The position numbers and the translations under genes were made by a program. Below, piece by piece: positions 1-64,000 of a stretch of 64,000 nt of DNA. The notes under the pieces were generated by a model. It did no database searches. It was given only the letters and a program-made list of their open reading frames with translations, and had not been told where the DNA came from. Each line of letters begins with the position of its first letter. Positions within the stretch are counted from its first letter, which is position 1. This stretch comes from Martelella lutilitoris (lineage in GTDB: Bacteria; Pseudomonadota; Alphaproteobacteria; Rhizobiales; Rhizobiaceae): contig NZ_VCLB01000003.1 of assembly GCF_005924265.1 (NCBI RefSeq), positions 186,001 through 250,000 on the forward strand, in the 5' to 3' direction.

Positions 1-2673
<2,673 letters not shown>

Positions 2674-2748
2674 CTATCTTTCTGGGTCTTCACGCGTCGT
2701 GGCCGGCGGCAACAGCCGCCGGTTTCAATATCCTGGCTCTCCGGCCAA

Positions 2749-3786
2749 TCAGTCTGCGAGATAGTGGATCTCGGGAAGCGCGCGCAGCCGGTCGGCCGCC
2801 TGCTCCGGCGTCAGGTCGCGCTGCGGCGAGCCGAGCAGTTCGAAGCCGACCATGAATTTCTTCACCGTGGCCGAACGCAAGAGCGGCGGCAGGAAATGGG
2901 CATGCAGCACCCATTCATCATGATCATCGCCGTCGGTCGGGCGCTGGTGGAAGCCCATGGAATAGGGAAAGGACGTCTTGAACAGATTGTCGTAGCGCAC
3001 AGTGACCTTCGACAGCGCCTCGGCGAGCTCGTCGCGTTCCTTCTCCGTCATCTCCTCCATGGAGCGGATATGGCGCTTCGGCAGAACCATGGTCTCGAAC
3101 GGCCAGACCGCCCAATAGGGCACCAACACCACGAAGCCCTCGTTTTCGAACAGGATGCGCTCCCCGAGCGCCAGTTCCTGCTCGAGATAGGCCATCAGAA
3201 GCGGCTTTCCATGCTTCTCGTAATAGGCGCGCTGGTTTTCCGTTTCCTTCGCCGCTTCATTCGGCAGGCTGCGGCTTGCCCAGATCTGGCCGTGCGGATG
3301 GGGATTGGAGCAGCCCATCATCGCACCGCGATTCTCGAAGATCTGGACGTGATTGATATCAGGGTGGACGCCGAGCTCCTCATATTGTGCCACCCAGGCA
3401 TCGACCACCCTGGCGATATCGGCGACCGCCATGCGAGCCAGCGTCAGGTCGTGACGCGGCGAGAAGCAGATGACGCGACAGATGCCGCATTCACCCTCGG
3501 CGAGCAGAAGCCCCTCTTCGAAACGTTCTTTTGGCGCGTGCTCCGTCAGCGCGGCGAAATCATTGTCGAAGACGAAAGTGCCCGTGTAGTCCGGGTTGGT
3601 TTCGCCGTTCACTCGGGTATTGCCCGGGCAAAGATAGCACTCGGGATCATGGGCCGGCATCTCTTCGGTCACCGCATCCTCGACCTGGCCCTGCCACGGG
3701 CGCTTGGAGCGATGCGGCGAGACCAGAACCCATTCGCCGGAAAGCGGATTGTAGCGGCGATGCGGGTGATCGGAAAACGCATTCAT
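2749..3786 (-). CDS. galT: Galactose-1-phosphate uridylyltransferase
   Basis: Leloir pathway enzyme: UDP-glucose + galactose-1-phosphate gives glucose-1-phosphate + UDP-galactose. The 345-aa product has the family length, the active-site motif NPHPHGQIW (nucleophile about His165) and an N-terminal zinc-type CYLC pair (Cys50/Cys53). I chose the ATG at 3786 because a GAGGAG ribosome site lies 8-9 bases upstream; an in-frame ATG at 3804 has no such site. It follows galK by 34 bases and precedes the beta-galactosidase gene by 78 bases, so the three are very likely one transcript. No galE is seen in the window. Confidence 0.95.
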
Positions 3787-3820
3787 CGGTTCAACTCCTC
3801 TCATTCATCCGGCCTCTCAT

Positions 3821-4978
3821 TCATCCGACAAGGGGACCGGCGCCATCCTGCGGTGCGCAGGCAAAGATGTCGGAGGTATGGCCGGTGGCCTCGGAATAGG
3901 CCGCACGCACACTTTCGACAAAGTCATCGACCGCCTCGGCGGCAACCAGGCTGACCACGCAGCCGCCGAAGCCGCCGCCGGTCATGCGCGCGCCGAAAAC
4001 GCCTGGCTGCGACTGGGCGATCTCAACCAGCGTGTCGACCTCGGCGCAGGAAATCTCGTAATCATCGCGCATCGAGGCATGCGAGGCGTTCATCAACTGC
4101 CCGAAAGCCTCCAGATCGCCGCGCTCCAGCACATCGGCAGCGGCCAGAACGCGTTCGTTTTCGGTGACGATATGGCGGCAGCGGCGATAGGTCAGCTCCG
4201 GCAGGAAGTCGCGGTTTTCTTCCAGCGCATCGAAGCTCACATCGCGCAGCGCCGTGATCTCGCCAAGTGCAGGCTGAAGCAGGCGCACGCCCTCCTCGCA
4301 GGAATTGCGGCGCTTGTTGTATTCGCCATCGGCCAGCGCATGGTGCACCATGGAGTTGGCCACAACGATACGCGCTCTGGGGTCGATCGGCACCGGTGTG
4401 CGCTCAAGCGTGCGGCAGTCGATCATCAGCGCGTGATCGTGAACGCCGTTGCTGGAAATGAACTGGTCCATGATGCCGCAGCGCATGCCGACATACTCGT
4501 TCTCCGCCTTCTGGCAGAGTTTGGCGAGCGCGACCGTATCGACTTCATGGCCGGAAAGCGAAAGCAGCGCATAGCCGACGACAACTTCAAGCGCGGCGGA
4601 AGAGGACAGGCCGGAGCCGACGGGCACGCTCGATGACACCAGAATATCGGCGCCCTTGAGCGTCGTGCCGGCCTTTTCGATCATGACGGCGACGCCGAAG
4701 GCATAGTCCGTCCAGTCGCCGCGCGGCGCGTTCGCCTCCGAGTCGAGATCGATTTCGGCGCTCTTGCCGTTGTTGAGGGAATGGATGCGGACGATGCGAT
4801 CGTCGCGCGCGGCGGCTGCCGCCTGCGCCTCGAATTCGAGCGCGGCCGGCATGACGAAACCGTCATTGTAATCGGTATGCTCGCCGATCAGGTTGACACG
4901 TCCCGGCGCGCGGAAAAGCTGAGGGGTTCCGTCGAAACGCTCGGCGAAGGCCTCGCGCAGAAAAACGGTGTCGGACAT
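3821..4978 (-). CDS. galK: Galactokinase
   Basis: Phosphorylates alpha-D-galactose with ATP to galactose-1-phosphate. The 385-aa GHMP-kinase protein shows the galactokinase signature GRVNLIGEHTDYNDG near the N-terminus, the ATP-binding motif PVGSGLSSSAALEV, and the C-terminal GARMTGGGFGGC motif. The start at 4978 is preceded by GGGAGG at good spacing; upstream in-frame starts would run into the structured gap. First gene of galK-galT-lacZ, lying 170 bp downstream of the sugar-binding-protein gene on the same strand. Confidence 0.96.
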   Translation of the reverse strand: MSDTVFLREAFAERFDGTPQLFRAPGRVNLIGEHTDYNDGFVMPAALEFEAQAAAAARDDRIVRIHSLNNGKSAEIDLDSEANAPRGDWTDYAFGVAVMIEKAGTTLKGADILVSSSVPVGSGLSSSAALEVVVGYALLSLSGHEVDTVALAKLCQKAENEYVGMRCGIMDQFISSNGVHDHALMIDCRTLERTPVPIDPRARIVVANSMVHHALADGEYNKRRNSCEEGVRLLQPALGEITALRDVSFDALEENRDFLPELTYRRCRHIVTENERVLAAADVLERGDLEAFGQLMNASHASMRDDYEISCAEVDTLVEIAQSQPGVFGARMTGGGFGGCVVSLVAAEAVDDFVESVRAAYSEATGHTSDIFACAPQDGAGPLVG

Positions 4979-5148
4979 TTTCCCTCCCTGAAAATAAGAC
5001 GGGCGCATGTGATGCTGAATGCGGTTTGGCGTCAACCAGACTTGTCAAGAAGACTGGCTTTTTCCGGGCGGAAAACCAAAAAAAAGCAAGTCTGGCATGA
5101 AAGCGCGCCCCGACGGCTTTGCCGGGACGCGCTCTCGGTGCTCGGGAC
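4979..5148 (-). promoter_or_regulatory. Structured gap upstream of galK: 9-bp perfect inverted repeat
   Basis: No gene. CCAGACTTG at 5036-5044 and CAAGTCTGG at 5087-5095 form a perfect 9-bp inverted repeat with a 42-bp interior, which contains a run of A (T on the minus strand). Close to it, 5102-5133 forms a separate hairpin. The gap could hold a terminator, the galK promoter or a regulatory hairpin; the sequence does not decide between them. Confidence 0.5.
5101..5133 (-). terminator. Imperfect terminator after sugar-binding-protein gene
   Basis: AGCGCG (5102-5107) pairs with CGCGCT (5128-5133), with further CCC/GGG and GGC/GCC pairs inside and a TTT loop. On the minus strand the T-rich run comes only about 17 bases after the stem, so termination may be partial and allow read-through into galK. 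Confidence 0.45.
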
Positions 5149-6408
5149 TTAGTTGTTCAGGATCTGCTGAACGCCTTCATCCATGTTCTTCAGGCCATCC
5201 TCGACCGAGATGTTGTCGGTCATGATGTTGTCGTGAGCTCGGTTAAGCACAACCTCGATATCGGCAGCCTTCAGGTTGACCGGCATTTCGAGATAGCTCT
5301 GGACCGTCTTCAACGCGCCCTTGCTGGTCTCGTCCGTCGGGAAGCCTTCCTTGGAGGTGATCGTGGCGAGCACCTCATCCGTCATCAGCGCCGGGAAGGT
5401 GCCGGTTTCGGCGATCACCTTGGCGCCTTCGGGACCGGCGATGAAGTTGGCGAACTTCATGGCGGCATCCTTGTGTTCGGAATTGGCGGCAACACCGATC
5501 GAGGTCACCGTGGCAGCCGTCGTGCCGGCCTCAACGCCTTCCATGTGCGGATAGCGGGCAATGCCCCAGTTGGTGGCCAGAGACTCACCCGAATCGACCT
5601 TCTGGATCTGGGTGCCGATGAACCAGCTGCCCATCGGCAGCATGCCGATCGTGCCGTTGTAGAACGGACCGGAATAATGCGTACCGGAAGTCTTCAACTG
5701 GGCGTAGGACGGCACGGCGCCGTCTTCCTGAAGGCTGAGAACGCGCTCATAGCAGGACTGCAGGAATTCGTAAGAACCGCCATCGAGCGTATGTTCGCCA
5801 TCCATGATGCAGGGAAGCTGCACCGTGGAACGCCAGGTGTGAAACAGGCCACCATATTTCTTGTTGGCACCGAAGCCGGACGTCAGGGCACGGGCCTTGT
5901 CGGCAAACGCGTCCCAGGTCATGTCATTGGTCGGGTACTCCACGCCGGCCTCGTCGAAGATGTCCTTGTTGTAGTAGAGGATCCAGACATCGGAACGGAA
6001 CGGCAGGGCATAGACATTGCCATCGACCGTCAGGGCCTCGATCAGACCGCCATAGGCTTTTGTGTCGATGCCGTTTTCGGCGATGTCTTCATTGAGCGGG
6101 GCCAGGAGATTGGCCTTGACCAGATTGGCATAGCCCGGAATGTCCTTGACCTGAACAACGTCGAGATCGGAGCCGCCGCCGGAAAGCTGGGTCATCAGCA
6201 TGGTGGAAAAATCGGCCGAGCCGAGATCGGTATGTTCGACCGTGATGTCGGGATACTTGGCCTCGAAGGCGTCGATGATCGGCTGGTAGTAGGCCGTTGC
6301 ATCCCAGTCCCAGAGCGCCCAGTTGATGGTCGTCTTGTCCTGTGCCTGGGCTGCGAGCGGCATCAGGCCGACTGTTGCCAGAAGGGTCAGTTTGAGCAGG
6401 TTCTTCAT
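5149..6408 (-). CDS. Sugar ABC transporter substrate-binding protein (family 1)
   Basis: Periplasmic binding protein of a carbohydrate importer of the CUT1 type. The 419-aa precursor starts with a typical Sec signal (MKNLLKLTLLATVGLMPLAA, cleavage probably after AQA near residue 23), followed by an extracellular solute-binding fold with INWALWDWD and the repeated aromatic residues usual for sugar ligands. The ATG at 6408 has GGAGG 6 bases upstream; a GTG six bases earlier would overlap that site and is rejected. Last transport gene of the minus-strand run: two permeases, GH88, ATPase, DUF624, binding protein. The ligand is not readable from sequence; GH88 and galK/galT/lacZ nearby suggest an unsaturated-uronate- and galactose-containing oligosaccharide. 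Confidence 0.9.
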   Translation of the reverse strand: MKNLLKLTLLATVGLMPLAAQAQDKTTINWALWDWDATAYYQPIIDAFEAKYPDITVEHTDLGSADFSTMLMTQLSGGGSDLDVVQVKDIPGYANLVKANLLAPLNEDIAENGIDTKAYGGLIEALTVDGNVYALPFRSDVWILYYNKDIFDEAGVEYPTNDMTWDAFADKARALTSGFGANKKYGGLFHTWRSTVQLPCIMDGEHTLDGGSYEFLQSCYERVLSLQEDGAVPSYAQLKTSGTHYSGPFYNGTIGMLPMGSWFIGTQIQKVDSGESLATNWGIARYPHMEGVEAGTTAATVTSIGVAANSEHKDAAMKFANFIAGPEGAKVIAETGTFPALMTDEVLATITSKEGFPTDETSKGALKTVQSYLEMPVNLKAADIEVVLNRAHDNIMTDNISVEDGLKNMDEGVQQILNN

Positions 6409-6422
6409 AGTCACTCCTCCGT

Positions 6423-7157
6423 TTAGACGCGCTTTTGCGCCGTTGCCATGGTTTGCGCGTCCGGACTATCCACCCCCAATATGCGGGAAAACGCGAAACC
6501 GGTTGCCTTGTGCGCCCCAAATGCCAGTGCGAGCGCGCCAAGGGAAAAGTTGAAGACCACCGGGGTGAACACGGTGACCGGATAAAAGATGATATGGACG
6601 AGCCAAAGCGCGGCGACGAAGGCGATCCCGGCAAGCACCGGCAGCGGCCGCGCGATCGCCGCGAGAAGCGCCGTCTGCAGCAGCCGCGCGCCGGAAAGCT
6701 CGAACCGCGTCATCGCCGAAAACAGGCAGACGGCCACGATCGCGACAAAGGCGATGACGCAGACGCCGATCGCCGTCGGCAGCACATAGACGAGCGCGTG
6801 GCGGGCAAGCTGGCCATAGATATAGACCGCATAGCCGGCAAGGCCGAGGACGAGCGCCGCGGCGAGCCCCCATGCCGTTGCCTGCAGGAAATGGCGGGCA
6901 AAGGCGCGGCGGAAGTCCCGCCAGAGCCAGACGTTTTCGTCCTCGATCATCACATTGGCGATGTTCATGCCGGCGGCGAGTGCCGCAGGCGCCGTGACCA
7001 CGGGAATGGAGCAGACCAGCATCAGGATATTGAGCTTGAACAGGTCCCAGGCCTCGCGGACGAGAATGAAGGCGAAGAGGGCAAGCCCCTTCTTCTTCGG
7101 CGCATTCTTGGGAATGCCCGGCCCTTCACGCATCATCCAGTTGGTCAGCCAGTTCAT
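6423..7157 (-). CDS. YesL-like DUF624 integral membrane protein
   Basis: A 244-aa membrane protein with about five or six hydrophobic segments and a basic N-terminus ending in KNAPKKKG, followed by the DUF624/YesL-type opening (REAWDLFKLNILMLVCSIPVVT, split here as a helix after a tryptophan-rich entry). YesL relatives sit in rhamnogalacturonan and other sugar ABC operons, but their role is not settled; an accessory role in transport or its regulation is assumed. It lies between the ATPase gene and the binding-protein gene with short gaps (36 and 14 bp), which ties it to this importer. The start has GGGAGG 9 bases upstream. It is not a standard permease: no EAA loop is visible. Confidence 0.75.
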   Translation of the reverse strand: MNWLTNWMMREGPGIPKNAPKKKGLALFAFILVREAWDLFKLNILMLVCSIPVVTAPAALAAGMNIANVMIEDENVWLWRDFRRAFARHFLQATAWGLAAALVLGLAGYAVYIYGQLARHALVYVLPTAIGVCVIAFVAIVAVCLFSAMTRFELSGARLLQTALLAAIARPLPVLAGIAFVAALWLVHIIFYPVTVFTPVVFNFSLGALALAFGAHKATGFAFSRILGVDSPDAQTMATAQKRV

Positions 7158-7193
7158 GTCAGAACGCCTCCCGCGCCCCTCAAATCCGAATTG

Positions 7194-8303
7194 CTAAAAG
7201 AGGATGGATTGCTCCGTTTCCTTGTCGAAGAGATGCGGATTGACGAGATCGGCAATCAGATCGATGGTCTCGCCGTCCTTTGCCGTGCAGCGTGGGGAAA
7301 CGCGCGCGATCATGTCGTGTCCATGGGCCGTCATGTTGAGATGGATCTCGGCGCCCATCGGCTCGGCCAGATCGACCAGCGCGGTAAACGGGCAGGTCAG
7401 TTCCGGCGCGATGTCATAAGGCTGGGATTCGTGGAAATTCTCCGGCCGAAGCCCGAGTATGATTTCCTTGCCCTCATAGGGTGCCAACCTGTCCGCCTTG
7501 TCGCCAACGATCAGCGGGAAGGCCGTTTCGTGGAACCGGCCGACCCAGTTGTCGCCGTCGCGCTCGACGGTCACCGTCATCATGTTCATCTGCGGCGCGC
7601 CGATGAAGCCGGCGACGAACATGTTGACCGGATTGTCGTAAAGCATCTGCGGCGTGTCGACCTGCTGGATATGGCCATCCTTCATGACCACGATCCGGTC
7701 GGCCATGGTCATGGCCTCAACCTGGTCGTGGGTCACATAAATGAAGGTGCTGTCGAGCTGGCGGTGCAGCTTGGTGATCGCCGTGCGCATCGAACCACGC
7801 AGCTTGGCATCGAGGTTCGACAGCGGCTCGTCGAGGAGGAACACCTCCGGATTGCGCACCATGGCGCGGCCGAGCGCCACGCGCTGGCGCTGGCCGCCGG
7901 AAAGCGCCTTCGGCTTGCGGTTTAGAAGATGTTCGATATCGAGGATCTTGGCCGTTTCGCGGACCTTCTGTTCGATCTCGGCTTCCGGCGCCTTTCTCAG
8001 CTGCAGGCCGAAGGCCATGTTCTTGTAGACCGTCATATGCGGATAGAGCGCATAGTTCTGGAACACCATGGCGATATCGCGTTCCTTCGACGGCACGTCG
8101 TTGACGAGTTCGTCGCCGATATAGAGCTCGCCCGCCGAAACCTCTTCCAGCCCCGCGATCATGCGCAGCGTCGTCGACTTGCCGCAGCCGGAGGGGCCCA
8201 CCAGAATGATGAATTCCTTGTCGGCGATTTCCAGATCGATGTCGTGAACGACCGTCAGCGCGCCGTATGTTTTTCTCAATTTTCTCAGCGAGATACCGGA
8301 CAT
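7194..8303 (-). CDS. Sugar ABC transporter ATP-binding protein (UgpC/MsmK type)
   Basis: ATPase subunit energising the CUT1 importer encoded around it. The 369-aa protein has Walker A GPSGCGKST, signature LSGGQRQRVALGRA, Walker B VFLLDEPLSNLDAKLR, the switch histidine in YVTHDQVEAM, and a C-terminal TOBE/OB region of about 130 residues as in MalK/UgpC. Two permease genes, a GH88 gene, the DUF624 gene and the binding-protein gene share its strand with short gaps. Compare the second ATPase of this window, which has an altered Walker A. Confidence 0.93.
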   Translation of the reverse strand: MSGISLRKLRKTYGALTVVHDIDLEIADKEFIILVGPSGCGKSTTLRMIAGLEEVSAGELYIGDELVNDVPSKERDIAMVFQNYALYPHMTVYKNMAFGLQLRKAPEAEIEQKVRETAKILDIEHLLNRKPKALSGGQRQRVALGRAMVRNPEVFLLDEPLSNLDAKLRGSMRTAITKLHRQLDSTFIYVTHDQVEAMTMADRIVVMKDGHIQQVDTPQMLYDNPVNMFVAGFIGAPQMNMMTVTVERDGDNWVGRFHETAFPLIVGDKADRLAPYEGKEIILGLRPENFHESQPYDIAPELTCPFTALVDLAEPMGAEIHLNMTAHGHDMIARVSPRCTAKDGETIDLIADLVNPHLFDKETEQSILF

Positions 8304-8333
8304 AATCCTATCCTCTCAAAGCCGCCGCGGGCG

Positions 8334-9509
8334 TTACCAGTAGGAGGACCAGTTGCGCGAAAGCCGCGTCAACGCCTCGAGATAATAATAATCGCCCCAG
8401 GACACGCACTCGTCGACGCCTTCCGGCGTGCAGGTGTTGTAGGGGGTCTTCTTCGAATAGGTGCCGTGGAGCACGAGCCCGTTGGAAACCGCCGGATCCT
8501 TCACCGCGTATTTGTCAGCAAGGCTTTTCACGAAACGCCGGGCGATATCGCGGTATTCGCCGGCCTCGTCGCCGCCGACGATATCGGCCATTTCGAGCAG
8601 GCCGCAGGCGACGATCGAAGCGGACGAACTGTCGCGCGGCTCGTCATCGCCGTCGGAAAAGATCATGTCCCAATAAGGCACCATGTCGGCGGGAAGCCGC
8701 GTCATAAAGAAATCGAGCGCCTTCTTGAACATCGCTGCATATTCCGGCTTCGGGTCGTAGCGATAGGAGAGCGCGAGACCGTAGACCGACCAGGCTTGGC
8801 CGCGCGCCCAGTCGCTGTCATCGCGGTAGCCCTGCACGGTGACGCCCTTCACCGGGCCGCCGGTTTCCGGATCCATGAAGAAGGTGTGGTAGGTCGAGCC
8901 GTCCTCGCGGAAGGAATTGGCCAACGTGGTCGCCGCGTGAATGCGGGCGATGTCGCGGTACTTCTCGTCGCCTGTCTCGCGGCTTGCCCAATAGAGCAGC
9001 GGCAGGTTCAACAGGCAGTCGATGATGTAGCGATAATTCTCCCGCGCCCCCATTTCACCCCAGGCCTGGATGAAGCCGCCGACTTCGTGAAAACGCGCGA
9101 TCAACTGATCGGCGGCAAGGATCGCGGCCTTTCGCCCGTCCTCGTCGCCCACCAGTTTCCAGGCGGCGACGCAGGTCGGCGAATAGAGGAAGCCCATATC
9201 ATGATGGTCGACTTCTATTTTGTTTTCGATTCGGTGCAGAAAACTCTGCACCTGGATCTGTGCGGCGTGCCGAAACACCTTGTCGCCGGAAAGCTCATAG
9301 GCGAGCCAGATCTCGCCCGGCCAGAAGCCGCAGGTCCACTGGTCGTTGTCGATCGCCGGATAGAAATTGTCGACGCTCGAATGGTTCTGCTGGCGATAGG
9401 TGAAGGCCGGCAGATTGCGGCGCACCTGCGCGACGGCCACGGCGATCGCGTCGGCAATCTCGGCCTCGGAAATCGGCTGAACGGCGAAGTCTTTCTGATA
9501 TATGGTCAT
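8334..9509 (-). CDS. GH88 unsaturated glucuronyl hydrolase
   Basis: Removes the 4,5-unsaturated uronic acid left at the non-reducing end of oligosaccharides by polysaccharide lyases. The 391-aa protein has the GH88 (alpha6/alpha6) landmarks: HHDMGFLY with about Asp104 and IIDCLLNLPLLYW with about Asp164, which match the two catalytic aspartates known for Bacillus UGL, then DSDWARGQAW and the DSSSASIVACGLLEMA block. No signal peptide, so it acts in the cytoplasm on imported oligomers. It is inserted between the permease and ATPase genes, 3 bp after the upstream permease stop, so it is co-transcribed with the importer. A GH105 assignment is possible but the motifs fit GH88 better. Confidence 0.88.
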   Translation of the reverse strand: MTIYQKDFAVQPISEAEIADAIAVAVAQVRRNLPAFTYRQQNHSSVDNFYPAIDNDQWTCGFWPGEIWLAYELSGDKVFRHAAQIQVQSFLHRIENKIEVDHHDMGFLYSPTCVAAWKLVGDEDGRKAAILAADQLIARFHEVGGFIQAWGEMGARENYRYIIDCLLNLPLLYWASRETGDEKYRDIARIHAATTLANSFREDGSTYHTFFMDPETGGPVKGVTVQGYRDDSDWARGQAWSVYGLALSYRYDPKPEYAAMFKKALDFFMTRLPADMVPYWDMIFSDGDDEPRDSSSASIVACGLLEMADIVGGDEAGEYRDIARRFVKSLADKYAVKDPAVSNGLVLHGTYSKKTPYNTCTPEGVDECVSWGDYYYLEALTRLSRNWSSYW

Positions 9510-9512
9510 GGT

Positions 9513-10349
9513 CTACCCCTTGATCCCGGCATTGGCGACGCCTTCGACGAAGAAGCGCTGCAGCGCCAGGAAGACGGCGAGGACGGGAATGATGGCAACA
9601 ACCGAGGCGGCCATGATCAGGCCGTATTCCGCCGAATATTGCGAGATGAACATGCGAAGGCCGATCTGGATGGTCTTCAGGTCGGTCTTGGTCAGGTAGA
9701 TCATCGGGCCGAGGAAGTCGTTCCAGGCGAAGACGAAGGTGAAGATCGTCAGCGTCGACAGCGCCGGCTTAGACAAGGGCAGCATGATCTTCCACCAGAT
9801 CTGGTACTCGTTCATGCCGTCAACGCGGGCGGCCTCGCAGAGCTCGTCCGGGATCGACATGTAGAACTGCTTCATCAGGAACACGCCGAAGGCGGTGAAG
9901 GCCTGAAGCGCGATCAGCGCCCAGTGGGTGTTATAAAGCCCGAATTCCCGCATCAGGATGAACTGCGGCACCATGTAGACCTGCCAGGGCATGGCGATGG
10001 TGGCGATGTAGCCGAGGAACAGCACGTCGCGATAGGGGAATTTCAGCTTGGCGAAGGCATAGGCTGCAAAGGACGAGGTGAAGAGCTGCAGCAGCGTCAC
10101 CATGATCGTGATCTTCGCCGTATTGAAGACGAAGAGACCGAGCGGAATCTTGGTCCAGATCTGCACGTAGTTTTCCCAGCGCGGATTTTCCGGGATCCAG
10201 TGGATCGGGAATTCGAACACCTCGCGGTTGAACTTCAGCGACGCCGAGAGCATCCACGCGAACGGCAGCAGCATGATGATGGTGATGACGATGATCAGCG
10301 CGTAGAGGGCGATCGTGGACAGCTTGATCTTGCGACCGAAAATTTGCAT
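9513..10349 (-). CDS. Sugar ABC transporter permease (MalG/ThuG type)
   Basis: Inner-membrane permease of the CUT1 importer. The 278-aa product has six predicted membrane segments and the cytoplasmic EAA loop ELCEAARVDGMNEYQIWWKI followed by LPLSKPAL, the contact site for the ATPase. I start it at the ATG at 10349, which has GGGAGAGG just upstream; a longer reading would need a rare ATT start. It begins 13 bp after the stop of the partner permease gene and ends 3 bp before the GH88 gene. Confidence 0.92.
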   Translation of the reverse strand: MQIFGRKIKLSTIALYALIIVITIIMLLPFAWMLSASLKFNREVFEFPIHWIPENPRWENYVQIWTKIPLGLFVFNTAKITIMVTLLQLFTSSFAAYAFAKLKFPYRDVLFLGYIATIAMPWQVYMVPQFILMREFGLYNTHWALIALQAFTAFGVFLMKQFYMSIPDELCEAARVDGMNEYQIWWKIMLPLSKPALSTLTIFTFVFAWNDFLGPMIYLTKTDLKTIQIGLRMFISQYSAEYGLIMAASVVAIIPVLAVFLALQRFFVEGVANAGIKG

Positions 10350-10362
10350 CTGACCCTCTCCC

Positions 10363-11304
10363 TTAATCAAGACTGCGCGAATAACGGAACTGGATCAGCG
10401 TGACAGCCAGAACCAGGACGAAGAGGACAAGGGCGACCATGCTCGAATAGCCGAGATCCCAGGAGATGAAGGCCTCGTTGTAGATGTGATAGACCAGCAC
10501 CAGCGTCGAGGTTCCGGGTCCGCCCTGCGTGATCATGTAGACCTGGTCGAACACCTTGAAGGAGTTGATCGTCAGCATCACCGAGACGAAGAAGGTGGTC
10601 GGCGCCAGTTGCGGCAGCGTCACGTTCCAGAACTTCTGCCACGCATTGGCGCCATCCAGATCGGCCGCCTCGTAGAGTTCGCGGTTCACGCCCTGAAGGC
10701 CGGCCAGATAGATCACCATGAAATAGCCGGCCTGCTTCCAGATGCCGAACAGGATGATGGTGACCATCGCCCAGTCCTTGTCGGCGGCCCAGCCGGGCAG
10801 GTTCTTCGGATCAACGCCCATCGTGTAGAGGATCATGTTGACCGGACCCATTTCCGGGTTGAACAGCATGTTCCAGACGACGGCTGCGGCCACCAGCGAG
10901 GCGACATAGGGAAAGAACATCGCCGCGCGGAAGAAATCGCGCCCGAAGATCTTCTTGTTCAAGAGCATAGCCAGGCCGAGCGAGCAGGCCATGGTCAGCG
11001 GCACGGAAAACACCGTGTAGATGATCGTGTTCCAGAAGGCAGCCTGAAAGGCCCTGTCGCGGAAAAGCTCGAAGAAATTGGCAAGTCCGGCGAACTCGAT
11101 CGGATTGGAGCCGTCCCAGTGCATGAAAGCAAGGGCGAAGGCGAAGATGATCGGGCCGAGGGTAAAGACGGCAAAACCGAGGAAGTTCGGCGCAATGAAG
11201 GAGAAGGCGACGAGGTTTGCCCGCCGCTTCTGCTGACGCTTTGTCAGCACACGGCGTTTCTTCCTCTTCTCCCCGGTCGCTAATCCTAAGCCGGTGGCAG
11301 CCAC
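10363..11304 (-). CDS. Sugar ABC transporter permease (MalF/UgpA type)
   Basis: First gene of the minus-strand saccharide operon. The roughly 313-aa protein has a basic N-terminus (KRKKRR...KRQQKRR), a first membrane segment beginning at VAFSFIAPNFLGFAVF, and the EAA loop ELYEAADLDGANAWQKFWNV with LPQLAP. I choose the GTG at 11304 because GGGAGG lies 6 bases before it; an in-frame ATG at 11334 would add ten residues and lacks a ribosome site. It would pair with the MalG-type permease that follows by 13 bp. Confidence 0.9.
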   Translation of the reverse strand: MAATGLGLATGEKRKKRRVLTKRQQKRRANLVAFSFIAPNFLGFAVFTLGPIIFAFALAFMHWDGSNPIEFAGLANFFELFRDRAFQAAFWNTIIYTVFSVPLTMACSLGLAMLLNKKIFGRDFFRAAMFFPYVASLVAAAVVWNMLFNPEMGPVNMILYTMGVDPKNLPGWAADKDWAMVTIILFGIWKQAGYFMVIYLAGLQGVNRELYEAADLDGANAWQKFWNVTLPQLAPTTFFVSVMLTINSFKVFDQVYMITQGGPGTSTLVLVYHIYNEAFISWDLGYSSMVALVLFVLVLAVTLIQFRYSRSLD

Positions 11305-11605
11305 GTGATCCTCCCATCCTGCGGCCCGCCGCAAGCGACAGACCGGGAAAGCCTTTTACAGACGCCATGGCGGGCATCCGTGATTTTGGCTCATCCTATC
11401 GTCGGAAAAGATATAATACAAGTAGCCAAAAATGTATTTTTCTGACTAAAACTTATCCGACATATGTGCTAGAGCATAGCGAAACCCATGCCTCCCTCCG
11501 TTGACAGAGGGCCTCGCGGCCAGAGGACAGGCACGGAAAAAGAACAAGTTCATGCCGCGCCGTCGCCCGTCCGCAAACGGGTCCGGCCGGATACGGGAGG
11601 ACGGA
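11305..11605. promoter_or_regulatory. Divergent promoter region with AATACA-N12-TGTATT repeat
   Basis: About 300 bp between the importer operon (minus) and the heparinase-like gene (plus). It is markedly A+T-rich around 11400-11470, unlike the flanking genes. AATACA (11415-11420) and TGTATT (11433-11438) form an inverted repeat separated by 12 bases. The same ATACAA/TTGTAT half-sites recur before the GntR gene at 14229-14261, so this is a candidate operator for that regulator. No gene is seen here. Confidence 0.5.
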
Positions 11606-13396
11606 ATGTTTCGCGAGCGCCTTGAGGCCCTGCCGGATGCCTTCGAGCCTTTCTCGCCGGGCTGGCCTGCCGCCGACCGCGACAAATGGTCATCCCTGCC
11701 GGAGGAATACGCCGCCCGGCTGACCGAGGCCGCCGAAAACTGTCCCGCCGCGTGGCCGGCGCTTTCCGCGAGCGGCTATCTCGCCTTTTCCCGCAATGGC
11801 GACCGCATCGGCTACGAGACGCCCTACATGCAGCGCCGGCGCATGCTGAACGCACTGGCGCTCGGCGAATGCATTGCCGGCGACGGGCGTTATCTCGACC
11901 GGATCATCGACGGCGCGCTGCTGATCGCCGAGGAAAGCGGCTGGCAGTTGCCGGCCCACAATGTCTATATCCGCGATGCCAAGGTATTGCCGCTACCCGA
12001 TCCGCGCCGCCCGGTCGTCGACCTGTTCGCGGCGGAAACCGGCGCCGAGCTTGCCGTGCTTGCGCCCCTGTTCGAAGCGGAATTGAACGCGGTGACGCCG
12101 ATGATCGTGGCCCGGCTTGACTGCGAGATCAGCCGCCGCGTCATCCGCCCCTATCTGGAAGAGCATTTCTGGTGGATGGGGCGGGGCGACGAACCGATGA
12201 ACAACTGGACGGCCTGGTGCACGCAGAATGTGTTGCTGGCCGCCTTCTCCCGTCCCTTCGATCATCAAACGCGCCTGAGCGTTGTCCAGAAAGCTGCCGC
12301 AAGCCTCGATTTCTTCCTCAAGGATTACGGTGATGACGGCGCCTGCGAGGAGGGCGTGCTCTACTATCGCCATGCCGGGCTCTGCCTGTTCAACGCCCTC
12401 AATATCCTTGCTACGGTCGCGCCCGACGCCTTTGCCCCGCTCTTTCGCGAACAGAAGATCCGCAACATGGCGGAGTTCATCGCGTCCATGCATGTCGGCG
12501 GCGACCGCTATTTCAATTTCGCCGATTCGTCCGCGCGGGCAGGCTTTTGCGGCGCGCGCGAATATCTCTTCGGCAAGGCCGTCGGTTCGACCATGCTTGC
12601 CGATTTCGCCGCCGCCGACTGGAAGACTTCGCCCGAACCCGACGCCCCGGAAGAGATCAACCTGTTCTACCGCCTGCAGGGCGCCATGACCGCCTCGGAA
12701 CTGGCGGCGCATCAGGCGCCGCGCCCGACGCCCGAAGACTGCTTCTTCCCGAGCATCGGGCTGATGGTGGCGCGTGATGATTGCTATGCGCTTGCGGTAA
12801 AGGCCGGCGACAACGGCGACAGCCACAATCACAACGACACCGGTAGCTTCACCCTCTACAAGGACGAAAAGCCCTTCCTCATCGATGTCGGCGTGGAGAC
12901 CTATACCGCCAGGACCTTCTCCCCCCGGCGCTATGAAATCTGGACCATGCAGTCGGCCTATCACAACCTGCCGAGCTTCGGCGGGGTGATGCAGCAGGAC
13001 GGAGAAGCCTTTGCTGCACGTGACGTCGCTGTCACGCTCGATACCGATGCCGCTCGCATCTCCATGGAACTGGCCGGGGCCTATCCGAGGGAGGCGGGCG
13101 TCAAAAGCTACCGTCGCACGGTGACCTTCACCAAGGGACGGGGCATCGACATCACGGACATATGCGACGCCGAAAGGCCCGCCATACTCTCGCTGATGGT
13201 CGCGACCAAACCCGAGGTCACCGAGAGACGGATCACCCTCGCCGGTCTCGGAGAGATCGCCGTCGAAGGCGGCGGCATGCCTGAAGTCGAGGCGATCGCC
13301 ATCACCGATCAGCGCCTGAGAGCCGCCTGGCCCGACACGCTCTATCGCATACAAATCCCCCTGGGCGGCAAGACGCTCAGGCTTCTCATCAACTGA
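11606..13396 (+). CDS. Heparinase II/III-like polysaccharide lyase, cytoplasmic
   Basis: A 596-aa protein with an alpha-helical toroid N-terminal half (NNWTAWCTQNVLLAAF; EEGVLYYRHAGLCLFNAL) and a C-terminal beta-sandwich carrying the heparinase II/III landmark SHNHNDTGSF (His407 and His409) followed by KPFLIDVG. Such enzymes cleave uronic-acid-containing glycans by beta-elimination, giving the unsaturated ends that GH88 removes. There is no signal peptide, so it should act on imported oligosaccharides. The start at 11606 has GGGAGG 5 bases upstream; a TTG-initiated version from 11501 would cross the promoter region. Divergent from the importer and followed 12 bp later by a discoidin-like gene. 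The polysaccharide substrate is unknown. Confidence 0.82.
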   Translation: MFRERLEALPDAFEPFSPGWPAADRDKWSSLPEEYAARLTEAAENCPAAWPALSASGYLAFSRNGDRIGYETPYMQRRRMLNALALGECIAGDGRYLDRIIDGALLIAEESGWQLPAHNVYIRDAKVLPLPDPRRPVVDLFAAETGAELAVLAPLFEAELNAVTPMIVARLDCEISRRVIRPYLEEHFWWMGRGDEPMNNWTAWCTQNVLLAAFSRPFDHQTRLSVVQKAAASLDFFLKDYGDDGACEEGVLYYRHAGLCLFNALNILATVAPDAFAPLFREQKIRNMAEFIASMHVGGDRYFNFADSSARAGFCGAREYLFGKAVGSTMLADFAAADWKTSPEPDAPEEINLFYRLQGAMTASELAAHQAPRPTPEDCFFPSIGLMVARDDCYALAVKAGDNGDSHNHNDTGSFTLYKDEKPFLIDVGVETYTARTFSPRRYEIWTMQSAYHNLPSFGGVMQQDGEAFAARDVAVTLDTDAARISMELAGAYPREAGVKSYRRTVTFTKGRGIDITDICDAERPAILSLMVATKPEVTERRITLAGLGEIAVEGGGMPEVEAIAITDQRLRAAWPDTLYRIQIPLGGKTLRLLIN

Positions 13397-13408
13397 CGGG
13401 AGACACCC

Positions 13409-14203
13409 ATGGAGATCACGCTTTCCGTTCTGGACAAGGCCGGCAAGGTGCGCGCCCGCAAGACCGGAACCGAGGCCGTTTCACTGTTTTTCAGGGAGAT
13501 TTACGAAGCCGGCGACCGCATCACCGTCGAAACCGACAGCCTCGGACGCTTCGTGACGCTTGCAATCGACAACGCACTCGCGCCGGCGATCATGCTGCTG
13601 AAGGAAGGGAGCTTCAGCTTTCCCGTCCCCTTCGGCGACGCGAAAACCATCTACGCGCCGACGGCCTTCTCGGGCGGCAACCACAGGATTGCGGCGCATG
13701 CGACCGGCGCGGACGCGCTTTCCGGCATTCGCAACCTGGCCCTCAACCCGGCAGATCACGGGGGAAACCGCGCCGCCTACCCGCATGCCTCCGCCAGCGT
13801 CGAGACGCGTGGTGAGGCCGCCTTTGCCGCGCGCAATGCCATCGACGGCGAGATCGCCAGCGACGACCACGGCTTCTGGCCCTATACAAGCTGGGGCATC
13901 AATTGCGACCCGGAAGCGACGATGACGGTCGATTTTGGCCGCAAGGTCATCGCCCAATCGGTCGTGCTCTATACCCGCGCCGATTTCCCGCATGACGCCT
14001 GGTGGACCTCGGCCCGCGTCACCTTCAGCGACGGCCACTCCATCGATGTGCCGCTTGAAAAAACCGGCGCCGGCCAGCGCTTCGCCTTCCCCGAACGCGA
14101 AACGGAATGGGTGCGGCTCGAGCGGCTGATCAAGGCCGACGACCCCTCCCCCTTCCCGGCGCTGACCCAGATCGAGGTCTGGGGGCGGGAAACCCCGGCG
14201 TGA
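13409..14203 (+). CDS. Discoidin-like (F5/8 type C) carbohydrate-binding-type protein
   Basis: A 264-aa protein with no signal peptide and no membrane segment. The C-terminal half looks like an F5/8 type C (discoidin) beta-sandwich: ARNAIDGEIASDDHGFWPYTSWG, then PEATMTVDFGRKVIAQSVVLYTRADFPHD and a closing ALTQIEVWG strand. The N-terminal ~110 residues are a second, unrecognised beta-rich region. The gene lies 12 bp after the lyase gene with GGGAGA before its ATG, so the two are co-expressed. It may hold oligosaccharide substrate for the lyase or be an uncharacterised enzyme; nothing catalytic is recognised. Confidence 0.65.
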   Translation: MEITLSVLDKAGKVRARKTGTEAVSLFFREIYEAGDRITVETDSLGRFVTLAIDNALAPAIMLLKEGSFSFPVPFGDAKTIYAPTAFSGGNHRIAAHATGADALSGIRNLALNPADHGGNRAAYPHASASVETRGEAAFAARNAIDGEIASDDHGFWPYTSWGINCDPEATMTVDFGRKVIAQSVVLYTRADFPHDAWWTSARVTFSDGHSIDVPLEKTGAGQRFAFPERETEWVRLERLIKADDPSPFPALTQIEVWGRETPA

Positions 14204-14228
14204 CCACTCATCTCGGGTGAAGACAATG

Positions 14229-14261
14229 TTGTATTGCATTTTCTGCCAACTTATCATACAA
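14229..14261. promoter_or_regulatory. TTGTAT-N21-ATACAA inverted repeat before GntR gene
   Basis: TTGTAT at 14229-14234 and ATACAA at 14256-14261 lie in the 125-bp gap between the discoidin-like gene and the GntR gene. The half-site matches the one in the divergent promoter at 11415-11438. The placement fits an autoregulatory operator, but the different spacing (21 against 12 bases) makes this only a candidate. Confidence 0.4.
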
Positions 14262-14328
14262 TTTTGGGCGAGGAGACGTTTCGCGTCCGGCTCGACCTGA
14301 ACGGTCCGATCACACAGGGGGATGAAAC

Positions 14329-15090
14329 TTGGCAACGCAAACCGCCGCCCGTAACGGCACCCTGGTCCACAAGGTCAGTGAAGCCTTGCGGAAATCCATT
14401 CTGGACGGCGTGTTCATGCCCGGCGAGAAACTGCCGAGCGAGGCCCAGCTGACGCAGGAGCACGGTGTTTCGCGCACCGTGGTGCGCGAGGCTGTCGCCG
14501 CGTTGCGCTCCGATGGCCTTGTCGAACCGCGCCAGGGCGCCGGCGTCTTCGTTCTCGACCCGATCTCATTCGCCTTCAGGCGCACCAATCCGATGGTCGA
14601 TTCGGATCGGATTTATACATCGCTGGAGATTCTCGAGGCACGAACGCCATTGGAGATCGAGGCTGCTGGCCTTGCCGCCCTCAGGCGTTCGCCGGCGCAG
14701 GAAGAAGAGATCTTCGAGCAGCATGCCGCCGGCATTGCCGGACGCAATGACGGCAAGGCGTGGAGCGAGGCGGATATCGGACTGCACCTCGCCATTGCCA
14801 AGGCCACCAATAATCCGCTTTTCGCCACCTTCCTGGAAATGCAGGGCAAGGCGATCATTCCCCAGACAGGCCAGGTGATAGAAACCGATGACGGCGGCGA
14901 GGTCGCCTATCGCAACCTGTTGATCAAGGAACACGAACGGATCATCTTCGCCATTTCCAACGGCGACGAACAGGGCGCGCGCGATGCGATGCGCGAGCAC
15001 CTGAAAGGCAGCCTCGGGCGCTACCGCAACCTTCTGCGCGAGGAGCGCGTGCGCCATATGGCAAGGCTTCAGCAAGACAGCGAAGCTTGA
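14329..15090 (+). CDS. GntR family regulator, FadR (FCD) subfamily
   Basis: Predicted local repressor of the saccharide genes. The 253-aa protein has an N-terminal winged helix (LRKSILDGVFMPGEKLPSE, then VSRTVVREAVAALRSDGLVEPRQGAGVFV) and a C-terminal FCD ligand domain with the metal-type histidines (LHLAIAKATNN; MREHLKG). It begins at a TTG at 14331-14329 spacing after AGGGGGAT; an ATG seven bases earlier is in another frame and meets a stop after ten codons. FCD regulators of sugar-acid loci normally respond to a uronate or its breakdown product. It ends 51 bp before the convergent DUF2264 gene. Confidence 0.88.
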   Translation: MATQTAARNGTLVHKVSEALRKSILDGVFMPGEKLPSEAQLTQEHGVSRTVVREAVAALRSDGLVEPRQGAGVFVLDPISFAFRRTNPMVDSDRIYTSLEILEARTPLEIEAAGLAALRRSPAQEEEIFEQHAAGIAGRNDGKAWSEADIGLHLAIAKATNNPLFATFLEMQGKAIIPQTGQVIETDDGGEVAYRNLLIKEHERIIFAISNGDEQGARDAMREHLKGSLGRYRNLLREERVRHMARLQQDSEA

Positions 15091-15141
15091 CACGCACGGC
15101 TGCGTGACCGGCTTCCGGCCCGCCCCGGCTGCCCACGTTTC

Positions 15142-17022
15142 TCAGATCGTCACGCCATTCTCGGCGCAGAACGCCTTGACCGCTTCCGGAAGGTCGACCG
15201 GCGGCAACGCCTCCATCGACTTTGTCACACCAAAGACCGCCGTTGCGAGAAAATGCTCGCCGGCCGGAAGCTCGCCGAAAAGGCGGGGGAAGAGCGTGCG
15301 CGGAAAACGGATATTCGTGTTGGGCGCCGCCCGGATGATCTCGCCGGCGCGCGTTCCGGAAAGATCGACGATCGCGGTGGTATGGGTCGGCGTCGCGATG
15401 CGCGCGCGGCCGGCAGCAGCGGAGAGACCTCCGGCAAAGGCCGGCTCACGCTCGCCGGTGCGATCAACGGCAAAGCCGCTTTCGCTGACGAACAGCCGGT
15501 CCTCCGTTCTGATGCGATGCACGCGGACATGCCACCCCTCGCCGGCGAAATCCAGCCAGCTATCGATCCGCAATCTGTCGTCCGGTTGCCATGCGCCCCA
15601 GACCATGCCGCGGTCGACGCCCTCTTCGGTGATCACCGCGCGCGAAAGATAGCTCAGCCCGTCGCGCGAGACGGCAAGACCGCAATCGACGGCGCTGCGA
15701 TCGGGGTGATCCGGCAGGGTGACATCGGCCTTCACCGAGAAACCAAAGGCGGAAGAATAGGCGAAACGGGCATATTTGGCGTCATGGGCGCGGTGCTCGC
15801 GCCCGTCCTGCCCGCCGGTCAGCATTACCGCATCACCGGGCGCACGCCTGAGGATAAAGCTTGCCGCCGGCGAGAAGACCCGGCCGCCGGGCAGCGCCTC
15901 CGGCGGCTCTTCCTCCGCCGTCCAGAAGGGATGGTCGTCTTCAAGCGCCAGGACGAGAAAGGATTTCAGCGCCCAGTAGGGCGAGCCCGGCGCATTGTAG
16001 GATTCTGACATCAACAGGTTCGGATAGGCATAGCCGATCGTCAGCACGCCATCCCTGTCGGCGATCGGCATTTTCGACCACCAGCGCAGATGTCTGAGAA
16101 GAAGACCCTTGATCCGCCCCCAGGGCAATACTTCCTCATCGGCAAAGGCGCAGGCCGCCCAGAACGCGCCCTCGGCAAAGCGATAGGTCAGCGACCGGCC
16201 ATGCGGCACCGCCGCGCCGTCATCGGCAAACCAGTGCTGAAAATCCTGGGCATAAATGCGGGCGCGCTCCCGGTAGCGCGCGGCATGCTCGGGGAAGACG
16301 TCCCCGGCGTATTTGGCGACGACCAGCCCGTAGAAGTGCAGCGCCATCGGCAGGTAGTAGTCGCGGTGGCCCCATTTGCCATCGCGATAATAGCCGTCGC
16401 CGAGATAATAGGTCTCGATGCGCTCGAGTGCGGCGCGCACGGCCTCCTCCGACCATTGGCGTCCGACATTTCTCAGGCCGAGATTGACCAGCACGCGGAA
16501 GAACAGCCAGTTATTGTCGGGCACCTCGCGCTCGTTGATCATCAGGAGCCAGCGTTCGGCCTTGTCCTTGGCGGGCTCGGACATCGGCCGCCAGAAACAT
16601 TCCGGCGCGAGGAGAAGCGCAAGGGCAATGCCCGCGGTCTCGACCAGCCGCTGGTCGAAATCACCGGGTTCGCCCCAGAATTCCTCATGGTTGACGTCCA
16701 TGCCGTGAGAGAAGCCCTCGACGAAGCGCCGGCAATCCTCGAAATTGAACCCGCCGGCAACCAGCGGTACGATGCCCCAGAGCGGACGGACAAAGGCCTC
16801 CATCTCGGCCGCGTCGTCGTCATAATGGGCGGAGCCCGCCGAAAGCCGGAGCCGCGCATTGCCGGGGGAATACCAGGGCACGAGCGGCGCATGGAAAACG
16901 GTGACGGCAGCCTGCAGGTCCTCCTTGGTCTTGAGCGGGTTGCCGGCCATGGGATTGCAGTCCGCCATGCGCCGCACAAGCGGCTGGCGGTCCCATTGCG
17001 AAAATGACTGTCCGGAAACCAT
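15142..17022 (-). CDS. DUF2264 domain-containing protein
   Basis: A 626-aa cytoplasmic protein with no signal peptide. The N-terminal two thirds are helical and match the DUF2264 pattern (NPLKTKEDLQAAV; LWGIVPLVAGG; EFWGEPGDFDQRLVETA; DNNWLFFRVLVNLGLRNVG; YYLPMALHFYGLVVAK), resembling an (alpha/alpha)6 barrel; the last ~200 residues look beta-rich. DUF2264 proteins are common in polysaccharide utilisation loci and are suspected glycan-active enzymes, but I know of no assigned reaction to give here. GGAG lies before the ATG at 17022. Its position beside the lyase/GntR genes places it in the same pathway. Confidence 0.78.
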   Translation of the reverse strand: MVSGQSFSQWDRQPLVRRMADCNPMAGNPLKTKEDLQAAVTVFHAPLVPWYSPGNARLRLSAGSAHYDDDAAEMEAFVRPLWGIVPLVAGGFNFEDCRRFVEGFSHGMDVNHEEFWGEPGDFDQRLVETAGIALALLLAPECFWRPMSEPAKDKAERWLLMINEREVPDNNWLFFRVLVNLGLRNVGRQWSEEAVRAALERIETYYLGDGYYRDGKWGHRDYYLPMALHFYGLVVAKYAGDVFPEHAARYRERARIYAQDFQHWFADDGAAVPHGRSLTYRFAEGAFWAACAFADEEVLPWGRIKGLLLRHLRWWSKMPIADRDGVLTIGYAYPNLLMSESYNAPGSPYWALKSFLVLALEDDHPFWTAEEEPPEALPGGRVFSPAASFILRRAPGDAVMLTGGQDGREHRAHDAKYARFAYSSAFGFSVKADVTLPDHPDRSAVDCGLAVSRDGLSYLSRAVITEEGVDRGMVWGAWQPDDRLRIDSWLDFAGEGWHVRVHRIRTEDRLFVSESGFAVDRTGEREPAFAGGLSAAAGRARIATPTHTTAIVDLSGTRAGEIIRAAPNTNIRFPRTLFPRLFGELPAGEHFLATAVFGVTKSMEALPPVDLPEAVKAFCAENGVTI

Positions 17023-17407
17023 GCCTTCAAACTCCTCTTGTGCGTCCTGCCTCGATCCTCTGCGGCAGGTCTACCGCGATGCAGCGTCAAATGAAAGGTC
17101 GGCACCTGAAAGCGGCCGGCGCTATCCGGTGCGGGGCGGCCCTGCTGACGACAGGAACAGCACCTCCCGGCCATGCACGGTAGCCAATTTCATCAATGTA
17201 AGAAATAACTAACTTTGAAGTTTCGAATATTCCTGAACGCAGGAGCCGGCACAGGTGCATTGCTGCCCGTACTGTCGTTCCCTAAGCCCGTGAAGCGGCT
17301 GGGAGACAGGCATTCTGGTTACCAGAGGGTTACCCCGCCCTTAGGCAAATTTTAAAAGTACCGCGCTAGCTTGACGCCATAGGTTGTGAGTTTGTGTAGA
17401 GAGTACG
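17023..17407. promoter_or_regulatory. sciP upstream region with GGTTACC direct repeat
   Basis: 385 bp between the DUF2264 gene (minus) and sciP (plus); no gene seen. GGTTACC occurs at 17317-17323 and again at 17328-17334, exactly 11 bp (one helical turn) apart and about 75-90 bp before the sciP ATG. The reverse complement GGTAACC occurs at 18304-18310 between fliJ and ctrA. These resemble CtrA half-sites (TTAACC) only loosely. The sciP promoter should lie between 17335 and 17407. Confidence 0.45.
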
Positions 17408-17683
17408 ATGACCGAATTAGCCCGCGTTCGCGCAAAATACGTCATAGGCCCGGACGGCAGTCCGTTGACCGTGGCAGACCTGCCGCCCTCCAACACAAGA
17501 CGCTGGGTGATCCGGCGCAAGGCCGAAGTGGTCGCTGCCGTGCGCGGCGGACTCTTAAGCCTGGAGGAGGCCTGTGAGCGCTATTGCCTGACGGTCGAGG
17601 AATTCCTCTCCTGGCAGTCGTCAATTGATGATCACGGCCTTGCCGGCCTCCGGACCACCCGCATCCAGCAATACCGCAACTGA
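17408..17683 (+). CDS. sciP: SciP, CtrA-inhibiting DUF1153 protein
   Basis: Small DNA-binding cell-cycle regulator. In Caulobacter SciP binds CtrA and blocks CtrA-driven transcription in G1 cells. The 91-aa product matches the DUF1153 family closely: YVIGPDGSPLT, then NTRRWVIRRKAEVVAAVRGG, a helix-turn-helix (LSLEEACERYCLTVEEFLSW) and the basic tail GLRTTRIQQYRN. Its neighbours, fliJ-like and ctrA within 1.3 kb, support the assignment. The ATG at 17408 follows GAGAG. Confidence 0.95.
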   Translation: MTELARVRAKYVIGPDGSPLTVADLPPSNTRRWVIRRKAEVVAAVRGGLLSLEEACERYCLTVEEFLSWQSSIDDHGLAGLRTTRIQQYRN

Positions 17684-17733
17684 GGCGACGCGGAGGACCC
17701 TCCCCCTGGGCGCGGTTCAACCAACGAGAAAAC

Positions 17734-17768
17734 GGCGCCCTCGTCCGCAAGGACGGCGGCGCTTTTTT
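17734..17768 (+). terminator. Rho-independent terminator after sciP
   Basis: GGCGCC...GTCC (from 17734) pairs with GGAC...GGCGC (to 17762) around a GCAA tetraloop with one internal mismatch, followed by six T residues at 17763-17768. It lies 50-85 bp after the sciP stop. Confidence 0.75.
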
Positions 17769-17846
17769 CGTCTCCCACAGACCTCAAAATGAAAGGCCGC
17801 ACCCTTCTGGATGCGGCCTTGATGCGTTCATGGCGACAGCGGAGGC

Positions 17847-18197
17847 TCAAGCGCGTTTGCGGTTCGGCCCTTCGCGCATTTCCAGCGCCGCAGCGCGCTC
17901 GTAATCGACTTCCATCTGGGCAAGCTCGGCTTCTGCGACCGCCTGCTGCTGGCGCAGGTCTGCCACGGAAACGGCCAGATTGTCTGCCCGCTGGCGGGCG
18001 GACTTGGCGAATGTGGAATAGGCGAAATGGGCGGGATCGGAAATCCCGGAACGCTTTTCTTCCGCCGCGATCTGCTGCATGAGTTCGTCCGACATGCGCG
18101 CGAACTCATCCATCATAAGCTGCAGTTGCTGTAACTGCCGCTTTTTTTCCTTTACCTGAAACGCCTTCAGACGCAACAGACTGTTTCGTGCCTTCAT
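17847..18197 (-). CDS. fliJ: FliJ-like flagellar export chaperone
   Basis: A 116-aa, almost entirely helical coiled-coil protein, rich in K, Q, E and A, with the FliJ-like opening MKARNSLLRLKAFQVKEKKR and long heptad stretches (LQQLQLMMDEFARMSDELMQQ). FliJ is the soluble coiled-coil component of the flagellar type III export ATPase. A copy beside ctrA and sciP, away from the main flagellar cluster, is usual in rhizobia as far as I recall. The ATG at 18197 has GGGGAG 8 bases upstream; a TTG two codons earlier is less likely. Sequence conservation in the family is weak, so the name rests on context and coiled-coil form. Confidence 0.75.
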   Translation of the reverse strand: MKARNSLLRLKAFQVKEKKRQLQQLQLMMDEFARMSDELMQQIAAEEKRSGISDPAHFAYSTFAKSARQRADNLAVSVADLRQQQAVAEAELAQMEVDYERAAALEMREGPNRKRA

Positions 18198-18629
18198 ACG
18201 CAAAACTCCCCGGCTGACGAACGCATTGCCGAAAGGCGCCCCCCTTCATGATTTCTGATTCGTTCTCCAGTCCCTGGGAATTGATTAACGAATTCGAAAT
18301 CCCGGTAACCTTTCATTTACAGTCATCAATGATCATAGGACGCATCACTTAAGGGTCGGTAAACCGAAAGCGGCAAAAAACCAAAACTTGCGAGTCGAAT
18401 GAATCACTTAGGCAGTTTGGTTAATCTTTTTTGTCGGACCTGATGACCGAAAAAACATAATGATTTCAATGATATTGAAATGTTCATTAATGAATTATGT
18501 TCGTATTGCCAAAATGAATCAGAATTTGTTAACCATTCAATGGCAGCTTCTAAATCAGGTCATCACTGAGTCCGTATCGCGTCGGGGCGACACCAGACCT
18601 TTCAATTGCGGCGGTTCAAGGGGAAAGAC
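18198..18629. promoter_or_regulatory. ctrA upstream region with five GANTC sites
   Basis: 432 bp between fliJ (minus) and ctrA (plus), A+T-rich compared with its surroundings; no gene seen. GANTC sites, the CcrM methylation target, occur at 18257, 18392, 18401, 18516 and 18568. A CtrA-like half-site TTAACC lies at 18529-18534, TTAATC at 18421-18426, and GGTAACC at 18304-18310. In Caulobacter and rhizobia ctrA is autoregulated and methylation-sensitive; this layout fits that. Promoter start points cannot be fixed by eye. Confidence 0.6.
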
Positions 18630-19331
18630 ATGCGGGTTCTTTTAATCGAAGACGACAGCGCCACGGCTCAGAGCATCGAGCTGATGCTGAAGAGCGAGAA
18701 TTTCAACGTCTATACGACGGATCTCGGGGAAGAAGGCGTCGACCTCGGCAAAATCTACGACTACGACATCATCCTTCTCGATCTCAACCTTCCCGATATG
18801 TCGGGCTATGAAGTGCTGAAGGCGCTTCGGGTTTCGAAGATCGCCACGCCGATCCTCATCCTCTCCGGCATGTCCGGCACCGACGACAAGGTGCGCGGCT
18901 TCGGCTCCGGCGCGGATGACTACCTGACCAAGCCGTTCCACAAGGAAGAGCTGGTCGCGCGCATTCACGCCATCGTCCGCCGTTCCAAGGGCCACGCCCA
19001 GTCGATCATCACCACCGGCGATCTGTCCGTGAACGTCGATGCCAAGACCGTCGAGGTCGACGGCCAGCGCGTCCATCTGACGGGCAAGGAATACCAGATG
19101 CTCGAGCTTCTTTCGCTCCGGAAAGGCACGACGCTGACCAAGGAAATGTTCCTCAACCACCTTTACGGCGGCATGGACGAACCGGAGCTGAAGATCATCG
19201 ACGTGTTCATCTGCAAGCTCCGGAAGAAGCTCGCAAATGCCGCCGGCGGCACCAATTTCATCGAAACCGTCTGGGGACGCGGCTATGTGCTGCGCGATCC
19301 CGACCAGCAGGAAATGCAGAAGCGGGCCTGA
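18630..19331 (+). CDS. ctrA: CtrA cell-cycle response regulator
   Basis: Master OmpR-type regulator of the alphaproteobacterial cell cycle, phosphorylated by CckA through ChpT. The 233-aa protein starts [20 protein letters not shown] with acidic-pocket residues, phospho-acceptor Asp51 in LLDLNLPD, Lys in [15 protein letters not shown], and a C-terminal winged helix with [31 protein letters not shown], identical in style to Caulobacter CtrA. I start at 18630, which has AAGGGGA before it, instead of an upstream non-ATG start. sciP, fliJ and chpT lie within 4.2 kb. Confidence 0.98.
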
Positions 19332-19357
19332 GCCTGCCGCGTCTCCTCCCGAAAAAT

Positions 19358-19381
19358 GCGGCGCCCGGCGCCGCTTTTTTT
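19358..19381 (+). terminator. Rho-independent terminator after ctrA
   Basis: GCGGCGC (19358-19364) pairs with GCGCCGC (19368-19374) around a 3-base loop, followed by seven T residues. It lies 27 bp after the ctrA stop and just before the convergent TolC-like gene end at 19402. Confidence 0.85.
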
Positions 19382-19401
19382 ATGCGCCCTTCCCGTCCGG
19401 C

Positions 19402-20808
19402 CTATTGCGTCGCGGCGCCCGCCACATCGTCCGTTTTCTCGGCCGGCGGCGCGCAAAGTAGCCTGAGATCGGCCTTCAGCCGCTCGATCTTGTAGCGGGC
19501 CGCGCGAACGTCGGCGCGGGCCTTTTGCACGTCATTTGCCGCCGTGCAGCGCTCCGCCGGATCGGCGCTTTCCAGCAATGTTTCGGCGCGGGCCAGGACG
19601 GAGCTCGCCGCAGCCAGTTCGCTCTCGGCCCCCGCGATCCCCAGCTTCAGCGAGTCGAAATCGCTCATGAAGGCGCGTCGGTTGTCACGCGCCGTCAGGA
19701 TCGTGTCGAGCAGCGTCAGCCGCGCCTCCTGGGTCATGCGCAGCGCGTCGCCCTCGTCGATGATCGGCAGCACGTAGGAGATCAGGAACTGAAGATTGAA
19801 GCCCCCGGTCTGGGTCATGAAGCTTGGGATGGAGGTCGTCAGCCGGGTGAAACGCGACTGGCGTGCGATCTCGAGCTGGGCGGCGGCGGCCTCGACCAGC
19901 AGGTCCTCCAGCCGCTTCTTGCCGGAGCGGGCAAAACAGGCCTCGGCATTTTCGCTGGTCGCCTTCGGGTAACCGGCGAGCGCCGCCGTCAGGGAACGGC
20001 CGGGGGCGACCGCGTAGCCCCCCTCAGCAAGTCCTGAAAGGCCGAGCAACTCGTCCCGCTTCGAGGCCAGCGACCGGGAGACCGCCATCGCCTCGCGGCG
20101 GGCGGTGTCAATCTCGTCCTTCAGCGTTTCGAGCTCCATGGCGCTCGAGTTCCCGAGCGCGACTTCAACCTCCAGATCATCCACCCGGCATTGCAGTGCC
20201 TTACGCTTGAGCGCGACGGTCTCGCGCTGGAAGTCGAGCGCGGTGTAGTCGTTATAGGTGTCGAGCAGTTCGCGTGTGGCATTGCGCTGGGCCACCTGGT
20301 ATTGCACCGGAATGAGGCGGCCGGCGACCTTCACGGTCTTGCGGTCGAGCCTCAGAAGGGCACGCGAGATATCCCAGTTCACCCCGAGCACGATGTTGGA
20401 AACGCTGTCAGTCGCCTCGAAATCGCTGTTGAAGGTCGAGATCTGCCGCGCCTCGGCGCTGACGCGCGGATAGCGGGCCGATTTCACCTTGTCGAGATCG
20501 AGCACGGCGCGGGCACGGGCGATGCGCGCGCGCATGAAGTCCTTGCCCCTGGCATTCGCGCTCGTCAGAAGTTCAGACGGGCCAAGCGCCTTGCCGTCAT
20601 CGGGCGGATCTGGCGGCGGGGCGTTGAGTTCCGCCTCCATCACATCGATCCGCTGCACGGTTTCCTTCAGCTGGCTCGAGGCGCAGCCGGAAAGGGCAGC
20701 GGCCCCCAACAGGGCGGCGCCGGCAAGAGCGGTTCGGCGACGGCTGCGACTTCTCGCAAGCTCCCGTCTCGAAAAAACGTCGGCAGTTCTAGTCAAGGAC
20801 GAAATCAC
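19402..20808 (-). CDS. TolC-like outer-membrane efflux lipoprotein
   Basis: About 468 aa, mostly long amphipathic helices with A/R/E-rich heptads as in TolC/OprM outer-membrane channels. The N-terminus is basic, then a hydrophobic stretch ends in the lipobox ALSGC, so the mature protein should be a lipoprotein starting at Cys (about residue 42). The start is uncertain: no ATG fits; GTG at 20808 or TTG at 20796 both overlap the end of the adaptor gene (TTGACTAG overlap), indicating translational coupling. Sequence match to TolC is weak (the two-fold repeat is only partly visible), so the call rests on form and on the HlyD-like partner. Confidence 0.65.
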   Translation of the reverse strand: MISSLTRTADVFSRRELARSRSRRRTALAGAALLGAAALSGCASSQLKETVQRIDVMEAELNAPPPDPPDDGKALGPSELLTSANARGKDFMRARIARARAVLDLDKVKSARYPRVSAEARQISTFNSDFEATDSVSNIVLGVNWDISRALLRLDRKTVKVAGRLIPVQYQVAQRNATRELLDTYNDYTALDFQRETVALKRKALQCRVDDLEVEVALGNSSAMELETLKDEIDTARREAMAVSRSLASKRDELLGLSGLAEGGYAVAPGRSLTAALAGYPKATSENAEACFARSGKKRLEDLLVEAAAAQLEIARQSRFTRLTTSIPSFMTQTGGFNLQFLISYVLPIIDEGDALRMTQEARLTLLDTILTARDNRRAFMSDFDSLKLGIAGAESELAAASSVLARAETLLESADPAERCTAANDVQKARADVRAARYKIERLKADLRLLCAPPAEKTDDVAGAATQ

Positions 20809-21997
20809 CCGGATTGAGCCCCGAAAGCACGCGGATATAGTCGTCGGAGATATCGCCAAGCTCGACCCTGATCAGTTCCGGCTCCTCACCCTCGTCCTTG
20901 CGCACGAAGGTCTGGTCATCCTTGATCACCACGGCGGAGACCGGCACTGCGGGCTCCTCACGCACGCTCGGTTTGGTAAAGCGGCAGGTTGCCGTCTGGT
21001 TCAAAAGCGCGGGCCCGGCCGGATCGCGAAAGGCCACCTCCACCTCGGTCGAAAGCGCGCCTCTTGCGCGCTCCGCCGGGGTTTCCAGCGCACGAAAGGC
21101 GGAGATTTCGGCGGCACGGGGCTTGCCGTCGACCTGCGGGGCGACGGTAACGTCGGCGTTGCGCACCAGACGCATCTCGGCATCGTTGAACTGAAGCCGC
21201 GCGCCGAGTTGCCCCGGGTCGACCAGAAGGGCAAGCCGGTCGCCTTCATCCACAGTCAGCTTGCCGTCGGCAGCCGTCGTGGTTTCGACATCGACCAACC
21301 GGCCTGCGGCCGGCGCTCTGACAACCGCGTTTTCGAGTTTTGCCTCCGCCTCGGCGAGGGCGTTCTCGCGTTTCCTGACATCATGGGTCAGGCGGATAAC
21401 CTCGAGGCCTGATTCCTGGCGCGCAAGGGCGGTCTCCCGCCGCTCCCGTTCAAGCGCGGCATCGGCCTCGTGCAGCTTGCGCTGGGCTTCCTGATAGCGG
21501 CCAAGCGCCAGCCGGCCCTGGCCATAAAGCCGCTTCATTTCGGCAAACTGGGCGGCAAGATAGTCGCGCGTCGCCACCTTCTCCGCTTCGTCTAGGCTCT
21601 GGATGGCGCGGGTGTTTTCCTGATAGGCGCCCGTCCGGTAATCGAGCCGCGCCCGCACATAATCCAGATCGAGGCGGATCTCCTCGGCCCGCCGCTTCAG
21701 CGCGTCCGTATCGTAACGCGCGATCACATCGCCCGCCTTCACGGAACGCCCGTCGGCAACGTCAAGCGCCAGACGTCCGGAGACCGGCGCGACCACCGCC
21801 ATCGGCCGTCCATAGCCGATTTTGCAGGCGCGAAGGATCTCCTCCGGAAAGGGTCGCATCTCGACTGGCACGCGCCGCGCCTTTCGGGCCGGATCGGCGA
21901 CGGCGATCTGATAGGTCTGGTCCGCCAGGGCAAGGCCCGGCAGGACAACAAACAGCGCGCCCGCTGAGATGTTCAGCGCGGCTTTGACGAAAGACAC
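20789..21997 (-). CDS. HlyD-family periplasmic adaptor (membrane-fusion) protein
   Basis: A 402-aa protein with an N-terminal signal (VSFVKAALNISAGALFVVLPG... ending ALA-D), then a lipoyl-type half-motif (MAVVAPVSGRLALDVADGRSVKAGDVIARYD), a long coiled-coil hairpin (about residues 95-215), the second lipoyl half (NAVVRAPAAGRLVDVE) and a beta-barrel region. This is the domain order of HlyD/AcrA adaptors. The GTG at 21997 has GAGGGAG upstream; upstream in-frame codons form no plausible N-terminus. It is coupled to the TolC-like gene. No inner-membrane pump gene is adjacent, which is unusual. Confidence 0.78.
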   Translation of the reverse strand: MSFVKAALNISAGALFVVLPGLALADQTYQIAVADPARKARRVPVEMRPFPEEILRACKIGYGRPMAVVAPVSGRLALDVADGRSVKAGDVIARYDTDALKRRAEEIRLDLDYVRARLDYRTGAYQENTRAIQSLDEAEKVATRDYLAAQFAEMKRLYGQGRLALGRYQEAQRKLHEADAALERERRETALARQESGLEVIRLTHDVRKRENALAEAEAKLENAVVRAPAAGRLVDVETTTAADGKLTVDEGDRLALLVDPGQLGARLQFNDAEMRLVRNADVTVAPQVDGKPRAAEISAFRALETPAERARGALSTEVEVAFRDPAGPALLNQTATCRFTKPSVREEPAVPVSAVVIKDDQTFVRKDEGEEPELIRVELGDISDDYIRVLSGLNPGDFVLD

Positions 21998-22169
21998 GGC
22001 AGGCTCCCTCAGAAACTGACGGGAAATGGGTGATCTCGATTTCCTTCGAAACGCCGAACCGACGATTTTGTTTCGGCGTTTCCCTTGCCCGAAAGAGGAT
22101 GAGGACAAAGCGTGACGAAAATGGGATGGCCCCACGCTGCAGCGCGAAATTTTCGTGCGTTCGAAGCGC

Positions 22170-22811
22170 TCAGACCGCCGGCTTCGCCTCGAACACCACT
22201 TCGCCCTCATTGACGACAAACTCGACGGACATGCCGGATTCCTCGGCGAGAAGGGCTGTGTAATAGGGCTGGACATTGTGCGAGGTGATCGGGTCTTCCA
22301 TCACCCCGCCATAGATGCGGGCGAAGTCGGTCGGCACCTGCACATAAGGGCCTCGAGCGCGGATGATGAAGGCGAAGATGTCGCCGGCCGAGTCAAGCCC
22401 GACATCGATCGTGCCGCCGCGCGGAATGGTCGACTGGGCGACGAGAAACAGGTTGAGGAGCAGTTTGACCCGGTCCTTGGGCGCATTGAGGCGCGGGCCG
22501 GTCCAGTTCAGCGTCACCCGCTTTCCGAGCCCGATCAGGTCGCGTGCCGCCGTTTCGGCCTCGCCGGTATCCAGCGGGGATTGCAGCGTGCCCGATGCGC
22601 CGAAGGCGATCCGGGCGAATTTCAGGTGCACGGTGGCGCTCAACGTGCTCTGGCGGATGAGGTGCAGCGCCTCCTCGTCCATGCCGCCCTCATCCAGCAG
22701 TTCCAGCCCGTTTCCGGCTGCCCCGATGGGGTTGACCACATCATGGCAGATGCGGCTTGCCAGAAGCGCGGCGAGGTCGGCGCCGCTCAGCGTCAGATTG
22801 GGATTTTTCAT
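22170..22811 (-). CDS. chpT: ChpT histidine phosphotransferase
   Basis: Carries phosphate from the hybrid kinase CckA to CtrA and CpdR. The 213-aa protein has the DHp-like first helix with the phospho-acceptor histidine in ASRICHDVVNPIGAAGNGLELL (about His23; written here in two overlapping helices) and a degenerate ATPase-like C-terminal domain lacking nucleotide-binding boxes (KLLLNLFLVAQSTIPRGGTIDV). Location 3.5 kb from ctrA supports the name. ATG at 22811 follows GGAAG. The 172 bp to the adaptor gene hold no gene. Confidence 0.93.
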   Translation of the reverse strand: MKNPNLTLSGADLAALLASRICHDVVNPIGAAGNGLELLDEGGMDEEALHLIRQSTLSATVHLKFARIAFGASGTLQSPLDTGEAETAARDLIGLGKRVTLNWTGPRLNAPKDRVKLLLNLFLVAQSTIPRGGTIDVGLDSAGDIFAFIIRARGPYVQVPTDFARIYGGVMEDPITSHNVQPYYTALLAEESGMSVEFVVNEGEVVFEAKPAV

Positions 22812-23016
22812 CGGTTCAGACTTCCTTCCGATTGGACCGGGCGCCAGGCCATTGACCCTTCAAAGAGGCATTCAGGGAAAATCGCCACATTTGGTAAATC
22901 CATTGTTAAGAGGTCATGCTCACAATGGCGGCGGGCTCCACGCTTGCCACATTCACAGAAAAAGGCAATGGCAGAGCGCCCCGGTCATGCCAGAAAGCAA
23001 CAGGAATGGAACCGCC

Positions 23017-23637
23017 ATGCTCGCTCGAACAGTTCTGAGGCCCGTCTCGGCCCTCCTTTTTGCCCTGCTTCTGCTGACGGCGTTTGGCACGCTTGAAACG
23101 CAGGCCCAGACACAGCCGCAGCAACCGCCGGCCGTCGTCCAGCCGCAGCAGAATGGCGGTTTCACCGCCGACGAGGTGCTTGATGCCGGCAATAATTTCT
23201 TCGGCTCAGCCAGTTCCGGCCTTGCCTCCGCCCTGCAGAACGCCTTCTCGAAATACGGCCTGCCGAATGGCTATATTTTAGGTTCGGAAGGCTCCGGCGC
23301 CTTCATCGCCGGTCTGACCTATGGCGAGGGCCAGCTCAACACGAAGAATGCCGGCATGCACAAGGTCTTCTGGCAGGGACCCTCGCTCGGCATCGATTAT
23401 GGCGGCGACGGCTCGCGGGTGATGATGCTGGTCTATAACCTGCCGTCAGTCCCCGATCTTTATCGCCGCTATGGCGGCGTCTCGGGCTCGGCCTATGTGA
23501 TTGCCGGTTTTTCCATGCAGGTCTATACCAACCGCAACATCGTCATCGTGCCCGTGCGCTCCGGCGTCGGCGCCCGTCTCGGCGTCAATGTCGGCTATTT
23601 GAAACTGACCCCGAGACCCACCTGGAACCCCTTCTGA
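23017..23637 (+). CDS. DUF1134 exported protein (YSC84-like fold)
   Basis: A 206-aa protein with a Sec signal (ARTVLRPVSALLFALLLLTAF... ending TQA-Q), a short Q/P-rich linker (TQPQQPPAVVQPQQNGG), then the DUF1134 domain with glycine-rich strands (YILGSEGSGAFIAGLTYGEG; GPSLGIDYGGDGSRVMMLVYN; GVGARLGVNVGYLKLTPRP). The family is widespread in Alphaproteobacteria and its function is unknown; the domain resembles lipid-binding SYLF/YSC84 proteins. An in-frame ATG at 22987 is an alternative start but would put polar residues ahead of the signal. Confidence 0.75.
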   Translation: MLARTVLRPVSALLFALLLLTAFGTLETQAQTQPQQPPAVVQPQQNGGFTADEVLDAGNNFFGSASSGLASALQNAFSKYGLPNGYILGSEGSGAFIAGLTYGEGQLNTKNAGMHKVFWQGPSLGIDYGGDGSRVMMLVYNLPSVPDLYRRYGGVSGSAYVIAGFSMQVYTNRNIVIVPVRSGVGARLGVNVGYLKLTPRPTWNPF

Positions 23638-23650
23638 GCGGAGATGCTGC

Positions 23651-23923
23651 TTGGCGGTCGAGCCTGAAACACGAAAGCGCGAAATCGAGGCGCGCTACGC
23701 CGCGCTTTGCGCGCGGGTGGAAGCGTCCGCCGGCGCGCCGCAAGAGGATGCGGCGCTGAGAGAAGCCTTTGCCGAACTCGCGGCGATGATGATTGCCTAT
23801 GCCCACGATACCGGCGCGCAGAAGGCGATCCTGGAAGCCCTTTCGCGCGACGGGGAGCGCAGCGGCAGCGACCGGCTGAGCCTTGCCGCCCGAGCGCTGC
23901 AACTGATTGCAAAGAACGACTGA
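23651..23923 (+). CDS. Small helical hypothetical protein
   Basis: A 90-aa acidic, wholly helical product (RKREIEARYAALCARVEASA; EAFAELAAMMIAYAHDTGAQ) beginning at a TTG 13 bp after the DUF1134 stop, with GGAGAT upstream. No motif is recognised. It ends 6 bp before the convergent RNA methyltransferase gene. The coding look (consistent amphipathic helices, tight packing between genes) favours a real gene, but the non-ATG start lowers certainty. Confidence 0.5.
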   Translation: MAVEPETRKREIEARYAALCARVEASAGAPQEDAALREAFAELAAMMIAYAHDTGAQKAILEALSRDGERSGSDRLSLAARALQLIAKND

Positions 23924-23929
23924 CGCCGA

Positions 23930-24757
23930 TCAGCCGATGCGGCCGGTCGACAGCGCGAGCTGATAGAGCGCGATACCGGCAGCCGTCGCGACATTGAGGC
24001 TGTCGAGCCCCGGCGATTGCGGGATGCGCACCGGCCGGAACGCCTCGAGGATCGCCGCCGGCAGCCCCTCCCCTTCCGTGCCCAGCACCAGCGCCGTGCG
24101 CCGTGCCGGCGGCAGCGCGTTAAGCGCCGTGTCGCCGGATGGCGAAAGGGTGACCACCTGGAAACCGGCCGCATCCAGCGCAGTCAAAAGGTCTTCGGCG
24201 CTTCCGCCCCGGCTCCAGGGCAACTTCAGAACCGAACCGACCGAGACCCTGAGCGCCTTTCTGTAGAGCGGATCACAAGAGGTCGCATCAAGCAGCACGG
24301 CATCTGCGGCAAAGGCCGTGGCGTTGCGGAAGAGCGCGCCGACATTGTCATGATTGGACAGGCCGATGGCGACGGCGACGAGCGCCGTTTCGCCAAGTTT
24401 CGCGATGACCTCCGCGGCCGTCGGAGGTTCACTTACGCGGCCAAGCGCCAGCACGCCGCGATGCATGTCGAAACCGGCGATCGCATTCATCACCCCGGCA
24501 CTGCAGACATAGACCGGAATATCGTCAGGGAAGGCCGACAGCATATCGGCAATGCCAGCGAGCCGATTTTCGAGCACCAGAATGCGATCAGCGAGGAAAC
24601 GCCCCTTGGCATGCGCTTCGGCCAGCACCCGCAGCACCACCGTGCCCTCGGCGATGAACAACCCGCGACGGCCGACCAGATCCTTCTCCCTTATGGCGCG
24701 GAAGGGCGCGATGCGCGCATCTTCCGGCTCCAGAATCGTGATCGGGCTTGCCGCCAT
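23930..24757 (-). CDS. TrmH/SpoU family RNA 2'-O-methyltransferase
   Basis: Methylates ribose of rRNA or tRNA using S-adenosylmethionine. The 275-aa protein has a short N-terminal substrate-binding domain (RGLFIAEGTVVLRVLAEA) and a C-terminal SPOUT knot domain with the three SpoU motifs: GLSNHDNVGALFRNATAF, LVLGTEGEGLPAAILE and IPQSPGLDSLNVATAAGIALY. The target nucleotide cannot be told from sequence. Its ATG overlaps the stop of the preceding minus-strand gene by one base (TGATG), indicating coupling. Confidence 0.88.
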   Translation of the reverse strand: MAASPITILEPEDARIAPFRAIREKDLVGRRGLFIAEGTVVLRVLAEAHAKGRFLADRILVLENRLAGIADMLSAFPDDIPVYVCSAGVMNAIAGFDMHRGVLALGRVSEPPTAAEVIAKLGETALVAVAIGLSNHDNVGALFRNATAFAADAVLLDATSCDPLYRKALRVSVGSVLKLPWSRGGSAEDLLTALDAAGFQVVTLSPSGDTALNALPPARRTALVLGTEGEGLPAAILEAFRPVRIPQSPGLDSLNVATAAGIALYQLALSTGRIG

Positions 24758-25149
24758 CAGTCGAAGCGGATCTCGACATCGGCGGCCATGCGGCCGGAAT
24801 TGAGATCGAAAAGATAGAAGGTCTGCTCGCCGTTTTCCTTCTGGCCGTAGATCAGCGCCTGGCCGTTGCCATAGCTGATGTCGGCGATCGTAAAACCGCG
24901 CGGCAGCGTTGCGGTCAGCGCGCGCGGCGCATCCGCCGGCACGATCGCGCCCGACGATGCCGCTGCGGTCTGCTCGTCCGGAGCCTCTCCGAAGACCTTG
25001 TAGAGCACGGCGCCGAAAACGGCCATCAGCGAGACGATCATGATCAGGGCGGAAATGATCTGCAGCCGCAGCATGCGCCGGCGCACCAGTTCGACGGCCG
25101 GATCAAGCGGCTGTTCTTCTTCCTGGTCTTCGTTACGGTGTTGCGACAT
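24757..25149 (-). CDS. Conserved single-pass membrane protein (DUF6476-like)
   Basis: A 130-aa protein: charged cytoplasmic N-terminus (NEDQEEEQPLDPAVELVRRRMLR), one membrane helix (LQIISALIMIVSLMAVFGAVLYKVF), then a periplasmic domain of about 75 residues ending FYLFDLNSGRMAADVEIRFD, which reads like a single beta-propeller blade. I start at 25149 where GGAG lies 9 bases upstream; a start ten codons earlier is possible. Coupled to the methyltransferase gene and divergent from rluA-type gene by 73 bp. Function unknown; the family number is from memory. Confidence 0.6.
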   Translation of the reverse strand: MSQHRNEDQEEEQPLDPAVELVRRRMLRLQIISALIMIVSLMAVFGAVLYKVFGEAPDEQTAAASSGAIVPADAPRALTATLPRGFTIADISYGNGQALIYGQKENGEQTFYLFDLNSGRMAADVEIRFD

Positions 25150-25222
25150 TGTCCATTGCTCCGCAGGATGGTTTGGCATAAAAGCGCCACTCTCGCACCT
25201 GTGCTCTCAAAAAAACATCCAG

Positions 25223-26248
25223 ATGACAGACGACCCCTTTAAACAAACCGAGGCCAATAGAAAAGTCCTTCTCGTTCCCGATGGCACGAAAGAACGCCTC
25301 GATGCCTTTGTCGCTCGGCAGATGGGCGATGGCGTGTCGCGCACGCGCATCAAGGCGCTGATCGGCAAGGGGGCCGTCACCATCGACGGAGAACCGGCGA
25401 CCGAGCCAAGCCGTAAGGTGACGCCCGGGACAAAAATCACCGTCATCGTGCCGGAAGCCGAAGAGGCCGAGCCGGAAGGCGAGGACATTCCGCTCGACAT
25501 CCTCTTCGAGGATGATGACATCATCGTCATCAACAAGCAGGCCGGTCTCGTCGTGCATCCGGGCGCCGGCAACTGGACCGGAACGCTGGTCAATGCGCTG
25601 ATCTATCACTGCGGCGACACGCTGTCCGGCATTGGCGGGGTCAAGCGGCCGGGCATCGTCCACCGGCTCGACAAGGATACGACCGGCGTGATGATCGTGG
25701 CGAAGAACGATGCCGCCCATCAGGCGCTCGCTCAGCAATTTGCCGATCACGGCCGCACAGGGCCGTTGCAGCGCGCCTACAAGGCGCTGATCTGGGGCCG
25801 GCCGCGCAATCTGCACGGCACGATCGACGCGCCGCTCGGCCGCGCCTCCGACCGCATTCGCCGCGCCGTCAAGTCGAGGGACAGCGCCGATGCCGATTTC
25901 GCCATCACCCATTATAATGTCGAGCAGCGCTTCGGCGAACGCCCCGACGGAACGGCGCTGGCAAGCCTTGTGGAATGCCGTCTGGAGACCGGACGCACGC
26001 ACCAGATCCGCGTCCACATGGCCCATATCGGCCACCCGTTGATCGGCGACAATCTCTACGGTTCCGGCTTCAAGACCAAGGCCAATCTTCTCGAGGAACC
26101 GGCGCAATCGCTGGTGCGCGGCTTTCCCCGCCAGGCCTTGCACGCAGCGCTTCTCGTCATCGAGCACCCGGCAACGGGCGCCGAGATGCGGTTCGAAGCG
26201 GCCCTCCCCGCCGACATGAGCGAACTCAGCGCGGCATTCGACCGATAA
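25223..26248 (+). CDS. RluA/RluD family 23S rRNA pseudouridine synthase
   Basis: Isomerises uridine to pseudouridine in 23S rRNA. The 341-aa protein has an N-terminal S4 RNA-binding domain (ERLDAFVARQMGDGVSRTRI...GAVTIDGEPATEPSRKVTPG) and the catalytic domain with PGIVHRLDKDTTGVMIVAKN (catalytic Asp in HRLDKDT) and LVECRLETGRTHQIRVHMAH. The S4 domain and length suggest RluD (positions 1911/1915/1917) over RluA or RluC, but this is not certain. The start at 25223 was chosen because it begins the compact conserved reading; the ribosome site is weak. Confidence 0.9.
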   Translation: MTDDPFKQTEANRKVLLVPDGTKERLDAFVARQMGDGVSRTRIKALIGKGAVTIDGEPATEPSRKVTPGTKITVIVPEAEEAEPEGEDIPLDILFEDDDIIVINKQAGLVVHPGAGNWTGTLVNALIYHCGDTLSGIGGVKRPGIVHRLDKDTTGVMIVAKNDAAHQALAQQFADHGRTGPLQRAYKALIWGRPRNLHGTIDAPLGRASDRIRRAVKSRDSADADFAITHYNVEQRFGERPDGTALASLVECRLETGRTHQIRVHMAHIGHPLIGDNLYGSGFKTKANLLEEPAQSLVRGFPRQALHAALLVIEHPATGAEMRFEAALPADMSELSAAFDR

Positions 26249-26422
26249 CCGGAACATTCCAGTGAATGGAGTGTTTACCGTTCGAATACCTTGAAACACG
26301 AGATTGCCATAATTAAATCCCGGTTTCCCTTCATGACATCATTGTCCGGTTTGCGGGGTGAAAACCTCGCCCGTACGGCATGTCTCTTCAGGGAAGGGTC
26401 TGTTACCTAAGGGGGTAGAGCA
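26249..26422 (+). promoter_or_regulatory. rpoH promoter region
   Basis: 174-bp gap. TTGAAA at 26291-26296 (within CTTGAAA, resembling a heat-shock -35 box) is followed after 17 bases by TAAATC at 26314-26319, a weak -10. The rpoH GTG at 26423 has AAGGGGGT 8 bases upstream. The promoter class cannot be settled by eye. Confidence 0.35.
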
Positions 26423-27340
26423 GTGGCCAATACATTACCCAGCATTCGCGCCGGAGAAAACGGTCTCAACCGGTATCTTGAGGAAATCCGCAAGTTCCCG
26501 ATGCTGGAGCCGCAGGAAGAATACATGCTCGCCAAGCGCTATCAGGAGCATGACGACCGCAATGCCGCCCACAAGCTGGTGACGAGCCATCTTCGCCTCG
26601 TCGCCAAGATTGCCATGGGCTATCGCGGCTACGGCCTGCCGATCGGCGAAGTTGTCTCGGAAGGCAATGTCGGCCTGATGCAGGCAGTGAAGAAATTCGA
26701 TCCCGAACGCGGGTTCCGGCTCGCAACCTACGCCATGTGGTGGATCAAGGCCTCGATCCAGGAATATATCCTGCGTTCGTGGTCGCTCGTCAAAATGGGC
26801 ACGACCGCCAACCAGAAACGGCTGTTCTTCAACCTGCGCCGGCTCAAGGGCAAGATCCAGGCGATCGAGGACGGTGATCTCAATCCCGATCAGGTGAGCG
26901 AGATCGCGACCAAGCTGAATGTCAGCGAGGAAGAGGTCGTCTCGATGAACCGCCGGCTTTCCGGCGACGCATCGCTCAATGCGCCGATCCGCGCGACGGA
27001 AGGCGAGAGCGGACAGTGGCAGGACTGGCTTGTCGACGAGAACGACAGCCAGGAAGACATCCTGATGAACCAGGATGAGCTGGAAAACCGTCGCGACATG
27101 CTGGCTTCGGCGATGAACGTGCTGAACGACCGCGAAAAGCGCATCTTCGTCGCCCGCAGACTTTCCGAAGACCCGGAAACGCTGGAATCCCTTTCCGGCG
27201 AGTTCAACATCTCGCGAGAGCGCGTGCGCCAGATCGAGGTTCGCGCCTTCGAAAAGGTGCAGGACGCCGTGCAGAAACAGGTGGCAGCCGACGCCCGCGC
27301 GGTGCGTGCGGTTCGCGATGGCAACGACGCCTCGGAATAA
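26423..27340 (+). CDS. rpoH: RNA polymerase sigma-32 factor RpoH
   Basis: Heat-shock sigma factor. The 305-aa protein has region 1.2/2.1 (LPSIRAGENGLNRYLEEIRK; HKLVTSHLRLVAKIA), region 2.4 (FRLATYAMWWIKASIQEYIL), the RpoH box QKRLFFNLR (residues 131-139) that separates it from RpoD, and region 4.2 (LSGEFNISRERVRQIEVRAF). It begins at GTG with a good ribosome site. Rhizobia usually carry two rpoH genes; the length fits RpoH1, but the paralogue is not assigned here. Confidence 0.96.
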   Translation: MANTLPSIRAGENGLNRYLEEIRKFPMLEPQEEYMLAKRYQEHDDRNAAHKLVTSHLRLVAKIAMGYRGYGLPIGEVVSEGNVGLMQAVKKFDPERGFRLATYAMWWIKASIQEYILRSWSLVKMGTTANQKRLFFNLRRLKGKIQAIEDGDLNPDQVSEIATKLNVSEEEVVSMNRRLSGDASLNAPIRATEGESGQWQDWLVDENDSQEDILMNQDELENRRDMLASAMNVLNDREKRIFVARRLSEDPETLESLSGEFNISRERVRQIEVRAFEKVQDAVQKQVAADARAVRAVRDGNDASE

Positions 27341-27398
27341 GGGCATTGCCCCGGTCCCGAGCGCCGCGCCAGCCGTGAACACGTAGCCTGAACATCGA

Positions 27399-27430
27399 AA
27401 CGCCTCCGCCCATAACTGCACGGAGGCGTT
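27399..27430. terminator. Hairpin between rpoH and nitroreductase gene
   Basis: AACGCCTCCG (27399-27408) pairs perfectly over 10 bp with CGGAGGCGTT (27421-27430) around a 12-base loop, 58 bp after the rpoH stop and 42 bp after the end of the convergent gene region begins. No clear T-run follows, so termination may rely on the stem alone. Confidence 0.5.
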
Positions 27431-27472
27431 CTTGTATCACGAAGTTGGGGGCATCGAGCTGGCAAGGATTGA

Positions 27473-28066
27473 TCAGCTTTCCGGGGCCGCAACCCCGAGG
27501 CACATCAGCGCGATAGGCGCGATTGGTGACGAGAGCCCGAGAACACTGGCCGTGGCCTCATCATCGAAACCACCGACCAAAACGCTTCCCAATCCCTCTG
27601 CCACAGCCTGTAGCTGGATGTTTTGCGCCGCGGCGCCAGCCTCCAAATAGACATACCGCTCGCCGCGCGCGCCATAGGGCGACTGCTCGATAAACGTTCG
27701 CGCCGGGGTCAGCATGTCGGCACATATGGCGATAATGCACGACGCGTTGGCAATCCATTCAGGATTGCCAATTGCCGCCTTGCACAAAGCCGGCCGCAAA
27801 TCGGCATGACTGATCTTCTTCAGTTCGAGCCCAGCCGGTTCAGCGGCGTACAAACCGCCCTCAAGATCGTCGACCCTGCTTGCCACCACATGGAGGCGAA
27901 GCGGGTAAAGCGCGTGCGCGGACGGAGCAGTCCTTTTATCGCCTTCGCCGGTTTTGCCCTGGCCGGCCCGCAGGAGTTTTTTGAGGGACTCCAGTGGTAT
28001 AGGATGCTCTGCAAACGCGCGGACCGACCGCCGCCGCGAGAGTGCCTGCGCAAGCGCTATATCCAT
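27473..28066 (-). CDS. SagB-type nitroreductase family protein
   Basis: A 197-aa FMN-dependent oxidoreductase fold. Opening SRRRSVRAFAEHPIPLESL binds the FMN phosphate; APSAHALYPLRLHVVASRV and YVYLEAGAAAQNIQLQAVAEGLGSV (a helix seen as EAGAAAQNIQLQAVAEGLG) are typical of the SagB/ThcOx subgroup. SagB enzymes can oxidise azolines in peptide natural products, but no cyclodehydratase or precursor-peptide gene is nearby, so a general reductase role is more likely. ATG at 28066 has GGAG 8 bases upstream. Confidence 0.8.
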   Translation of the reverse strand: MDIALAQALSRRRSVRAFAEHPIPLESLKKLLRAGQGKTGEGDKRTAPSAHALYPLRLHVVASRVDDLEGGLYAAEPAGLELKKISHADLRPALCKAAIGNPEWIANASCIIAICADMLTPARTFIEQSPYGARGERYVYLEAGAAAQNIQLQAVAEGLGSVLVGGFDDEATASVLGLSSPIAPIALMCLGVAAPES

Positions 28067-28120
28067 CTGTCAGGCTCCATTCCGCATCTTCATGCGACTT
28101 GCGTTTGAGCGAAAATCGCC

Positions 28121-30076
28121 TCAATTGCCGCTGTTGATGTCGCCGAGCGCCTGCCATTCCTGGATGGCACGGTCGAAGATCGCCATGCCGGTCGTGCCCT
28201 TTTCAAGCGTCAGCAGCGCCCGGCGGCCGTTGCGATAGGTGACCGGAATATCGATCCAGTTGCGGTCGCCCAAAAGAGCGAGGTTCTGCGCGCGCGCCTG
28301 ATCGAAATCATTGAGCGCCAGCATGTAGAGGTCATCGGTGATCTTGGCCGAGACCGCAATCAGCGGATCGCCGCGCGCCGCTTCCGTGCCCTTCATCGAG
28401 ATCCGCTGGACATTGTCGATGCCGCCGCCCTCGAAACTCTCGTCGAGCGTGAAGGCGATATCGATGAGATGGCTTGCCGGCAGCGACGGATCGTCATTGC
28501 GACGGAAGGTCAGCACGCCGGTAAGGCCGGCATCAGGCACGTTCATCACGCCCTCGACCACCGGTTCGGAGACGGCCGTGCCGGTATTCTCCTGCTTGAG
28601 CTCCCATTCGACGGTGCCCTGATAGGCAGACGGCACCGACTGGCCGAGTTGCTCCTCGTAGAGATACATTTTCTGGGCAGCCCCCACCGGCGGCGCCGGC
28701 TCGGCCGTCTGTGTGGCCGATGCCGTCTCGGCGGGCGTCGAGGACGACGTCTGGTTGGCGACCGAACGGGCGGGACCGGACGCGGCGCTTGCCGCAGGCA
28801 GGCCCTCGTCGACCTCCGTCCCGTCAGGCAGAAGTCGCTGGGTATAGGGCTTGGCGTTCTCCGCCGTTTCGGTTTCTTGCGGTTCCGGCGCAGGCGTTTC
28901 CGGCGTTTCGGCAGGCGTCGTCTCGGCCGTCTGCTGCTGGTCGGCCGGCGAAATCGCGGCGATGATGCGCTCGCGATTGACCCAGGAGAAATAACCGCCG
29001 ACGACCAGGATCAGCGCGACGATGACCGCGCCGGCGATCAGAACGACCTTGCGCCGTCCGCCCGTTTCGGCCTCATCGTCACCACGGTGTTCGGCGGGGC
29101 CGCCTGCCATCTCGTCAAAGTCATCGAAACCGTCGCCCGGCTCCTCCGGCTCCAGTCCGAGAAGGCTGTCGACATGCGCCCAGTCCTTTTCCGGCACGGA
29201 GCGACGCGGCGGCGGGGGAGCGGGATCGAACGTCGCGGCCTTCGCCGTCGTCGCCTCGAAGTCCCAGTCATCGACCGGCTCGGGCCGCGCGTCGTCCTCC
29301 CACGCTTCGGGGTCTTCGTCGGGCTCGACGATGACCGTCCCGGCGTCGGTCTCGACCGGCTCGTCGGTCACATCATAGCTGTAGGCCTCTTCGTCCTCTT
29401 CCCTGTCCTCATAGTCGACCCGATCCGGCGTATGAACAAGTTCAAAGGTCGCGCCATGCAGCATGCCTCGGCGGCCGGACGGCTGCGGCTCATCGGCCTG
29501 CCCTGCGTCCTGTGTTTCAGCGGCAACGTCGACAACATGCTCTTCAGGCGCGTCCGTCTGGGCGGGCACGTGCTCATAAAGGTCTTCCTGCGCGGTCCGG
29601 CGATCGTCGTCCGCGTCATAGGACTGCTCTTCGGGATAGGAGGCGTTGGAGGTCGCCGGCTCATCGACGAATTCTACAGGCTCTTGCCCTTCGCGAGCCT
29701 CGTCTTCGGCGGTCTGCCATGCCGGCGGCGCATCATCAGGCGCGCCGACCGGCTCATCCTCGGGTTCATGACCAGGCTCTTCCGCAGGAACATCTTCCGG
29801 CAGGTCCTCATAGCGGTCCTCGGAAACAGGTTCTTCGCCGGGCGCATCATCAGCCGGCGGCAGGGCTTCGGCGAATTCGCTCTCGACCTCGGCGATGGCC
29901 GCGTCGATCTTGTCGATCTGCCGCTTGACCAAGGCCTCCGGCGGGGGCGGAGACATGTTCTCCATCTGCCGGATGACGGCGGAGCGCGCCTTCTCGTAAA
30001 CGCGCGCGCGCAACTCCGGAGACTGTTCCGGAAGGCCCTCGACGGCACGTCGAATGACTGCTGTGAAATCCGCCAT
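28121..30076 (-). CDS. Large acidic single-pass membrane protein
   Basis: 651 aa in three parts. Residues 1-70 are a helical conserved domain (IRRAVEGLPEQSPELRARVY; ALVKRQIDKIDAAIAEVESE). Residues ~70-335 are a very acidic, low-complexity, probably disordered stretch rich in D, E and P. One membrane helix follows (VVLIAGAVIVALILVVGGYF), then a P/T/E-rich linker and a C-terminal folded domain of ~190 residues (SAYQGTVEWELKQENTG ... DFDQARAQNLALLGDRNWIDIPVTYRNGRRALLTLEKG), presumably periplasmic. I do not recognise the function. AGGGG precedes the ATG. It lies 51 bp downstream of purA. Confidence 0.8.
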   Translation of the reverse strand: MADFTAVIRRAVEGLPEQSPELRARVYEKARSAVIRQMENMSPPPPEALVKRQIDKIDAAIAEVESEFAEALPPADDAPGEEPVSEDRYEDLPEDVPAEEPGHEPEDEPVGAPDDAPPAWQTAEDEAREGQEPVEFVDEPATSNASYPEEQSYDADDDRRTAQEDLYEHVPAQTDAPEEHVVDVAAETQDAGQADEPQPSGRRGMLHGATFELVHTPDRVDYEDREEDEEAYSYDVTDEPVETDAGTVIVEPDEDPEAWEDDARPEPVDDWDFEATTAKAATFDPAPPPPRRSVPEKDWAHVDSLLGLEPEEPGDGFDDFDEMAGGPAEHRGDDEAETGGRRKVVLIAGAVIVALILVVGGYFSWVNRERIIAAISPADQQQTAETTPAETPETPAPEPQETETAENAKPYTQRLLPDGTEVDEGLPAASAASGPARSVANQTSSSTPAETASATQTAEPAPPVGAAQKMYLYEEQLGQSVPSAYQGTVEWELKQENTGTAVSEPVVEGVMNVPDAGLTGVLTFRRNDDPSLPASHLIDIAFTLDESFEGGGIDNVQRISMKGTEAARGDPLIAVSAKITDDLYMLALNDFDQARAQNLALLGDRNWIDIPVTYRNGRRALLTLEKGTTGMAIFDRAIQEWQALGDINSGN

Positions 30077-30127
30077 TTATTACCCCTATTGTGCGGGCTA
30101 TTGCCGCAACAATACTATGATTTTTGC

Positions 30128-31426
30128 TTAATCCTCAAACGGATCGGTCACAAGAATGGTGTCTTCGCGCTCAGGACTTGTGGATAGAAGCGCGATTGGT
30201 GCGCCAATCAGCTCTTCAACCTGGCGTACATATTTGACGGCCTGCGCTGGAAGGTCGGCCCATTTGCGCGCGCCGACGGTTGATTCCTTCCAGCCTTCGA
30301 GCGTGATGTAGACCGGCTTGACGCGCGCCTGCGCGCCCTGGCTGGCCGGCAAGGCTTCGATCCGCTCGCCGTCGAGTTCGTAGGCGACGCAGATCTTCAA
30401 CTCGTCGAGTCCGTCAAGAACATCGAGCTTGGTCAGCGCGATACCGGTGATGCCGTTGGTGGCAACAGCCTGGCGCACCAGCACCGCGTCAAACCAGCCG
30501 CAGCGGCGCTGACGCCCGGTGACCGTGCCGAATTCGTGGCCGCGTTCGCCGAGGAACTGTCCGACATCGTCCTTCAGTTCAGTCGGGAAAGGCCCCTCGC
30601 CAACGCGCGTGGTGTAGGCCTTGGTGATGCCGAGCACATATTCGAGCGCGCCCGGCCCCATGCCGGACCCGGCAGCCGCCTGGCCGGCGACCGTGTTGGA
30701 CGAGGTGACGAAAGGATAGGTGCCGTGGTCAATGTCGAGCAGCGTTCCCTGCGCGCCCTCGAACAGGATGCGCGCGCCGGCGCGGCGCTTCTTGTCCAGG
30801 AGCAGCCAGACGGTCTCGCGGAAGGGCAGCACCTTGTCGGCGATCGAGGTCAGTTCGTCCATGATTGCCGCATGCTCGATTTCGGCCACGCCGAAGCCGC
30901 GCCTCAGCGCGTTGTGATGGGTGAGAAGACGGTCGACCTTGGCCGGCAGGGTTTCGAGATTGGCCAGATCCATCAGGCGGATCGCGCGGCGACCGACCTT
31001 GTCCTCATAGGCCGGGCCGATGCCGCGCCGCGTGGTGCCGATCTTGGTGCCGGAATTGGAGGCAGCATCTTCGCGCATGCCGTCAAGCTCGCGGTGCAGC
31101 GAAAGAATGAGCGTCGCATTGTCGGCAATGCGCAGATTCTCGGGTGAGATCGCAACGCCCTGCGCTTCCAGACGGCCGATCTCGGCGATCAGCGCATGCG
31201 GGTCGACGACGACGCCGTTGCCGATGACGGCGAGCTTGCCTTCGCGCACCACGCCTGACGGCAGAAGCGACAGCTTGTAGCTGACGCCGTCAATCACAAG
31301 GGTGTGGCCGGCATTGTGGCCGCCCTGATAGCGCACCACGATATCCGCGCGCTCGGAAAGCCAGTCGACGATCTTGCCCTTGCCTTCATCGCCCCATTGC
31401 GAGCCGACCACTACAACATTTGTCAT
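30128..31426 (-). CDS. purA: Adenylosuccinate synthetase
   Basis: Converts IMP and aspartate, with GTP, to adenylosuccinate in AMP synthesis. The 432-aa protein matches the family from end to end: [20 protein letters not shown] (P-loop-like), GGHNAGHT with the catalytic His, [36 protein letters not shown], and [12 protein letters not shown] near the C-terminus. ATG at 31426 follows AGGTAGG. The acidic membrane-protein gene follows on the same strand. Confidence 0.97.
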
Positions 31427-31638
31427 TTTACCTACCTAGAAACGAAGCCTTGCCTGCGGCTGAACCGCAGCATCTATAACCACCCACGACCTATATTGCG
31501 ATCCCTTCGGCCCGCAAGCCCGCAAAATTTTCACGTGACAGCAACGGCGACGACGCTTTAAGGCGGGAGCGCCTCAAAACACCATCCCATCTTCGTGAAA
31601 CATGAACCAGGGATGAGCCAATAACAGGGACTGTGGCC

Positions 31639-32529
31639 ATGCAATGGCGAGCCTATATGCTTTTGACGATTACCACGCTTTTTTGGGGCGGAAACCTGAC
31701 CGTGGGCAAGCTCGCGGTCGGCCATGTCTCGCCGATGGTGATGAATTCGCTGCGATGGGGCATCGCGTTTCTGGTGATCTCCGCCTTTTCCATGCCGCAG
31801 TTCCGGCGCGACTGGCCGGTGATCCGGAAAAACTGGCCTCTGCTCTTTGCCTATGGAGCGGTCGGCTTTGCCGGCTTCAACGCCTTTCTCTATTCCGGCC
31901 TCCGCTTCACCTCCGCCATCAACAGCGCCATCGACCAGGCAGCCATTCCGCTGTTGATCTTCGTACTGAACTTCCTGTTCTTCCGCGTGCGCGCCTCGAC
32001 GGCCCAGCTTGCGGGTTTCGCACTCACGCTTGCCGGCGTCGCCGTTACGGTTTCCCACGGCGAGCTGTCGCGCCTGCTCGCGCTTGAGATCAATTTCGGT
32101 GATTTTCTCGTGCTGATGGCGGTGCTTTGCTATTCGCTCTATACCGTCAGCCTGCGCTACAAGCCCGCGCTCGACTGGCGAGCCATGGCCATGGCCTGTT
32201 TCTTCGGCGCCTTCCTCGCCTCCCTGCCGATGGTTGCGACAGAGGCGGCGCTCGGCCTTGCCATGCTGCCGCATGACCTGACCGGTTTCGGCGTCATCGT
32301 CTTCATCGGCCTTTTTCCTTCGCTCGTCTCCCAGGTCATGTTCATCCGCGGCGTGGAGCTGATCGGCCCCAACCGTGCGGGCCTGTTCATCAACCTCATT
32401 CCGGTCTTCGGCACGATCCTCGCCGTCGCCATCCTCGGCGAAAGTCCGGAAGGCTTCCATGCCGTTGCCTTTGCGCTTGCCATCGGCGGCATTGCGCTTG
32501 CGGAATGGGGAAAACCGAAGGAGGCCTGA
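31639..32529 (+). CDS. EamA (DMT) family transporter
   Basis: A 296-aa inner-membrane protein with ten hydrophobic segments in two five-helix EamA repeats: LLTITTLFWGGNLTVGKLAV ... PMVMNSLRWGIAFLVISAF in the first, LVLMAVLCYSLYTVSLRYK ... VFIGLFPSLVSQVMFIRGVE and GPNRAGLFINLIPVFGTILAV in the second. DMT members export amino acids, nucleobases and other metabolites; the substrate is unknown. I choose the ATG at 31639 (AGGGA 8 bases upstream) over a GTG at 31633. 127 bp upstream of the creatininase-like gene on the same strand. Confidence 0.88.
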   Translation: MQWRAYMLLTITTLFWGGNLTVGKLAVGHVSPMVMNSLRWGIAFLVISAFSMPQFRRDWPVIRKNWPLLFAYGAVGFAGFNAFLYSGLRFTSAINSAIDQAAIPLLIFVLNFLFFRVRASTAQLAGFALTLAGVAVTVSHGELSRLLALEINFGDFLVLMAVLCYSLYTVSLRYKPALDWRAMAMACFFGAFLASLPMVATEAALGLAMLPHDLTGFGVIVFIGLFPSLVSQVMFIRGVELIGPNRAGLFINLIPVFGTILAVAILGESPEGFHAVAFALAIGGIALAEWGKPKEA

Positions 32530-32656
32530 GAGCGCGCGCAAAAAGGCAGCGGACGGAACACAAAACGATGCTTTTGTCCGCATGACGTTTTTCCTACACC
32601 TGTGTTGAAGCCGCCCGAAGGGATGCGGCGGGGAACAACAAGACAGGTTGATCGAC

Positions 32657-33457
32657 ATGGCCAAGCGCTTCTACTGGAATGAACTGACAAGCCCGGAATT
32701 CAGCGCTCTGGACCCGGCGACCACCGTCGCCATCCTGCCGCTTGCCTCCACCGAGCAGCACGGCCCGCATCTGCCGGTCGCAACCGATGTGGCAATCGCC
32801 CAGGGCATGCTCGACACGCTCAAGGAAAACCTGCCCGAAAACCTCAACGTGCTGGTGCTGCCCGTTCAGGAAATCGGCAAGGCCAACGAGCATATCCACG
32901 GGCCCGGCACGCTCTCCTTCGGCGCGGACCTCTTGATCCCCGCTTGGACGACGATCGGCGAGAAGGTCGCCGCCGCAGGTCTCCGCAAGATCATCATGGT
33001 CAACAGCCATGGCGGCAATCTCGACATCATGAGCATCGTCTCGCGTGAGATGCGCGTGCGCTTCAATATGGTTGCTGTCGCCACGCAGTGGGCCCGCTTC
33101 GGTTCGCCGGAAGGCATGATCAGCGAGGAGGAGCGCACCTACGGCATTCACGGCGGCGAGGTCGAGACCTCGCTGATGCTGCACTTCCGCCCGGAACTGG
33201 TGAAGATGGAAAATGCCGAGAACTTCGTGTCGCTGGCCAAATGGCAGAAGGAAAACACCCGCCGCCTGCAGCCGACGCCGCCCAATGCGCTGGCCTGGAT
33301 CGCCCATGACCTCAACCCCAAGGGCGCGCTCGGCAACGCGGCGATCGCAACGGCCGAAAAGGGCGCGGCAATCGCGCAACACCAGATTGCGGGCTTCATC
33401 GAACTGATCGAGGATGTGGTCGCCTATCCGCTCGACAAGCTTTACACGCCGGCCTGA
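32657..33457 (+). CDS. Creatininase family amidohydrolase
   Basis: A 266-aa metal-dependent amide/lactam hydrolase. The metal ligands and active-site motifs of the family are all visible: ILPLASTEQHGPHLPVATDV (Glu, His, Asp), KIIMVNSHGGNLDIM (His) and YGIHGGEVETSLML (Glu). Characterised relatives act on creatinine, on formamidopyrimidines (ArfB) or in mycofactocin maturation (MftE). Location next to an NMT1-type importer, an amidohydrolase and redox genes suggests a ring-opening or deamidating step in breakdown of a small N-containing compound. The ATG at 32657 is preferred to the TTG at 32648. Confidence 0.85.
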   Translation: MAKRFYWNELTSPEFSALDPATTVAILPLASTEQHGPHLPVATDVAIAQGMLDTLKENLPENLNVLVLPVQEIGKANEHIHGPGTLSFGADLLIPAWTTIGEKVAAAGLRKIIMVNSHGGNLDIMSIVSREMRVRFNMVAVATQWARFGSPEGMISEEERTYGIHGGEVETSLMLHFRPELVKMENAENFVSLAKWQKENTRRLQPTPPNALAWIAHDLNPKGALGNAAIATAEKGAAIAQHQIAGFIELIEDVVAYPLDKLYTPA

Positions 33458-34399
33458 TCAGCCCTGCGCGGGCGGCAGGTGGTGCTTTTCCTGCAGCGTG
33501 TTGATGATGGCGGAGAGTTCCTTCAGCAGGTAGTCGACGAACAGGCTGCTTGCCGCATCGAGCGGCGCGCGGGCCCGCGAAAACAGCTTCATCGGCTGGT
33601 GGCGCACATGCGGATCGGCGAGCGGGCGGAAGGCCAGCTCGCCTTTCTGGCATTCGACATAGACGTCGAGCGGATTGAGAAAAGTCAGCCCCGTACCCCG
33701 CTTGACCAGAGCTTTGAGCATTTCCGACGAGTTCGTCTCGACCACGGGCTCGATCGGCAGCGACAGCGGTGACAGCGCAAGGTTGATGACATGGCGCAGG
33801 CTGGTGCCGGGCTGGGCGAGCACCAGCGGCTCCTGCACCATATCGGACACATTGACGCGCTCTTCTTCTGCGAGGCGATGATCAGGCGGCATCACTGCCC
33901 CGATCGGCACATCGAAGGAGGCGAGAGTGCGGATGCCCGGCGTCGGCGGAATGTTGAAGCCAAGGCCGAGATCGACATCGCCGGTCAGCACATTGGCGAT
34001 CGTGGTGGTGCCGCCATCGGATCTGAGATGGATGCGGATTCTTGGATTTTCGTCAACAAAACGGGCGATGATATCCGGCAGCGGCCCGGCGGCGAGGCCT
34101 ACGGTTGCCACCAGCGTCACTTTTCCCGCCTGCGGCATTTTCAGCGCGCGGATACGGGTTTCCAGCTTCTCGTAGCTCTTCAGAACCTCGCGGATATGCT
34201 CCACGCACATCTCGCCGGCCGCCGTCAGGCGCAGGCCGCGCGGCAGGCGCTCGAACAGCGGCGCGCCGAATTCCTCTTCCAGAGCAAGGATTTGCCGGTT
34301 GACGGCGGATGAGGCGACATTCAGTCGCTGCGCCGCCTTGCGGATCGAGCCGCAACGGGCGATCTCATCGATGTATTGCAGTTTCCTCGAATGAAGCAT
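33458..34399 (-). CDS. LysR family transcriptional regulator
   Basis: A 313-aa LTTR. The N-terminal helix-turn-helix (LQYIDEIARCGSIRKAAQRLNVASSAVNRQILALEEEFG, read as one winged helix) is followed by a linker helix and the periplasmic-binding-like effector domain (KVTLVATVGLAAGPLPDIIARF; DVDLGLGFNIPP; MLKALVKRGTGLTFL). It is divergent from the importer operon and ends immediately after the creatininase-like gene, so it most likely controls both. ATG at 34399. Confidence 0.93.
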   Translation of the reverse strand: MLHSRKLQYIDEIARCGSIRKAAQRLNVASSAVNRQILALEEEFGAPLFERLPRGLRLTAAGEMCVEHIREVLKSYEKLETRIRALKMPQAGKVTLVATVGLAAGPLPDIIARFVDENPRIRIHLRSDGGTTTIANVLTGDVDLGLGFNIPPTPGIRTLASFDVPIGAVMPPDHRLAEEERVNVSDMVQEPLVLAQPGTSLRHVINLALSPLSLPIEPVVETNSSEMLKALVKRGTGLTFLNPLDVYVECQKGELAFRPLADPHVRHQPMKLFSRARAPLDAASSLFVDYLLKELSAIINTLQEKHHLPPAQG

Positions 34400-34591
34400 G
34401 GGCGTAGACTCGATGGGTCGGAACCGGCGCTGACCAAATTTTGCGCAGTTCGATTACATTTATAACAATCGTGCCGGTTGTGCAAAAAAAGCATCAATGC
34501 GGACGAAAATTGATGCTTCTCAAACAGCGGTGAAGCCGCTCAAATGCAAAAATCGGAAAATTTAACGACGAAAAGCGAAGGGGAATAGCTT
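34400..34591. promoter_or_regulatory. LysR/importer divergent region with 10-bp perfect hairpin
   Basis: 192 bp, A+T-rich. AAGCATCAAT (34489-34498) and ATTGATGCTT (34509-34518) are a perfect 10-bp inverted repeat with a 10-base spacer. A run of seven A lies just left of it (34484-34490), so on the minus strand it reads as a stem followed by T's, like a terminator facing the LysR gene. It may instead be an operator. No thiamine-pyrophosphate riboswitch consensus is seen. Confidence 0.5.
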
Positions 34592-35599
34592 ATGTCGACT
34601 ACCTCAAAGACCGCCGCGCTCGCCGGTGCTGCCCTCATGGCAGCGGCCGCAACGCCTGCCTTTGCGCTGGACGAGGTTTCCTACGGCACCAACTGGCTCG
34701 CACAGGCCGAGCATGGCGGCTTCTATCAGGCCGTTGCCGATGGCACCTATGAAAAATACGGCCTCGACGTCACCATCGTCCAGGGCGGCCCGCAAGCCGC
34801 CAACCGCGCGCTCCTGATCGCCGGCAAGGTCGATTTCTACATGGGTTCGCCGCAGGGCGAGCTGGACGCCGTGGTCGAGGACATTCCGCTGATCGATGTC
34901 GCCGCCATGTTCCAGAAGGACCCGCAGATCCTGATGGCCCATCCCGACCAGGGCATCGAGGAATTCGCCGATCTGGCGAAATTGCCGACTATCTTCATGG
35001 GCAAAGACGGCTTCCTCTCCTACTTCCAGTGGATGAAGGCCAATTTCGACGGCTTCGACGATGCCCAGTACAAGCCCTACACCTTCAACCCGGCGCCCTT
35101 TATCGCCGATCCGCAGTCGGCCCAGCAGGGCTACCTCACCTCCGAGCCCTATTCGGTCGAGAAGGAAGCCGGCTGGTCGCCTAAGGTTTTCCTGCTCGCC
35201 GACAGCGGCTATTCGCCCTATTCGACGATGATCACCGCCCAGAAGAAGCTGGTCGAGGAAAACCCGGACCTGGTTCAGCGCTTCGTCGATGCCTCGATCG
35301 AAGGCTGGTACAACTATCTCTACGGCGACAATGCAGCGGCCAACGAGCTGATCAAGGCCGATAATCCGGAAATGACGGACGAGCAGATCGCCTATTCCAT
35401 CGAGAAGATGAAGGAATACGGCATCGTTGTTTCCGGCGATGCCGATGAAGGCGGCATCGGCTGCATCACCGATGCCCACTACAAGACCTTCTTCGACGAC
35501 ATGGTCGACATCGGCCTGTTCACGTCTGACGTCGATTACACCAAGGCCTTCACGACCCAGTTCGTCTGCAAGGGCGTTGGCAAGGACCTGATGAAGTAA
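34592..35599 (+). CDS. NMT1/THI5-type ABC substrate-binding protein
   Basis: Periplasmic binding protein (335 aa) of the SsuA/TauA/ThiY fold. Signal peptide MSTTSKTAALAGAALMAAAA...AFA-L, then VSYGTNWLAQAEHGGFYQAVADG (first lobe, typical of THI5-like proteins), DVTIVQGGPQAANRALLIAGKVDFYMG and QQGYLTSEPYSVEKEAGW. Relatives bind formylaminopyrimidine, riboflavin, nitrate or sulfonates; no ligand can be named here. First gene of a six-gene operon: binding protein, ATPase, permease, amidohydrolase, FAD oxidase, flavodoxin-fold reductase. Confidence 0.9.
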   Translation: MSTTSKTAALAGAALMAAAATPAFALDEVSYGTNWLAQAEHGGFYQAVADGTYEKYGLDVTIVQGGPQAANRALLIAGKVDFYMGSPQGELDAVVEDIPLIDVAAMFQKDPQILMAHPDQGIEEFADLAKLPTIFMGKDGFLSYFQWMKANFDGFDDAQYKPYTFNPAPFIADPQSAQQGYLTSEPYSVEKEAGWSPKVFLLADSGYSPYSTMITAQKKLVEENPDLVQRFVDASIEGWYNYLYGDNAAANELIKADNPEMTDEQIAYSIEKMKEYGIVVSGDADEGGIGCITDAHYKTFFDDMVDIGLFTSDVDYTKAFTTQFVCKGVGKDLMK

Positions 35600-35675
35600 G
35601 GCGAAACCACGCCGACACTCCGTTTCGCGTCACCCGGCGCGAAACGGCACCTTGAATTGAATGCAGGATAGCCGC

Positions 35676-36494
35676 ATGCCGAACGCTCATGCCGAAACCC
35701 CGGCATCGCTACAAAAGCCGCTGGTGAAGATGGAGCATGTCACCAAGATCTTCTCCAACGGGACCATTGCGCTCAACGATATGTCCCTGACGGTGCGCCA
35801 GGGCGAGTTTGTCAGCCTGCTCGGGCCTTCCGGCTGCGGCAAGTCGACCGCGCTCAGGATCATCGCCGCGCTCGGCGATGTCAGCCGCGGCACGATCGAC
35901 TGGCCAAGCTCGCGCATTTCCGCCAAGGGCCGCCCGGAAGGCGATATCAGCTTCGTTTTTCAGGAGCCGACGCTGATGCCCTGGGCGACCGTATTCGGCA
36001 ATGTCTATCTTCCGCTGAAACTGCGCGGCCAGTCGAAATCCGGCACGCGCGATCAGATCATGGATGTCCTCAAGACCGTCGGCCTTCAGGATTTCGCCGA
36101 TGCCTATCCGCGCGAACTCTCCGGCGGCATGAAGATGCGCGTCTCGATTGCCCGGGCGCTGGTGACCAAGCCGAAGCTTCTCCTGATGGACGAGCCCTTC
36201 GCGGCGCTTGACGAGATCACCCGCCAGCGGCTGAACGACGATGTTCTGCGGCTCTGGCACGAGACGGGCATCACCGTCATCTTCGTCACCCATTCCGTTT
36301 TCGAATCCGCCTATCTTTCCAACCGCATCGTGGTCATGCGCGCCCGCCCCGGACAGGTCTTCGACGATTTTCCGCTCGATACCAGCCAGGTCCGCGACGA
36401 GGACTATCGCTCCTCCGACGAATATCACCAGGCCTGCGCGAAAGTGTCCCACGCGCTGCAGGGCGCGATCCACGCCGCAGGAGGAGAACACTGA
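35676..36494 (+). CDS. ABC transporter ATP-binding protein (SsuB/TauB type)
   Basis: 272-aa ATPase of the same importer. Walker A LLGPSGCGKST, Q-loop FVFQEPTLMPWATVFGNVYLPL (the PW after the Q-loop is typical of the nitrate/sulfonate group), signature LSGGMKMRVSIARALVTKP, Walker B LLLMDEPFAALDEITRQRL and the switch histidine in FVTHSVFESAYL. ATG at 35676 has AGGAT 6 bases upstream; an earlier ATG at 35661 is possible. Its stop overlaps the permease start (ATGA). Confidence 0.93.
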   Translation: MPNAHAETPASLQKPLVKMEHVTKIFSNGTIALNDMSLTVRQGEFVSLLGPSGCGKSTALRIIAALGDVSRGTIDWPSSRISAKGRPEGDISFVFQEPTLMPWATVFGNVYLPLKLRGQSKSGTRDQIMDVLKTVGLQDFADAYPRELSGGMKMRVSIARALVTKPKLLLMDEPFAALDEITRQRLNDDVLRLWHETGITVIFVTHSVFESAYLSNRIVVMRARPGQVFDDFPLDTSQVRDEDYRSSDEYHQACAKVSHALQGAIHAAGGEH

Positions 36495-37348
36495 TGAGCG
36501 ACAAGGTGAGCGCCATGCAGCACGACGATGCGGCTTACGCCAAACCCGGTTTCTGGTCCCGCCATGGCGAGACCATCATGAAAATCGCGATCCCGATTGC
36601 CGTGCTCGCCTTTCTGGTGTTCGTCTGGCAGGCGATCGTGGTCATCTACCAGACCCCGCATTACATCCTCCCCGGCCCCGCGCTGGTGGTCGAAGCCTTT
36701 TTCGAGGACTGGGGCACGCTCGCGCCGGCGCTGTGGGTGACGACCAAGATCACCTTCATCTCGCTCGGCCTTGCCCTTGTCGGCGGCGTTGGCCTTGCCG
36801 TCATCATGGTCCAGTCGCGCTGGATCGAGACCGCGCTTTATCCGATCACCGTCATCCTTCAGGTGACCCCGATCGTCGCCATCGCGCCGCTGATCCTGAT
36901 CTACACGCCGACAACGCAGGTGGCGCTCCTAATCTGCGCCTTCCTCGTCGCCTTCTTTCCGATCCTGTCCAACATGGCGCAGGGCCTGAAGAGCGTCGAC
37001 CATAACCTTCTGAACCTGTTCGAGCTTTACGGCGCCTCGCGCTGGCAGACGCTCATCCACCTGAAACTGCCCGCATCGCTCCCCTATTTCATGACCGGGC
37101 TCAGGATCGGCGGCGGCCTGGCGCTGATTGCCGCCGTGGTTGCCGAATTCGCCGCGGGCTCTGCGGGCGCCGGCTCCGGCCTTGCCTTCCGCCTGCTGGA
37201 ATCGCAGTACCGGCTCAACATTCCGCGCCTCTTCGCAGCACTCTTCATGCTCGCCTGCCTCGGCGTGGCGATCTTCGCGCTCACCTCCTTCATTGCCTGG
37301 CTGTTCCTGCACCGCTGGCACGAAAGCAGCCTCAAGAGGGAAAACTGA
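36494..37348 (+). CDS. ABC transporter permease (SsuC/TauC type)
   Basis: 284-aa permease with a long polar N-terminus, six membrane segments and the EAA-type loop LLNLFELYGASRWQTLIHLKLPASLPYF, followed by the GLRIGGGLALIAAVVAEF segment usual for nitrate/sulfonate/taurine permeases. Start overlaps the ATPase stop and its own stop overlaps the amidohydrolase start (TGATG), which ties transport and catabolism into one translated unit. Confidence 0.93.
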   Translation: MSDKVSAMQHDDAAYAKPGFWSRHGETIMKIAIPIAVLAFLVFVWQAIVVIYQTPHYILPGPALVVEAFFEDWGTLAPALWVTTKITFISLGLALVGGVGLAVIMVQSRWIETALYPITVILQVTPIVAIAPLILIYTPTTQVALLICAFLVAFFPILSNMAQGLKSVDHNLLNLFELYGASRWQTLIHLKLPASLPYFMTGLRIGGGLALIAAVVAEFAAGSAGAGSGLAFRLLESQYRLNIPRLFAALFMLACLGVAIFALTSFIAWLFLHRWHESSLKREN

Positions 37349-38658
37349 TGCCGGATTTCATGACACTGCCGGAAGCGCCGACATTCGCGCTTCTAAGGGC
37401 AACCGTTCCGGCCGTCTGCCTTGCCGATGCGAGCAGCTTCGAGGCGAAGGAAGGCCTCATTTCGGTCGATATCGTGGTTGCCGAGGGCAAGATCGACGCC
37501 ATTCTACCCGCCGGCACCGCGCCGGCCGCGCTTCCTGCCGCCGACCTGCGCGACGGCATGGCCTGGCCGACCTTTACCGATATGCACACCCATATCGACA
37601 AGGGCCACATCTGGGAGCGCCGCCGCAACCCTGACGGCACCTTCATGGGTGCGCTGGAAAACGTGATGGCCGATCGGCAGGCCAACTGGTCGGCCGATGA
37701 CGTCGCCGCCCGCATGGAATTCTCGCTGAAATCGGCCTATGCCCACGGCACCGGCCTTTTGCGCACCCATCTCGACAGCTTGCCGCCGCAGCACGAAATC
37801 TCCTTCGAGGTGTTTTCTCACATGCGGGAAAAATGGGCGGACCGGCTCGAACTGCAGGCCGTCGCCCTCTTTTCCATCGACATGATCTTCGAGCCCTTCT
37901 TCGACGATCTGACGAAGCTCCTGAAACGCCACAACGGCCTGATCGGCGGCGTCACGCAAATGCTGCCGGACCTTGACGCGCGGCTGGACCGCATGTTCCG
38001 CGCGGCGGCCGACAACGGTCTCGATATCGACCTGCATGTGGACGAAACCGAGGACCGCGAGGTTCTGACCCTTGGCCGCATCGCGGAAGCCACGCTTCGC
38101 AACGGCTTCGAGGGGTCCGTCACCGTCGGCCATTGCTGTTCGCTGGCACGCCAGGATGCGGAAACGGCGAAACGCACGATTGACCTCGTGGCCAGGGCCG
38201 GGCTTTCCGTCGTCTCCCTGCCGATGTGCAACATGTATCTGCAGGACCGTCACGAAGGCCGCACGCCGCGCTGGCGGGGCGTAACGCTGTTCAAGGAATT
38301 GGCGGCCGCCGGGGTGAAGACGGCGGTCTCCTCCGACAATACCCGCGATCCGTTTTACGCCTATGGCGACCTCGATCCCGTCGAGGTCATCCGCGAGGCC
38401 GTGCGCATTCTCCAGCTCGACCATCCGCTGGACGAAACCGCCCGCATCATCACGAAGACGCCCGCCGAGATTCTCGGTCGGGCCGAACGCGGGGTGATTG
38501 CCGAAGGCGGACCCGCCGATCTCGTCCTCTTCAGCGCGCGCCGCTGGAGCGAATTCCTCTCCCGTCCGCAGGCTGACCGCATCGTGATGCGGAATGGCAT
38601 GGGCATCGACCGCAGCCTGCCGGATTACCGCGAACTTGACCCGCTGATGGATAAGTGA
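37348..38658 (+). CDS. Cytosine-deaminase-like amidohydrolase
   Basis: A 436-aa metal-dependent amidohydrolase (TIM barrel). First metal site TFTDMHTHIDKGHIWERR, barrel strand TGLLRTHLDSLP, DLHVDETEDRE (the HxDE of cytosine deaminase), TVGHCCSL and AVSSDNTRDPFYAYG, matching the order of CodA motifs, where the last one holds the metal aspartate. It probably deaminates or hydrolyses a ring C=N bond of the imported compound. The start overlaps the permease stop by one base. Substrate not assigned; cytosine is possible but the surrounding redox genes argue for another heterocycle. Confidence 0.85.
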   Translation: MPDFMTLPEAPTFALLRATVPAVCLADASSFEAKEGLISVDIVVAEGKIDAILPAGTAPAALPAADLRDGMAWPTFTDMHTHIDKGHIWERRRNPDGTFMGALENVMADRQANWSADDVAARMEFSLKSAYAHGTGLLRTHLDSLPPQHEISFEVFSHMREKWADRLELQAVALFSIDMIFEPFFDDLTKLLKRHNGLIGGVTQMLPDLDARLDRMFRAAADNGLDIDLHVDETEDREVLTLGRIAEATLRNGFEGSVTVGHCCSLARQDAETAKRTIDLVARAGLSVVSLPMCNMYLQDRHEGRTPRWRGVTLFKELAAAGVKTAVSSDNTRDPFYAYGDLDPVEVIREAVRILQLDHPLDETARIITKTPAEILGRAERGVIAEGGPADLVLFSARRWSEFLSRPQADRIVMRNGMGIDRSLPDYRELDPLMDK

Positions 38659-38660
38659 AC

Positions 38661-40070
38661 ATGCCGGACTATCAACAGATCAAGGCCGAACTCGAAGGCA
38701 TCGCCATCGAGGACAATCCCAACATGGTTCTGCGCAAGAGCCGGGATTTCTACTGGTATTCGCCCATTCTGAAGGAACAGCTTGAGAGTGTGACCGGCGA
38801 TCTGGTCGTCTCGCCGAAGAACGAGGACGAACTGATCCGGATCCTGAAGGTCGCTTTCAAGAACGATGTTCCCGTCACCGCACGCGGCGGCGGCACCGGA
38901 AATTATGGCCAGTGCATGCCGCTTTCCGGCGGCATCGTGCTCGACATGACCAGGATGAACGCGATCAAGGAGATCCATCCCGGCCGCGTCGTCGTCGAAG
39001 CCGGCATCATCTGCGCCCAGCTCGACAGGGAGCTGAAGGAAAAGTCCGGGCAGGAACTGCGCTTCCACCCGTCGACCACCGGTCAGGCCACGCTCGGCGG
39101 CTTCATCGCCGGCGGTTCGGGCGGCGTCGGCTCGGTCCACTGGGGCGGGCTTCGCGATCTCGGCAATGTGCTGCGTTTGCGGATCGTGACGCTGGAGGAA
39201 GAGCCGCGGGTGATGGAACTGACGGCACGCGACCTGCTGAAGGTCAGCCACGCCTACGGCACCAACGGCATCATCACAGAGGTCGAGATGCCGCTGGCGC
39301 CCGCCTATGACTGGGTGGACGTGATGGTTGGCCACGAGACCTTCATGGACGCGGTGCGCTTTTCCGACAGGCTGGCGAAATCCTCCGGCATCCTGGTCAA
39401 GGAAATCGCTCCGATCGCAGCGCCCGTGCCCTATTCCTACTTCAACCGCCACAAGCCTTTCCTCAAGGAGGGCGAGAGCGTTTCCGTCGTCATGGTCGCG
39501 CCGCACTCCATGGAGCCCTTCGAGGCGCTGGTGAACCTCTACAAGGGCGAGATCCGCTTCCGCTCCGACAAGGCGGAAAGCCTGCGCGGCCTGCCGCGCG
39601 CCTATGAGCTCGGCTGGAATCATACGACCCTCAGGGCGCTGAAGACTGAGCCGGATGCCTTTACCTATCTGCAGGTGCAATATCCCGGCCCCGACCATGT
39701 GGCCAAGGTTCAGGAAATGTCCGAGCTCTTCGGCGATGAGGTGATCGGCCATCTGGAGTTCCTGCGCTTTGACGGCGCGATCCAGTGTTCCGGCCTGCCG
39801 CTGGTGCGCTACACGACCGCCGAACGGCTGGAAGAGATCATCCGCATTCACGAGGAGCACGGCTGCCCGATCTTCAACCCGCACCGCTATACGCTGGAAG
39901 AGGGCGGCATGAAGCAGACCGACGAATTGCAGCTGGCCTTCAAGAAGGAAACGGATCCCAAGGGCCTGTTGAACCCCGGCAAGATGATCGCCTGGGAAAA
40001 CCCGGATTTCGATTTCAAGGCCGGCAAGAACTTCCTGTTCAAGGGCCTTTCCGAGACGGGAGCCGAATAG
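38661..40070 (+). CDS. FAD-binding oxidase (GlcD/vanillyl-alcohol-oxidase family)
   Basis: A 469-aa flavoprotein. The PCMH FAD-binding domain is seen at residues ~45-225 (LVVSPKNEDELIRILKVAFK; PVTARGGGTGNYGQCMPLSGG; HPSTTGQATLGGFIAGGSGG), with a C-terminal FAD-oxidase cap ending DPKGLLNPGKMIAWE. The family oxidises alcohols, hydroxy acids or amines. Genes before and after overlap or nearly touch it (amidohydrolase stop 3 bp upstream; reductase start 2 bp after its stop). A GTG at 38655 is an alternative start. Confidence 0.88.
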   Translation: MPDYQQIKAELEGIAIEDNPNMVLRKSRDFYWYSPILKEQLESVTGDLVVSPKNEDELIRILKVAFKNDVPVTARGGGTGNYGQCMPLSGGIVLDMTRMNAIKEIHPGRVVVEAGIICAQLDRELKEKSGQELRFHPSTTGQATLGGFIAGGSGGVGSVHWGGLRDLGNVLRLRIVTLEEEPRVMELTARDLLKVSHAYGTNGIITEVEMPLAPAYDWVDVMVGHETFMDAVRFSDRLAKSSGILVKEIAPIAAPVPYSYFNRHKPFLKEGESVSVVMVAPHSMEPFEALVNLYKGEIRFRSDKAESLRGLPRAYELGWNHTTLRALKTEPDAFTYLQVQYPGPDHVAKVQEMSELFGDEVIGHLEFLRFDGAIQCSGLPLVRYTTAERLEEIIRIHEEHGCPIFNPHRYTLEEGGMKQTDELQLAFKKETDPKGLLNPGKMIAWENPDFDFKAGKNFLFKGLSETGAE

Positions 40071-40071
40071 G

Positions 40072-40653
40072 ATGCGCGTTCTCGTTCTCTTCAGCCATCC
40101 GGTGGAAACCAGCTTCGGCGCGGCGCTGCATGCCCAGGTCGTCGAAAGCCTGACGAAGGCCGGACACGAAGTCGATGATTGCGATCTATACGCCGAGGGC
40201 TTCCAGCCGGTCCTGACCCGCGAGGAGCGCATCGGCTATCACGACTATCCGGAAAACACCGCGCCGGTTGCCGGCTATGTCGAGCGGCTGCGGCAGGCCG
40301 AAGCCCTCGTCATCGTCACGCCGGTGTGGAATTTCGGCTTTCCGGCGATGCTGAAAGGCTATTTCGACCGGGTCTGGCTGCCCGGCGTTTCCTTCGCGCT
40401 CGAGGACGGCAAGCTGACGCCGACGCTGCGCCATATCAGAAAGCTTGCCGCCGTCTTCACCTACGGCGCGACGCCGATGCGGGCATTTCTCGCCGGCAAT
40501 CCGCCGAAAAAGATCGTCAAGCGCGTGCTGCGCGCCCAGATCAAGCTCGGCGCGCCGGTCTCCTTCATGGCGCATTACGACATGAACAACTGCACCGACA
40601 AGACAAGGGCCGATTTCCTGGCAAAGGTGAAAGCCGAGATGGAGGCTTTCTGA
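40072..40653 (+). CDS. NAD(P)H:quinone oxidoreductase-like flavodoxin-fold protein
   Basis: 193-aa flavodoxin-2 (NQO1/MdaB/KefF-like) protein: LVLFSHPVETSFGAALHAQVVE binds FMN phosphate, and ALVIVTPVWNFGFPAMLKGYFDRVWLPGVSF is the typical family block. It may re-oxidise reduced cofactor or reduce a quinoid intermediate of the pathway. Last gene of the importer/catabolic operon; a strong terminator follows at 40711. Confidence 0.85.
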   Translation: MRVLVLFSHPVETSFGAALHAQVVESLTKAGHEVDDCDLYAEGFQPVLTREERIGYHDYPENTAPVAGYVERLRQAEALVIVTPVWNFGFPAMLKGYFDRVWLPGVSFALEDGKLTPTLRHIRKLAAVFTYGATPMRAFLAGNPPKKIVKRVLRAQIKLGAPVSFMAHYDMNNCTDKTRADFLAKVKAEMEAF

Positions 40654-40710
40654 CGCTTCCGGCGTCCACCCCCTTTACATCACCGCTCAGACCACTAGGT
40701 CTATGACTAA

Positions 40711-40748
40711 CCCGCAAGCGCTCCCCTTAGGCGCTTGCGGGCTCTTTT
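40711..40748 (+). terminator. Rho-independent terminator of the amidohydrolase operon
   Basis: CCCGCAAGCGC (40711-40721) pairs with GCGCTTGCGGG (40731-40741), an 11-bp perfect stem with a 9-base loop, followed by CTCTTTT. It lies 58 bp after the reductase stop. Confidence 0.88.
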
Positions 40749-40867
40749 GAGCGAGGCCGCAAGCCCCGTCGCACTCTGTTGCGCGGATTGGCTGCGGCTT
40801 TCAGGAAATACCGCATGGTTCAGGGGGCATTGCCCCGCCATGCGAAAGCAGCGGGGAATAGGGCCGA

Positions 40868-42583
40868 ATGTCCATGCCAGAGCAGAAAACCGCCGATGAG
40901 ACCCGCCTGCGCAAATTGCGCGGCACCGTCCCGGTCAATGCCGTGCTTCATGTCTGGCTGAAAGCCATTCACCCGCATGCGCCTGCAGAAATACAGCTTT
41001 CGCTCAACGGCCAATTATTCGGCAATATCTTCGCCCAGAACGCGGAAGAGTATGAATTCCGCATGTTCTTCGTGCCCCATGGCGGCGAACTGGAATGTTC
41101 CTACGATCCCGAGACAACGACGATCTCGGTCGCCTACTGGTTTACCGATGCCAAGGTGCTGGAAGAAGGCATTACCGTGCTGCGCACCCATGCGGCCAAT
41201 GCCCCGGCGCCTGCCCCCGGCAGCTATCACTTCCGCCCGCCCTTCGGCTGGATGAATGATCCGAATGGCTTCGGCCGCTTCAACGGCTCGGCGCATCTCT
41301 TCTACCAGCACTATTCACACGGGCTGACGTGGAACACCATGCACTGGGGCCATGCGGTTTCGGAGGATTTCCTGCACTGGCGGCATCTGCCGATCTTCCT
41401 GTTTCCCTCCGAGGACCTGACCCACCGCCCGGACAAGCGCGGCGGCGCCTTTTCCGGCTCGGCGATCCCGCTGGAAAACTCCGCCGGTATTCGGGTATTC
41501 TTCACCGAAAGCGTGGTCGAGCGCGATCCCGAGCGCGAAATCCAGATGGTCGCGACGTCGCAATCGCTGATCTTCGCCGGCGCGGCAAAACCGCTGATCG
41601 ACGAACGGCCGGAGCTTGAGGGCCTGACGCTCGATTTCCGCGACCCTTACGTCTTCCGTGGGCCCGATGGCTACTGGAAGATGCTGCTCGGCAGCCGCCA
41701 GGGCGAGGAAGGCGTGGTCCTACTCTATCAGACCGCAGATCTGACGGCGGCAAGCGGCTGGGAATTCGTCGAAATCCTGCACCGCGAAGGGCGCTTCAAT
41801 ACCCAGGTGGTCGAATGTCCCTGCCTGCTGCCCCTCGACGGCCCGGCCGGTGATCCGCAGACCCATTGGGTTCTGGTCTGCGGCCTGATGCACAGCCACC
41901 ACGAGGAGACCGGCCGCAAGAACCTGACCATGGCCACCGTGGGCCATTTCGACGGCAAGCATTTCACGCCCCAATTCGAGCAGGAGCTCGATTTCGCCAC
42001 GGACAATTACGCTTTCCAGGCCTTCCTCGACCAGGGCCGCCCGGTCGGCATCGGCTGGCTCGCCAACTGGGCCGATGCCGCGCCGGAGATCGACTTTCCA
42101 ACGGCGATGACCCTGCCGCGCAACCTTGTCTATGACGCTGCCGACAACACGCTTCTGACGCCGCCGATCGAGGGCGTGGAAGTGCTGCGGGACGCGTTGA
42201 TCGACGAGACCGCCCTAGCCGCCGGCGAGCCGGTGATGCTGGAGAAAGGCCAAGCCGAGATCGTCATCGAGCTTGACCGCAATGACGGGCCGTTCGAAAT
42301 TGATCTCTACCACAACAATATCGAGATCACGGTGAAGATCGATGCCGAGGGGATGAGACTTCTCTACATGGACGACAGCAAGTCGCCGACGCCCGATTAT
42401 TTCGCCCCTGGCGCCAATCCGAGCCATTTGCGGCTATTCCTCGATATCGGCTCCGTCGAGGTCTTCGCCGACAACGGTCGCTGGGCCGGCACCAAACGCA
42501 TCGCCGGCTTCGACCCGATCCACTCGCTGAGAATTCGCGAAGGCGCGATCAAGTCGGCCAGGGTCTGGTCGCTGGCGCTTTGA
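40868..42583 (+). CDS. GH32 fructan/sucrose hydrolase with N-terminal extension
   Basis: 571-aa glycoside hydrolase 32. The three catalytic blocks are clear: WMNDPNGF (nucleophile Asp131), DFRDPYVFRG (transition-state Asp) and QVVECPCLLPL (acid/base Glu), followed by a C-terminal beta-sandwich (VMLEKGQAEIVIELDRNDGP ... LRLFLDIGSVEVFADNG). The nucleophile motif is normally near the N-terminus; here about 125 residues precede it and look beta-rich (VLHVWLKAIHPHAPAEIQLS; ISVAYWFTDAKVLEEG). No signal peptide, so sucrose, sucrose-6-phosphate or short fructans in the cytoplasm are likely substrates. No transporter or LacI gene is adjacent. Confidence 0.9.
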   Translation: MSMPEQKTADETRLRKLRGTVPVNAVLHVWLKAIHPHAPAEIQLSLNGQLFGNIFAQNAEEYEFRMFFVPHGGELECSYDPETTTISVAYWFTDAKVLEEGITVLRTHAANAPAPAPGSYHFRPPFGWMNDPNGFGRFNGSAHLFYQHYSHGLTWNTMHWGHAVSEDFLHWRHLPIFLFPSEDLTHRPDKRGGAFSGSAIPLENSAGIRVFFTESVVERDPEREIQMVATSQSLIFAGAAKPLIDERPELEGLTLDFRDPYVFRGPDGYWKMLLGSRQGEEGVVLLYQTADLTAASGWEFVEILHREGRFNTQVVECPCLLPLDGPAGDPQTHWVLVCGLMHSHHEETGRKNLTMATVGHFDGKHFTPQFEQELDFATDNYAFQAFLDQGRPVGIGWLANWADAAPEIDFPTAMTLPRNLVYDAADNTLLTPPIEGVEVLRDALIDETALAAGEPVMLEKGQAEIVIELDRNDGPFEIDLYHNNIEITVKIDAEGMRLLYMDDSKSPTPDYFAPGANPSHLRLFLDIGSVEVFADNGRWAGTKRIAGFDPIHSLRIREGAIKSARVWSLAL

Positions 42584-42710
42584 GGCAGATGGGGCTTACG
42601 GCAGCTTGGCTAACGCCCGACTGTTGTCAAACGTCTCCCCACACGCCGGGTCATCCTCGGGAAGGCGAAAGGAGGTCATGACCATTGCGTCATAGGCTTT
42701 GGCGGCAGCC

Positions 42711-43100
42711 TTACGGCACCTTGGCCGCCGTAACCTCGACCTCGACCAGGAACTCCGCGCGGGTGAAGCCCGAGACGATCAGCAGGGTCGAGACCGGCAT
42801 CGGATCGGAGATAAAACGGTCGCGGACATCCATATAGGCCGGGAAATCCTCGCGCGTTGTCACGTAGCCGGTGATGCGGATCACATCCTCGAACCCCATG
42901 TCCGCTTCAGCGAGGATCTTGCCGATGGTCGAAAAACAGAGTTCGGCCTGGGCGCTGACGGAACGCGGAATGACCTCGTCCGGCCCGATCCCGAGCTGGC
43001 CGGAGGTGACAAGAAGGCCGGCCCCCGGCGGCACGTACAGACCGTGGCTGTAATTGCCGAAAGGCTTGCGAACGCCGACTGGGTTGATGCTCTTCTTCAT
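42711..43100 (-). CDS. RidA (YjgF/YER057c/UK114) family protein
   Basis: 129-aa imine/enamine deaminase fold: VPPGAGLLVTSGQLGIGPDE, CFSTIGKILAEADMGFEDVIRI, STLLIVSGFTRAEFLVEVEVTAA. RidA proteins hydrolyse reactive enamines from PLP enzymes; others sit in catabolic clusters. The conserved arginine near the C-terminus (usually in xRVxVE... before EVE) is replaced in position by the TRAEFLVEVEV stretch, so activity is likely but the subgroup is not RidA proper. Convergent with the GH32 gene, 126 bp of non-coding DNA between. Confidence 0.82.
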   Translation of the reverse strand: MKKSINPVGVRKPFGNYSHGLYVPPGAGLLVTSGQLGIGPDEVIPRSVSAQAELCFSTIGKILAEADMGFEDVIRITGYVTTREDFPAYMDVRDRFISDPMPVSTLLIVSGFTRAEFLVEVEVTAAKVP

Positions 43101-43255
43101 GTGAAACCGCCTCGTGAAAAACTGTCAAACCGCATGGCCGCATCGGGGCCCGGCTGTCAAGCGGCCATCAACCCGGACCGAACGATAATGTAGAGGCCGC
43201 GACGGAAATTATAAGGCGTCGCGGCGCTTAATCCCCGACATTCCGAAGTCAATTC

Positions 43256-43957
43256 CTATTCTTCCGAAGGGTCGTCAGGCAATTGCCAGTCCACCGGCTC
43301 CAGGCCCTTTTCAAGGAGAAACTGATTGGCCCTGGAAAAATGCCGGCAGCCGAAGAAACCGTTATGGGCGGACAGCGGCGAGGGATGCGGGGCCTTGAGC
43401 ACAAGATGCCGGGACCTGTCCACAAAGGAGGCCTTTTTCTGCGCATAGGCGCCCCACAGCATGAACACGACATGCGGACATTCGTCATTGACCACGCGGA
43501 TAACGGCATCGGTGAAGTTTTCCCAACCCTTGCCGCGGTGGGAGGCGGCGGCCGCCTGGCGCACCGTAAGCACCGAGTTCAGCAACAACACGCCCTGGCG
43601 GGCCCAGTGCTCCAGAAAGCCGTGATTGACCTTCTGGAACCCGACATCGGTGGCCAGTTCCTTGTAGATATTGACGAGTGACGGCGGCACGCGCACGCCG
43701 GGCTGAACGGAAAAGCAGAGGCCATGCGCCTGCCCCGGCCCGTGATAGGGGTCCTGGCCGAGGATGACGACGCGCACGCTCTCAAGCGGCGTCAGGTCGA
43801 GCGCGCGGAAATATTCGCTGCCCTTCGGAAAGACCGTCTGGCCGGCGCGCTTTTCCTCCACCAGAAAGGCGCGGAGCTCGGCCATATAGGCGCTTTGGAA
43901 TTCCGGTTTGAGTTTTTCCCGCCAACCGTCCTCAAGCCTGATCTCGCTCTCTGCCAT
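43256..43957 (-). CDS. ung: Uracil-DNA glycosylase
   Basis: Removes uracil from DNA in base excision repair. 233 aa with the family-1 motifs: catalytic water-activating Asp69 in [18 protein letters not shown], the [11 protein letters not shown] segment, [10 protein letters not shown], and the minor-groove loop [18 protein letters not shown] with the active-site histidine. ATG at 43957 follows GAAGGGAAAGGG. 132 bp divergent gap to the DsrE-like gene. Confidence 0.96.
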
Positions 43958-44089
43958 CGCACCCTTTCCCTTCTCAGATGCTCCCCTTGTTATCCCCGCC
44001 GCCGCGACGATGCAATTCTCTGCGAATATGTCACACTTGCACGCACATTGCCGCGTATTAGGTTTTGAACGACAAAGGAGGACCTCAAA

Positions 44090-44461
44090 ATGCAGCCAAC
44101 AGCTTTCGTTTCAACGCTCTTCGACGGCAAATCCAATCCCAACAAGGTCACGGTCGCCTTCACCATGGCGGTCAATGCCCTTGCCAAGGGGCACAGCGCC
44201 ACCATGATCCTGATGGCCGAAGCCGTGGAACTCGGCCGCCCCGGCGCCACCGACGGCATGGCGATCGGCGCGCCGTTCGACCCCGTTCCCGATCTTCTGG
44301 CGCGCTTCCGCGAGGCTGGCGGCAGGATCGCCATCTGCGGCGCCTGCATGAAGCATAACGGCTTCACGGCGGAAGACATGGACCCGGAATTCGAGATCAT
44401 CACCGCACCCGACGTGATCGATCTTCTTATGAATGCGGAAGGCTCGCTTCAGATCACCTGA
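44090..44461 (+). CDS. DsrE family protein
   Basis: 123-aa small cytoplasmic protein of the DsrE/DsrF-like fold: [27 protein letters not shown], then [13 protein letters not shown] with a cysteine pair (CGAC) and a C-terminal [10 protein letters not shown] helix. DsrE-like proteins take part in sulfur transfer; the CGAC cysteines could carry persulfide. A strong AAGGAGG ribosome site precedes the ATG. It lies 196 bp upstream of the TrpX-type importer genes; a functional link is possible but unproven. Confidence 0.8.
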
Positions 44462-44657
44462 CGCCTTACCCCGAATGGCGGGATCCCTTTCTCCGCAGCC
44501 TCTCCGGCGAGCGGGCCAATCGTCATGGCTGCGTCAAATAAAGTCGCCGACGGCATGGTTCCGGCGTTGACCGGCGCTTTGCGCCGGGCCAAACTGCCGC
44601 GCGTGATCCGAGCGCGCGAAAAGCCGCGCGAGAACAATCCTGACAGGGGGTTTCGAA

Positions 44658-45638
44658 ATGCTCAACTTCAAGAAGGCGGTGCTGGCAACCGCCGCCGTGG
44701 CCACGATTGCGGGTTTTACCGCACCGGCGCTGGCGCAGGATGCGACCGAGAAGACGGTCGCCATCACCTATATCGTCGAACATCCTGCCCTTGACGCTGT
44801 GCGCGAGGGCATTATCGAAAGCCTCGCCGAAAAAGGCTATACCGAAGGCGACAACCTCACCGTGGTTGCCCGCTCCGCCCAGGGCAACATGACGACGCAG
44901 ACCCAGATCGCCTCCGAATTTGCTGGCCTGAAGCCCGATGTCGCCGTCGGCATCTCCACGCCATCGGCCCAGGCGCTGAAGAATTCGATGGGTGATGCCC
45001 CGGTCGTCTTCGCCGCCGTCACCGATCCGGTCGCCGCCGGCCTCGTTGAGAATCCGGAAGCCCCGGAAGCAAACATCACCGGCACCTCCGACAAGCAGCC
45101 GCCGAAGCCGGCGCTGGAACTGATCCAGACGCTGGTGCCCGGCGTCAAGACCATCGGCGTGATCTACAATCCGGGCGAGGCAAACTCGGTCGTTCAGGTC
45201 GACGAGATCAAGGCGGCCGCCGGCGAACTCGGCCTCGAAGTTGTCGACAGCCCCGCCGCCCAGTCGACCATGGTGCCGGATGCGGCGCGCAACCTCGTCG
45301 GCAAGGCCGATGCGATCCTGCTGCCGACCGACAATTCGGTAATCTCGGTGCTTGAGGCCATCATCACCGTCGGCGAGCGCGCCAAACTCCCGGTCTTCAC
45401 CACGGATACGGATTCCGTCGAGCGCGGCGCGGTTGCAGCCCTTGGCTTCAACTATGCCGAAATGGGCAAGGTCACCGGCGACATGGTTGCCGAAATCCTC
45501 GCCGGAAAGTCGCCGTCGGAAATCGCCGTCGTCGTGCCCGGCAATCAGGACCTGTTCCTCAACATGAAGGCTGCCGAAGCCATGGGCATCACGGTTCCCG
45601 ACAGCGTCAAGAACAGCGCCAAGAAGGTCATCGAATAA
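44658..45638 (+). CDS. TrpX-type ABC substrate-binding protein (PF04392)
   Basis: 326-aa binding protein with signal peptide MLNFKKAVLATAAVATIAGF...ALA-Q and the ABC_sub_bind family pattern: VAITYIVEHPALDAVREGI, EFAGLKPDVAVGISTPSAQAL, PVVFAAVTDPVAAGLV, TIGVIYNPGEANSVVQVDEI, DAILLPTDNSVISVLEAI. Characterised relatives bind aromatic amino acids (TrpX of streptococci). The permease starts 1 bp after its stop and the ATPase overlaps the permease stop, giving a three-gene importer operon. CAGGGGG lies upstream of the ATG. Confidence 0.9.
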   Translation: MLNFKKAVLATAAVATIAGFTAPALAQDATEKTVAITYIVEHPALDAVREGIIESLAEKGYTEGDNLTVVARSAQGNMTTQTQIASEFAGLKPDVAVGISTPSAQALKNSMGDAPVVFAAVTDPVAAGLVENPEAPEANITGTSDKQPPKPALELIQTLVPGVKTIGVIYNPGEANSVVQVDEIKAAAGELGLEVVDSPAAQSTMVPDAARNLVGKADAILLPTDNSVISVLEAIITVGERAKLPVFTTDTDSVERGAVAALGFNYAEMGKVTGDMVAEILAGKSPSEIAVVVPGNQDLFLNMKAAEAMGITVPDSVKNSAKKVIE

Positions 45639-45639
45639 T

Positions 45640-46578
45640 ATGACGCTTTTTGCTCTCGCCGGGGCCTTTGAGACCGGCTTGCTCTTCGCCCTCGTGGCGT
45701 TGAGCATCTTTATGTCCTTTCGGGTTCTCGACTTTCCCGATCTGACGGTGGACGGGAGTTTCCCCTTGGGCGCGGCGGTTTCGGCCGCCGCCATCGTCGG
45801 CGGTTTCGATCCTTTCATCGCAACATTCTTCGGCATGCTCGCAGGCGCCGCCGCCGGTTTCGTCACCGGGCTTTTGAACGTGCGCTTCGGGATCATGAAC
45901 CTGCTCGCCGGCATCCTGTCGATGGTGGCGCTCTTTTCCGTAAACCTGCGCATCATGGGACGGCCGAACCTGCCGGTCTACGGTCAGGACACCGTGTTCT
46001 CCCGCTTTGAAAGCGTGGTCGATGCCGGGCTTTGGAGCAATACGATCCTGCTTTTGATCATCGCCATCGGCGCCAAGCTGATCGTCGACTGGTTCCTCAA
46101 GACCGAAATCGGCCTCGGGCTCAGGGCATCCGGCGAAAATCCCGCCATGGCCGAGGCCCAGGGCATCCGCAACGGCGCAATGACGCTGCTCGGCATGTCG
46201 ATCGCCAATGCGCTTTGCGCGCTCGGCGGTTCCCTCTTTGCCCAGATGCAGGGCGTGGCGGACGTGACCATGGGCGTCGGCACGATCGTCACCGGGCTTG
46301 CCGCGTTGATCATCGGCGAGGCGATCCTCGGCCGGCGCACGGTGTTTCTGGCCACGCTCGGCTGCGTCATCGGCGCGGTCGTCTATCGTCTGTTCATTGC
46401 GCTTGCGCTTTCCGCCGGCTTCATCGGCATCCGCCCTCAGGACCTCAACCTGATCACCGCCGTGGTGGTCGCCGTTGCCGTGGTTCTCTCCCAGAGGCGG
46501 GGCAAGCGCGGCCGCAAGCAGCTCTTCAATTTCAAACTGGTGCGCGGCGCCCAGCAAAACGACGAGGGACAGGACTGA
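45640..46578 (+). CDS. ABC transporter permease (TrpY-type, BPD_transp_2)
   Basis: 312-aa permease with about nine hydrophobic segments and the branched-chain/TrpY-style pattern: LALVALSIFMSFRVLDFPDLTVDGSFPLGAAV, VTGLLNVRFGIMNLLAGIL, KTEIGLGLRASGENPAMAEAQGI, and LGGSLFAQMQGVADVTMGVGTIVTGLAALIIGEAIL (each seen as separate blocks). It lacks a large periplasmic domain. Starts 2 bp after the binding-protein stop; stop and ATPase start overlap (TGATG). Confidence 0.9.
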   Translation: MTLFALAGAFETGLLFALVALSIFMSFRVLDFPDLTVDGSFPLGAAVSAAAIVGGFDPFIATFFGMLAGAAAGFVTGLLNVRFGIMNLLAGILSMVALFSVNLRIMGRPNLPVYGQDTVFSRFESVVDAGLWSNTILLLIIAIGAKLIVDWFLKTEIGLGLRASGENPAMAEAQGIRNGAMTLLGMSIANALCALGGSLFAQMQGVADVTMGVGTIVTGLAALIIGEAILGRRTVFLATLGCVIGAVVYRLFIALALSAGFIGIRPQDLNLITAVVVAVAVVLSQRRGKRGRKQLFNFKLVRGAQQNDEGQD

Positions 46579-47375
46579 TGCTTTCCCTTTCCGATATCCG
46601 CCTCACCTTCAATCCGGGCACCGCAACCGAGGTCAAGGCGTTGCGCGACGTCTCGATGCAGATCGACGAGGGCGAGTTCGTCACCGTGATCGGCTCCAAC
46701 GGCGCCGGCAAGTCGACGCTTCTGTCCACCGTCGTCGGCACGGTGAAGCCGGATGAGGGCACTGTGAAGCTCGATGGGCTTGATGTGACCGACTGGCCGG
46801 CCGCCAAGCGCGCGCGCTATGTCGGCCGGGTGTTCCAGGAACCGCGTCTCGGCACCTGCTCGTCGCTGTCGATCGAGGAGAACCTGGCGTTAGCCGCTGC
46901 CCGCGGCAAGAAGCGCGGTCTGGGGCTCGCCCTCGGCAAAAAGGGCCAGAAGGCGATGTTCGCCGAACATCTGGAAAAGCTCGGCCTCGGGCTTGAACAC
47001 CGCATGGGCACGCCGATCGGCGCGCTGTCCGGTGGCCAGCGACAGGCTGTCAGCCTGTTGATGGCAACACTGCTGCCGATGAAGATCCTCGTGCTCGACG
47101 AACACACGGCAGCGCTCGATCCGTCCGCCGCCCACAAGGTGTTGACGCTTTCGGCCGAAATCGCCGAGGAGCGTAAGCTGACGACGCTGATGGTGACCCA
47201 TTCGATGCGTGACGCGCTCGCCTATGGCAGCCGCACGCTGATGATGAATGCGGGCCGGATCGTTCTCGACATCAAGGGCGAGGAGCGCTCGAAGCTCAAG
47301 GTCTCCGACCTTCTGGAGCGCTTCGGCCGCGCCGCCGGCACCGAGATCGACGACGACCAGCTGGTGCTGGCGTAG
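46578..47375 (+). CDS. ABC transporter ATP-binding protein (TrpZ-type)
   Basis: 265-aa ATPase: Walker A VIGSNGAGKSTLLSTVVG (the GSNGAGKST form is usual for BPD_transp_2 systems), signature LSGGQRQAVSLLMATLL, Walker B ILVLDEHTAALDPSAA (DEHTAALDP, not DEP) and switch histidine in LMVTHSMRDALAYG. The DEHTAALDP variant is characteristic of the TrpZ/putative tryptophan ATPase group. Terminates before the convergent GH28/GH105 gene with a hairpin in between. Confidence 0.92.
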   Translation: MLSLSDIRLTFNPGTATEVKALRDVSMQIDEGEFVTVIGSNGAGKSTLLSTVVGTVKPDEGTVKLDGLDVTDWPAAKRARYVGRVFQEPRLGTCSSLSIEENLALAAARGKKRGLGLALGKKGQKAMFAEHLEKLGLGLEHRMGTPIGALSGGQRQAVSLLMATLLPMKILVLDEHTAALDPSAAHKVLTLSAEIAEERKLTTLMVTHSMRDALAYGSRTLMMNAGRIVLDIKGEERSKLKVSDLLERFGRAAGTEIDDDQLVLA

Positions 47376-47387
47376 GGCGCGAAAAAT

Positions 47388-47413
47388 GGCGGCTGACCTT
47401 TCGGCCAGCCGCC
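47388..47413. terminator. Bidirectional terminator between convergent operons
   Basis: GGCGGCTG at 47388-47395 pairs with CAGCCGCC at 47406-47413 with a short inner stem and TTTC loop. On the minus strand the stem is followed by ATTTTT, so it best serves the GH28-GH105 gene that ends at 47441; on the plus strand it follows the ATPase stop by 12 bp without a T-run. Confidence 0.75.
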
Positions 47414-47440
47414 CGCCTTGGGAGGAAGGCGTGACTGAGA

Positions 47441-50035
47441 TCAGGACCGGGCGAGCAGTTCGGCAAATCCCATCATGAACGGACCGACGCCCTTGATATC
47501 GTCGGGATTGATCGTCTCGGTCAGGTAATAGCCCGGCGTGCCGTCGCGATAATGACCGTTGAAACCGCCGAGACCGGCCACGCAAACGATGGCGCCGAGC
47601 ACGCGGCGGCCACCGGCATCAACCTCGAAAGCATGTCTGTAGAGCGCTTCGAAGGCCTTCTGCCCGATGGCGGCAGCGTCGCCGAAGCGAAGCCTGTCGG
47701 CCTTCAGATAGGCATAGGCGAACATCGCGGTTGCCGAGCTTTCAGCGTAATTGCCGCCGAGATCCGGGCGATCCGGCACCTGCAGCCAGCGACCGTCGGC
47801 TGTCCTCAGCGCGGAAAGCCGTTCGGCAAGCGCGGCCCAGCGGGCAATGATGGCATCGCGCGCCTCGCCATCCGGCAGATATTCGATGAGATCGACCATG
47901 GCCATGGCCGCCCAGCCGATGGCGCGCGACCAGTGGGCCGGTGACTGTCCGGTATCCTTGTCTGCCCAGGGCTGGGCTTTGGCGGAATCATAGGCATGGC
48001 GGTAAAGCCGGCTGTCGGCATCATAGGTGAGTTCGAGCCCGGCCAGCAGTTCATCCGCGGCTTCCGCAACCAGGTCCGGCCTGTCGAAGGCGAGACCGTA
48101 TTCCGCCTTGAACGGCAGACCCATATAGAGGCCGTCGAGCCAGACCTGCTCGGGATAGCGATGCTTGTGCCAGTGCGGGCCTTCCTTGACGCGCGGATGA
48201 TCGGCGAGTTGGGCGACCAGCTGATCGGCGGCCTTGCGATAGCGCGGATCGTCGGAATGTCGCGCCAGCCAGACCAGCGCGCGACCGGAGAGGATATTAT
48301 CGATGTTGAAATCCTCGGCGACATAGCCGCTCATCCGGCCGTCCTCATCGACCTGCGCGTTGACATGGCGCACAAGGTGATCGAACCAGCGCGCTTCGCC
48401 GGTCGCCTCATAAAGCGCGATCAGACCGCGATAGAGGCAGCCATCCTCATAGCAGAGCGCGCCACCCTTATAGGCCCGGTAGTCGGCAGCATATTCGTCG
48501 CAATAGCGCAGAAGCGCCTGACGGTAAAAGGGTGCTTCCGCGCCTTCTCGGACGAAGACGACATTCCTGGCGGTAATCGCCGCGTTCTCGGCAATGATGC
48601 CGCCATGGCGCACGGGGTCGATCCGGCATGCCATCACGGGCGGTTGCGCCTCGGCATCGCTCGCATAGGAAACGGTATAATCCTCGATCGTTACATTCTC
48701 GATCGGCATTTCCGGCAGGCCGTAAAAGGCCGCAGCGGCGGTATGGACATTGCGCGCGACGATGCGGCGGAAGGTGATATCCGACATGCGCGGCGTCACC
48801 GCGCTGACGGGGTGTGGATCGCGCGACTGGACATAGTCCGACTTGCCGTCGGCGTCGCAAAAATAGAAGGCATTCATCACAAAGGGGCTGACGACATTGT
48901 CCATGTCGCAATCCTCGACGAGAATGCGGGAAACGAAGCCGCCGCGCCCGCGCCGGGTCTTGACCCTGAGGCCGCGATCGGTATCGCGCATCTCGCAGCG
49001 CGCCACCGTGACGCCGGAAACCGTGCCGCTCATTTCCGAACCGATGACGACGCCGCCATGACCGCGTTCCATGAAGCAGTTTTCGATGCGGATATTGCGC
49101 GTCGGGCCATCCAGACCGCCCTTGGGATCGCGCTTGCCCGCCTTGATGGCGATGCAGTCATCACCGACGGAAAAATGAATGCCGCGCATGCGGACATCTT
49201 CGCAGCATTCCGGATCGAAGCCGTCAGTGTTGGGAGAATCCGGATCGCTCTCGATCTTCACATCGGCAACCAGCATGTCTTTGGTAAAGACGGGATGCAC
49301 CATCCAGGCCGGGGAATTGCGGACCGTGACGCCGGTGACGGTGACATGTTCGCAGCGGTTGAAGAACAGGCTGCGCGGACGACGCGCGCCATTGCGGGTT
49401 TCCTTGTGCCAGCTCCACCAGTCGCCGCGATCGCCGCCGGCATCAATGACGCCGCCGCCGGCGATGGCGATGTCCGAGGCATTGATGGCTGTCAGCAGGC
49501 TCGCATAGCAGGCTTCCGCCACGCCCTCCCAGGTGCCGAGCACCCGGCCCTCTTCGTCGCGGGCCGGCAGGATCGGGTATTGATCGCGATCGGCAATGCC
49601 ATAAAGCACGGCATCGGCATCGAGCATCAGCGTCAGGCCGGATTTCAGGAACAGCGGTCCGGTTTTCCAGACACCGGGGCCGAAATAAAGCGTTGCGCCC
49701 TCAGGCAGTTGGTCGATTGCCGTCTGGATCGCCGCGGCGTTGTTTTCTGATTCTGGGTTTGCGCCATGAGCGGAAACATCGGCAAAGGCGCTCTCGGTTC
49801 TCGTGACGAAATCGAACACCTCCGTGCCCGCGACCAATCGGTAGGCGGTGTGCGGCTCAAGGCCATTGATCGAGAAGACGGTGCGCTCGCTCGCGCCTTC
49901 GGCCACCGTCTCACCGGTGCTCTCCGTGGCAAGCCGCCAGGAAACGGGCGCCTTCAGGAAATATTTATTTTCGCCGGAAAAGACAGCAAAGGTCACCGTC
50001 CTCGCCGAAACGGCGAGCAGCTCAATGGCAGACAT
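47441..50035 (-). CDS. GH28 polygalacturonase - GH105 unsaturated uronyl hydrolase fusion
   Basis: 864 aa with two catalytic modules. Residues ~1-80 are a fibronectin-like strand region (INGLEPHTAYRLVAGTEVFDF). Residues ~85-500 are a GH28 beta-helix with all catalytic motifs: SPNTDGFDPECC, VGDDCIAIKAG, RGHGGVVIGSEMSG and RGLRVKTRRGRGG. Residues ~505-864 are a GH105 (alpha/alpha)6 domain: DGCLYRGLIALYEAT, HRYPEQVWLDGLYMGLPF (catalytic Asp), SPAHWSRAIGWAAMAMVDL and GGNYAESSATAMFAYAY. No signal peptide, so it should act in the cytoplasm on imported oligogalacturonides, combining exo-hydrolysis with removal of the unsaturated end. ATG at 50035 (GTG at 50038 possible). Next upstream on the strand is its importer's binding protein, 63 bp away. 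Confidence 0.9.
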   Translation of the reverse strand: MSAIELLAVSARTVTFAVFSGENKYFLKAPVSWRLATESTGETVAEGASERTVFSINGLEPHTAYRLVAGTEVFDFVTRTESAFADVSAHGANPESENNAAAIQTAIDQLPEGATLYFGPGVWKTGPLFLKSGLTLMLDADAVLYGIADRDQYPILPARDEEGRVLGTWEGVAEACYASLLTAINASDIAIAGGGVIDAGGDRGDWWSWHKETRNGARRPRSLFFNRCEHVTVTGVTVRNSPAWMVHPVFTKDMLVADVKIESDPDSPNTDGFDPECCEDVRMRGIHFSVGDDCIAIKAGKRDPKGGLDGPTRNIRIENCFMERGHGGVVIGSEMSGTVSGVTVARCEMRDTDRGLRVKTRRGRGGFVSRILVEDCDMDNVVSPFVMNAFYFCDADGKSDYVQSRDPHPVSAVTPRMSDITFRRIVARNVHTAAAAFYGLPEMPIENVTIEDYTVSYASDAEAQPPVMACRIDPVRHGGIIAENAAITARNVVFVREGAEAPFYRQALLRYCDEYAADYRAYKGGALCYEDGCLYRGLIALYEATGEARWFDHLVRHVNAQVDEDGRMSGYVAEDFNIDNILSGRALVWLARHSDDPRYRKAADQLVAQLADHPRVKEGPHWHKHRYPEQVWLDGLYMGLPFKAEYGLAFDRPDLVAEAADELLAGLELTYDADSRLYRHAYDSAKAQPWADKDTGQSPAHWSRAIGWAAMAMVDLIEYLPDGEARDAIIARWAALAERLSALRTADGRWLQVPDRPDLGGNYAESSATAMFAYAYLKADRLRFGDAAAIGQKAFEALYRHAFEVDAGGRRVLGAIVCVAGLGGFNGHYRDGTPGYYLTETINPDDIKGVGPFMMGFAELLARS

Positions 50036-50100
50036 CACAATCGTCCAAAAAAGGATTTGGGAAAGAGGGGGGCGGCGGCATGCGCCGCCCCCGGCAAGGC

Positions 50101-51375
50101 TTAGTTGCGGACGCGGTCCAGCACCTCATCGACATTGTAGATGATGTCATCGGCGGCCGTTTCGGCGTCGATCTGGCCGTAGGCGAACTCTTCAAGCGTG
50201 TCGCCGATGGCCGAAGCGATCTGCGGATGCTCGAAATAGGGCGAAATCGTCGGGCCTGTCGCATCCAGGATGATCTGGTGGGCGTCGATCTGTTCCTGCT
50301 CGATGGCGCCTTCAGCGGTCAACTGATCGAACGCCTTCTTCGAGGCCGGGATACCGCGGGTCGTGCCGAGGATGTCGATCGCGCCCCCGTCGTTCAGCAG
50401 GCAATTGACCACTTCGGCGGCGGCTTCCTGATTGTCGGAGTTGCGCGAGATCGAGAACAGCATGGACGGCTTGCGGTAGACGCCGTCATTGGTCGCGCCT
50501 TCGGCCAGCAGGATCTTCGAGGGAACCAGAACCTGGCCTTCCTGCAGCGGATCGGAAATCTTGAAATAGACCGTATCCCACTGGTAGGTGCCGGCGATAT
50601 GGCCATCGGCCCAGGCCGGGTTTTCATGCAGAACCAGATTGCCGCCGGCTGCGACCTTCGGCCAGGGGATGATCACGCCTTCGTCGGTGTAGCGCTTGTA
50701 CATTTCCAGCGCATCGACCAACTCGTCCATCGTGTAGTTGAATTCCAGCGTCTCCGGATCGATCATCGTCTTTCCGGTCTTCTGGGTGAGGTAGGCCGTC
50801 ATCAGAAGACGCGCGTCGAGGCCGTCCGTGCCGGTTGCCTCGTAGGGATAGTAGTCGTCGCCGAGCTTTTCCTTGAAGACCTTGCCGGCTTCTTCGAGCT
50901 CGTCCCAGGTGGTCGGGATCGAAAGACCTGCCTTTTCGAAGGTCGTCTGGTTGAACCAGGGCAGGCGGCCGGTGATCGACAGCGGCAGACCCTGAAGGTG
51001 ACCGTTCACCGTCGGGGTGGCGAGTTCCGTATCGGTCCACTGCGAAAGGTCGATGATGTCGGCGAACTCGTTGAGATCGGCGAAGCCTTCGCCGGTCGGG
51101 GTGAACAGCGGCAGCCAGGGCCAGTTGATCTGCATGATGTCGGCTTCGGTTCCGCCGGCAAGCTGCGTGGTGATCTTCTCCTGATGGCCGGACCAGCCGG
51201 TGAACTCCGGAGAAATGCTGTGGCCGAGCTTTTCGCCGCAATATTTCAGCGCTTCCTGGGTTGCAAGGTGACGGCTGTCGCCGCCCCACCAGGACATGCG
51301 AAGATCGGCGGCATTGGCGACCGAAAGCGATGTTGCGGCCATGAGGCCGGCGAGGATTGTCAATTTCATGGTCAT
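50101..51375 (-). CDS. Oligogalacturonide-type ABC substrate-binding protein
   Basis: 424-aa periplasmic sugar-binding protein similar to the TogB group (family 1 solute-binding). Signal MTMKLTILAGLMAATSLSVA...NAA-D, then LRMSWWGGDSRHLATQEALK, which is typical of TogB-like proteins, ADIMQINWPWLPLFTPTGEG and NGHLQGLPLSITGRLPWFNQ. ATG at 51375 has GGGAGG 5 bases upstream. In the minus-strand order permease, permease, ATPase, binding protein, GH28-GH105, it is the ligand receptor. The pectin enzymes around it suggest oligogalacturonide as ligand; this is inference. Confidence 0.88.
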   Translation of the reverse strand: MTMKLTILAGLMAATSLSVANAADLRMSWWGGDSRHLATQEALKYCGEKLGHSISPEFTGWSGHQEKITTQLAGGTEADIMQINWPWLPLFTPTGEGFADLNEFADIIDLSQWTDTELATPTVNGHLQGLPLSITGRLPWFNQTTFEKAGLSIPTTWDELEEAGKVFKEKLGDDYYPYEATGTDGLDARLLMTAYLTQKTGKTMIDPETLEFNYTMDELVDALEMYKRYTDEGVIIPWPKVAAGGNLVLHENPAWADGHIAGTYQWDTVYFKISDPLQEGQVLVPSKILLAEGATNDGVYRKPSMLFSISRNSDNQEAAAEVVNCLLNDGGAIDILGTTRGIPASKKAFDQLTAEGAIEQEQIDAHQIILDATGPTISPYFEHPQIASAIGDTLEEFAYGQIDAETAADDIIYNVDEVLDRVRN

Positions 51376-51410
51376 ATTTTCCTCCCTTTGAAAAAGACGG
51401 TTTCGAAGAC

Positions 51411-52523
51411 TTATGCCGACAGCGAGATGTTCTCGCCGGTGCGGCGGTGGAAGATGTGCAGGGCGTCCTCCTGCGGCATGATGCGAATGGCATCGTCACG
51501 CAGATATTGACGCTCGATGCCCGTTGCCGGGACGACGACGATGAAGGACTGGTCCTCCACCGTGATATAGAGGTAGACCTCGTGGCCCATGAACTCGACA
51601 TGGGAGATGCGGCCGAGAAGCCCTTCTTCGGCATTCTGGTCCACCACCGTGAAGTGCTGCGGACGAACACCGAAGGTGACCTCGCTCGGCGCATCCTTGT
51701 CGATGCGGGCGCGGGCCTTGTCGTCGATGGTAAAGGTCTGCGTGCCGATCCTGAGCTTGTTGCCGTCGACCAGCGTCGCATCGCCAATATTCATCTCCGG
51801 CGAGCCGATGAAGCCCGCAACGAAGGCGTTCGCCGGCTTGCGATAGAGGGTGAAGGGATCGGCGACCTGCATGATCCGGCCTTCCTTCATCACGCAGATG
51901 CGGTTGCCCATGGTCATGGCTTCCGTCTGGTCATGGGTGACGTAGACGACGGTCGAGTGCATGCCTTCCGCCAGCAGCTGCTTGTGCAGGTCGGTGATGC
52001 GCACGCGCATCGAGGCGCGCAGCTTTGCATCAAGGTTCGACAGCGGTTCGTCGAACAGGAAGACCTGCGGCTTCTTGATCAGCGCGCGACCGACGGCGAC
52101 GCGCTGGGCCTGGCCGCCCGAAAGCTGCTTGGGCAGGCGCTCCAGATAGTCCTCGATTTCGAGGATGTGCGAGACTTCCTCGGTCGAGGCGGCAATCTCC
52201 GCCTTCGGCGCATGCTTGAGGCGCAGGCCGAAGGAGAGGTTGTTCTTCACCTTCATATGCGGATAGAGCGCATAGTTCTGGAACACCATCGCGATGCCGC
52301 GCTGGCCCGGGGGCTTGTCGTTGACGAGATCGTCGCCGATGCGGATCTCGCCGCCGGAGATGCGCTCCAGACCGGCAATCATCCTGAGCGTTGTCGACTT
52401 GGCGCAGCCGGACGGGCCGACCAGCACCATGAACTCACCATCCTCGATTTCCAGGTCGATGCCGTGGACGGCCTTGAACTTGCCGTAGACCTTTTCGAGA
52501 CTTTTCAGCTGAACTCTGGCCAT
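51411..52523 (-). CDS. Sugar ABC transporter ATP-binding protein, variant Walker A
   Basis: 370-aa UgpC/MalK-type ATPase with TOBE C-terminus. Walker A reads GPSGCAKSTTLRM: Ala41 stands where almost all ABC ATPases, including the other one in this window, have Gly. The DNA codon is GCC in place of GGC. Other motifs are intact: LSGGQAQRVAVGRAL (Ala instead of the common Arg), VFLFDEPLSNLDAKLRASMR, YVTHDQTEAMTMGNRI. Start at 52523 (GGATAAAAACC upstream) rather than a long N-terminal extension from 52751 that overlaps the permease. Part of the pectin importer. Confidence 0.92.
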   Translation of the reverse strand: MARVQLKSLEKVYGKFKAVHGIDLEIEDGEFMVLVGPSGCAKSTTLRMIAGLERISGGEIRIGDDLVNDKPPGQRGIAMVFQNYALYPHMKVKNNLSFGLRLKHAPKAEIAASTEEVSHILEIEDYLERLPKQLSGGQAQRVAVGRALIKKPQVFLFDEPLSNLDAKLRASMRVRITDLHKQLLAEGMHSTVVYVTHDQTEAMTMGNRICVMKEGRIMQVADPFTLYRKPANAFVAGFIGSPEMNIGDATLVDGNKLRIGTQTFTIDDKARARIDKDAPSEVTFGVRPQHFTVVDQNAEEGLLGRISHVEFMGHEVYLYITVEDQSFIVVVPATGIERQYLRDDAIRIMPQEDALHIFHRRTGENISLSA

Positions 52524-52528
52524 GGTTT

Positions 52529-53440
52529 TTATCCTTTGACTCCGCCAGCGGAGATACCTTCGATGAAATATTTCTGTGCCATGAAGAACACGACGAGGGC
52601 GGGCGTGATCGCGAGCACCGACATGGACAGGATCTTGTTCCAGGCAAATGCTTCGGTGGTATCGATCGACAGTTTGAGGGCCAGGGAGACCGGGTATTTG
52701 TCGACCGAGGACAGATAGATCAACGGCCCGAGGAAGTCGTTCATCGTCCACATGAACTGGAAAAGGCAGACCGAGATGAGGGCCGGCGTGAGCAGCGGTA
52801 CGACGATGAAGAGAAGGGCCTGCCAGCTCGACGCGCCGTCAACGCGCGCGGCCTCTTCCATGTCGCGCGGGATGGCGCGCAGGAACTGGACCAGCATGAA
52901 GACGAAGAACGCATCGCCGGCGAGCGCCGAGGGCACCCACAGCGGCAGGAAACTATCGAGCCAGCCGAATTCACGGAACAGCAGATACTGCGGAATGCGG
53001 GTGACGACGTTGGGCAGGAGCAGGATCGCGATCAGCGATGCGAACAGCACCTTCTTGCCGGGAAACTCGAACCGGGCGAAGCCATAGGCGACGGCGGTGG
53101 CCGAGATCGCGGTTCCGATCATCTTCGGGATCAGGATCAGAAAGGTGTTGAGGAAGAACCGGCCGAACGTATAGGGCGTCGAGGTCTTCCAGCCTTCGAT
53201 ATAGCCGCTGACGGTCGGGTGGGTCGGCCAGAAGCCGGCGCTCGTAAACATTTCGGCATTGGTCTTGAATGATGCGCCGATCAGCCAGATCAGCGGATAG
53301 AGCATGATCAGCCCGACCACGAACAGGATCACATAGCGGATGATCGACGAAATGAGGATCTTGCGCTGCTCGCGCTTGCGGGCGCGGATGGCTTCGAGAT
53401 CGCGGGCGGACAGCATGCTCGACAAGGTTTGCTCTGTCAT
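52529..53440 (-). CDS. Sugar ABC transporter permease (MalG type)
   Basis: 303-aa permease of the pectin-linked importer. Cytoplasmic N-terminus of about 30 residues (ARDLEAIRARKREQRKILIS), six membrane segments and EAA loop DMEEAARVDGASSWQALLFIVVPLLTPALI. Ends 5 bp before the ATPase start and begins 3 bp after the partner permease stop. RBS GAGGAG precedes the ATG at 53440. Confidence 0.93.
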   Translation of the reverse strand: MTEQTLSSMLSARDLEAIRARKREQRKILISSIIRYVILFVVGLIMLYPLIWLIGASFKTNAEMFTSAGFWPTHPTVSGYIEGWKTSTPYTFGRFFLNTFLILIPKMIGTAISATAVAYGFARFEFPGKKVLFASLIAILLLPNVVTRIPQYLLFREFGWLDSFLPLWVPSALAGDAFFVFMLVQFLRAIPRDMEEAARVDGASSWQALLFIVVPLLTPALISVCLFQFMWTMNDFLGPLIYLSSVDKYPVSLALKLSIDTTEAFAWNKILSMSVLAITPALVVFFMAQKYFIEGISAGGVKG

Positions 53441-53442
53441 GA

Positions 53443-54327
53443 TCAGCTCCTCTTGTCGCCGGCGTAATAGACCCAGTGGCGCGATGACCAGAAGGCGATC
53501 AGCGTCAGGACCATGATGATGGCGAACATGACCCAGGCAATGGCCGAGGCATATCCCATGCGGAAGTTCTTGAAGGCCTCGTCATAGATGTAGAGCGGCA
53601 GCAGATAGGTGGATTTCAGCGGGCCGCCACCGGTTATGATGTAGGGACCGTTGAATTCCTGGAAGGCCTGGACCGTCTGCATGATGAGATTGAAGAAGAT
53701 CACCGGCGTGATCAGCGGCAGCGTGATGAAGAAGAAGGTCTTCCACTTGCCGGCGCCGTCGATGGCGGCTGCCTCGTAGAGCGAATTGTCGACGCTCTGA
53801 AGGGCGGCCAGGAAGATCACCATGGCCGAACCAAACTGCCACAGACGCAGAAGGGTGATGGTGAACAGCGCATTGTTGGGATCGCCGAACCAGTTGACGC
53901 TTTGAAGGCCGATGCCTTCCAGCATCATGTTGATCAGGCCGACATCGGCAAAGAGGTAGCGCCAGAGCACCGCGATCGCGACGGAGCCTCCGAGGATCGA
54001 CGGCACATAGAAGGCCGTGCGAAAGAAGTTTATGAACTTCAGCTTGTAGTTCAGGATCACTGCGATGAAGAGCGCGAAGGCGAGCTTCAGCGGCACCGTC
54101 GAGAACACGTAGATCAGCGTGACCGACAGCGACTTGTTGAAGGTGCGGTCATGGGTGAACAGGCGAATGTAGTTCTTCAGCCCGACAAAGTGGGGCGAAC
54201 TCATCAGCGAGTAGTCGGTGAACGACAACACGAATGACGCAAGAAATGGCACTGCCGTGAACAGCAGCAGCCCGATGATATATGGGGACAGATAGGCGAG
54301 CCCCATGAAACGATTTTCACCGCTCAT
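53443..54327 (-). CDS. Sugar ABC transporter permease (MalF type)
   Basis: 294-aa first permease of the pectin-linked importer. MGLAYLSPYIIGLLLFTAVPFLASF opens the first membrane helix, and the EAA loop is SLYEAAAIDGAGKWKTFFFITLPLITPVI. First gene of the minus-strand importer operon; 325 bp divergent from the AraC gene. A perfect inverted repeat lies 64 bp upstream of its ATG. Confidence 0.93.
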   Translation of the reverse strand: MSGENRFMGLAYLSPYIIGLLLFTAVPFLASFVLSFTDYSLMSSPHFVGLKNYIRLFTHDRTFNKSLSVTLIYVFSTVPLKLAFALFIAVILNYKLKFINFFRTAFYVPSILGGSVAIAVLWRYLFADVGLINMMLEGIGLQSVNWFGDPNNALFTITLLRLWQFGSAMVIFLAALQSVDNSLYEAAAIDGAGKWKTFFFITLPLITPVIFFNLIMQTVQAFQEFNGPYIITGGGPLKSTYLLPLYIYDEAFKNFRMGYASAIAWVMFAIIMVLTLIAFWSSRHWVYYAGDKRS

Positions 54328-54652
54328 GACCGCATTCCCGTTGGTTGGTTCCGGCAGGCGCGACTGACCCGTGGGAGCGCATTGCCACGGCCTTGACCAC
54401 CGTCAAGGCGGTGAGCTGAGGGCATGCGAAAAGGCAGCCGACCCCGAAGGGCAGCACGGATGTTGTTGTGTTCTGATTTGTGCATGGCGCTAAGGCGCAG
54501 GCGAGGGATCAACCCAGTCGGGTTTTGATTTTTCCCATACGAGCGACATCCTCCCAGATGTTTCTTGATGCGATACGCCTTTATTTCGGCGCTTCCACTG
54601 TTCATAATCATGTTTGGCCACAATTTTGGAATAGAGGGTTTCGGACAAAAGG
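54328..54652. promoter_or_regulatory. Divergent region with CCTTGAC-CACC-GTCAAGG palindrome
   Basis: 325 bp between the importer permease (minus) and the AraC gene (plus); no gene seen. CCTTGAC (54391-54397) and GTCAAGG (54402-54408) form a perfect 7-bp inverted repeat with a 4-base spacer, which is a good operator shape. The stretch 54560-54650 is A+T-rich and probably holds the AraC-gene promoter. Confidence 0.5.
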
Positions 54653-55570
54653 ATGGATAAAATCGAAGGTGGGGTTCTTGACGGTCTTGCGGTTAACGCC
54701 CTCAATCTGACGCTGACCCGCTCGACCATCAGGATGCTGCACACCTCGACCTGGACGGCGGACAAGGTCAACAAGGTGCATGACCTCGTCATCTGCCTGA
54801 CGGGCAGGGCCGAATACGAGGTCTCCGGCGAAACCTTCGAGATGAAACCGGGCCGGGCCATGCTGATCCCCGCCGGAGAACGTTTCGTTGGGCGCTCGAC
54901 ATCCGATGAACTCTATACCGGTGTCGCACAGCATTTCAGGGCGGAGGTCTTCGGCCGGATGGACCTTTTCGAGCAAATGGACTGCCGGATCTGGGTCGAT
55001 CTGCCGCGCTGGGAAATGATCGCCCCGCTGGCACGCCACTATCGCGAAACCGCCCCTCTGTCCTCGACAACCTTTGTCCAGCACCACATTTTTATGGTGC
55101 TGCTGATAGAGTTCGTCGAAGCCGCCTTCATCCGCTGGCGGCCGCAGCAGGACGTCGCCGTCAACAATCCGGACAGCCTGTCGCTCTCGGTCATGGTCGC
55201 AGCATCGCAGATCGCCGCCGACCCCCTGAACCCGGACACGGTCGACCGCGTTCTGGGCTCCATCCCCTACAACCAGGATTATTTCCGCCGCGAGTTCAAG
55301 AAACAGGTCGGTCTCACGCCGCCGAAATATCAGGAGTTCAAGAGGATGGAGCGGGCGATGGCGCTGCTGGCCAGCGGCCAGACCGTGAAACAGGCCTCCG
55401 CCTTTGTCGGTTATGACGACAGCTATTATTTCTCGCGGATGTTCAAGCGCTATATCGGCGTCAGTCCGGCCGGCTACAAGATGCTGAACAAGCGCCACCA
55501 GGAAGGCGCCTTTCCCCGCGGCGAGGAAGACGGCATGGCCGTCTTCCCCCTGCTGCGCCAGGCGGAGTGA
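54653..55570 (+). CDS. AraC family transcriptional regulator
   Basis: 305 aa: N-terminal cupin-like sensor domain (LVICLTGRAEYEVSGETFEMKPGRAMLIPAGERF) and a C-terminal double helix-turn-helix (LNPDTVDRVLGSIPYNQDYFRREFKKQVGLTPPKYQEFKRM; VKQASAFVGYDDSYYFSRMFKRYIGVSPAGYK), the classic AraC/XylS layout. Divergent from the pectin importer and convergent with kdgK, so it likely activates importer and GH28-GH105 genes in response to a uronate-type sugar. ATG at 54653 follows AAAAGG. Confidence 0.9.
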   Translation: MDKIEGGVLDGLAVNALNLTLTRSTIRMLHTSTWTADKVNKVHDLVICLTGRAEYEVSGETFEMKPGRAMLIPAGERFVGRSTSDELYTGVAQHFRAEVFGRMDLFEQMDCRIWVDLPRWEMIAPLARHYRETAPLSSTTFVQHHIFMVLLIEFVEAAFIRWRPQQDVAVNNPDSLSLSVMVAASQIAADPLNPDTVDRVLGSIPYNQDYFRREFKKQVGLTPPKYQEFKRMERAMALLASGQTVKQASAFVGYDDSYYFSRMFKRYIGVSPAGYKMLNKRHQEGAFPRGEEDGMAVFPLLRQAE

Positions 55571-55573
55571 GCG

Positions 55574-56482
55574 TCAGACGGCAACCAGCGCGCCGCGCGC
55601 GCCAATGACGCGAGCCGAAAGCGCCGACCCCTGTTCCAGCGCCTCAACCAGCGGGGCGCCCGTCATCAGCGCCGCGATCAGGCCGGCATTGAAACTGTCG
55701 CCGGCGGCGGTGGTGTCAACAACGTTTTCCGATGGTGTCGGCTTGAAAGTGACCGGACCTTCTTCCTCGTCCTCGGCATGGATCGTGTCGGGTCCGTTCT
55801 TGACGATCACGGTCTTCACGCCCGCAGCCCGGTAGCGGGCGATCGTCGCCTCAGGGCTTTCATCGCCGAACACCGCGCCGTCCTCGTCGAAGGAGGGCAG
55901 CACGATGTCGCTGACGGCAGCCGCCTTCATGATCGTCTCGGCCATGACCGCGCGCGAGGGCCAGAGGCGTGCGCGCATGTTGGGATCGAAGGCGATGACG
56001 GTGCCCGCAGCGCGCGCTTCGGCCAGAAGGTCGAGCAGGGTCTGGCGGTGCTCTTCATTGACAACGGCCATGGTGATGCCGGAGAAGAGCACGAGCCCTC
56101 GGCCGGCAAGCGCCTTTCTCAGCGCCTCGGGGTCCTCTGCCAGAAGCTTTGCCGCCGACTGGCCGCGCCAGTAGGAAAAGCTGCGCTCGCCATTCTTCAG
56201 TGCGATCATGTAAAGCCCGACCGTGCGCGCGTCGATGCGACGGACCGAGGAGGTTCCCACGCCCGCCTTTTCCATGAAGGTCAGCATCTCGTCGGAGACC
56301 GTGTCGGTTCCCGCGCCGGTGAAATAATCGACGGTGAAGTCATCGGGCAACGTGCGAGCGAGATACCAGGCGGAATTGAAGGTGTCGCCGGCAAAGCCGC
56401 GCGTGTAGGCGCCGTCTTCGCGCGGGGCCATCTCGACCATGCATTCGCCGATGCACAGGATAGTCTTGGGGAGGTTTTTCAT
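55574..56482 (-). CDS. kdgK: 2-keto-3-deoxygluconate kinase (PfkB family)
   Basis: 302-aa ribokinase-family sugar kinase. N-terminus ILCIGECMVEMAPREDGAYTRGFAGDTFNSAWYLAR (GD sugar site), DPNMRARLWPS, and the anion hole/catalytic base motif VDTTAAGDSFNAGLIAAL. Together with kduI, kduD and altronate dehydratase in the same window, 2-keto-3-deoxygluconate phosphorylation to KDPG is the natural role, although the family also includes fructokinases. ATG overlaps the stop of the GntR gene by four bases (ATGA), so it is translationally coupled to it. Confidence 0.85.
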   Translation of the reverse strand: MKNLPKTILCIGECMVEMAPREDGAYTRGFAGDTFNSAWYLARTLPDDFTVDYFTGAGTDTVSDEMLTFMEKAGVGTSSVRRIDARTVGLYMIALKNGERSFSYWRGQSAAKLLAEDPEALRKALAGRGLVLFSGITMAVVNEEHRQTLLDLLAEARAAGTVIAFDPNMRARLWPSRAVMAETIMKAAAVSDIVLPSFDEDGAVFGDESPEATIARYRAAGVKTVIVKNGPDTIHAEDEEEGPVTFKPTPSENVVDTTAAGDSFNAGLIAALMTGAPLVEALEQGSALSARVIGARGALVAV

Positions 56483-57180
56483 TCGTCTTCCATTTCGAAA
56501 AAGGCCGGATGCGAGACGTTGATACGCTCGACGATCTTGGCGATCTGCGACAAATGCTCCCGCATGGCCGAAACGGCCGCCTCCACGTCATGCGCCTCGA
56601 TCGCGTGCAGTATCCCGGCATGTTCGTTGAGCGCACTTGTCGCGCCGAAGGACAGGCTGAGATACCGCACACGGTCCATATGCGCCTTGTGGTCGCGAAT
56701 CAATGCCCAGGCGTCGCCATGACCGGAAAGCTCGCAGATCTGTTTGTGGAACTCATCGTCGAGGACGTGAAAGCCGGTCTTGTCGCCGGCGCGGATGGCG
56801 GCGTCCTGTTCGGCGATGTTGACCCGAAGGATATCGGCGTCTTCCCGCGTGCAGCACCGGGCGGCCGCCTCTACTGTCGCCAGTTCGAGCGCGCTGCGGA
56901 TGAAATGCGCCTGCATCACCGCCCGCTTTGAGATATGGGTAACCAGCGTCGCCCGCTGCGGTCGGATCAGCAGGAAGCCCTGCTGCGAGAGTCTGTAGAA
57001 GGCGTCGCGCACGGGCTGGCGCGAGACGCCGAGAACACGCGCCACCTCGACTTCCGAGAGCTTGGAGCCCGGCGGCAGTTCATTCTCGATGACCTGGCGA
57101 TAAAGGTGATCATAGACCAGATCGGTTACGGTCGGCTGACGGGCTTGTTCCAGCGCCCCGATTTTTAATTTCCCGACCAT
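56479..57180 (-). CDS. GntR family regulator (FCD) of hexuronate genes
   Basis: 233-aa regulator. Winged helix VYDHLYRQVIENELPPGSKL, LGVSRQPVRDAFYRLSQQGFLLIRPQRATLVTHIS; C-terminal FCD domain with VLDDEFHKQICELSGHGDAW and MREHLSQI. Divergent from uxaC with 106 bp between and coupled with kdgK. It probably represses uxaC and the kdu operon, similar in role to UxuR/ExuR but of a separate lineage. The palindrome at 57209-57222 is its likely operator. Confidence 0.9.
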   Translation of the reverse strand: MVGKLKIGALEQARQPTVTDLVYDHLYRQVIENELPPGSKLSEVEVARVLGVSRQPVRDAFYRLSQQGFLLIRPQRATLVTHISKRAVMQAHFIRSALELATVEAAARCCTREDADILRVNIAEQDAAIRAGDKTGFHVLDDEFHKQICELSGHGDAWALIRDHKAHMDRVRYLSLSFGATSALNEHAGILHAIEAHDVEAAVSAMREHLSQIAKIVERINVSHPAFFEMEDE

Positions 57181-57208
57181 TCATTCCTCCCATTGACAGG
57201 TTTCGCAT

Positions 57209-57222
57209 ACTAACATATTAGT
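57209..57222. promoter_or_regulatory. ACTAA-CATA-TTAGT palindrome (candidate GntR operator)
   Basis: Perfect 5-bp arms with a 4-base spacer, 29 bp upstream of the GntR start and 65 bp upstream of the uxaC start. Palindromes of this kind are typical operators of FCD-type GntR regulators; binding is inferred. Confidence 0.5.
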
Positions 57223-57286
57223 TTTCGTGTGAAATGCAATCGCGCATTTCGACCATACAAAAAAACCCGATGCGGGAGACTAAGAC

Positions 57287-58690
57287 ATGCTCAACAAGGA
57301 CCGGCTTTTTCCGACCGAACCAAAGACGCGGGACCTGGCACGCGCGCTTTACAACGAAATCAGCACGCTCCCGATCGTCAGCCCGCACGGCCACACCGAC
57401 CCCCGCTGGTACGCCGAGAACGAGCCTTTCCCTGATCCGGCAAAACTGTTCGTGGTTCCCGACCACTATGTCTTCCGCATGCTCTGCTCGCAAGGCGTGA
57501 AACTGACCGACCTGGGCGTGCCGCGCGTTGACGGCGGCGAGACGGAAACCGACAGCCGCAAGATCTGGCGCCTCTTCGCCGAGAACTTCTACCTGCTGCG
57601 CGGCACGCCGAGCCGCGGCTGGCTGGAACATTCCTTCGAGCATGTCTTCGGCCTCACAAAGCGCTTCGGCCCCGAAACCGCCGATGAGTTCTACGACCAT
57701 ATCGACGAATGTCTGAAAAAGCCGGAATTCCGACCGCGTGCGCTGTTCGAGCGTTTTAACATCGAGGCGATTTCGACCACGGAAAGCCCGCTCGATGACC
57801 TGAAATGGCACGCGATGATCCGCGATTCGGGCTGGACCGGCGGCAAGGTCGTCACCTCCTATCGTCCAGACCCGGTTGTCGATCCAGAGTTTGAAGGCTT
57901 TGCCGAAAACGTCGAGAAGTTCGGCGAGCTGACCGGCGTCGACGCGACCAAATACGAGAACTATCTTCAAGCCCACCGCATCCGCCGCGCTTTCTTCAAG
58001 CAGTATGGCGCCACCGCGACCGACCACGGTCACCCGACCGCGCGCACCGAGGACTTGCCGAAAGCCGACGTCGAGGCACTTTTTGCCAAGGCTCTGAAGG
58101 GCGAATGCTCGGCCGAGGAAGCCGATGCATTCCGCGGCCACATGCTGACCGAAATGGCCCGCATGAGTGTCGAGGATGGCCTCGTTCTGCAGATCCATCC
58201 GGGCTCATCCCGCAACCATTCGGACGAGGTCATGGCACGTTTCGGTCGCGACAAGGGCTTCGATATCCCCGTTCAGACCAGTTACGTCGAGGCGTTGCGT
58301 CCGCTGCTCAATGCCGTGGGCATGGAACCGGACCTGACGATCGTGCTGTTCACGCTCGACGAGACAGCCTATTCGCGCGAACTGGCCCCGCTTGCCGGCG
58401 TCTATCCCGCGCTCCGTCTCGGCCCGGCCTGGTGGTTCCACGACAGCCCCGAGGGCATGCGCCGCTACCGTGAAATGGTCACGGAAACGGCAGGCTTCTA
58501 CAACACAGTCGGCTTTAACGACGACACGCGCGCCTTCTGCTCGATCCCCGCACGCCATGATGTCGCCCGCCGCGTCGACTGCGCCTTCCTGGCGACCCTC
58601 GTCGCCACCGGACGCCTGGACGAAGACGAGGCACCGGAAGTCGCGCGCGACTTGACCTACAATCTGGTCAAGCGCGCATACCGGCTGTAA
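57287..58690 (+). CDS. uxaC: Glucuronate/galacturonate isomerase (uronate isomerase)
   Basis: Isomerises D-glucuronate to fructuronate and D-galacturonate to tagaturonate. The 467-aa protein matches the family: SPHGHTDPRWYAENEPFPDPAKLF (metal-binding HxH), ALFERFNIEAISTTESPLDDLKWH, LRGTPSRGWLEHSFEHVFG, VLQIHPGSSRNHSDEV, VGFNDDTRAFCSIPARHDVARRVD. GGGAG lies 8 bases before the ATG at 57287. Divergent from the GntR gene, and followed by the kdu operon on the same strand. An unusually long 322-bp gap follows it. Confidence 0.96.
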   Translation: MLNKDRLFPTEPKTRDLARALYNEISTLPIVSPHGHTDPRWYAENEPFPDPAKLFVVPDHYVFRMLCSQGVKLTDLGVPRVDGGETETDSRKIWRLFAENFYLLRGTPSRGWLEHSFEHVFGLTKRFGPETADEFYDHIDECLKKPEFRPRALFERFNIEAISTTESPLDDLKWHAMIRDSGWTGGKVVTSYRPDPVVDPEFEGFAENVEKFGELTGVDATKYENYLQAHRIRRAFFKQYGATATDHGHPTARTEDLPKADVEALFAKALKGECSAEEADAFRGHMLTEMARMSVEDGLVLQIHPGSSRNHSDEVMARFGRDKGFDIPVQTSYVEALRPLLNAVGMEPDLTIVLFTLDETAYSRELAPLAGVYPALRLGPAWWFHDSPEGMRRYREMVTETAGFYNTVGFNDDTRAFCSIPARHDVARRVDCAFLATLVATGRLDEDEAPEVARDLTYNLVKRAYRL

Positions 58691-59012
58691 CAACAGCCAT
58701 TTTCAAGCAGGGAGAGTATTTTTGAAACGCTTGAAAAATCCGGGACGCCAAATTGTGCAACCATCAATGCCGCGCCTTTCTCCCGGGCGCGGCTGCCCTA
58801 TGTGAGGGCCTGCCCCGGTCTTTTTTTGCCGTCAGAGCAGGCACCCGAAAGGCCGGTCGGGAAAAACCTTCCCTCGCCGAAACCGGCGGGGGTGTCACCG
58901 ACAAGGCAGAGGCCTTGGTCCCAAAAGCTGACGGAGGCATGAACGGGGCATGGTGACCGATGCCTTTACGTCCCGAGCGTGAAGTCTTTTCAATAAAGTG
59001 AAGGAGAATAAG
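58691..59012 (+). promoter_or_regulatory. Long leader region upstream of kduI
   Basis: 322 bp without a convincing gene. TTTTCAAGC (58700-58708) and GCTTGAAAA (58729-58737) form a perfect 9-bp inverted repeat with a 20-base interior, just after uxaC. It is followed by GCCGCGCC/GGCGCGGC (about 58770-58794) and GCCCT/AGGGC hairpins and a T7 run (58820-58827), which could act as terminator or attenuator. The kduI promoter should be between 58830 and 59000. No known riboswitch consensus was recognised. Confidence 0.45.
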
Positions 59013-59834
59013 ATGTTGAATATCGAAATTCGCCATGCGATCGATCCGGTCACGGCGAGCACGTTCGACACGAGCGAACTGCGCGAACATTTTCAGACCA
59101 GCAACCTGTTCGTTCCTGGTGAAATCAATCTCATCTACACCCATTATGACCGCATGATCGTCGGCGGCGCCTGCCCGGCAGACGGCCCGCTGGAACTCGA
59201 CCATGTCGCGCCCTGCGGCACGGCTTCGATCCTCGATCGCCGCGAGATGACGATCGTGAAGCTTGGCGGCCCCGGCAAGGTCACCTGCGACGCCGAATAC
59301 GACATGGTCCACGGCGACATGCTCTATCTCGGCATGGGCGCCGGAAAGGTCACCTTCTCGGGCGAAGGCCGCTTCTACATCCTCTCCGCGCCGGCGCACC
59401 AGACCTATCCCTCGCGCCTGATCAAGATCGCCGAAGCGGCCAATGTGACGCTGGGCGCGCCCGAAAACTGCAATGAACGCACCATCTATCAGTTCGTCCA
59501 TCCCGACGTGATGAAGTCCTGCCAGCTCGTCGTCGGCATGACCAAGCTGCAGAAGGGCTCGATCTGGAACACCATGCCGGCCCACGTTCACGACCGCCGC
59601 ATGGAGGCCTATCTCTATATCGACCTCGATGAAAACGCCCGCGTGTTCCACATGATGGGCGAGCCCGACGAGACCCGCCATCTGGTGCTGAAGAACGAGG
59701 AAGGCGCGATTTCTCCGCCCTGGTCGATCCATTGCGGCGCCGGCACGTCCAACTACACCTTCATCTGGGCTATGGCCGGCGACAATGTCGACTACAAGGA
59801 TGTTGAAATGGTATCGATGGAGACCCTCAAGTAA
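59013..59834 (+). CDS. kduI: 4-deoxy-L-threo-5-hexosulose-uronate ketol-isomerase
   Basis: Isomerises 5-keto-4-deoxyuronate (from unsaturated galacturonate) to 2,5-diketo-3-deoxygluconate. 273 aa (usual length ~278) with cupin-fold motifs: MLNIEIRHAIDPVTASTFDT, FVPGEINLIYTHYDRMIVGG, NTMPAHVHDRRMEAYLYIDL (zinc HxHxxxxE) and PWSIHCGAGTSNYTFIWAMAG. AAGGAG lies before the ATG at 59013. Its stop overlaps the kduD start by one base (TAATG). Confidence 0.96.
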   Translation: MLNIEIRHAIDPVTASTFDTSELREHFQTSNLFVPGEINLIYTHYDRMIVGGACPADGPLELDHVAPCGTASILDRREMTIVKLGGPGKVTCDAEYDMVHGDMLYLGMGAGKVTFSGEGRFYILSAPAHQTYPSRLIKIAEAANVTLGAPENCNERTIYQFVHPDVMKSCQLVVGMTKLQKGSIWNTMPAHVHDRRMEAYLYIDLDENARVFHMMGEPDETRHLVLKNEEGAISPPWSIHCGAGTSNYTFIWAMAGDNVDYKDVEMVSMETLK

Positions 59835-60583
59835 TGGCTATTTCTTTCTCTCTTGAAGGCAAGCGCGCGCTGGTGACCGGCGCCAACACCGGGATCGGCC
59901 AGGGCATCGCGATTGCCCTTGGCGAGGCCGGAGCGGAAGTGCTGTGCACCAGCCATCAGGACAGCGACGAAACCGTGAAGATCATCAAGGACGCCGGCGG
60001 CAAGGCCGTCAGCGAGATCCTCGATCTTTCCAATCCGATGAACGGCAAGACGTTCATCGAGGCCTATGACAAGCCGATCGATATCCTGGTCAACAATGCG
60101 GGCCTGATCCGCCGCGATGACGCCGTCGACTTTTCCGAAAAGGACTGGGACGACGTCATGGACATGAACGTCAAGGCTGTGTTCTTCACCTGCCAGGGCT
60201 TCGCCAAGAAGGTTCTCGAGCGCGGCGGCACCGGCAAGATCATCAACATCGCCTCGATGCTGTCCTTCCAGGGCGGTATCCGCGTCCCCTCCTACACCGC
60301 GTCGAAGAGCGGCGTTGCCGGCATCACCAAGCTGATGTGCAACGAGTGGGCGGCCAAGGGCATCAATGTGAACGCGATTGCGCCCGGCTATATCGCCACC
60401 AACAACACCGCCGCACTGCGCGCCGATGAAAAGCGCTCTGCGGAAATCCTTGGCCGGATTCCGGCCGATCGCTGGGGTGACCCGGCTGACCTGGGCGGCA
60501 CGGCCGTCTTTCTTGCTTCGCCCGCCGCTGATTACATCAACGGGGCGATCCTTAATGTCGATGGAGGGTGGCTTGCCCGCTAA
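59834..60583 (+). CDS. kduD: 2-deoxy-D-gluconate 3-dehydrogenase
   Basis: Reduces 2,5-diketo-3-deoxygluconate to 2-keto-3-deoxygluconate. A 249-aa short-chain dehydrogenase: cofactor motif VTGANTGIGQGIAIALGEAG, NNAG in DILVNNAGLIRRDDAVDFSE, catalytic Ser in IINIASMLSFQGGIRVPSY, and YTASKSGVAG with Tyr and Lys; ends NGAILNVDGGWLAR. Coupled to kduI upstream and overlapping the next gene by 11 bp. Confidence 0.96.
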   Translation: MAISFSLEGKRALVTGANTGIGQGIAIALGEAGAEVLCTSHQDSDETVKIIKDAGGKAVSEILDLSNPMNGKTFIEAYDKPIDILVNNAGLIRRDDAVDFSEKDWDDVMDMNVKAVFFTCQGFAKKVLERGGTGKIINIASMLSFQGGIRVPSYTASKSGVAGITKLMCNEWAAKGINVNAIAPGYIATNNTAALRADEKRSAEILGRIPADRWGDPADLGGTAVFLASPAADYINGAILNVDGGWLAR

Positions 60584-62030
60584 TGCCGAAAGCCTTCCCC
60601 GCTTAAAACGTCCGGACGCGCCGCGTCCGGGCTCGGGGATTGTGCATCTGGGCCTGGGAGCGTTTTATCGCTCCCACGGCGCAATTTACATTTATGAAGC
60701 AATGCAAACGTCCGGTGGCGACTGGGGCATTGTCGGCGTCAATCTGATGACGCCCCCGAAACAGCGCGAGATCTTCGAGCCGCAGGGCTTTGCCTATACG
60801 GCCGTCTCGCTCGCGCCGGAAGGCATCGAGCCGCAGGTGATCCCTGTGCTGAACGATGTGCTTGATGCGCCGGATGATCCGGAGGCCGTCCTCTCCCTGA
60901 TGGCCGATCCGAAGATCAAGATCGTCACCTCCACGGTGACCGAAAAGGGCTATTGCCATTTCCCCTCGACCGGCAAGCTCAACCGCGAACACCCCTTCAT
61001 CATTGAAGACCTGAAGGACGAAAACAAGCCGAAATCGGCGCTCGGTTATATCGTCCGCGCGCTGGACCGTCGCCGCAAGGCCGGCCACCGTCCGTTCACG
61101 ATGATGAGCTCCGACAACCTGCCGAACAACGGCCATGTCGTCCACGCCGTCGTTGTCGAACTTGCAGGCATGATCGATCCCGAGCTTCAAGCCTGGATCG
61201 AAAAGGAAGTCACCTTCCCCTGCACCATGATCGACCGCATCGTGCCGGCCACCAAACCGGAAGACATCGAGCGCGTCGCGGAGCTCACCGGCGTCTACGA
61301 TCCGGTTCCGGTAATGCACGAGCCCTTCCGCCAGTGGGTTGTCGAAGACAAGTTCGTGGACGGAGAGCGCCCCGATATCGGCGCTGTCGGCGCGCAGCTT
61401 GTCGAGGACGTGACCCCGTTCGAGCACATGAAGCTTCGCTGCCTCAACGGCACGCATTCCTCGATTTCCTATCTCGGCTATCTGGCCGGCAAGGAAACGA
61501 TCTATGACACGGTCTCCGACACGGTGTTTGCGGCCTACTGCAAATTCCTGTGGGAGAAGGAAATCATTCCCGCCGTTGACGCGCCTCCAGGCGTCAGCCT
61601 CAAGGAATACACCGCCGCCCTTTTCGAGCGCTATTCCAACCCTTCGATTCGCCACCTGACCTGGCAGATCGCCATGGACGGATCGCAGAAACTGCCGCAG
61701 CGCATTCTCGAAACGGTGCAGGAAGATCTCGAAGCCGGTCGCCCGGTTCCCGGCCTTTCGCTCGCGATCGCGGCCTGGATGCGTTACATCGGCGGCGTCG
61801 ACGAACGCGGCAATCCGATCGACGTGCGCGATCCGCTCGCCGAGAAGCTCAAGGCGCTGTCCGACGCCGGCGCAACGCCGCGCGACAAGGTCGAGGCGCT
61901 GATCGGCGTTTCCGACGTGTTCCCCAAGGCGCTTCAGGACAACAAGGACTTCGTTGAAGGTCTCGCCGCCGCTTATGAGGGGCTCGTTGAAAAGGGCGCC
62001 CGCGCCATGGCCGAAGCGGTCGTGAGATAG
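60573..62030 (+). CDS. Hexuronate reductase, mannitol dehydrogenase family (UxuB/UxaB-like)
   Basis: 485-aa long-chain dehydrogenase: IVHLGLGAFYRSHGAIYIYEAM (dinucleotide site), IKIVTSTVTEKGYCHFPSTG, SSDNLPNNGHVVHAVVVELAG and FEHMKLRCLNGTHSSISYLGYLAG (catalytic Lys region) as in the mannitol/mannonate dehydrogenase family. Sequence favours UxuB (fructuronate reductase); operon partner altronate dehydratase argues for tagaturonate reduction (UxaB role). Translation likely starts at TTG 60573, with GGAGG 5 bases upstream inside the kduD end, an 11-bp overlap. A longer frame upstream lies inside kduD and is rejected. Confidence 0.85.
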   Translation: MPANAESLPRLKRPDAPRPGSGIVHLGLGAFYRSHGAIYIYEAMQTSGGDWGIVGVNLMTPPKQREIFEPQGFAYTAVSLAPEGIEPQVIPVLNDVLDAPDDPEAVLSLMADPKIKIVTSTVTEKGYCHFPSTGKLNREHPFIIEDLKDENKPKSALGYIVRALDRRRKAGHRPFTMMSSDNLPNNGHVVHAVVVELAGMIDPELQAWIEKEVTFPCTMIDRIVPATKPEDIERVAELTGVYDPVPVMHEPFRQWVVEDKFVDGERPDIGAVGAQLVEDVTPFEHMKLRCLNGTHSSISYLGYLAGKETIYDTVSDTVFAAYCKFLWEKEIIPAVDAPPGVSLKEYTAALFERYSNPSIRHLTWQIAMDGSQKLPQRILETVQEDLEAGRPVPGLSLAIAAWMRYIGGVDERGNPIDVRDPLAEKLKALSDAGATPRDKVEALIGVSDVFPKALQDNKDFVEGLAAAYEGLVEKGARAMAEAVVR

Positions 62031-62113
62031 GCAAGCGCAGGGCGTCGCCCGTCTGCGGCGACGCCCGGACCAATGCAGTTATCCCGGGGAGCACCCGGTC
62101 GGGAGGTATTATC

Positions 62114-63640
62114 GTGGCTGAACTCTGTCTCAAACTTCACCCCAAGGACACGGTGTCCATCCTTGCCGGACGCGCCGACAAGGGTGATACGCCGCTTGGC
62201 TTCGGCGTGCCGCTCGACAAGCCCGTGACCCGTGGGCACAAGATCGCCAATACCGACATTCCCGAAGGCGGCGGCATCTTCAAGTTCGGCCAGTTGATCG
62301 GCTATGCCGCGCGCGACATCAAGGCCGGCGAGCACGTGCATGTGCACAATTGCACTTTCGGCGACCATGGCCGCGATTACGAAATCGGCGTCGATCTGGA
62401 AGCCGCCAGGGCCGCCATCCCCGAAGTCGCGCCCCGCACCTTCATGGGCTATCGCCGCGCCGACGGCTCCGCCGGCACGCGCAATTACATCGCCATCTGC
62501 GGCACGGTGAACTGTTCGGCGACGGTGATCCGCCGCGCTGCCGACATCATCAACCAGTCCGGCATTCTCGATAGTTACCCGCATATCGACGGCGTTGCCG
62601 CCTTTGCCCATGGCACCGGCTGCGGCATGGCCAGTTCCGGCCCCGGCTTCGACAATCTGCAGCGCGTGTTGTGGGGCTATGCGACGCATCCGAATGTGGG
62701 CGCCGCGCTTTTCGTCGGCCTTGGCTGTGAGCAGATGCAGCTTGCCCGCATGCGCGAGATCCACGGCGAGATGGACGAGAGCCGTTTCTTCATGATGACC
62801 ATCCAGGAGAACGGCGGTACGCAGAAATCGATCGACAAGATCGTTGACCACATCAAGGAGCTCCTGCCCAAGGTCAATGAGGCCCGCCGGGTCGAAATAC
62901 CGGTTTGCGAACTGAAGCTTGCCCTGCAATGCGGCGGTTCCGACGGCTTTTCCGGCATCACCGCAAATCCCGCGCTTGGCATCGCCTCCGACCTTCTCGT
63001 CGGCATGGGCGGCACGGTCGTGCTGTCGGAAACGCCGGAAATCTATGGCGCCGAGCAGCTTCTGCTCCGCCGCGCGGCCAGCAAAGATGTGGCCGAGAAG
63101 CTACTCGCCCGCATCAAGTGGTGGGAGGACTATACCGACGCCAACCACGGCTCGATGGACAACAATCCCTCCCCCGGCAACAAGCAGGGCGGACTGACAA
63201 CCATACTGGAAAAATCCCTCGGCGCGGTCGCCAAGGCCGGCAGCACGCCGTTGATGGATGTTCTCGAATATGGCGAGCAGATCCGCGAAAAGGGCCTGTT
63301 GTTCATGGATACGCCCGGATACGATCCGGTTTCGGCCACCGGCCAGATCGCCGGCGGCGCGCAAATCCTCTGCTTTACCACCGGACGCGGCTCGGCCTTC
63401 GGCTCCAAGCCGACGCCGACGGTGAAGGTCGCGACCAACTCCGCCCTCTATGCCTCCATGCCCGACGACATGGACCTCAATTGCGGCGACATTCTCTCCG
63501 ACGGCGCAGACCTTCACAAGAAGGGCGAGGAACTGCTCGATTATCTGATCGCCACAGCCTCCGGGCAGAAGACCAAATCGGAAGCGCTCGGCCTCGGCGA
63601 CAATGAATTCGTGCCTTGGCAGGTTGGCGCGACGATGTAG
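62114..63640 (+). CDS. uxaA: Altronate dehydratase (UxaA, full-length)
   Basis: Dehydrates D-altronate to 2-keto-3-deoxygluconate. 508 aa combining the N-terminal SAF-type domain (KDTVSILAGRADKGDTPLGF...GEHVHVHN) with the large C-terminal iron-dependent domain (GYRRADGSAGTRNYIAICGTVNC; HGTGCGM; CGGSDGFSGITANPALGIASD; SMDNNPSPGNKQGG). Starts at GTG 62114 with GGGAGGT upstream. Last gene of kduI-kduD-reductase-uxaA; an 83-bp gap precedes it and a terminator follows. Confidence 0.95.
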   Translation: MAELCLKLHPKDTVSILAGRADKGDTPLGFGVPLDKPVTRGHKIANTDIPEGGGIFKFGQLIGYAARDIKAGEHVHVHNCTFGDHGRDYEIGVDLEAARAAIPEVAPRTFMGYRRADGSAGTRNYIAICGTVNCSATVIRRAADIINQSGILDSYPHIDGVAAFAHGTGCGMASSGPGFDNLQRVLWGYATHPNVGAALFVGLGCEQMQLARMREIHGEMDESRFFMMTIQENGGTQKSIDKIVDHIKELLPKVNEARRVEIPVCELKLALQCGGSDGFSGITANPALGIASDLLVGMGGTVVLSETPEIYGAEQLLLRRAASKDVAEKLLARIKWWEDYTDANHGSMDNNPSPGNKQGGLTTILEKSLGAVAKAGSTPLMDVLEYGEQIREKGLLFMDTPGYDPVSATGQIAGGAQILCFTTGRGSAFGSKPTPTVKVATNSALYASMPDDMDLNCGDILSDGADLHKKGEELLDYLIATASGQKTKSEALGLGDNEFVPWQVGATM

Positions 63641-63673
63641 TCCGGCGCCACATCAGAACGCTTTTCAGAGAGA

Positions 63674-63704
63674 CCGGATGCCGACAGGCGTCCGGCTTTT
63701 TTTT
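63674..63704 (+). terminator. Rho-independent terminator after uxaA
   Basis: CCGGATGCC (63674-63682) pairs with GGCGTCCGG (63687-63695), a 9-bp stem with one G-T wobble and GACA loop, followed by eight T at 63697-63704. Confidence 0.88.
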
Positions 63705-63938
63705 GCCTTTTTTGGGAAGGATAGCGGTTTCGCAAAGCGCCATCGCTTTTTCGTGCCGACGGCAAATCTCTATTTAGTTAGCTAATACTGACCTTAGAAA
63801 ATAGACATCCATCAAGCGTCGTATGTTTTCTGGCATGATTACAGAGACTTAATTAATCCTGCCTATTTCAGTAAAGTATCTTGCGCGCAATCATGCCGCG
63901 TGTCATACAGAAGGGAGATGGAGAGGAGACGAAAGGGC
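63705..63938 (+). promoter_or_regulatory. A+T-rich region before the right-edge gene
   Basis: No gene; A+T-rich from about 63770 to 63870. The 8-bp palindrome TTAGCTAA lies at 63778-63785, with TTAGT/AATACT sequences around it that loosely recall the GntR palindrome at 57209-57222. Probable promoter for the partial gene at 63939. Confidence 0.35.
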
Positions 63939-64000
63939 ATGCGCATGACCATAACCAATGCCGGCGCCATAGCGCCGCAGATCGGCGAACGCCTGAACGG
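63939..64000 (+). CDS. Start of unidentified gene cut by window end
   Basis: An open frame begins ATG at 63939 (second in-frame ATG at 63945) after GAGAGGAG and AAAGGG, and runs to the window edge (about 20 residues: MRMTITNAGAIAPQIGERL and two more). Too short to identify. It lies 298 bp after uxaA on the same strand. Confidence 0.4.
   Translation, partial: MRMTITNAGAIAPQIGERLN

Follow-up and report, generated by a model that had tools for sequence, protein, structure and literature searches.

The window, the whole stretch of 64,000 nucleotides of Martelella lutilitoris DNA that was analysed, contains a conserved unit of nine genes, which we interpret, with a probability of roughly three in four, as a regulated catabolic cluster for pterins, the pteridine rings from folates and related cofactors. 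The gene content of this unit, its conservation, the relationships of its proteins and a conserved operator in front of its importer genes can be read directly from the genomes compared. The nine genes, with their own importer and operator, are present in dozens of sequenced rhizobia and their relatives. The return of the pterin ring of folate to the environment is partly known, and the unit makes the missing steps testable. The initial annotation of this DNA had outlined the import of a small N-heterocycle that is deaminated, oxidised and probably ring-opened; this outline is borne out by the gene set and by the relatives of its proteins.

Gene set and conservation

Eight of the genes, between positions 32657 and 40653, had been named in the initial annotation as a creatininase-family gene, a LysR gene, an NMT1-type importer, a CodA-like amidohydrolase, an FAD enzyme and a flavodoxin-fold reductase. 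Pfam matches agree with these families and with the coordinates of all eight. The members of the unit are:

32657..33457, plus strand: creatininase-family metal hydrolase (PF02633, 2.7e-69)
33458..34399, minus strand: LysR-type regulator (PF00126, HTH_1; PF03466, LysR_substrate), divergent from the importer operon
34592..35599, plus strand: NMT1/THI5-type periplasmic binding protein (PF09084, 7e-24), the proposed pterin receptor
35661..36494, plus strand: ABC importer ATPase (PF00005, ABC_tran)
36494..37348, plus strand: ABC importer permease (PF00528, BPD_transp_1)
37348..38658, plus strand: CodA-fold amidohydrolase (Amidohydro_3/1; NF005759, 659.5 bits), the proposed pterin deaminase
38655..40070, plus strand: FAD enzyme with a VAO-like fold (FAD_binding_4), the proposed pteridine oxygenase
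40072..40653, plus strand: NQO-like flavodoxin-fold NAD(P)H oxidoreductase (PF02525, Flavodoxin_2, 6.4e-31), the proposed reductase for the FAD enzyme
42714..43100, minus strand: RidA (Ribonuc_L-PSP) imine/enamine deaminase (PF01042, 1.7e-19)

The genes from the ATPase to the FAD enzyme overlap or abut each other (at 36494, 37348 and 38655); the FAD enzyme has an alternative ATG start at 38661. The gene for RidA, which is a member of the unit together with the other eight, lies behind a GH32 gene, beyond the region first annotated, and had been overlooked.

By tblastn, 77 of 80 closely related loci contain all nine genes. The loci were picked by similarity of the FAD enzyme from 145 confirmed relatives, of which they are the best 80, and are therefore mostly from Rhizobiaceae; with all nine genes in 77 of them, the grouping is not due to chance. 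RidA has a match in 78 of the same best 80 loci, and in the other two (L009 and L011) the flank is possibly too short. The NQO-like gene is matched in 84 of 87 loci (L006-L092), and a PDR/VanB-type reductase takes its place in the clusters of Pantoea, Klebsiella and G723. In one relative, L090, the FAD, creatininase-family, importer and RidA genes are present and matches to the amidohydrolase and the NQO-like reductase are absent.

The unit is looser in 20 more distant stretches (L146-L165), which were chosen for their FAD gene. Here the ATPase occurs in 18, the permease and the creatininase family in 16 each, the amidohydrolase and the receptor in 15 each, the NQO-like gene in 10 and RidA in nine. 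A reductase of either the NQO or the PDR/VanB type is found in 11 of the 20, so that neither the reductase nor RidA is bound to the FAD enzyme everywhere. Of 385 genomes of the class to which the window belongs, its own genome among them, 19 contain the FAD family (E<=1e-60) and 19 contain an amidohydrolase that scores above the family cut-off. Both are present in 16; three genomes have the FAD family without an amidohydrolase above the cut-off and three have the reverse. No additional pathway family lies beside the unit in more than 12 of 26 sampled loci, barring antisense shadows of unit genes. Recurrent neighbours in this sample are PurA (12/26), a DMT exporter (12/26) and uracil-DNA glycosylase (11/26).

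Divergent versions of the cluster also contain RutB/biuret-hydrolase-like, AtzE-like and CocE-like hydrolases as well as Rieske-like oxygenases, which indicates that the family as a whole probably acts on more than one compound. This would agree with the same chemistry acting on another pteridine-like substrate, for example flavin fragments, xanthopterin or methylated pteridines. However, reading positions 28000 to 46000 of the window and the family matches there revealed none of these extra genes, and we consider such a substrate unlikely here.

Relatives of the encoded proteins

The amidohydrolase scores far above the cut-off of 403 bits for NF005759, a model named 'cytosine deaminase', and its nearest solved structure by sequence is CodA. 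As the NMT1 family also has a pyrimidine binder, one could assume that the unit imports cytosine or another simple pyrimidine, which is then deaminated, oxidised and ring-opened. The window protein retains the metal and catalytic residues. However, of Q156 and D314, which are substrate residues of E. coli CodA, the first is absent and the second changed to N in all 18 aligned relatives, the window protein among them. A tree separates 21 relatives, including orthologs of an assayed pterin deaminase (PDA), from CodA and AtzC with a support of 100/99, although AtzC and G691 were flagged for their long branches, and CodA, AtzC and Pantoea for an unusual make-up. Because of the lost residues and this split, a CodA-type cytosine deaminase was set aside as the identity of the protein, which by its sequence groups with the PDA orthologs, apart from CodA. 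The PDA ortholog of locus L228, described below, also has NF005759 as its best model, at 344 bits and thus below the cut-off; hence the name is uninformative on the substrate. Since the FAD partner, too, is of a folate-catabolism type, pyrimidine catabolism is very unlikely. The analysis suggests that, within these clusters, proteins to which NF005759 gives the automatic name 'cytosine deaminase' are pterin deaminases.

The Rut pathway of pyrimidine degradation combines a flavin oxygenase and its reductase with the RidA-type RutC, a hydrolase and an importer. The outline is similar to that of the window unit, but the fold of the oxygenase differs from that of RutA, and there is no Rut model among the NCBIfam matches listed for the eight genes.

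The assayed enzyme is the PDA of Variovorax sp. F1, a protein of 399 aa, which deaminates folic and pteroic acid (PMC9513972). The account given in that paper goes as far as deaminopteroic acid, and what follows is left open; its available text describes no step for an FAD enzyme, a creatininase-family enzyme or an importer. The published 5' primer for the F1 gene has one mismatch to the start of a cluster amidohydrolase (L224) in a genus, g450, which by inference is Variovorax. In the same genome, locus L228 encodes a 399-aa protein at the primer-matched start. A scan of the whole family with this primer gave scattered, chance-like matches, and the PDA orthologs were settled by a protein search in g450.

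The PDA gene of L228 is followed by RidA, at the place where the F1 paper has an 'endoribonuclease' (PMC9513972), and it faces genes for the reductase, receptor, FAD enzyme, permease, ATPase and creatininase-family protein. All three loci that were read fully (L228, L229 and L160) contain PDA, RidA, NQO, receptor, FAD, permease, ATPase and creatininase-family genes, and in this respect the Variovorax-type locus resembles the window unit. The amidohydrolases also share the catalytic residues and the N331 change. In g450, 46 of 62 PDA genes are at most 10 kb away from an FAD relative at the level of at least 80%; five of the remaining 16 lie at 11-15 kb, five have it on another contig and six are in genomes without a close FAD gene. 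Conversely, an FAD relative of this kind occurs in 55 genomes, each of which also carries PDA.

The two kinds of locus differ in that g450 additionally has tetronate genes in front, a reductase of the PDR/VanB type and a regulator resembling TetR. Moreover, the window amidohydrolase and the L228 ortholog share 35.5% identity, which is distant enough for an altered substrate. For comparison, a published figure gives 37% identity between the F1 enzyme and Arad3529, a pterin deaminase from Agrobacterium radiobacter K84 (PMC9513972). The corresponding values for the amidohydrolases of 81 loci (L006-L086) against the F1-type enzyme of L228 are 33-38%. The discoverers of Arad3529 reportedly proposed an undescribed pathway of pterin degradation.

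The best PDB match of the FAD enzyme, both by sequence (2.1e-202) and by fold, is 6v42, with 62.7% identity over 461 aa. The role of 6v42 is taken from the title of its entry, in which the depositors call it 'flavin oxygenase ... involved in folate catabolism'. The predicted structure of the window enzyme is poor (pLDDT 59) and fold matches other than 6v42 were therefore set aside; the match to 6v42 holds by sequence too. The oxygenase of 6v42/6v43 is a separate protein, compared with the window enzyme via sequence, fold and title, and a full-length relative of it. Among the loci compared, the eight with the relatives nearest to 6v42 (L124-L131, 73-75%) keep the order amidohydrolase, FAD enzyme, reductase. 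Of the original name 'FAD oxidase' the FAD part stands, but judged by the 6v42 title an oxygenase is more probable than an oxidase.

The set had at first been matched to no known pathway. This no longer holds, as the FAD enzyme is related to 6v42 and the amidohydrolase to an assayed pterin deaminase (PMC9513972). The description of the pathway as 'undescribed' is right only in part. Two of the enzyme types are known; on the steps after deamination a literature search, with most subscription journals outside its range, returned no paper, and the main text of PMC7662398 mentions neither folate nor pterin.

The receptor has PDB relatives in 4nmy (1.6e-9) and in the formylaminopyrimidine binder 3ix1, which might point to ThiY-like import of a thiamine-derived pyrimidine for salvage or degradation. 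We regard this as highly improbable; the match to 3ix1 is weak (8.6e-7, 31.7 bits), none of the 18 features annotated around the R. johnstonii copy is a thiamine gene, and the enzymes are nearer to pterin deaminase and folate-catabolism relatives. The aliphatic sulfonate model TIGR01728 has a cut-off of 163.5, of which the receptor reaches 26.9 bits. The initial annotation had named a set that is not conserved as a unit, or a receptor clearly of the taurine/nitrate type with unrelated flanking enzymes, as evidence against its own outline; since the set is conserved and the receptor by model is not of the sulfonate type, neither was found.

The scores of the creatininase-family protein fall short of the cut-offs set for creatininase (TIGR04448, 89.7 bits against 235), for the deformylase ArfB (NF033501, 25.5 against 180), for MftE and for IolN, so that by model it is none of the four. 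Its residues E33, H35, D44, H118 and E170 are invariant in all ten aligned members. Such conserved acidic and histidine residues would also suit a pathway in which this enzyme acts first, on creatinine, hydantoin or another creatininase-type substrate, and the other enzymes follow. The chance of this is very small, given the low creatininase score, the absence of hydantoinase and creatinase from the 18 features around the R. johnstonii copy, and an FAD enzyme of the 6v42 type that would be left unexplained. Within the pterin reading we propose that the protein is an amide or lactam hydrolase of a late intermediate.

Proposed route of pterin breakdown

In the route that we propose, pterin, pterin-6-carboxylate, hydroxymethylpterin or a similar compound would be imported by the NMT1-type receptor and the ABC transporter. 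The amidohydrolase would then exchange the 2-amino group for oxygen, yielding a lumazine and ammonia, and the FAD enzyme, with electrons delivered via the NQO-like reductase, would oxygenate the deaminated pteridine so that aromaticity is lost. The resulting amide or lactam may be cut by the creatininase-family hydrolase, and the released imine or enamine may be hydrolysed by RidA to further ammonia and small acids. As types of activity, deamination and flavin oxygenation are supported by the relatives of the two enzymes; around them we infer the transported species, the order of the steps, the role of the reductase and the last two reactions. This would offer a candidate role for a hitherto unassigned creatininase subfamily and for a RidA protein. 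A folate-degrading isolate built up lumazine-6-carboxylic acid according to PMC5919439, which indicates that deaminated pterins do occur in folate degradation.

The g450 loci raise a more specific idea, which we consider unlikely: the route may open the pyrazine half of deaminated pterins, and C6 would leave with its side chain still attached, in the form of a carboxylic acid. From neopterin or monapterin the released acid would be a four-carbon sugar acid, D-erythronate or L-threonate, and its hydrolytic release from N5 would fall to the creatininase-family enzyme. Models identify, ahead of PDA in g450, genes for L-threonate dehydrogenase, D-erythronate dehydrogenase, 3-oxo-tetronate kinase, a decarboxylase-like protein and 2-oxo-tetronate isomerase; tetronate release would explain their presence. 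In each of the 30 loci examined, out of 62 PDA genes found, the isomerase gene lies ahead of PDA on the same strand and within 200 bp. Outside g450 an isomerase-like match (49%) beside the cluster occurs in L023 only, so that the association may be no more than a local coincidence. If true, it would be a new ring-opening route tying pterin breakdown to tetronate metabolism.

LysR regulator and operator

The LysR gene keeps its position and strand across L006-L086. Its product may sense the substrate or a product of the pathway and switch on the importer operon, with the creatininase-family gene as a probable second target. The following predicted sites lie in the window:

32567..32575, plus strand: half-site GATGCTTTT, before the creatininase-family gene
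34481..34493, no strand assigned: LysR-type dyad TGC-N7-GCA (T-N11-A), before the importer genes
34491..34518, plus strand: conserved operator GCATCAATGCGGACGAAAATTGATGCTT

The operator before the importer genes had been overlooked in the first annotation. A search for a T-N13-A LysR dyad gave nothing shared, and the T-N11-A site emerged from the alignment. TGC-N7-GCA is present in 80 of 82 regions between the LysR and receptor genes, against a mean of 3.2 after shuffling; the core GCATC-N4-CG-N2-CGAA is present in 72 of the 82 (shuffled mean 0.0). With up to three mismatches allowed, the operator pattern of the GCATCAATGCGGACGAAAATTGATGCTT site has this one match in the whole genome. The half-site does not occur before the ATPase, permease, amidohydrolase, FAD or NQO gene (0 of 81 regions in each case). 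It is also missing in all 79 regions before RidA, which is thus left out of the proposed regulon. Upstream of the creatininase-family gene, it occurs in 65 of 80 regions (shuffled mean 0.07), where it is possibly read by the same LysR regulator.

A nine-gene unit

The initial annotation had proposed, for 32657..40653, a possible undescribed catabolic pathway in which an imported nitrogen heterocycle is deaminated, oxidised and ring-opened. Gene positions and family models confirmed that the eight genes listed there exist and were placed correctly; the unit also includes a RidA gene.

Genes of the unit and its neighbours (window positions)
32657-33457, creatininase-family gene
33458-34399 (-), LysR gene
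34592-35599, NMT1 receptor gene
35661-36494, ABC ATPase gene
36494-37348, ABC permease gene
37348-38658, amidohydrolase gene
38655-40070, FAD enzyme gene
40072-40653, flavodoxin-fold reductase (NQO-like) gene
40868-42583, GH32 gene (levanase/sucrase-like), between the NQO and RidA genes
42714-43100 (-), RidA gene, past the GH32 gene
44658-46578, ABC_sub_bind (PF04392) receptor and branched-chain-type permease, downstream of the unit

The nine genes are one unit, and the guess at its logic was a good one. The cluster is best placed, with a probability of roughly three in four, among the clusters for pterin/folate catabolism. Two enzymes of such clusters are already characterised elsewhere; no account of the remaining chemistry was found in the accessible literature.

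The FAD protein served as query to retrieve loci from a collection with one genome per species, in which the window is G000:C12:186001-250000. The complete set is present in 77 of 80 loci (the best 80 of 145 FAD relatives), so the unit is real and conserved. Among these 80, L010 has no creatininase match, and L009 and L011 have no RidA match inside the fetched stretch; the nearest named relative of the window's FAD protein is that of Martelella radicis (99%). No further family occurred in more than 12 loci of a 26-locus sample, antisense shadows excepted. A survey of 385 genomes of the window's class, that of the window among them, gave 19 with the FAD family, 19 with an amidohydrolase above cut-off and 16 with both; G022, G288 and G376 have the FAD family and amidohydrolases solely below cut-off, and G348, G286 and G011 have an amidohydrolase above cut-off and no FAD match.

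Rearranged, more distant versions occur in Palleronia, Leisingera, Alloyangia, Haematobacter, Pantoea, a Comamonadaceae plasmid and others. Twenty distant stretches, picked for their FAD gene and some of them stopping at a contig end, contain the creatininase family in 16 cases, the amidohydrolase in 15, the receptor in 15, the ATPase in 18, the permease in 16, NQO in 10 and RidA in 9. This thinning out of the partners slightly lowers our confidence in the pterin reading.

The GH32 gene occurs in 8 of 87 loci: seven are Martelella records, and the eighth, L007, carries the label Marinicella sp. W31, which may be wrong, given that its FAD protein is 95% identical. The genes at 44658-46578 encode a second importer beside the unit.

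The FAD enzyme and its reductase

The FAD protein matches PDB entry 6v42, titled 'Crystal structure of the flavin oxygenase with cofactor bound involved in folate catabolism', along its full length (2.1e-202), with 62.7% identity across 461 aa; the second-best PDB sequence match is at 4.4e-19. Judged by the 6v42 title, the enzyme is more probably an oxygenase than the FAD oxidase of the initial annotation.

It is likely that the FAD enzyme has a reductase partner in this version of the cluster. NQO is present in 84 of 87 loci. Two of the other three, the Klebsiella and Pantoea clusters, carry a PDR/VanB-type reductase in its place; the third, from Agrobacterium CFBP6625, has neither reductase and also no amidohydrolase. 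The argument is weakened by the distant stretches, where an NQO or PDR/VanB match occurs in only 11 of 20. The Leisingera and Haematobacter clusters additionally encode a small 2Fe-2S protein.

The amidohydrolase and the pterin deaminase of g450

The pterin deaminase of Variovorax sp. F1, a 399-residue enzyme cloned by You et al. (2022; PMC9513972), shares 37% identity with Arad3529. It acts on pteroic acid and on folic acid, the latter with a Km of 0.28 mM and a kcat of 10.1 per s. The same paper reports an 'endoribonuclease' gene downstream in V. paradoxus. In genus g450, which we infer to be Variovorax, the published 5' primer aligns at the start codon of the cluster's amidohydrolase, with one mismatch in locus L224 and two in L225; the remaining 28 g450 loci have 3-4 mismatches or no match at 4 or fewer. 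At the primer site, L228, a second locus of the L224 genome, encodes a 399-residue protein (MKLEAVR...), followed by a RidA gene, the Pfam name of which is 'Endoribonuclease L-PSP'. This pterin deaminase (PDA) gene faces TetR-like, PDR/VanB reductase, NQO, receptor, FAD, permease, ATPase and creatininase-family genes.

With criteria of at least 62% identity to the PDA and at least 80% to the FAD protein of genome G725, we found 62 PDA genes in 61 of the 81 g450 genomes searched, including all 55 genomes that carry a close FAD gene. The close FAD gene is within 10 kb for 46 of the 62, at 11-15 kb for 5 and on another contig for 5; the other 6 are in genomes without one.

The window amidohydrolase, 35.5% identical to the L228 protein, is a 'cytosine deaminase' by family model NF005759. 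The metal and catalytic residues of E. coli cytosine deaminase, CodA, are conserved in it (H80, H82, H230, E233, H262 and D330, invariant in 19/19 alignment rows). Of the CodA substrate residues, Q156 is not kept, and the D314 position is N331 in all 18 non-CodA rows, which include L169 and L171 from loci without an FAD gene. In a tree, 21 relatives, three PDA orthologs among them, split from CodA and AtzC at 100/99, with a long AtzC branch, an uncertain G691 and 3 of the 21 from genomes without an FAD gene. The PDA ortholog scores best with NF005759, though below cut-off. 'Cytosine deaminase' is likely a misnaming of this model, which is also above cut-off in Synechococcus elongatus among the control genomes.

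Genes for L-threonate/D-erythronate catabolism directly precede the PDA gene (L228 995-5721): L-threonate dehydrogenase (462.5 bits/cut-off 350), D-erythronate dehydrogenase (388.2/325), 3-oxo-tetronate kinase (630.5/350), 2-oxo-tetronate isomerase (380.9/325) and a decarboxylase-like protein slightly below cut-off (230.5/250). This position in g450 is the basis of a proposal, held as unlikely, that would join pterin breakdown to tetronate metabolism. The isomerase gene before PDA and RidA after it lie on one strand in 30/30 loci (the best 30 of 62). The adjacency may also be a genus-specific coincidence; L230-L232 have the tetronate genes with PDA although a close FAD gene is absent.

Proposed working, regulation and variants

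The receptor has only weak similarity to pyrimidine binders, so its ligand was inferred from the enzymes. In the pterin reading, a pterin would be deaminated to a lumazine, and the FAD enzyme would act next, as an oxygenase, on the deaminated product. The creatininase-family protein keeps E33, H35, D44, H118 and E170 in 10/10 members and is below the cut-off of all four named member models matched; a fair guess is that it cleaves an amide or lactam in one of the pathway's intermediates. Imines and enamines are the substrates that RidA proteins hydrolyse. The putative hydrolase and then RidA would provide steps 4 and 5, in an order that is, like the steps, our proposal. Accumulation of lumazine-6-carboxylic acid is reported for a different isolate that degrades folate (PMC5919439).

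When the regions between the LysR and receptor genes were aligned, a conserved site emerged. TGC-N7-GCA is present in 80/82 of them (against a mean of 3.2 after shuffling), and GCATC-N4-CG-N2-CGAA in 72/82 (against 0.0), with simple base shuffles and related, hence not independent, sequences. The composite operator has a single whole-genome match at 3 or fewer mismatches, at window 34491-34518. The half-site GATGCTTTT precedes the creatininase-family gene in 65/80 loci (shuffled mean 0.07), which suggests that this gene is under the operon's regulator despite the intervening LysR; it was absent from the upstream regions of the ATPase, permease, amidohydrolase, FAD and NQO genes (0/81 for each) and of RidA (0/79).

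Divergent relatives encode RutB/biuret-hydrolase-like proteins, an AtzE-like amidase, CocE-like hydrolases and a Rieske-type oxygenase far below the cut-off of the nearest NCBIfam model; reading of the sequences by eye added isopenicillin-N-synthase-like oxygenase, cupin-like and GGT-like genes, the first being annotated in L090. These extra genes point to use of the shared core for other nitrogen-rich heterocycles as well.

The larger cluster relatives L151, L152, L153, L155 and L161 each have some of the following extras, partly named by eye: Rieske-like oxygenases, RutB/biuret-hydrolase-like, AtzE-like, CocE-like and GGT-like hydrolases, cupin-like genes and tandem FAD enzymes. L090, on an A. 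tumefaciens CFBP6625 plasmid, has FAD enzyme, creatininase-family, RidA, LysR and importer genes, no amidohydrolase or NQO match, and an isopenicillin-N-synthase family oxygenase gene after the cluster. Molybdenum hydroxylase genes (PaoABC; glyceraldehyde/xanthine dehydrogenase-like, below cut-offs) adjoin the cluster in Rhizobium johnstonii (L086 1-3695) and an amidohydrolase without an FAD gene in G011 (L171 6064-9733).
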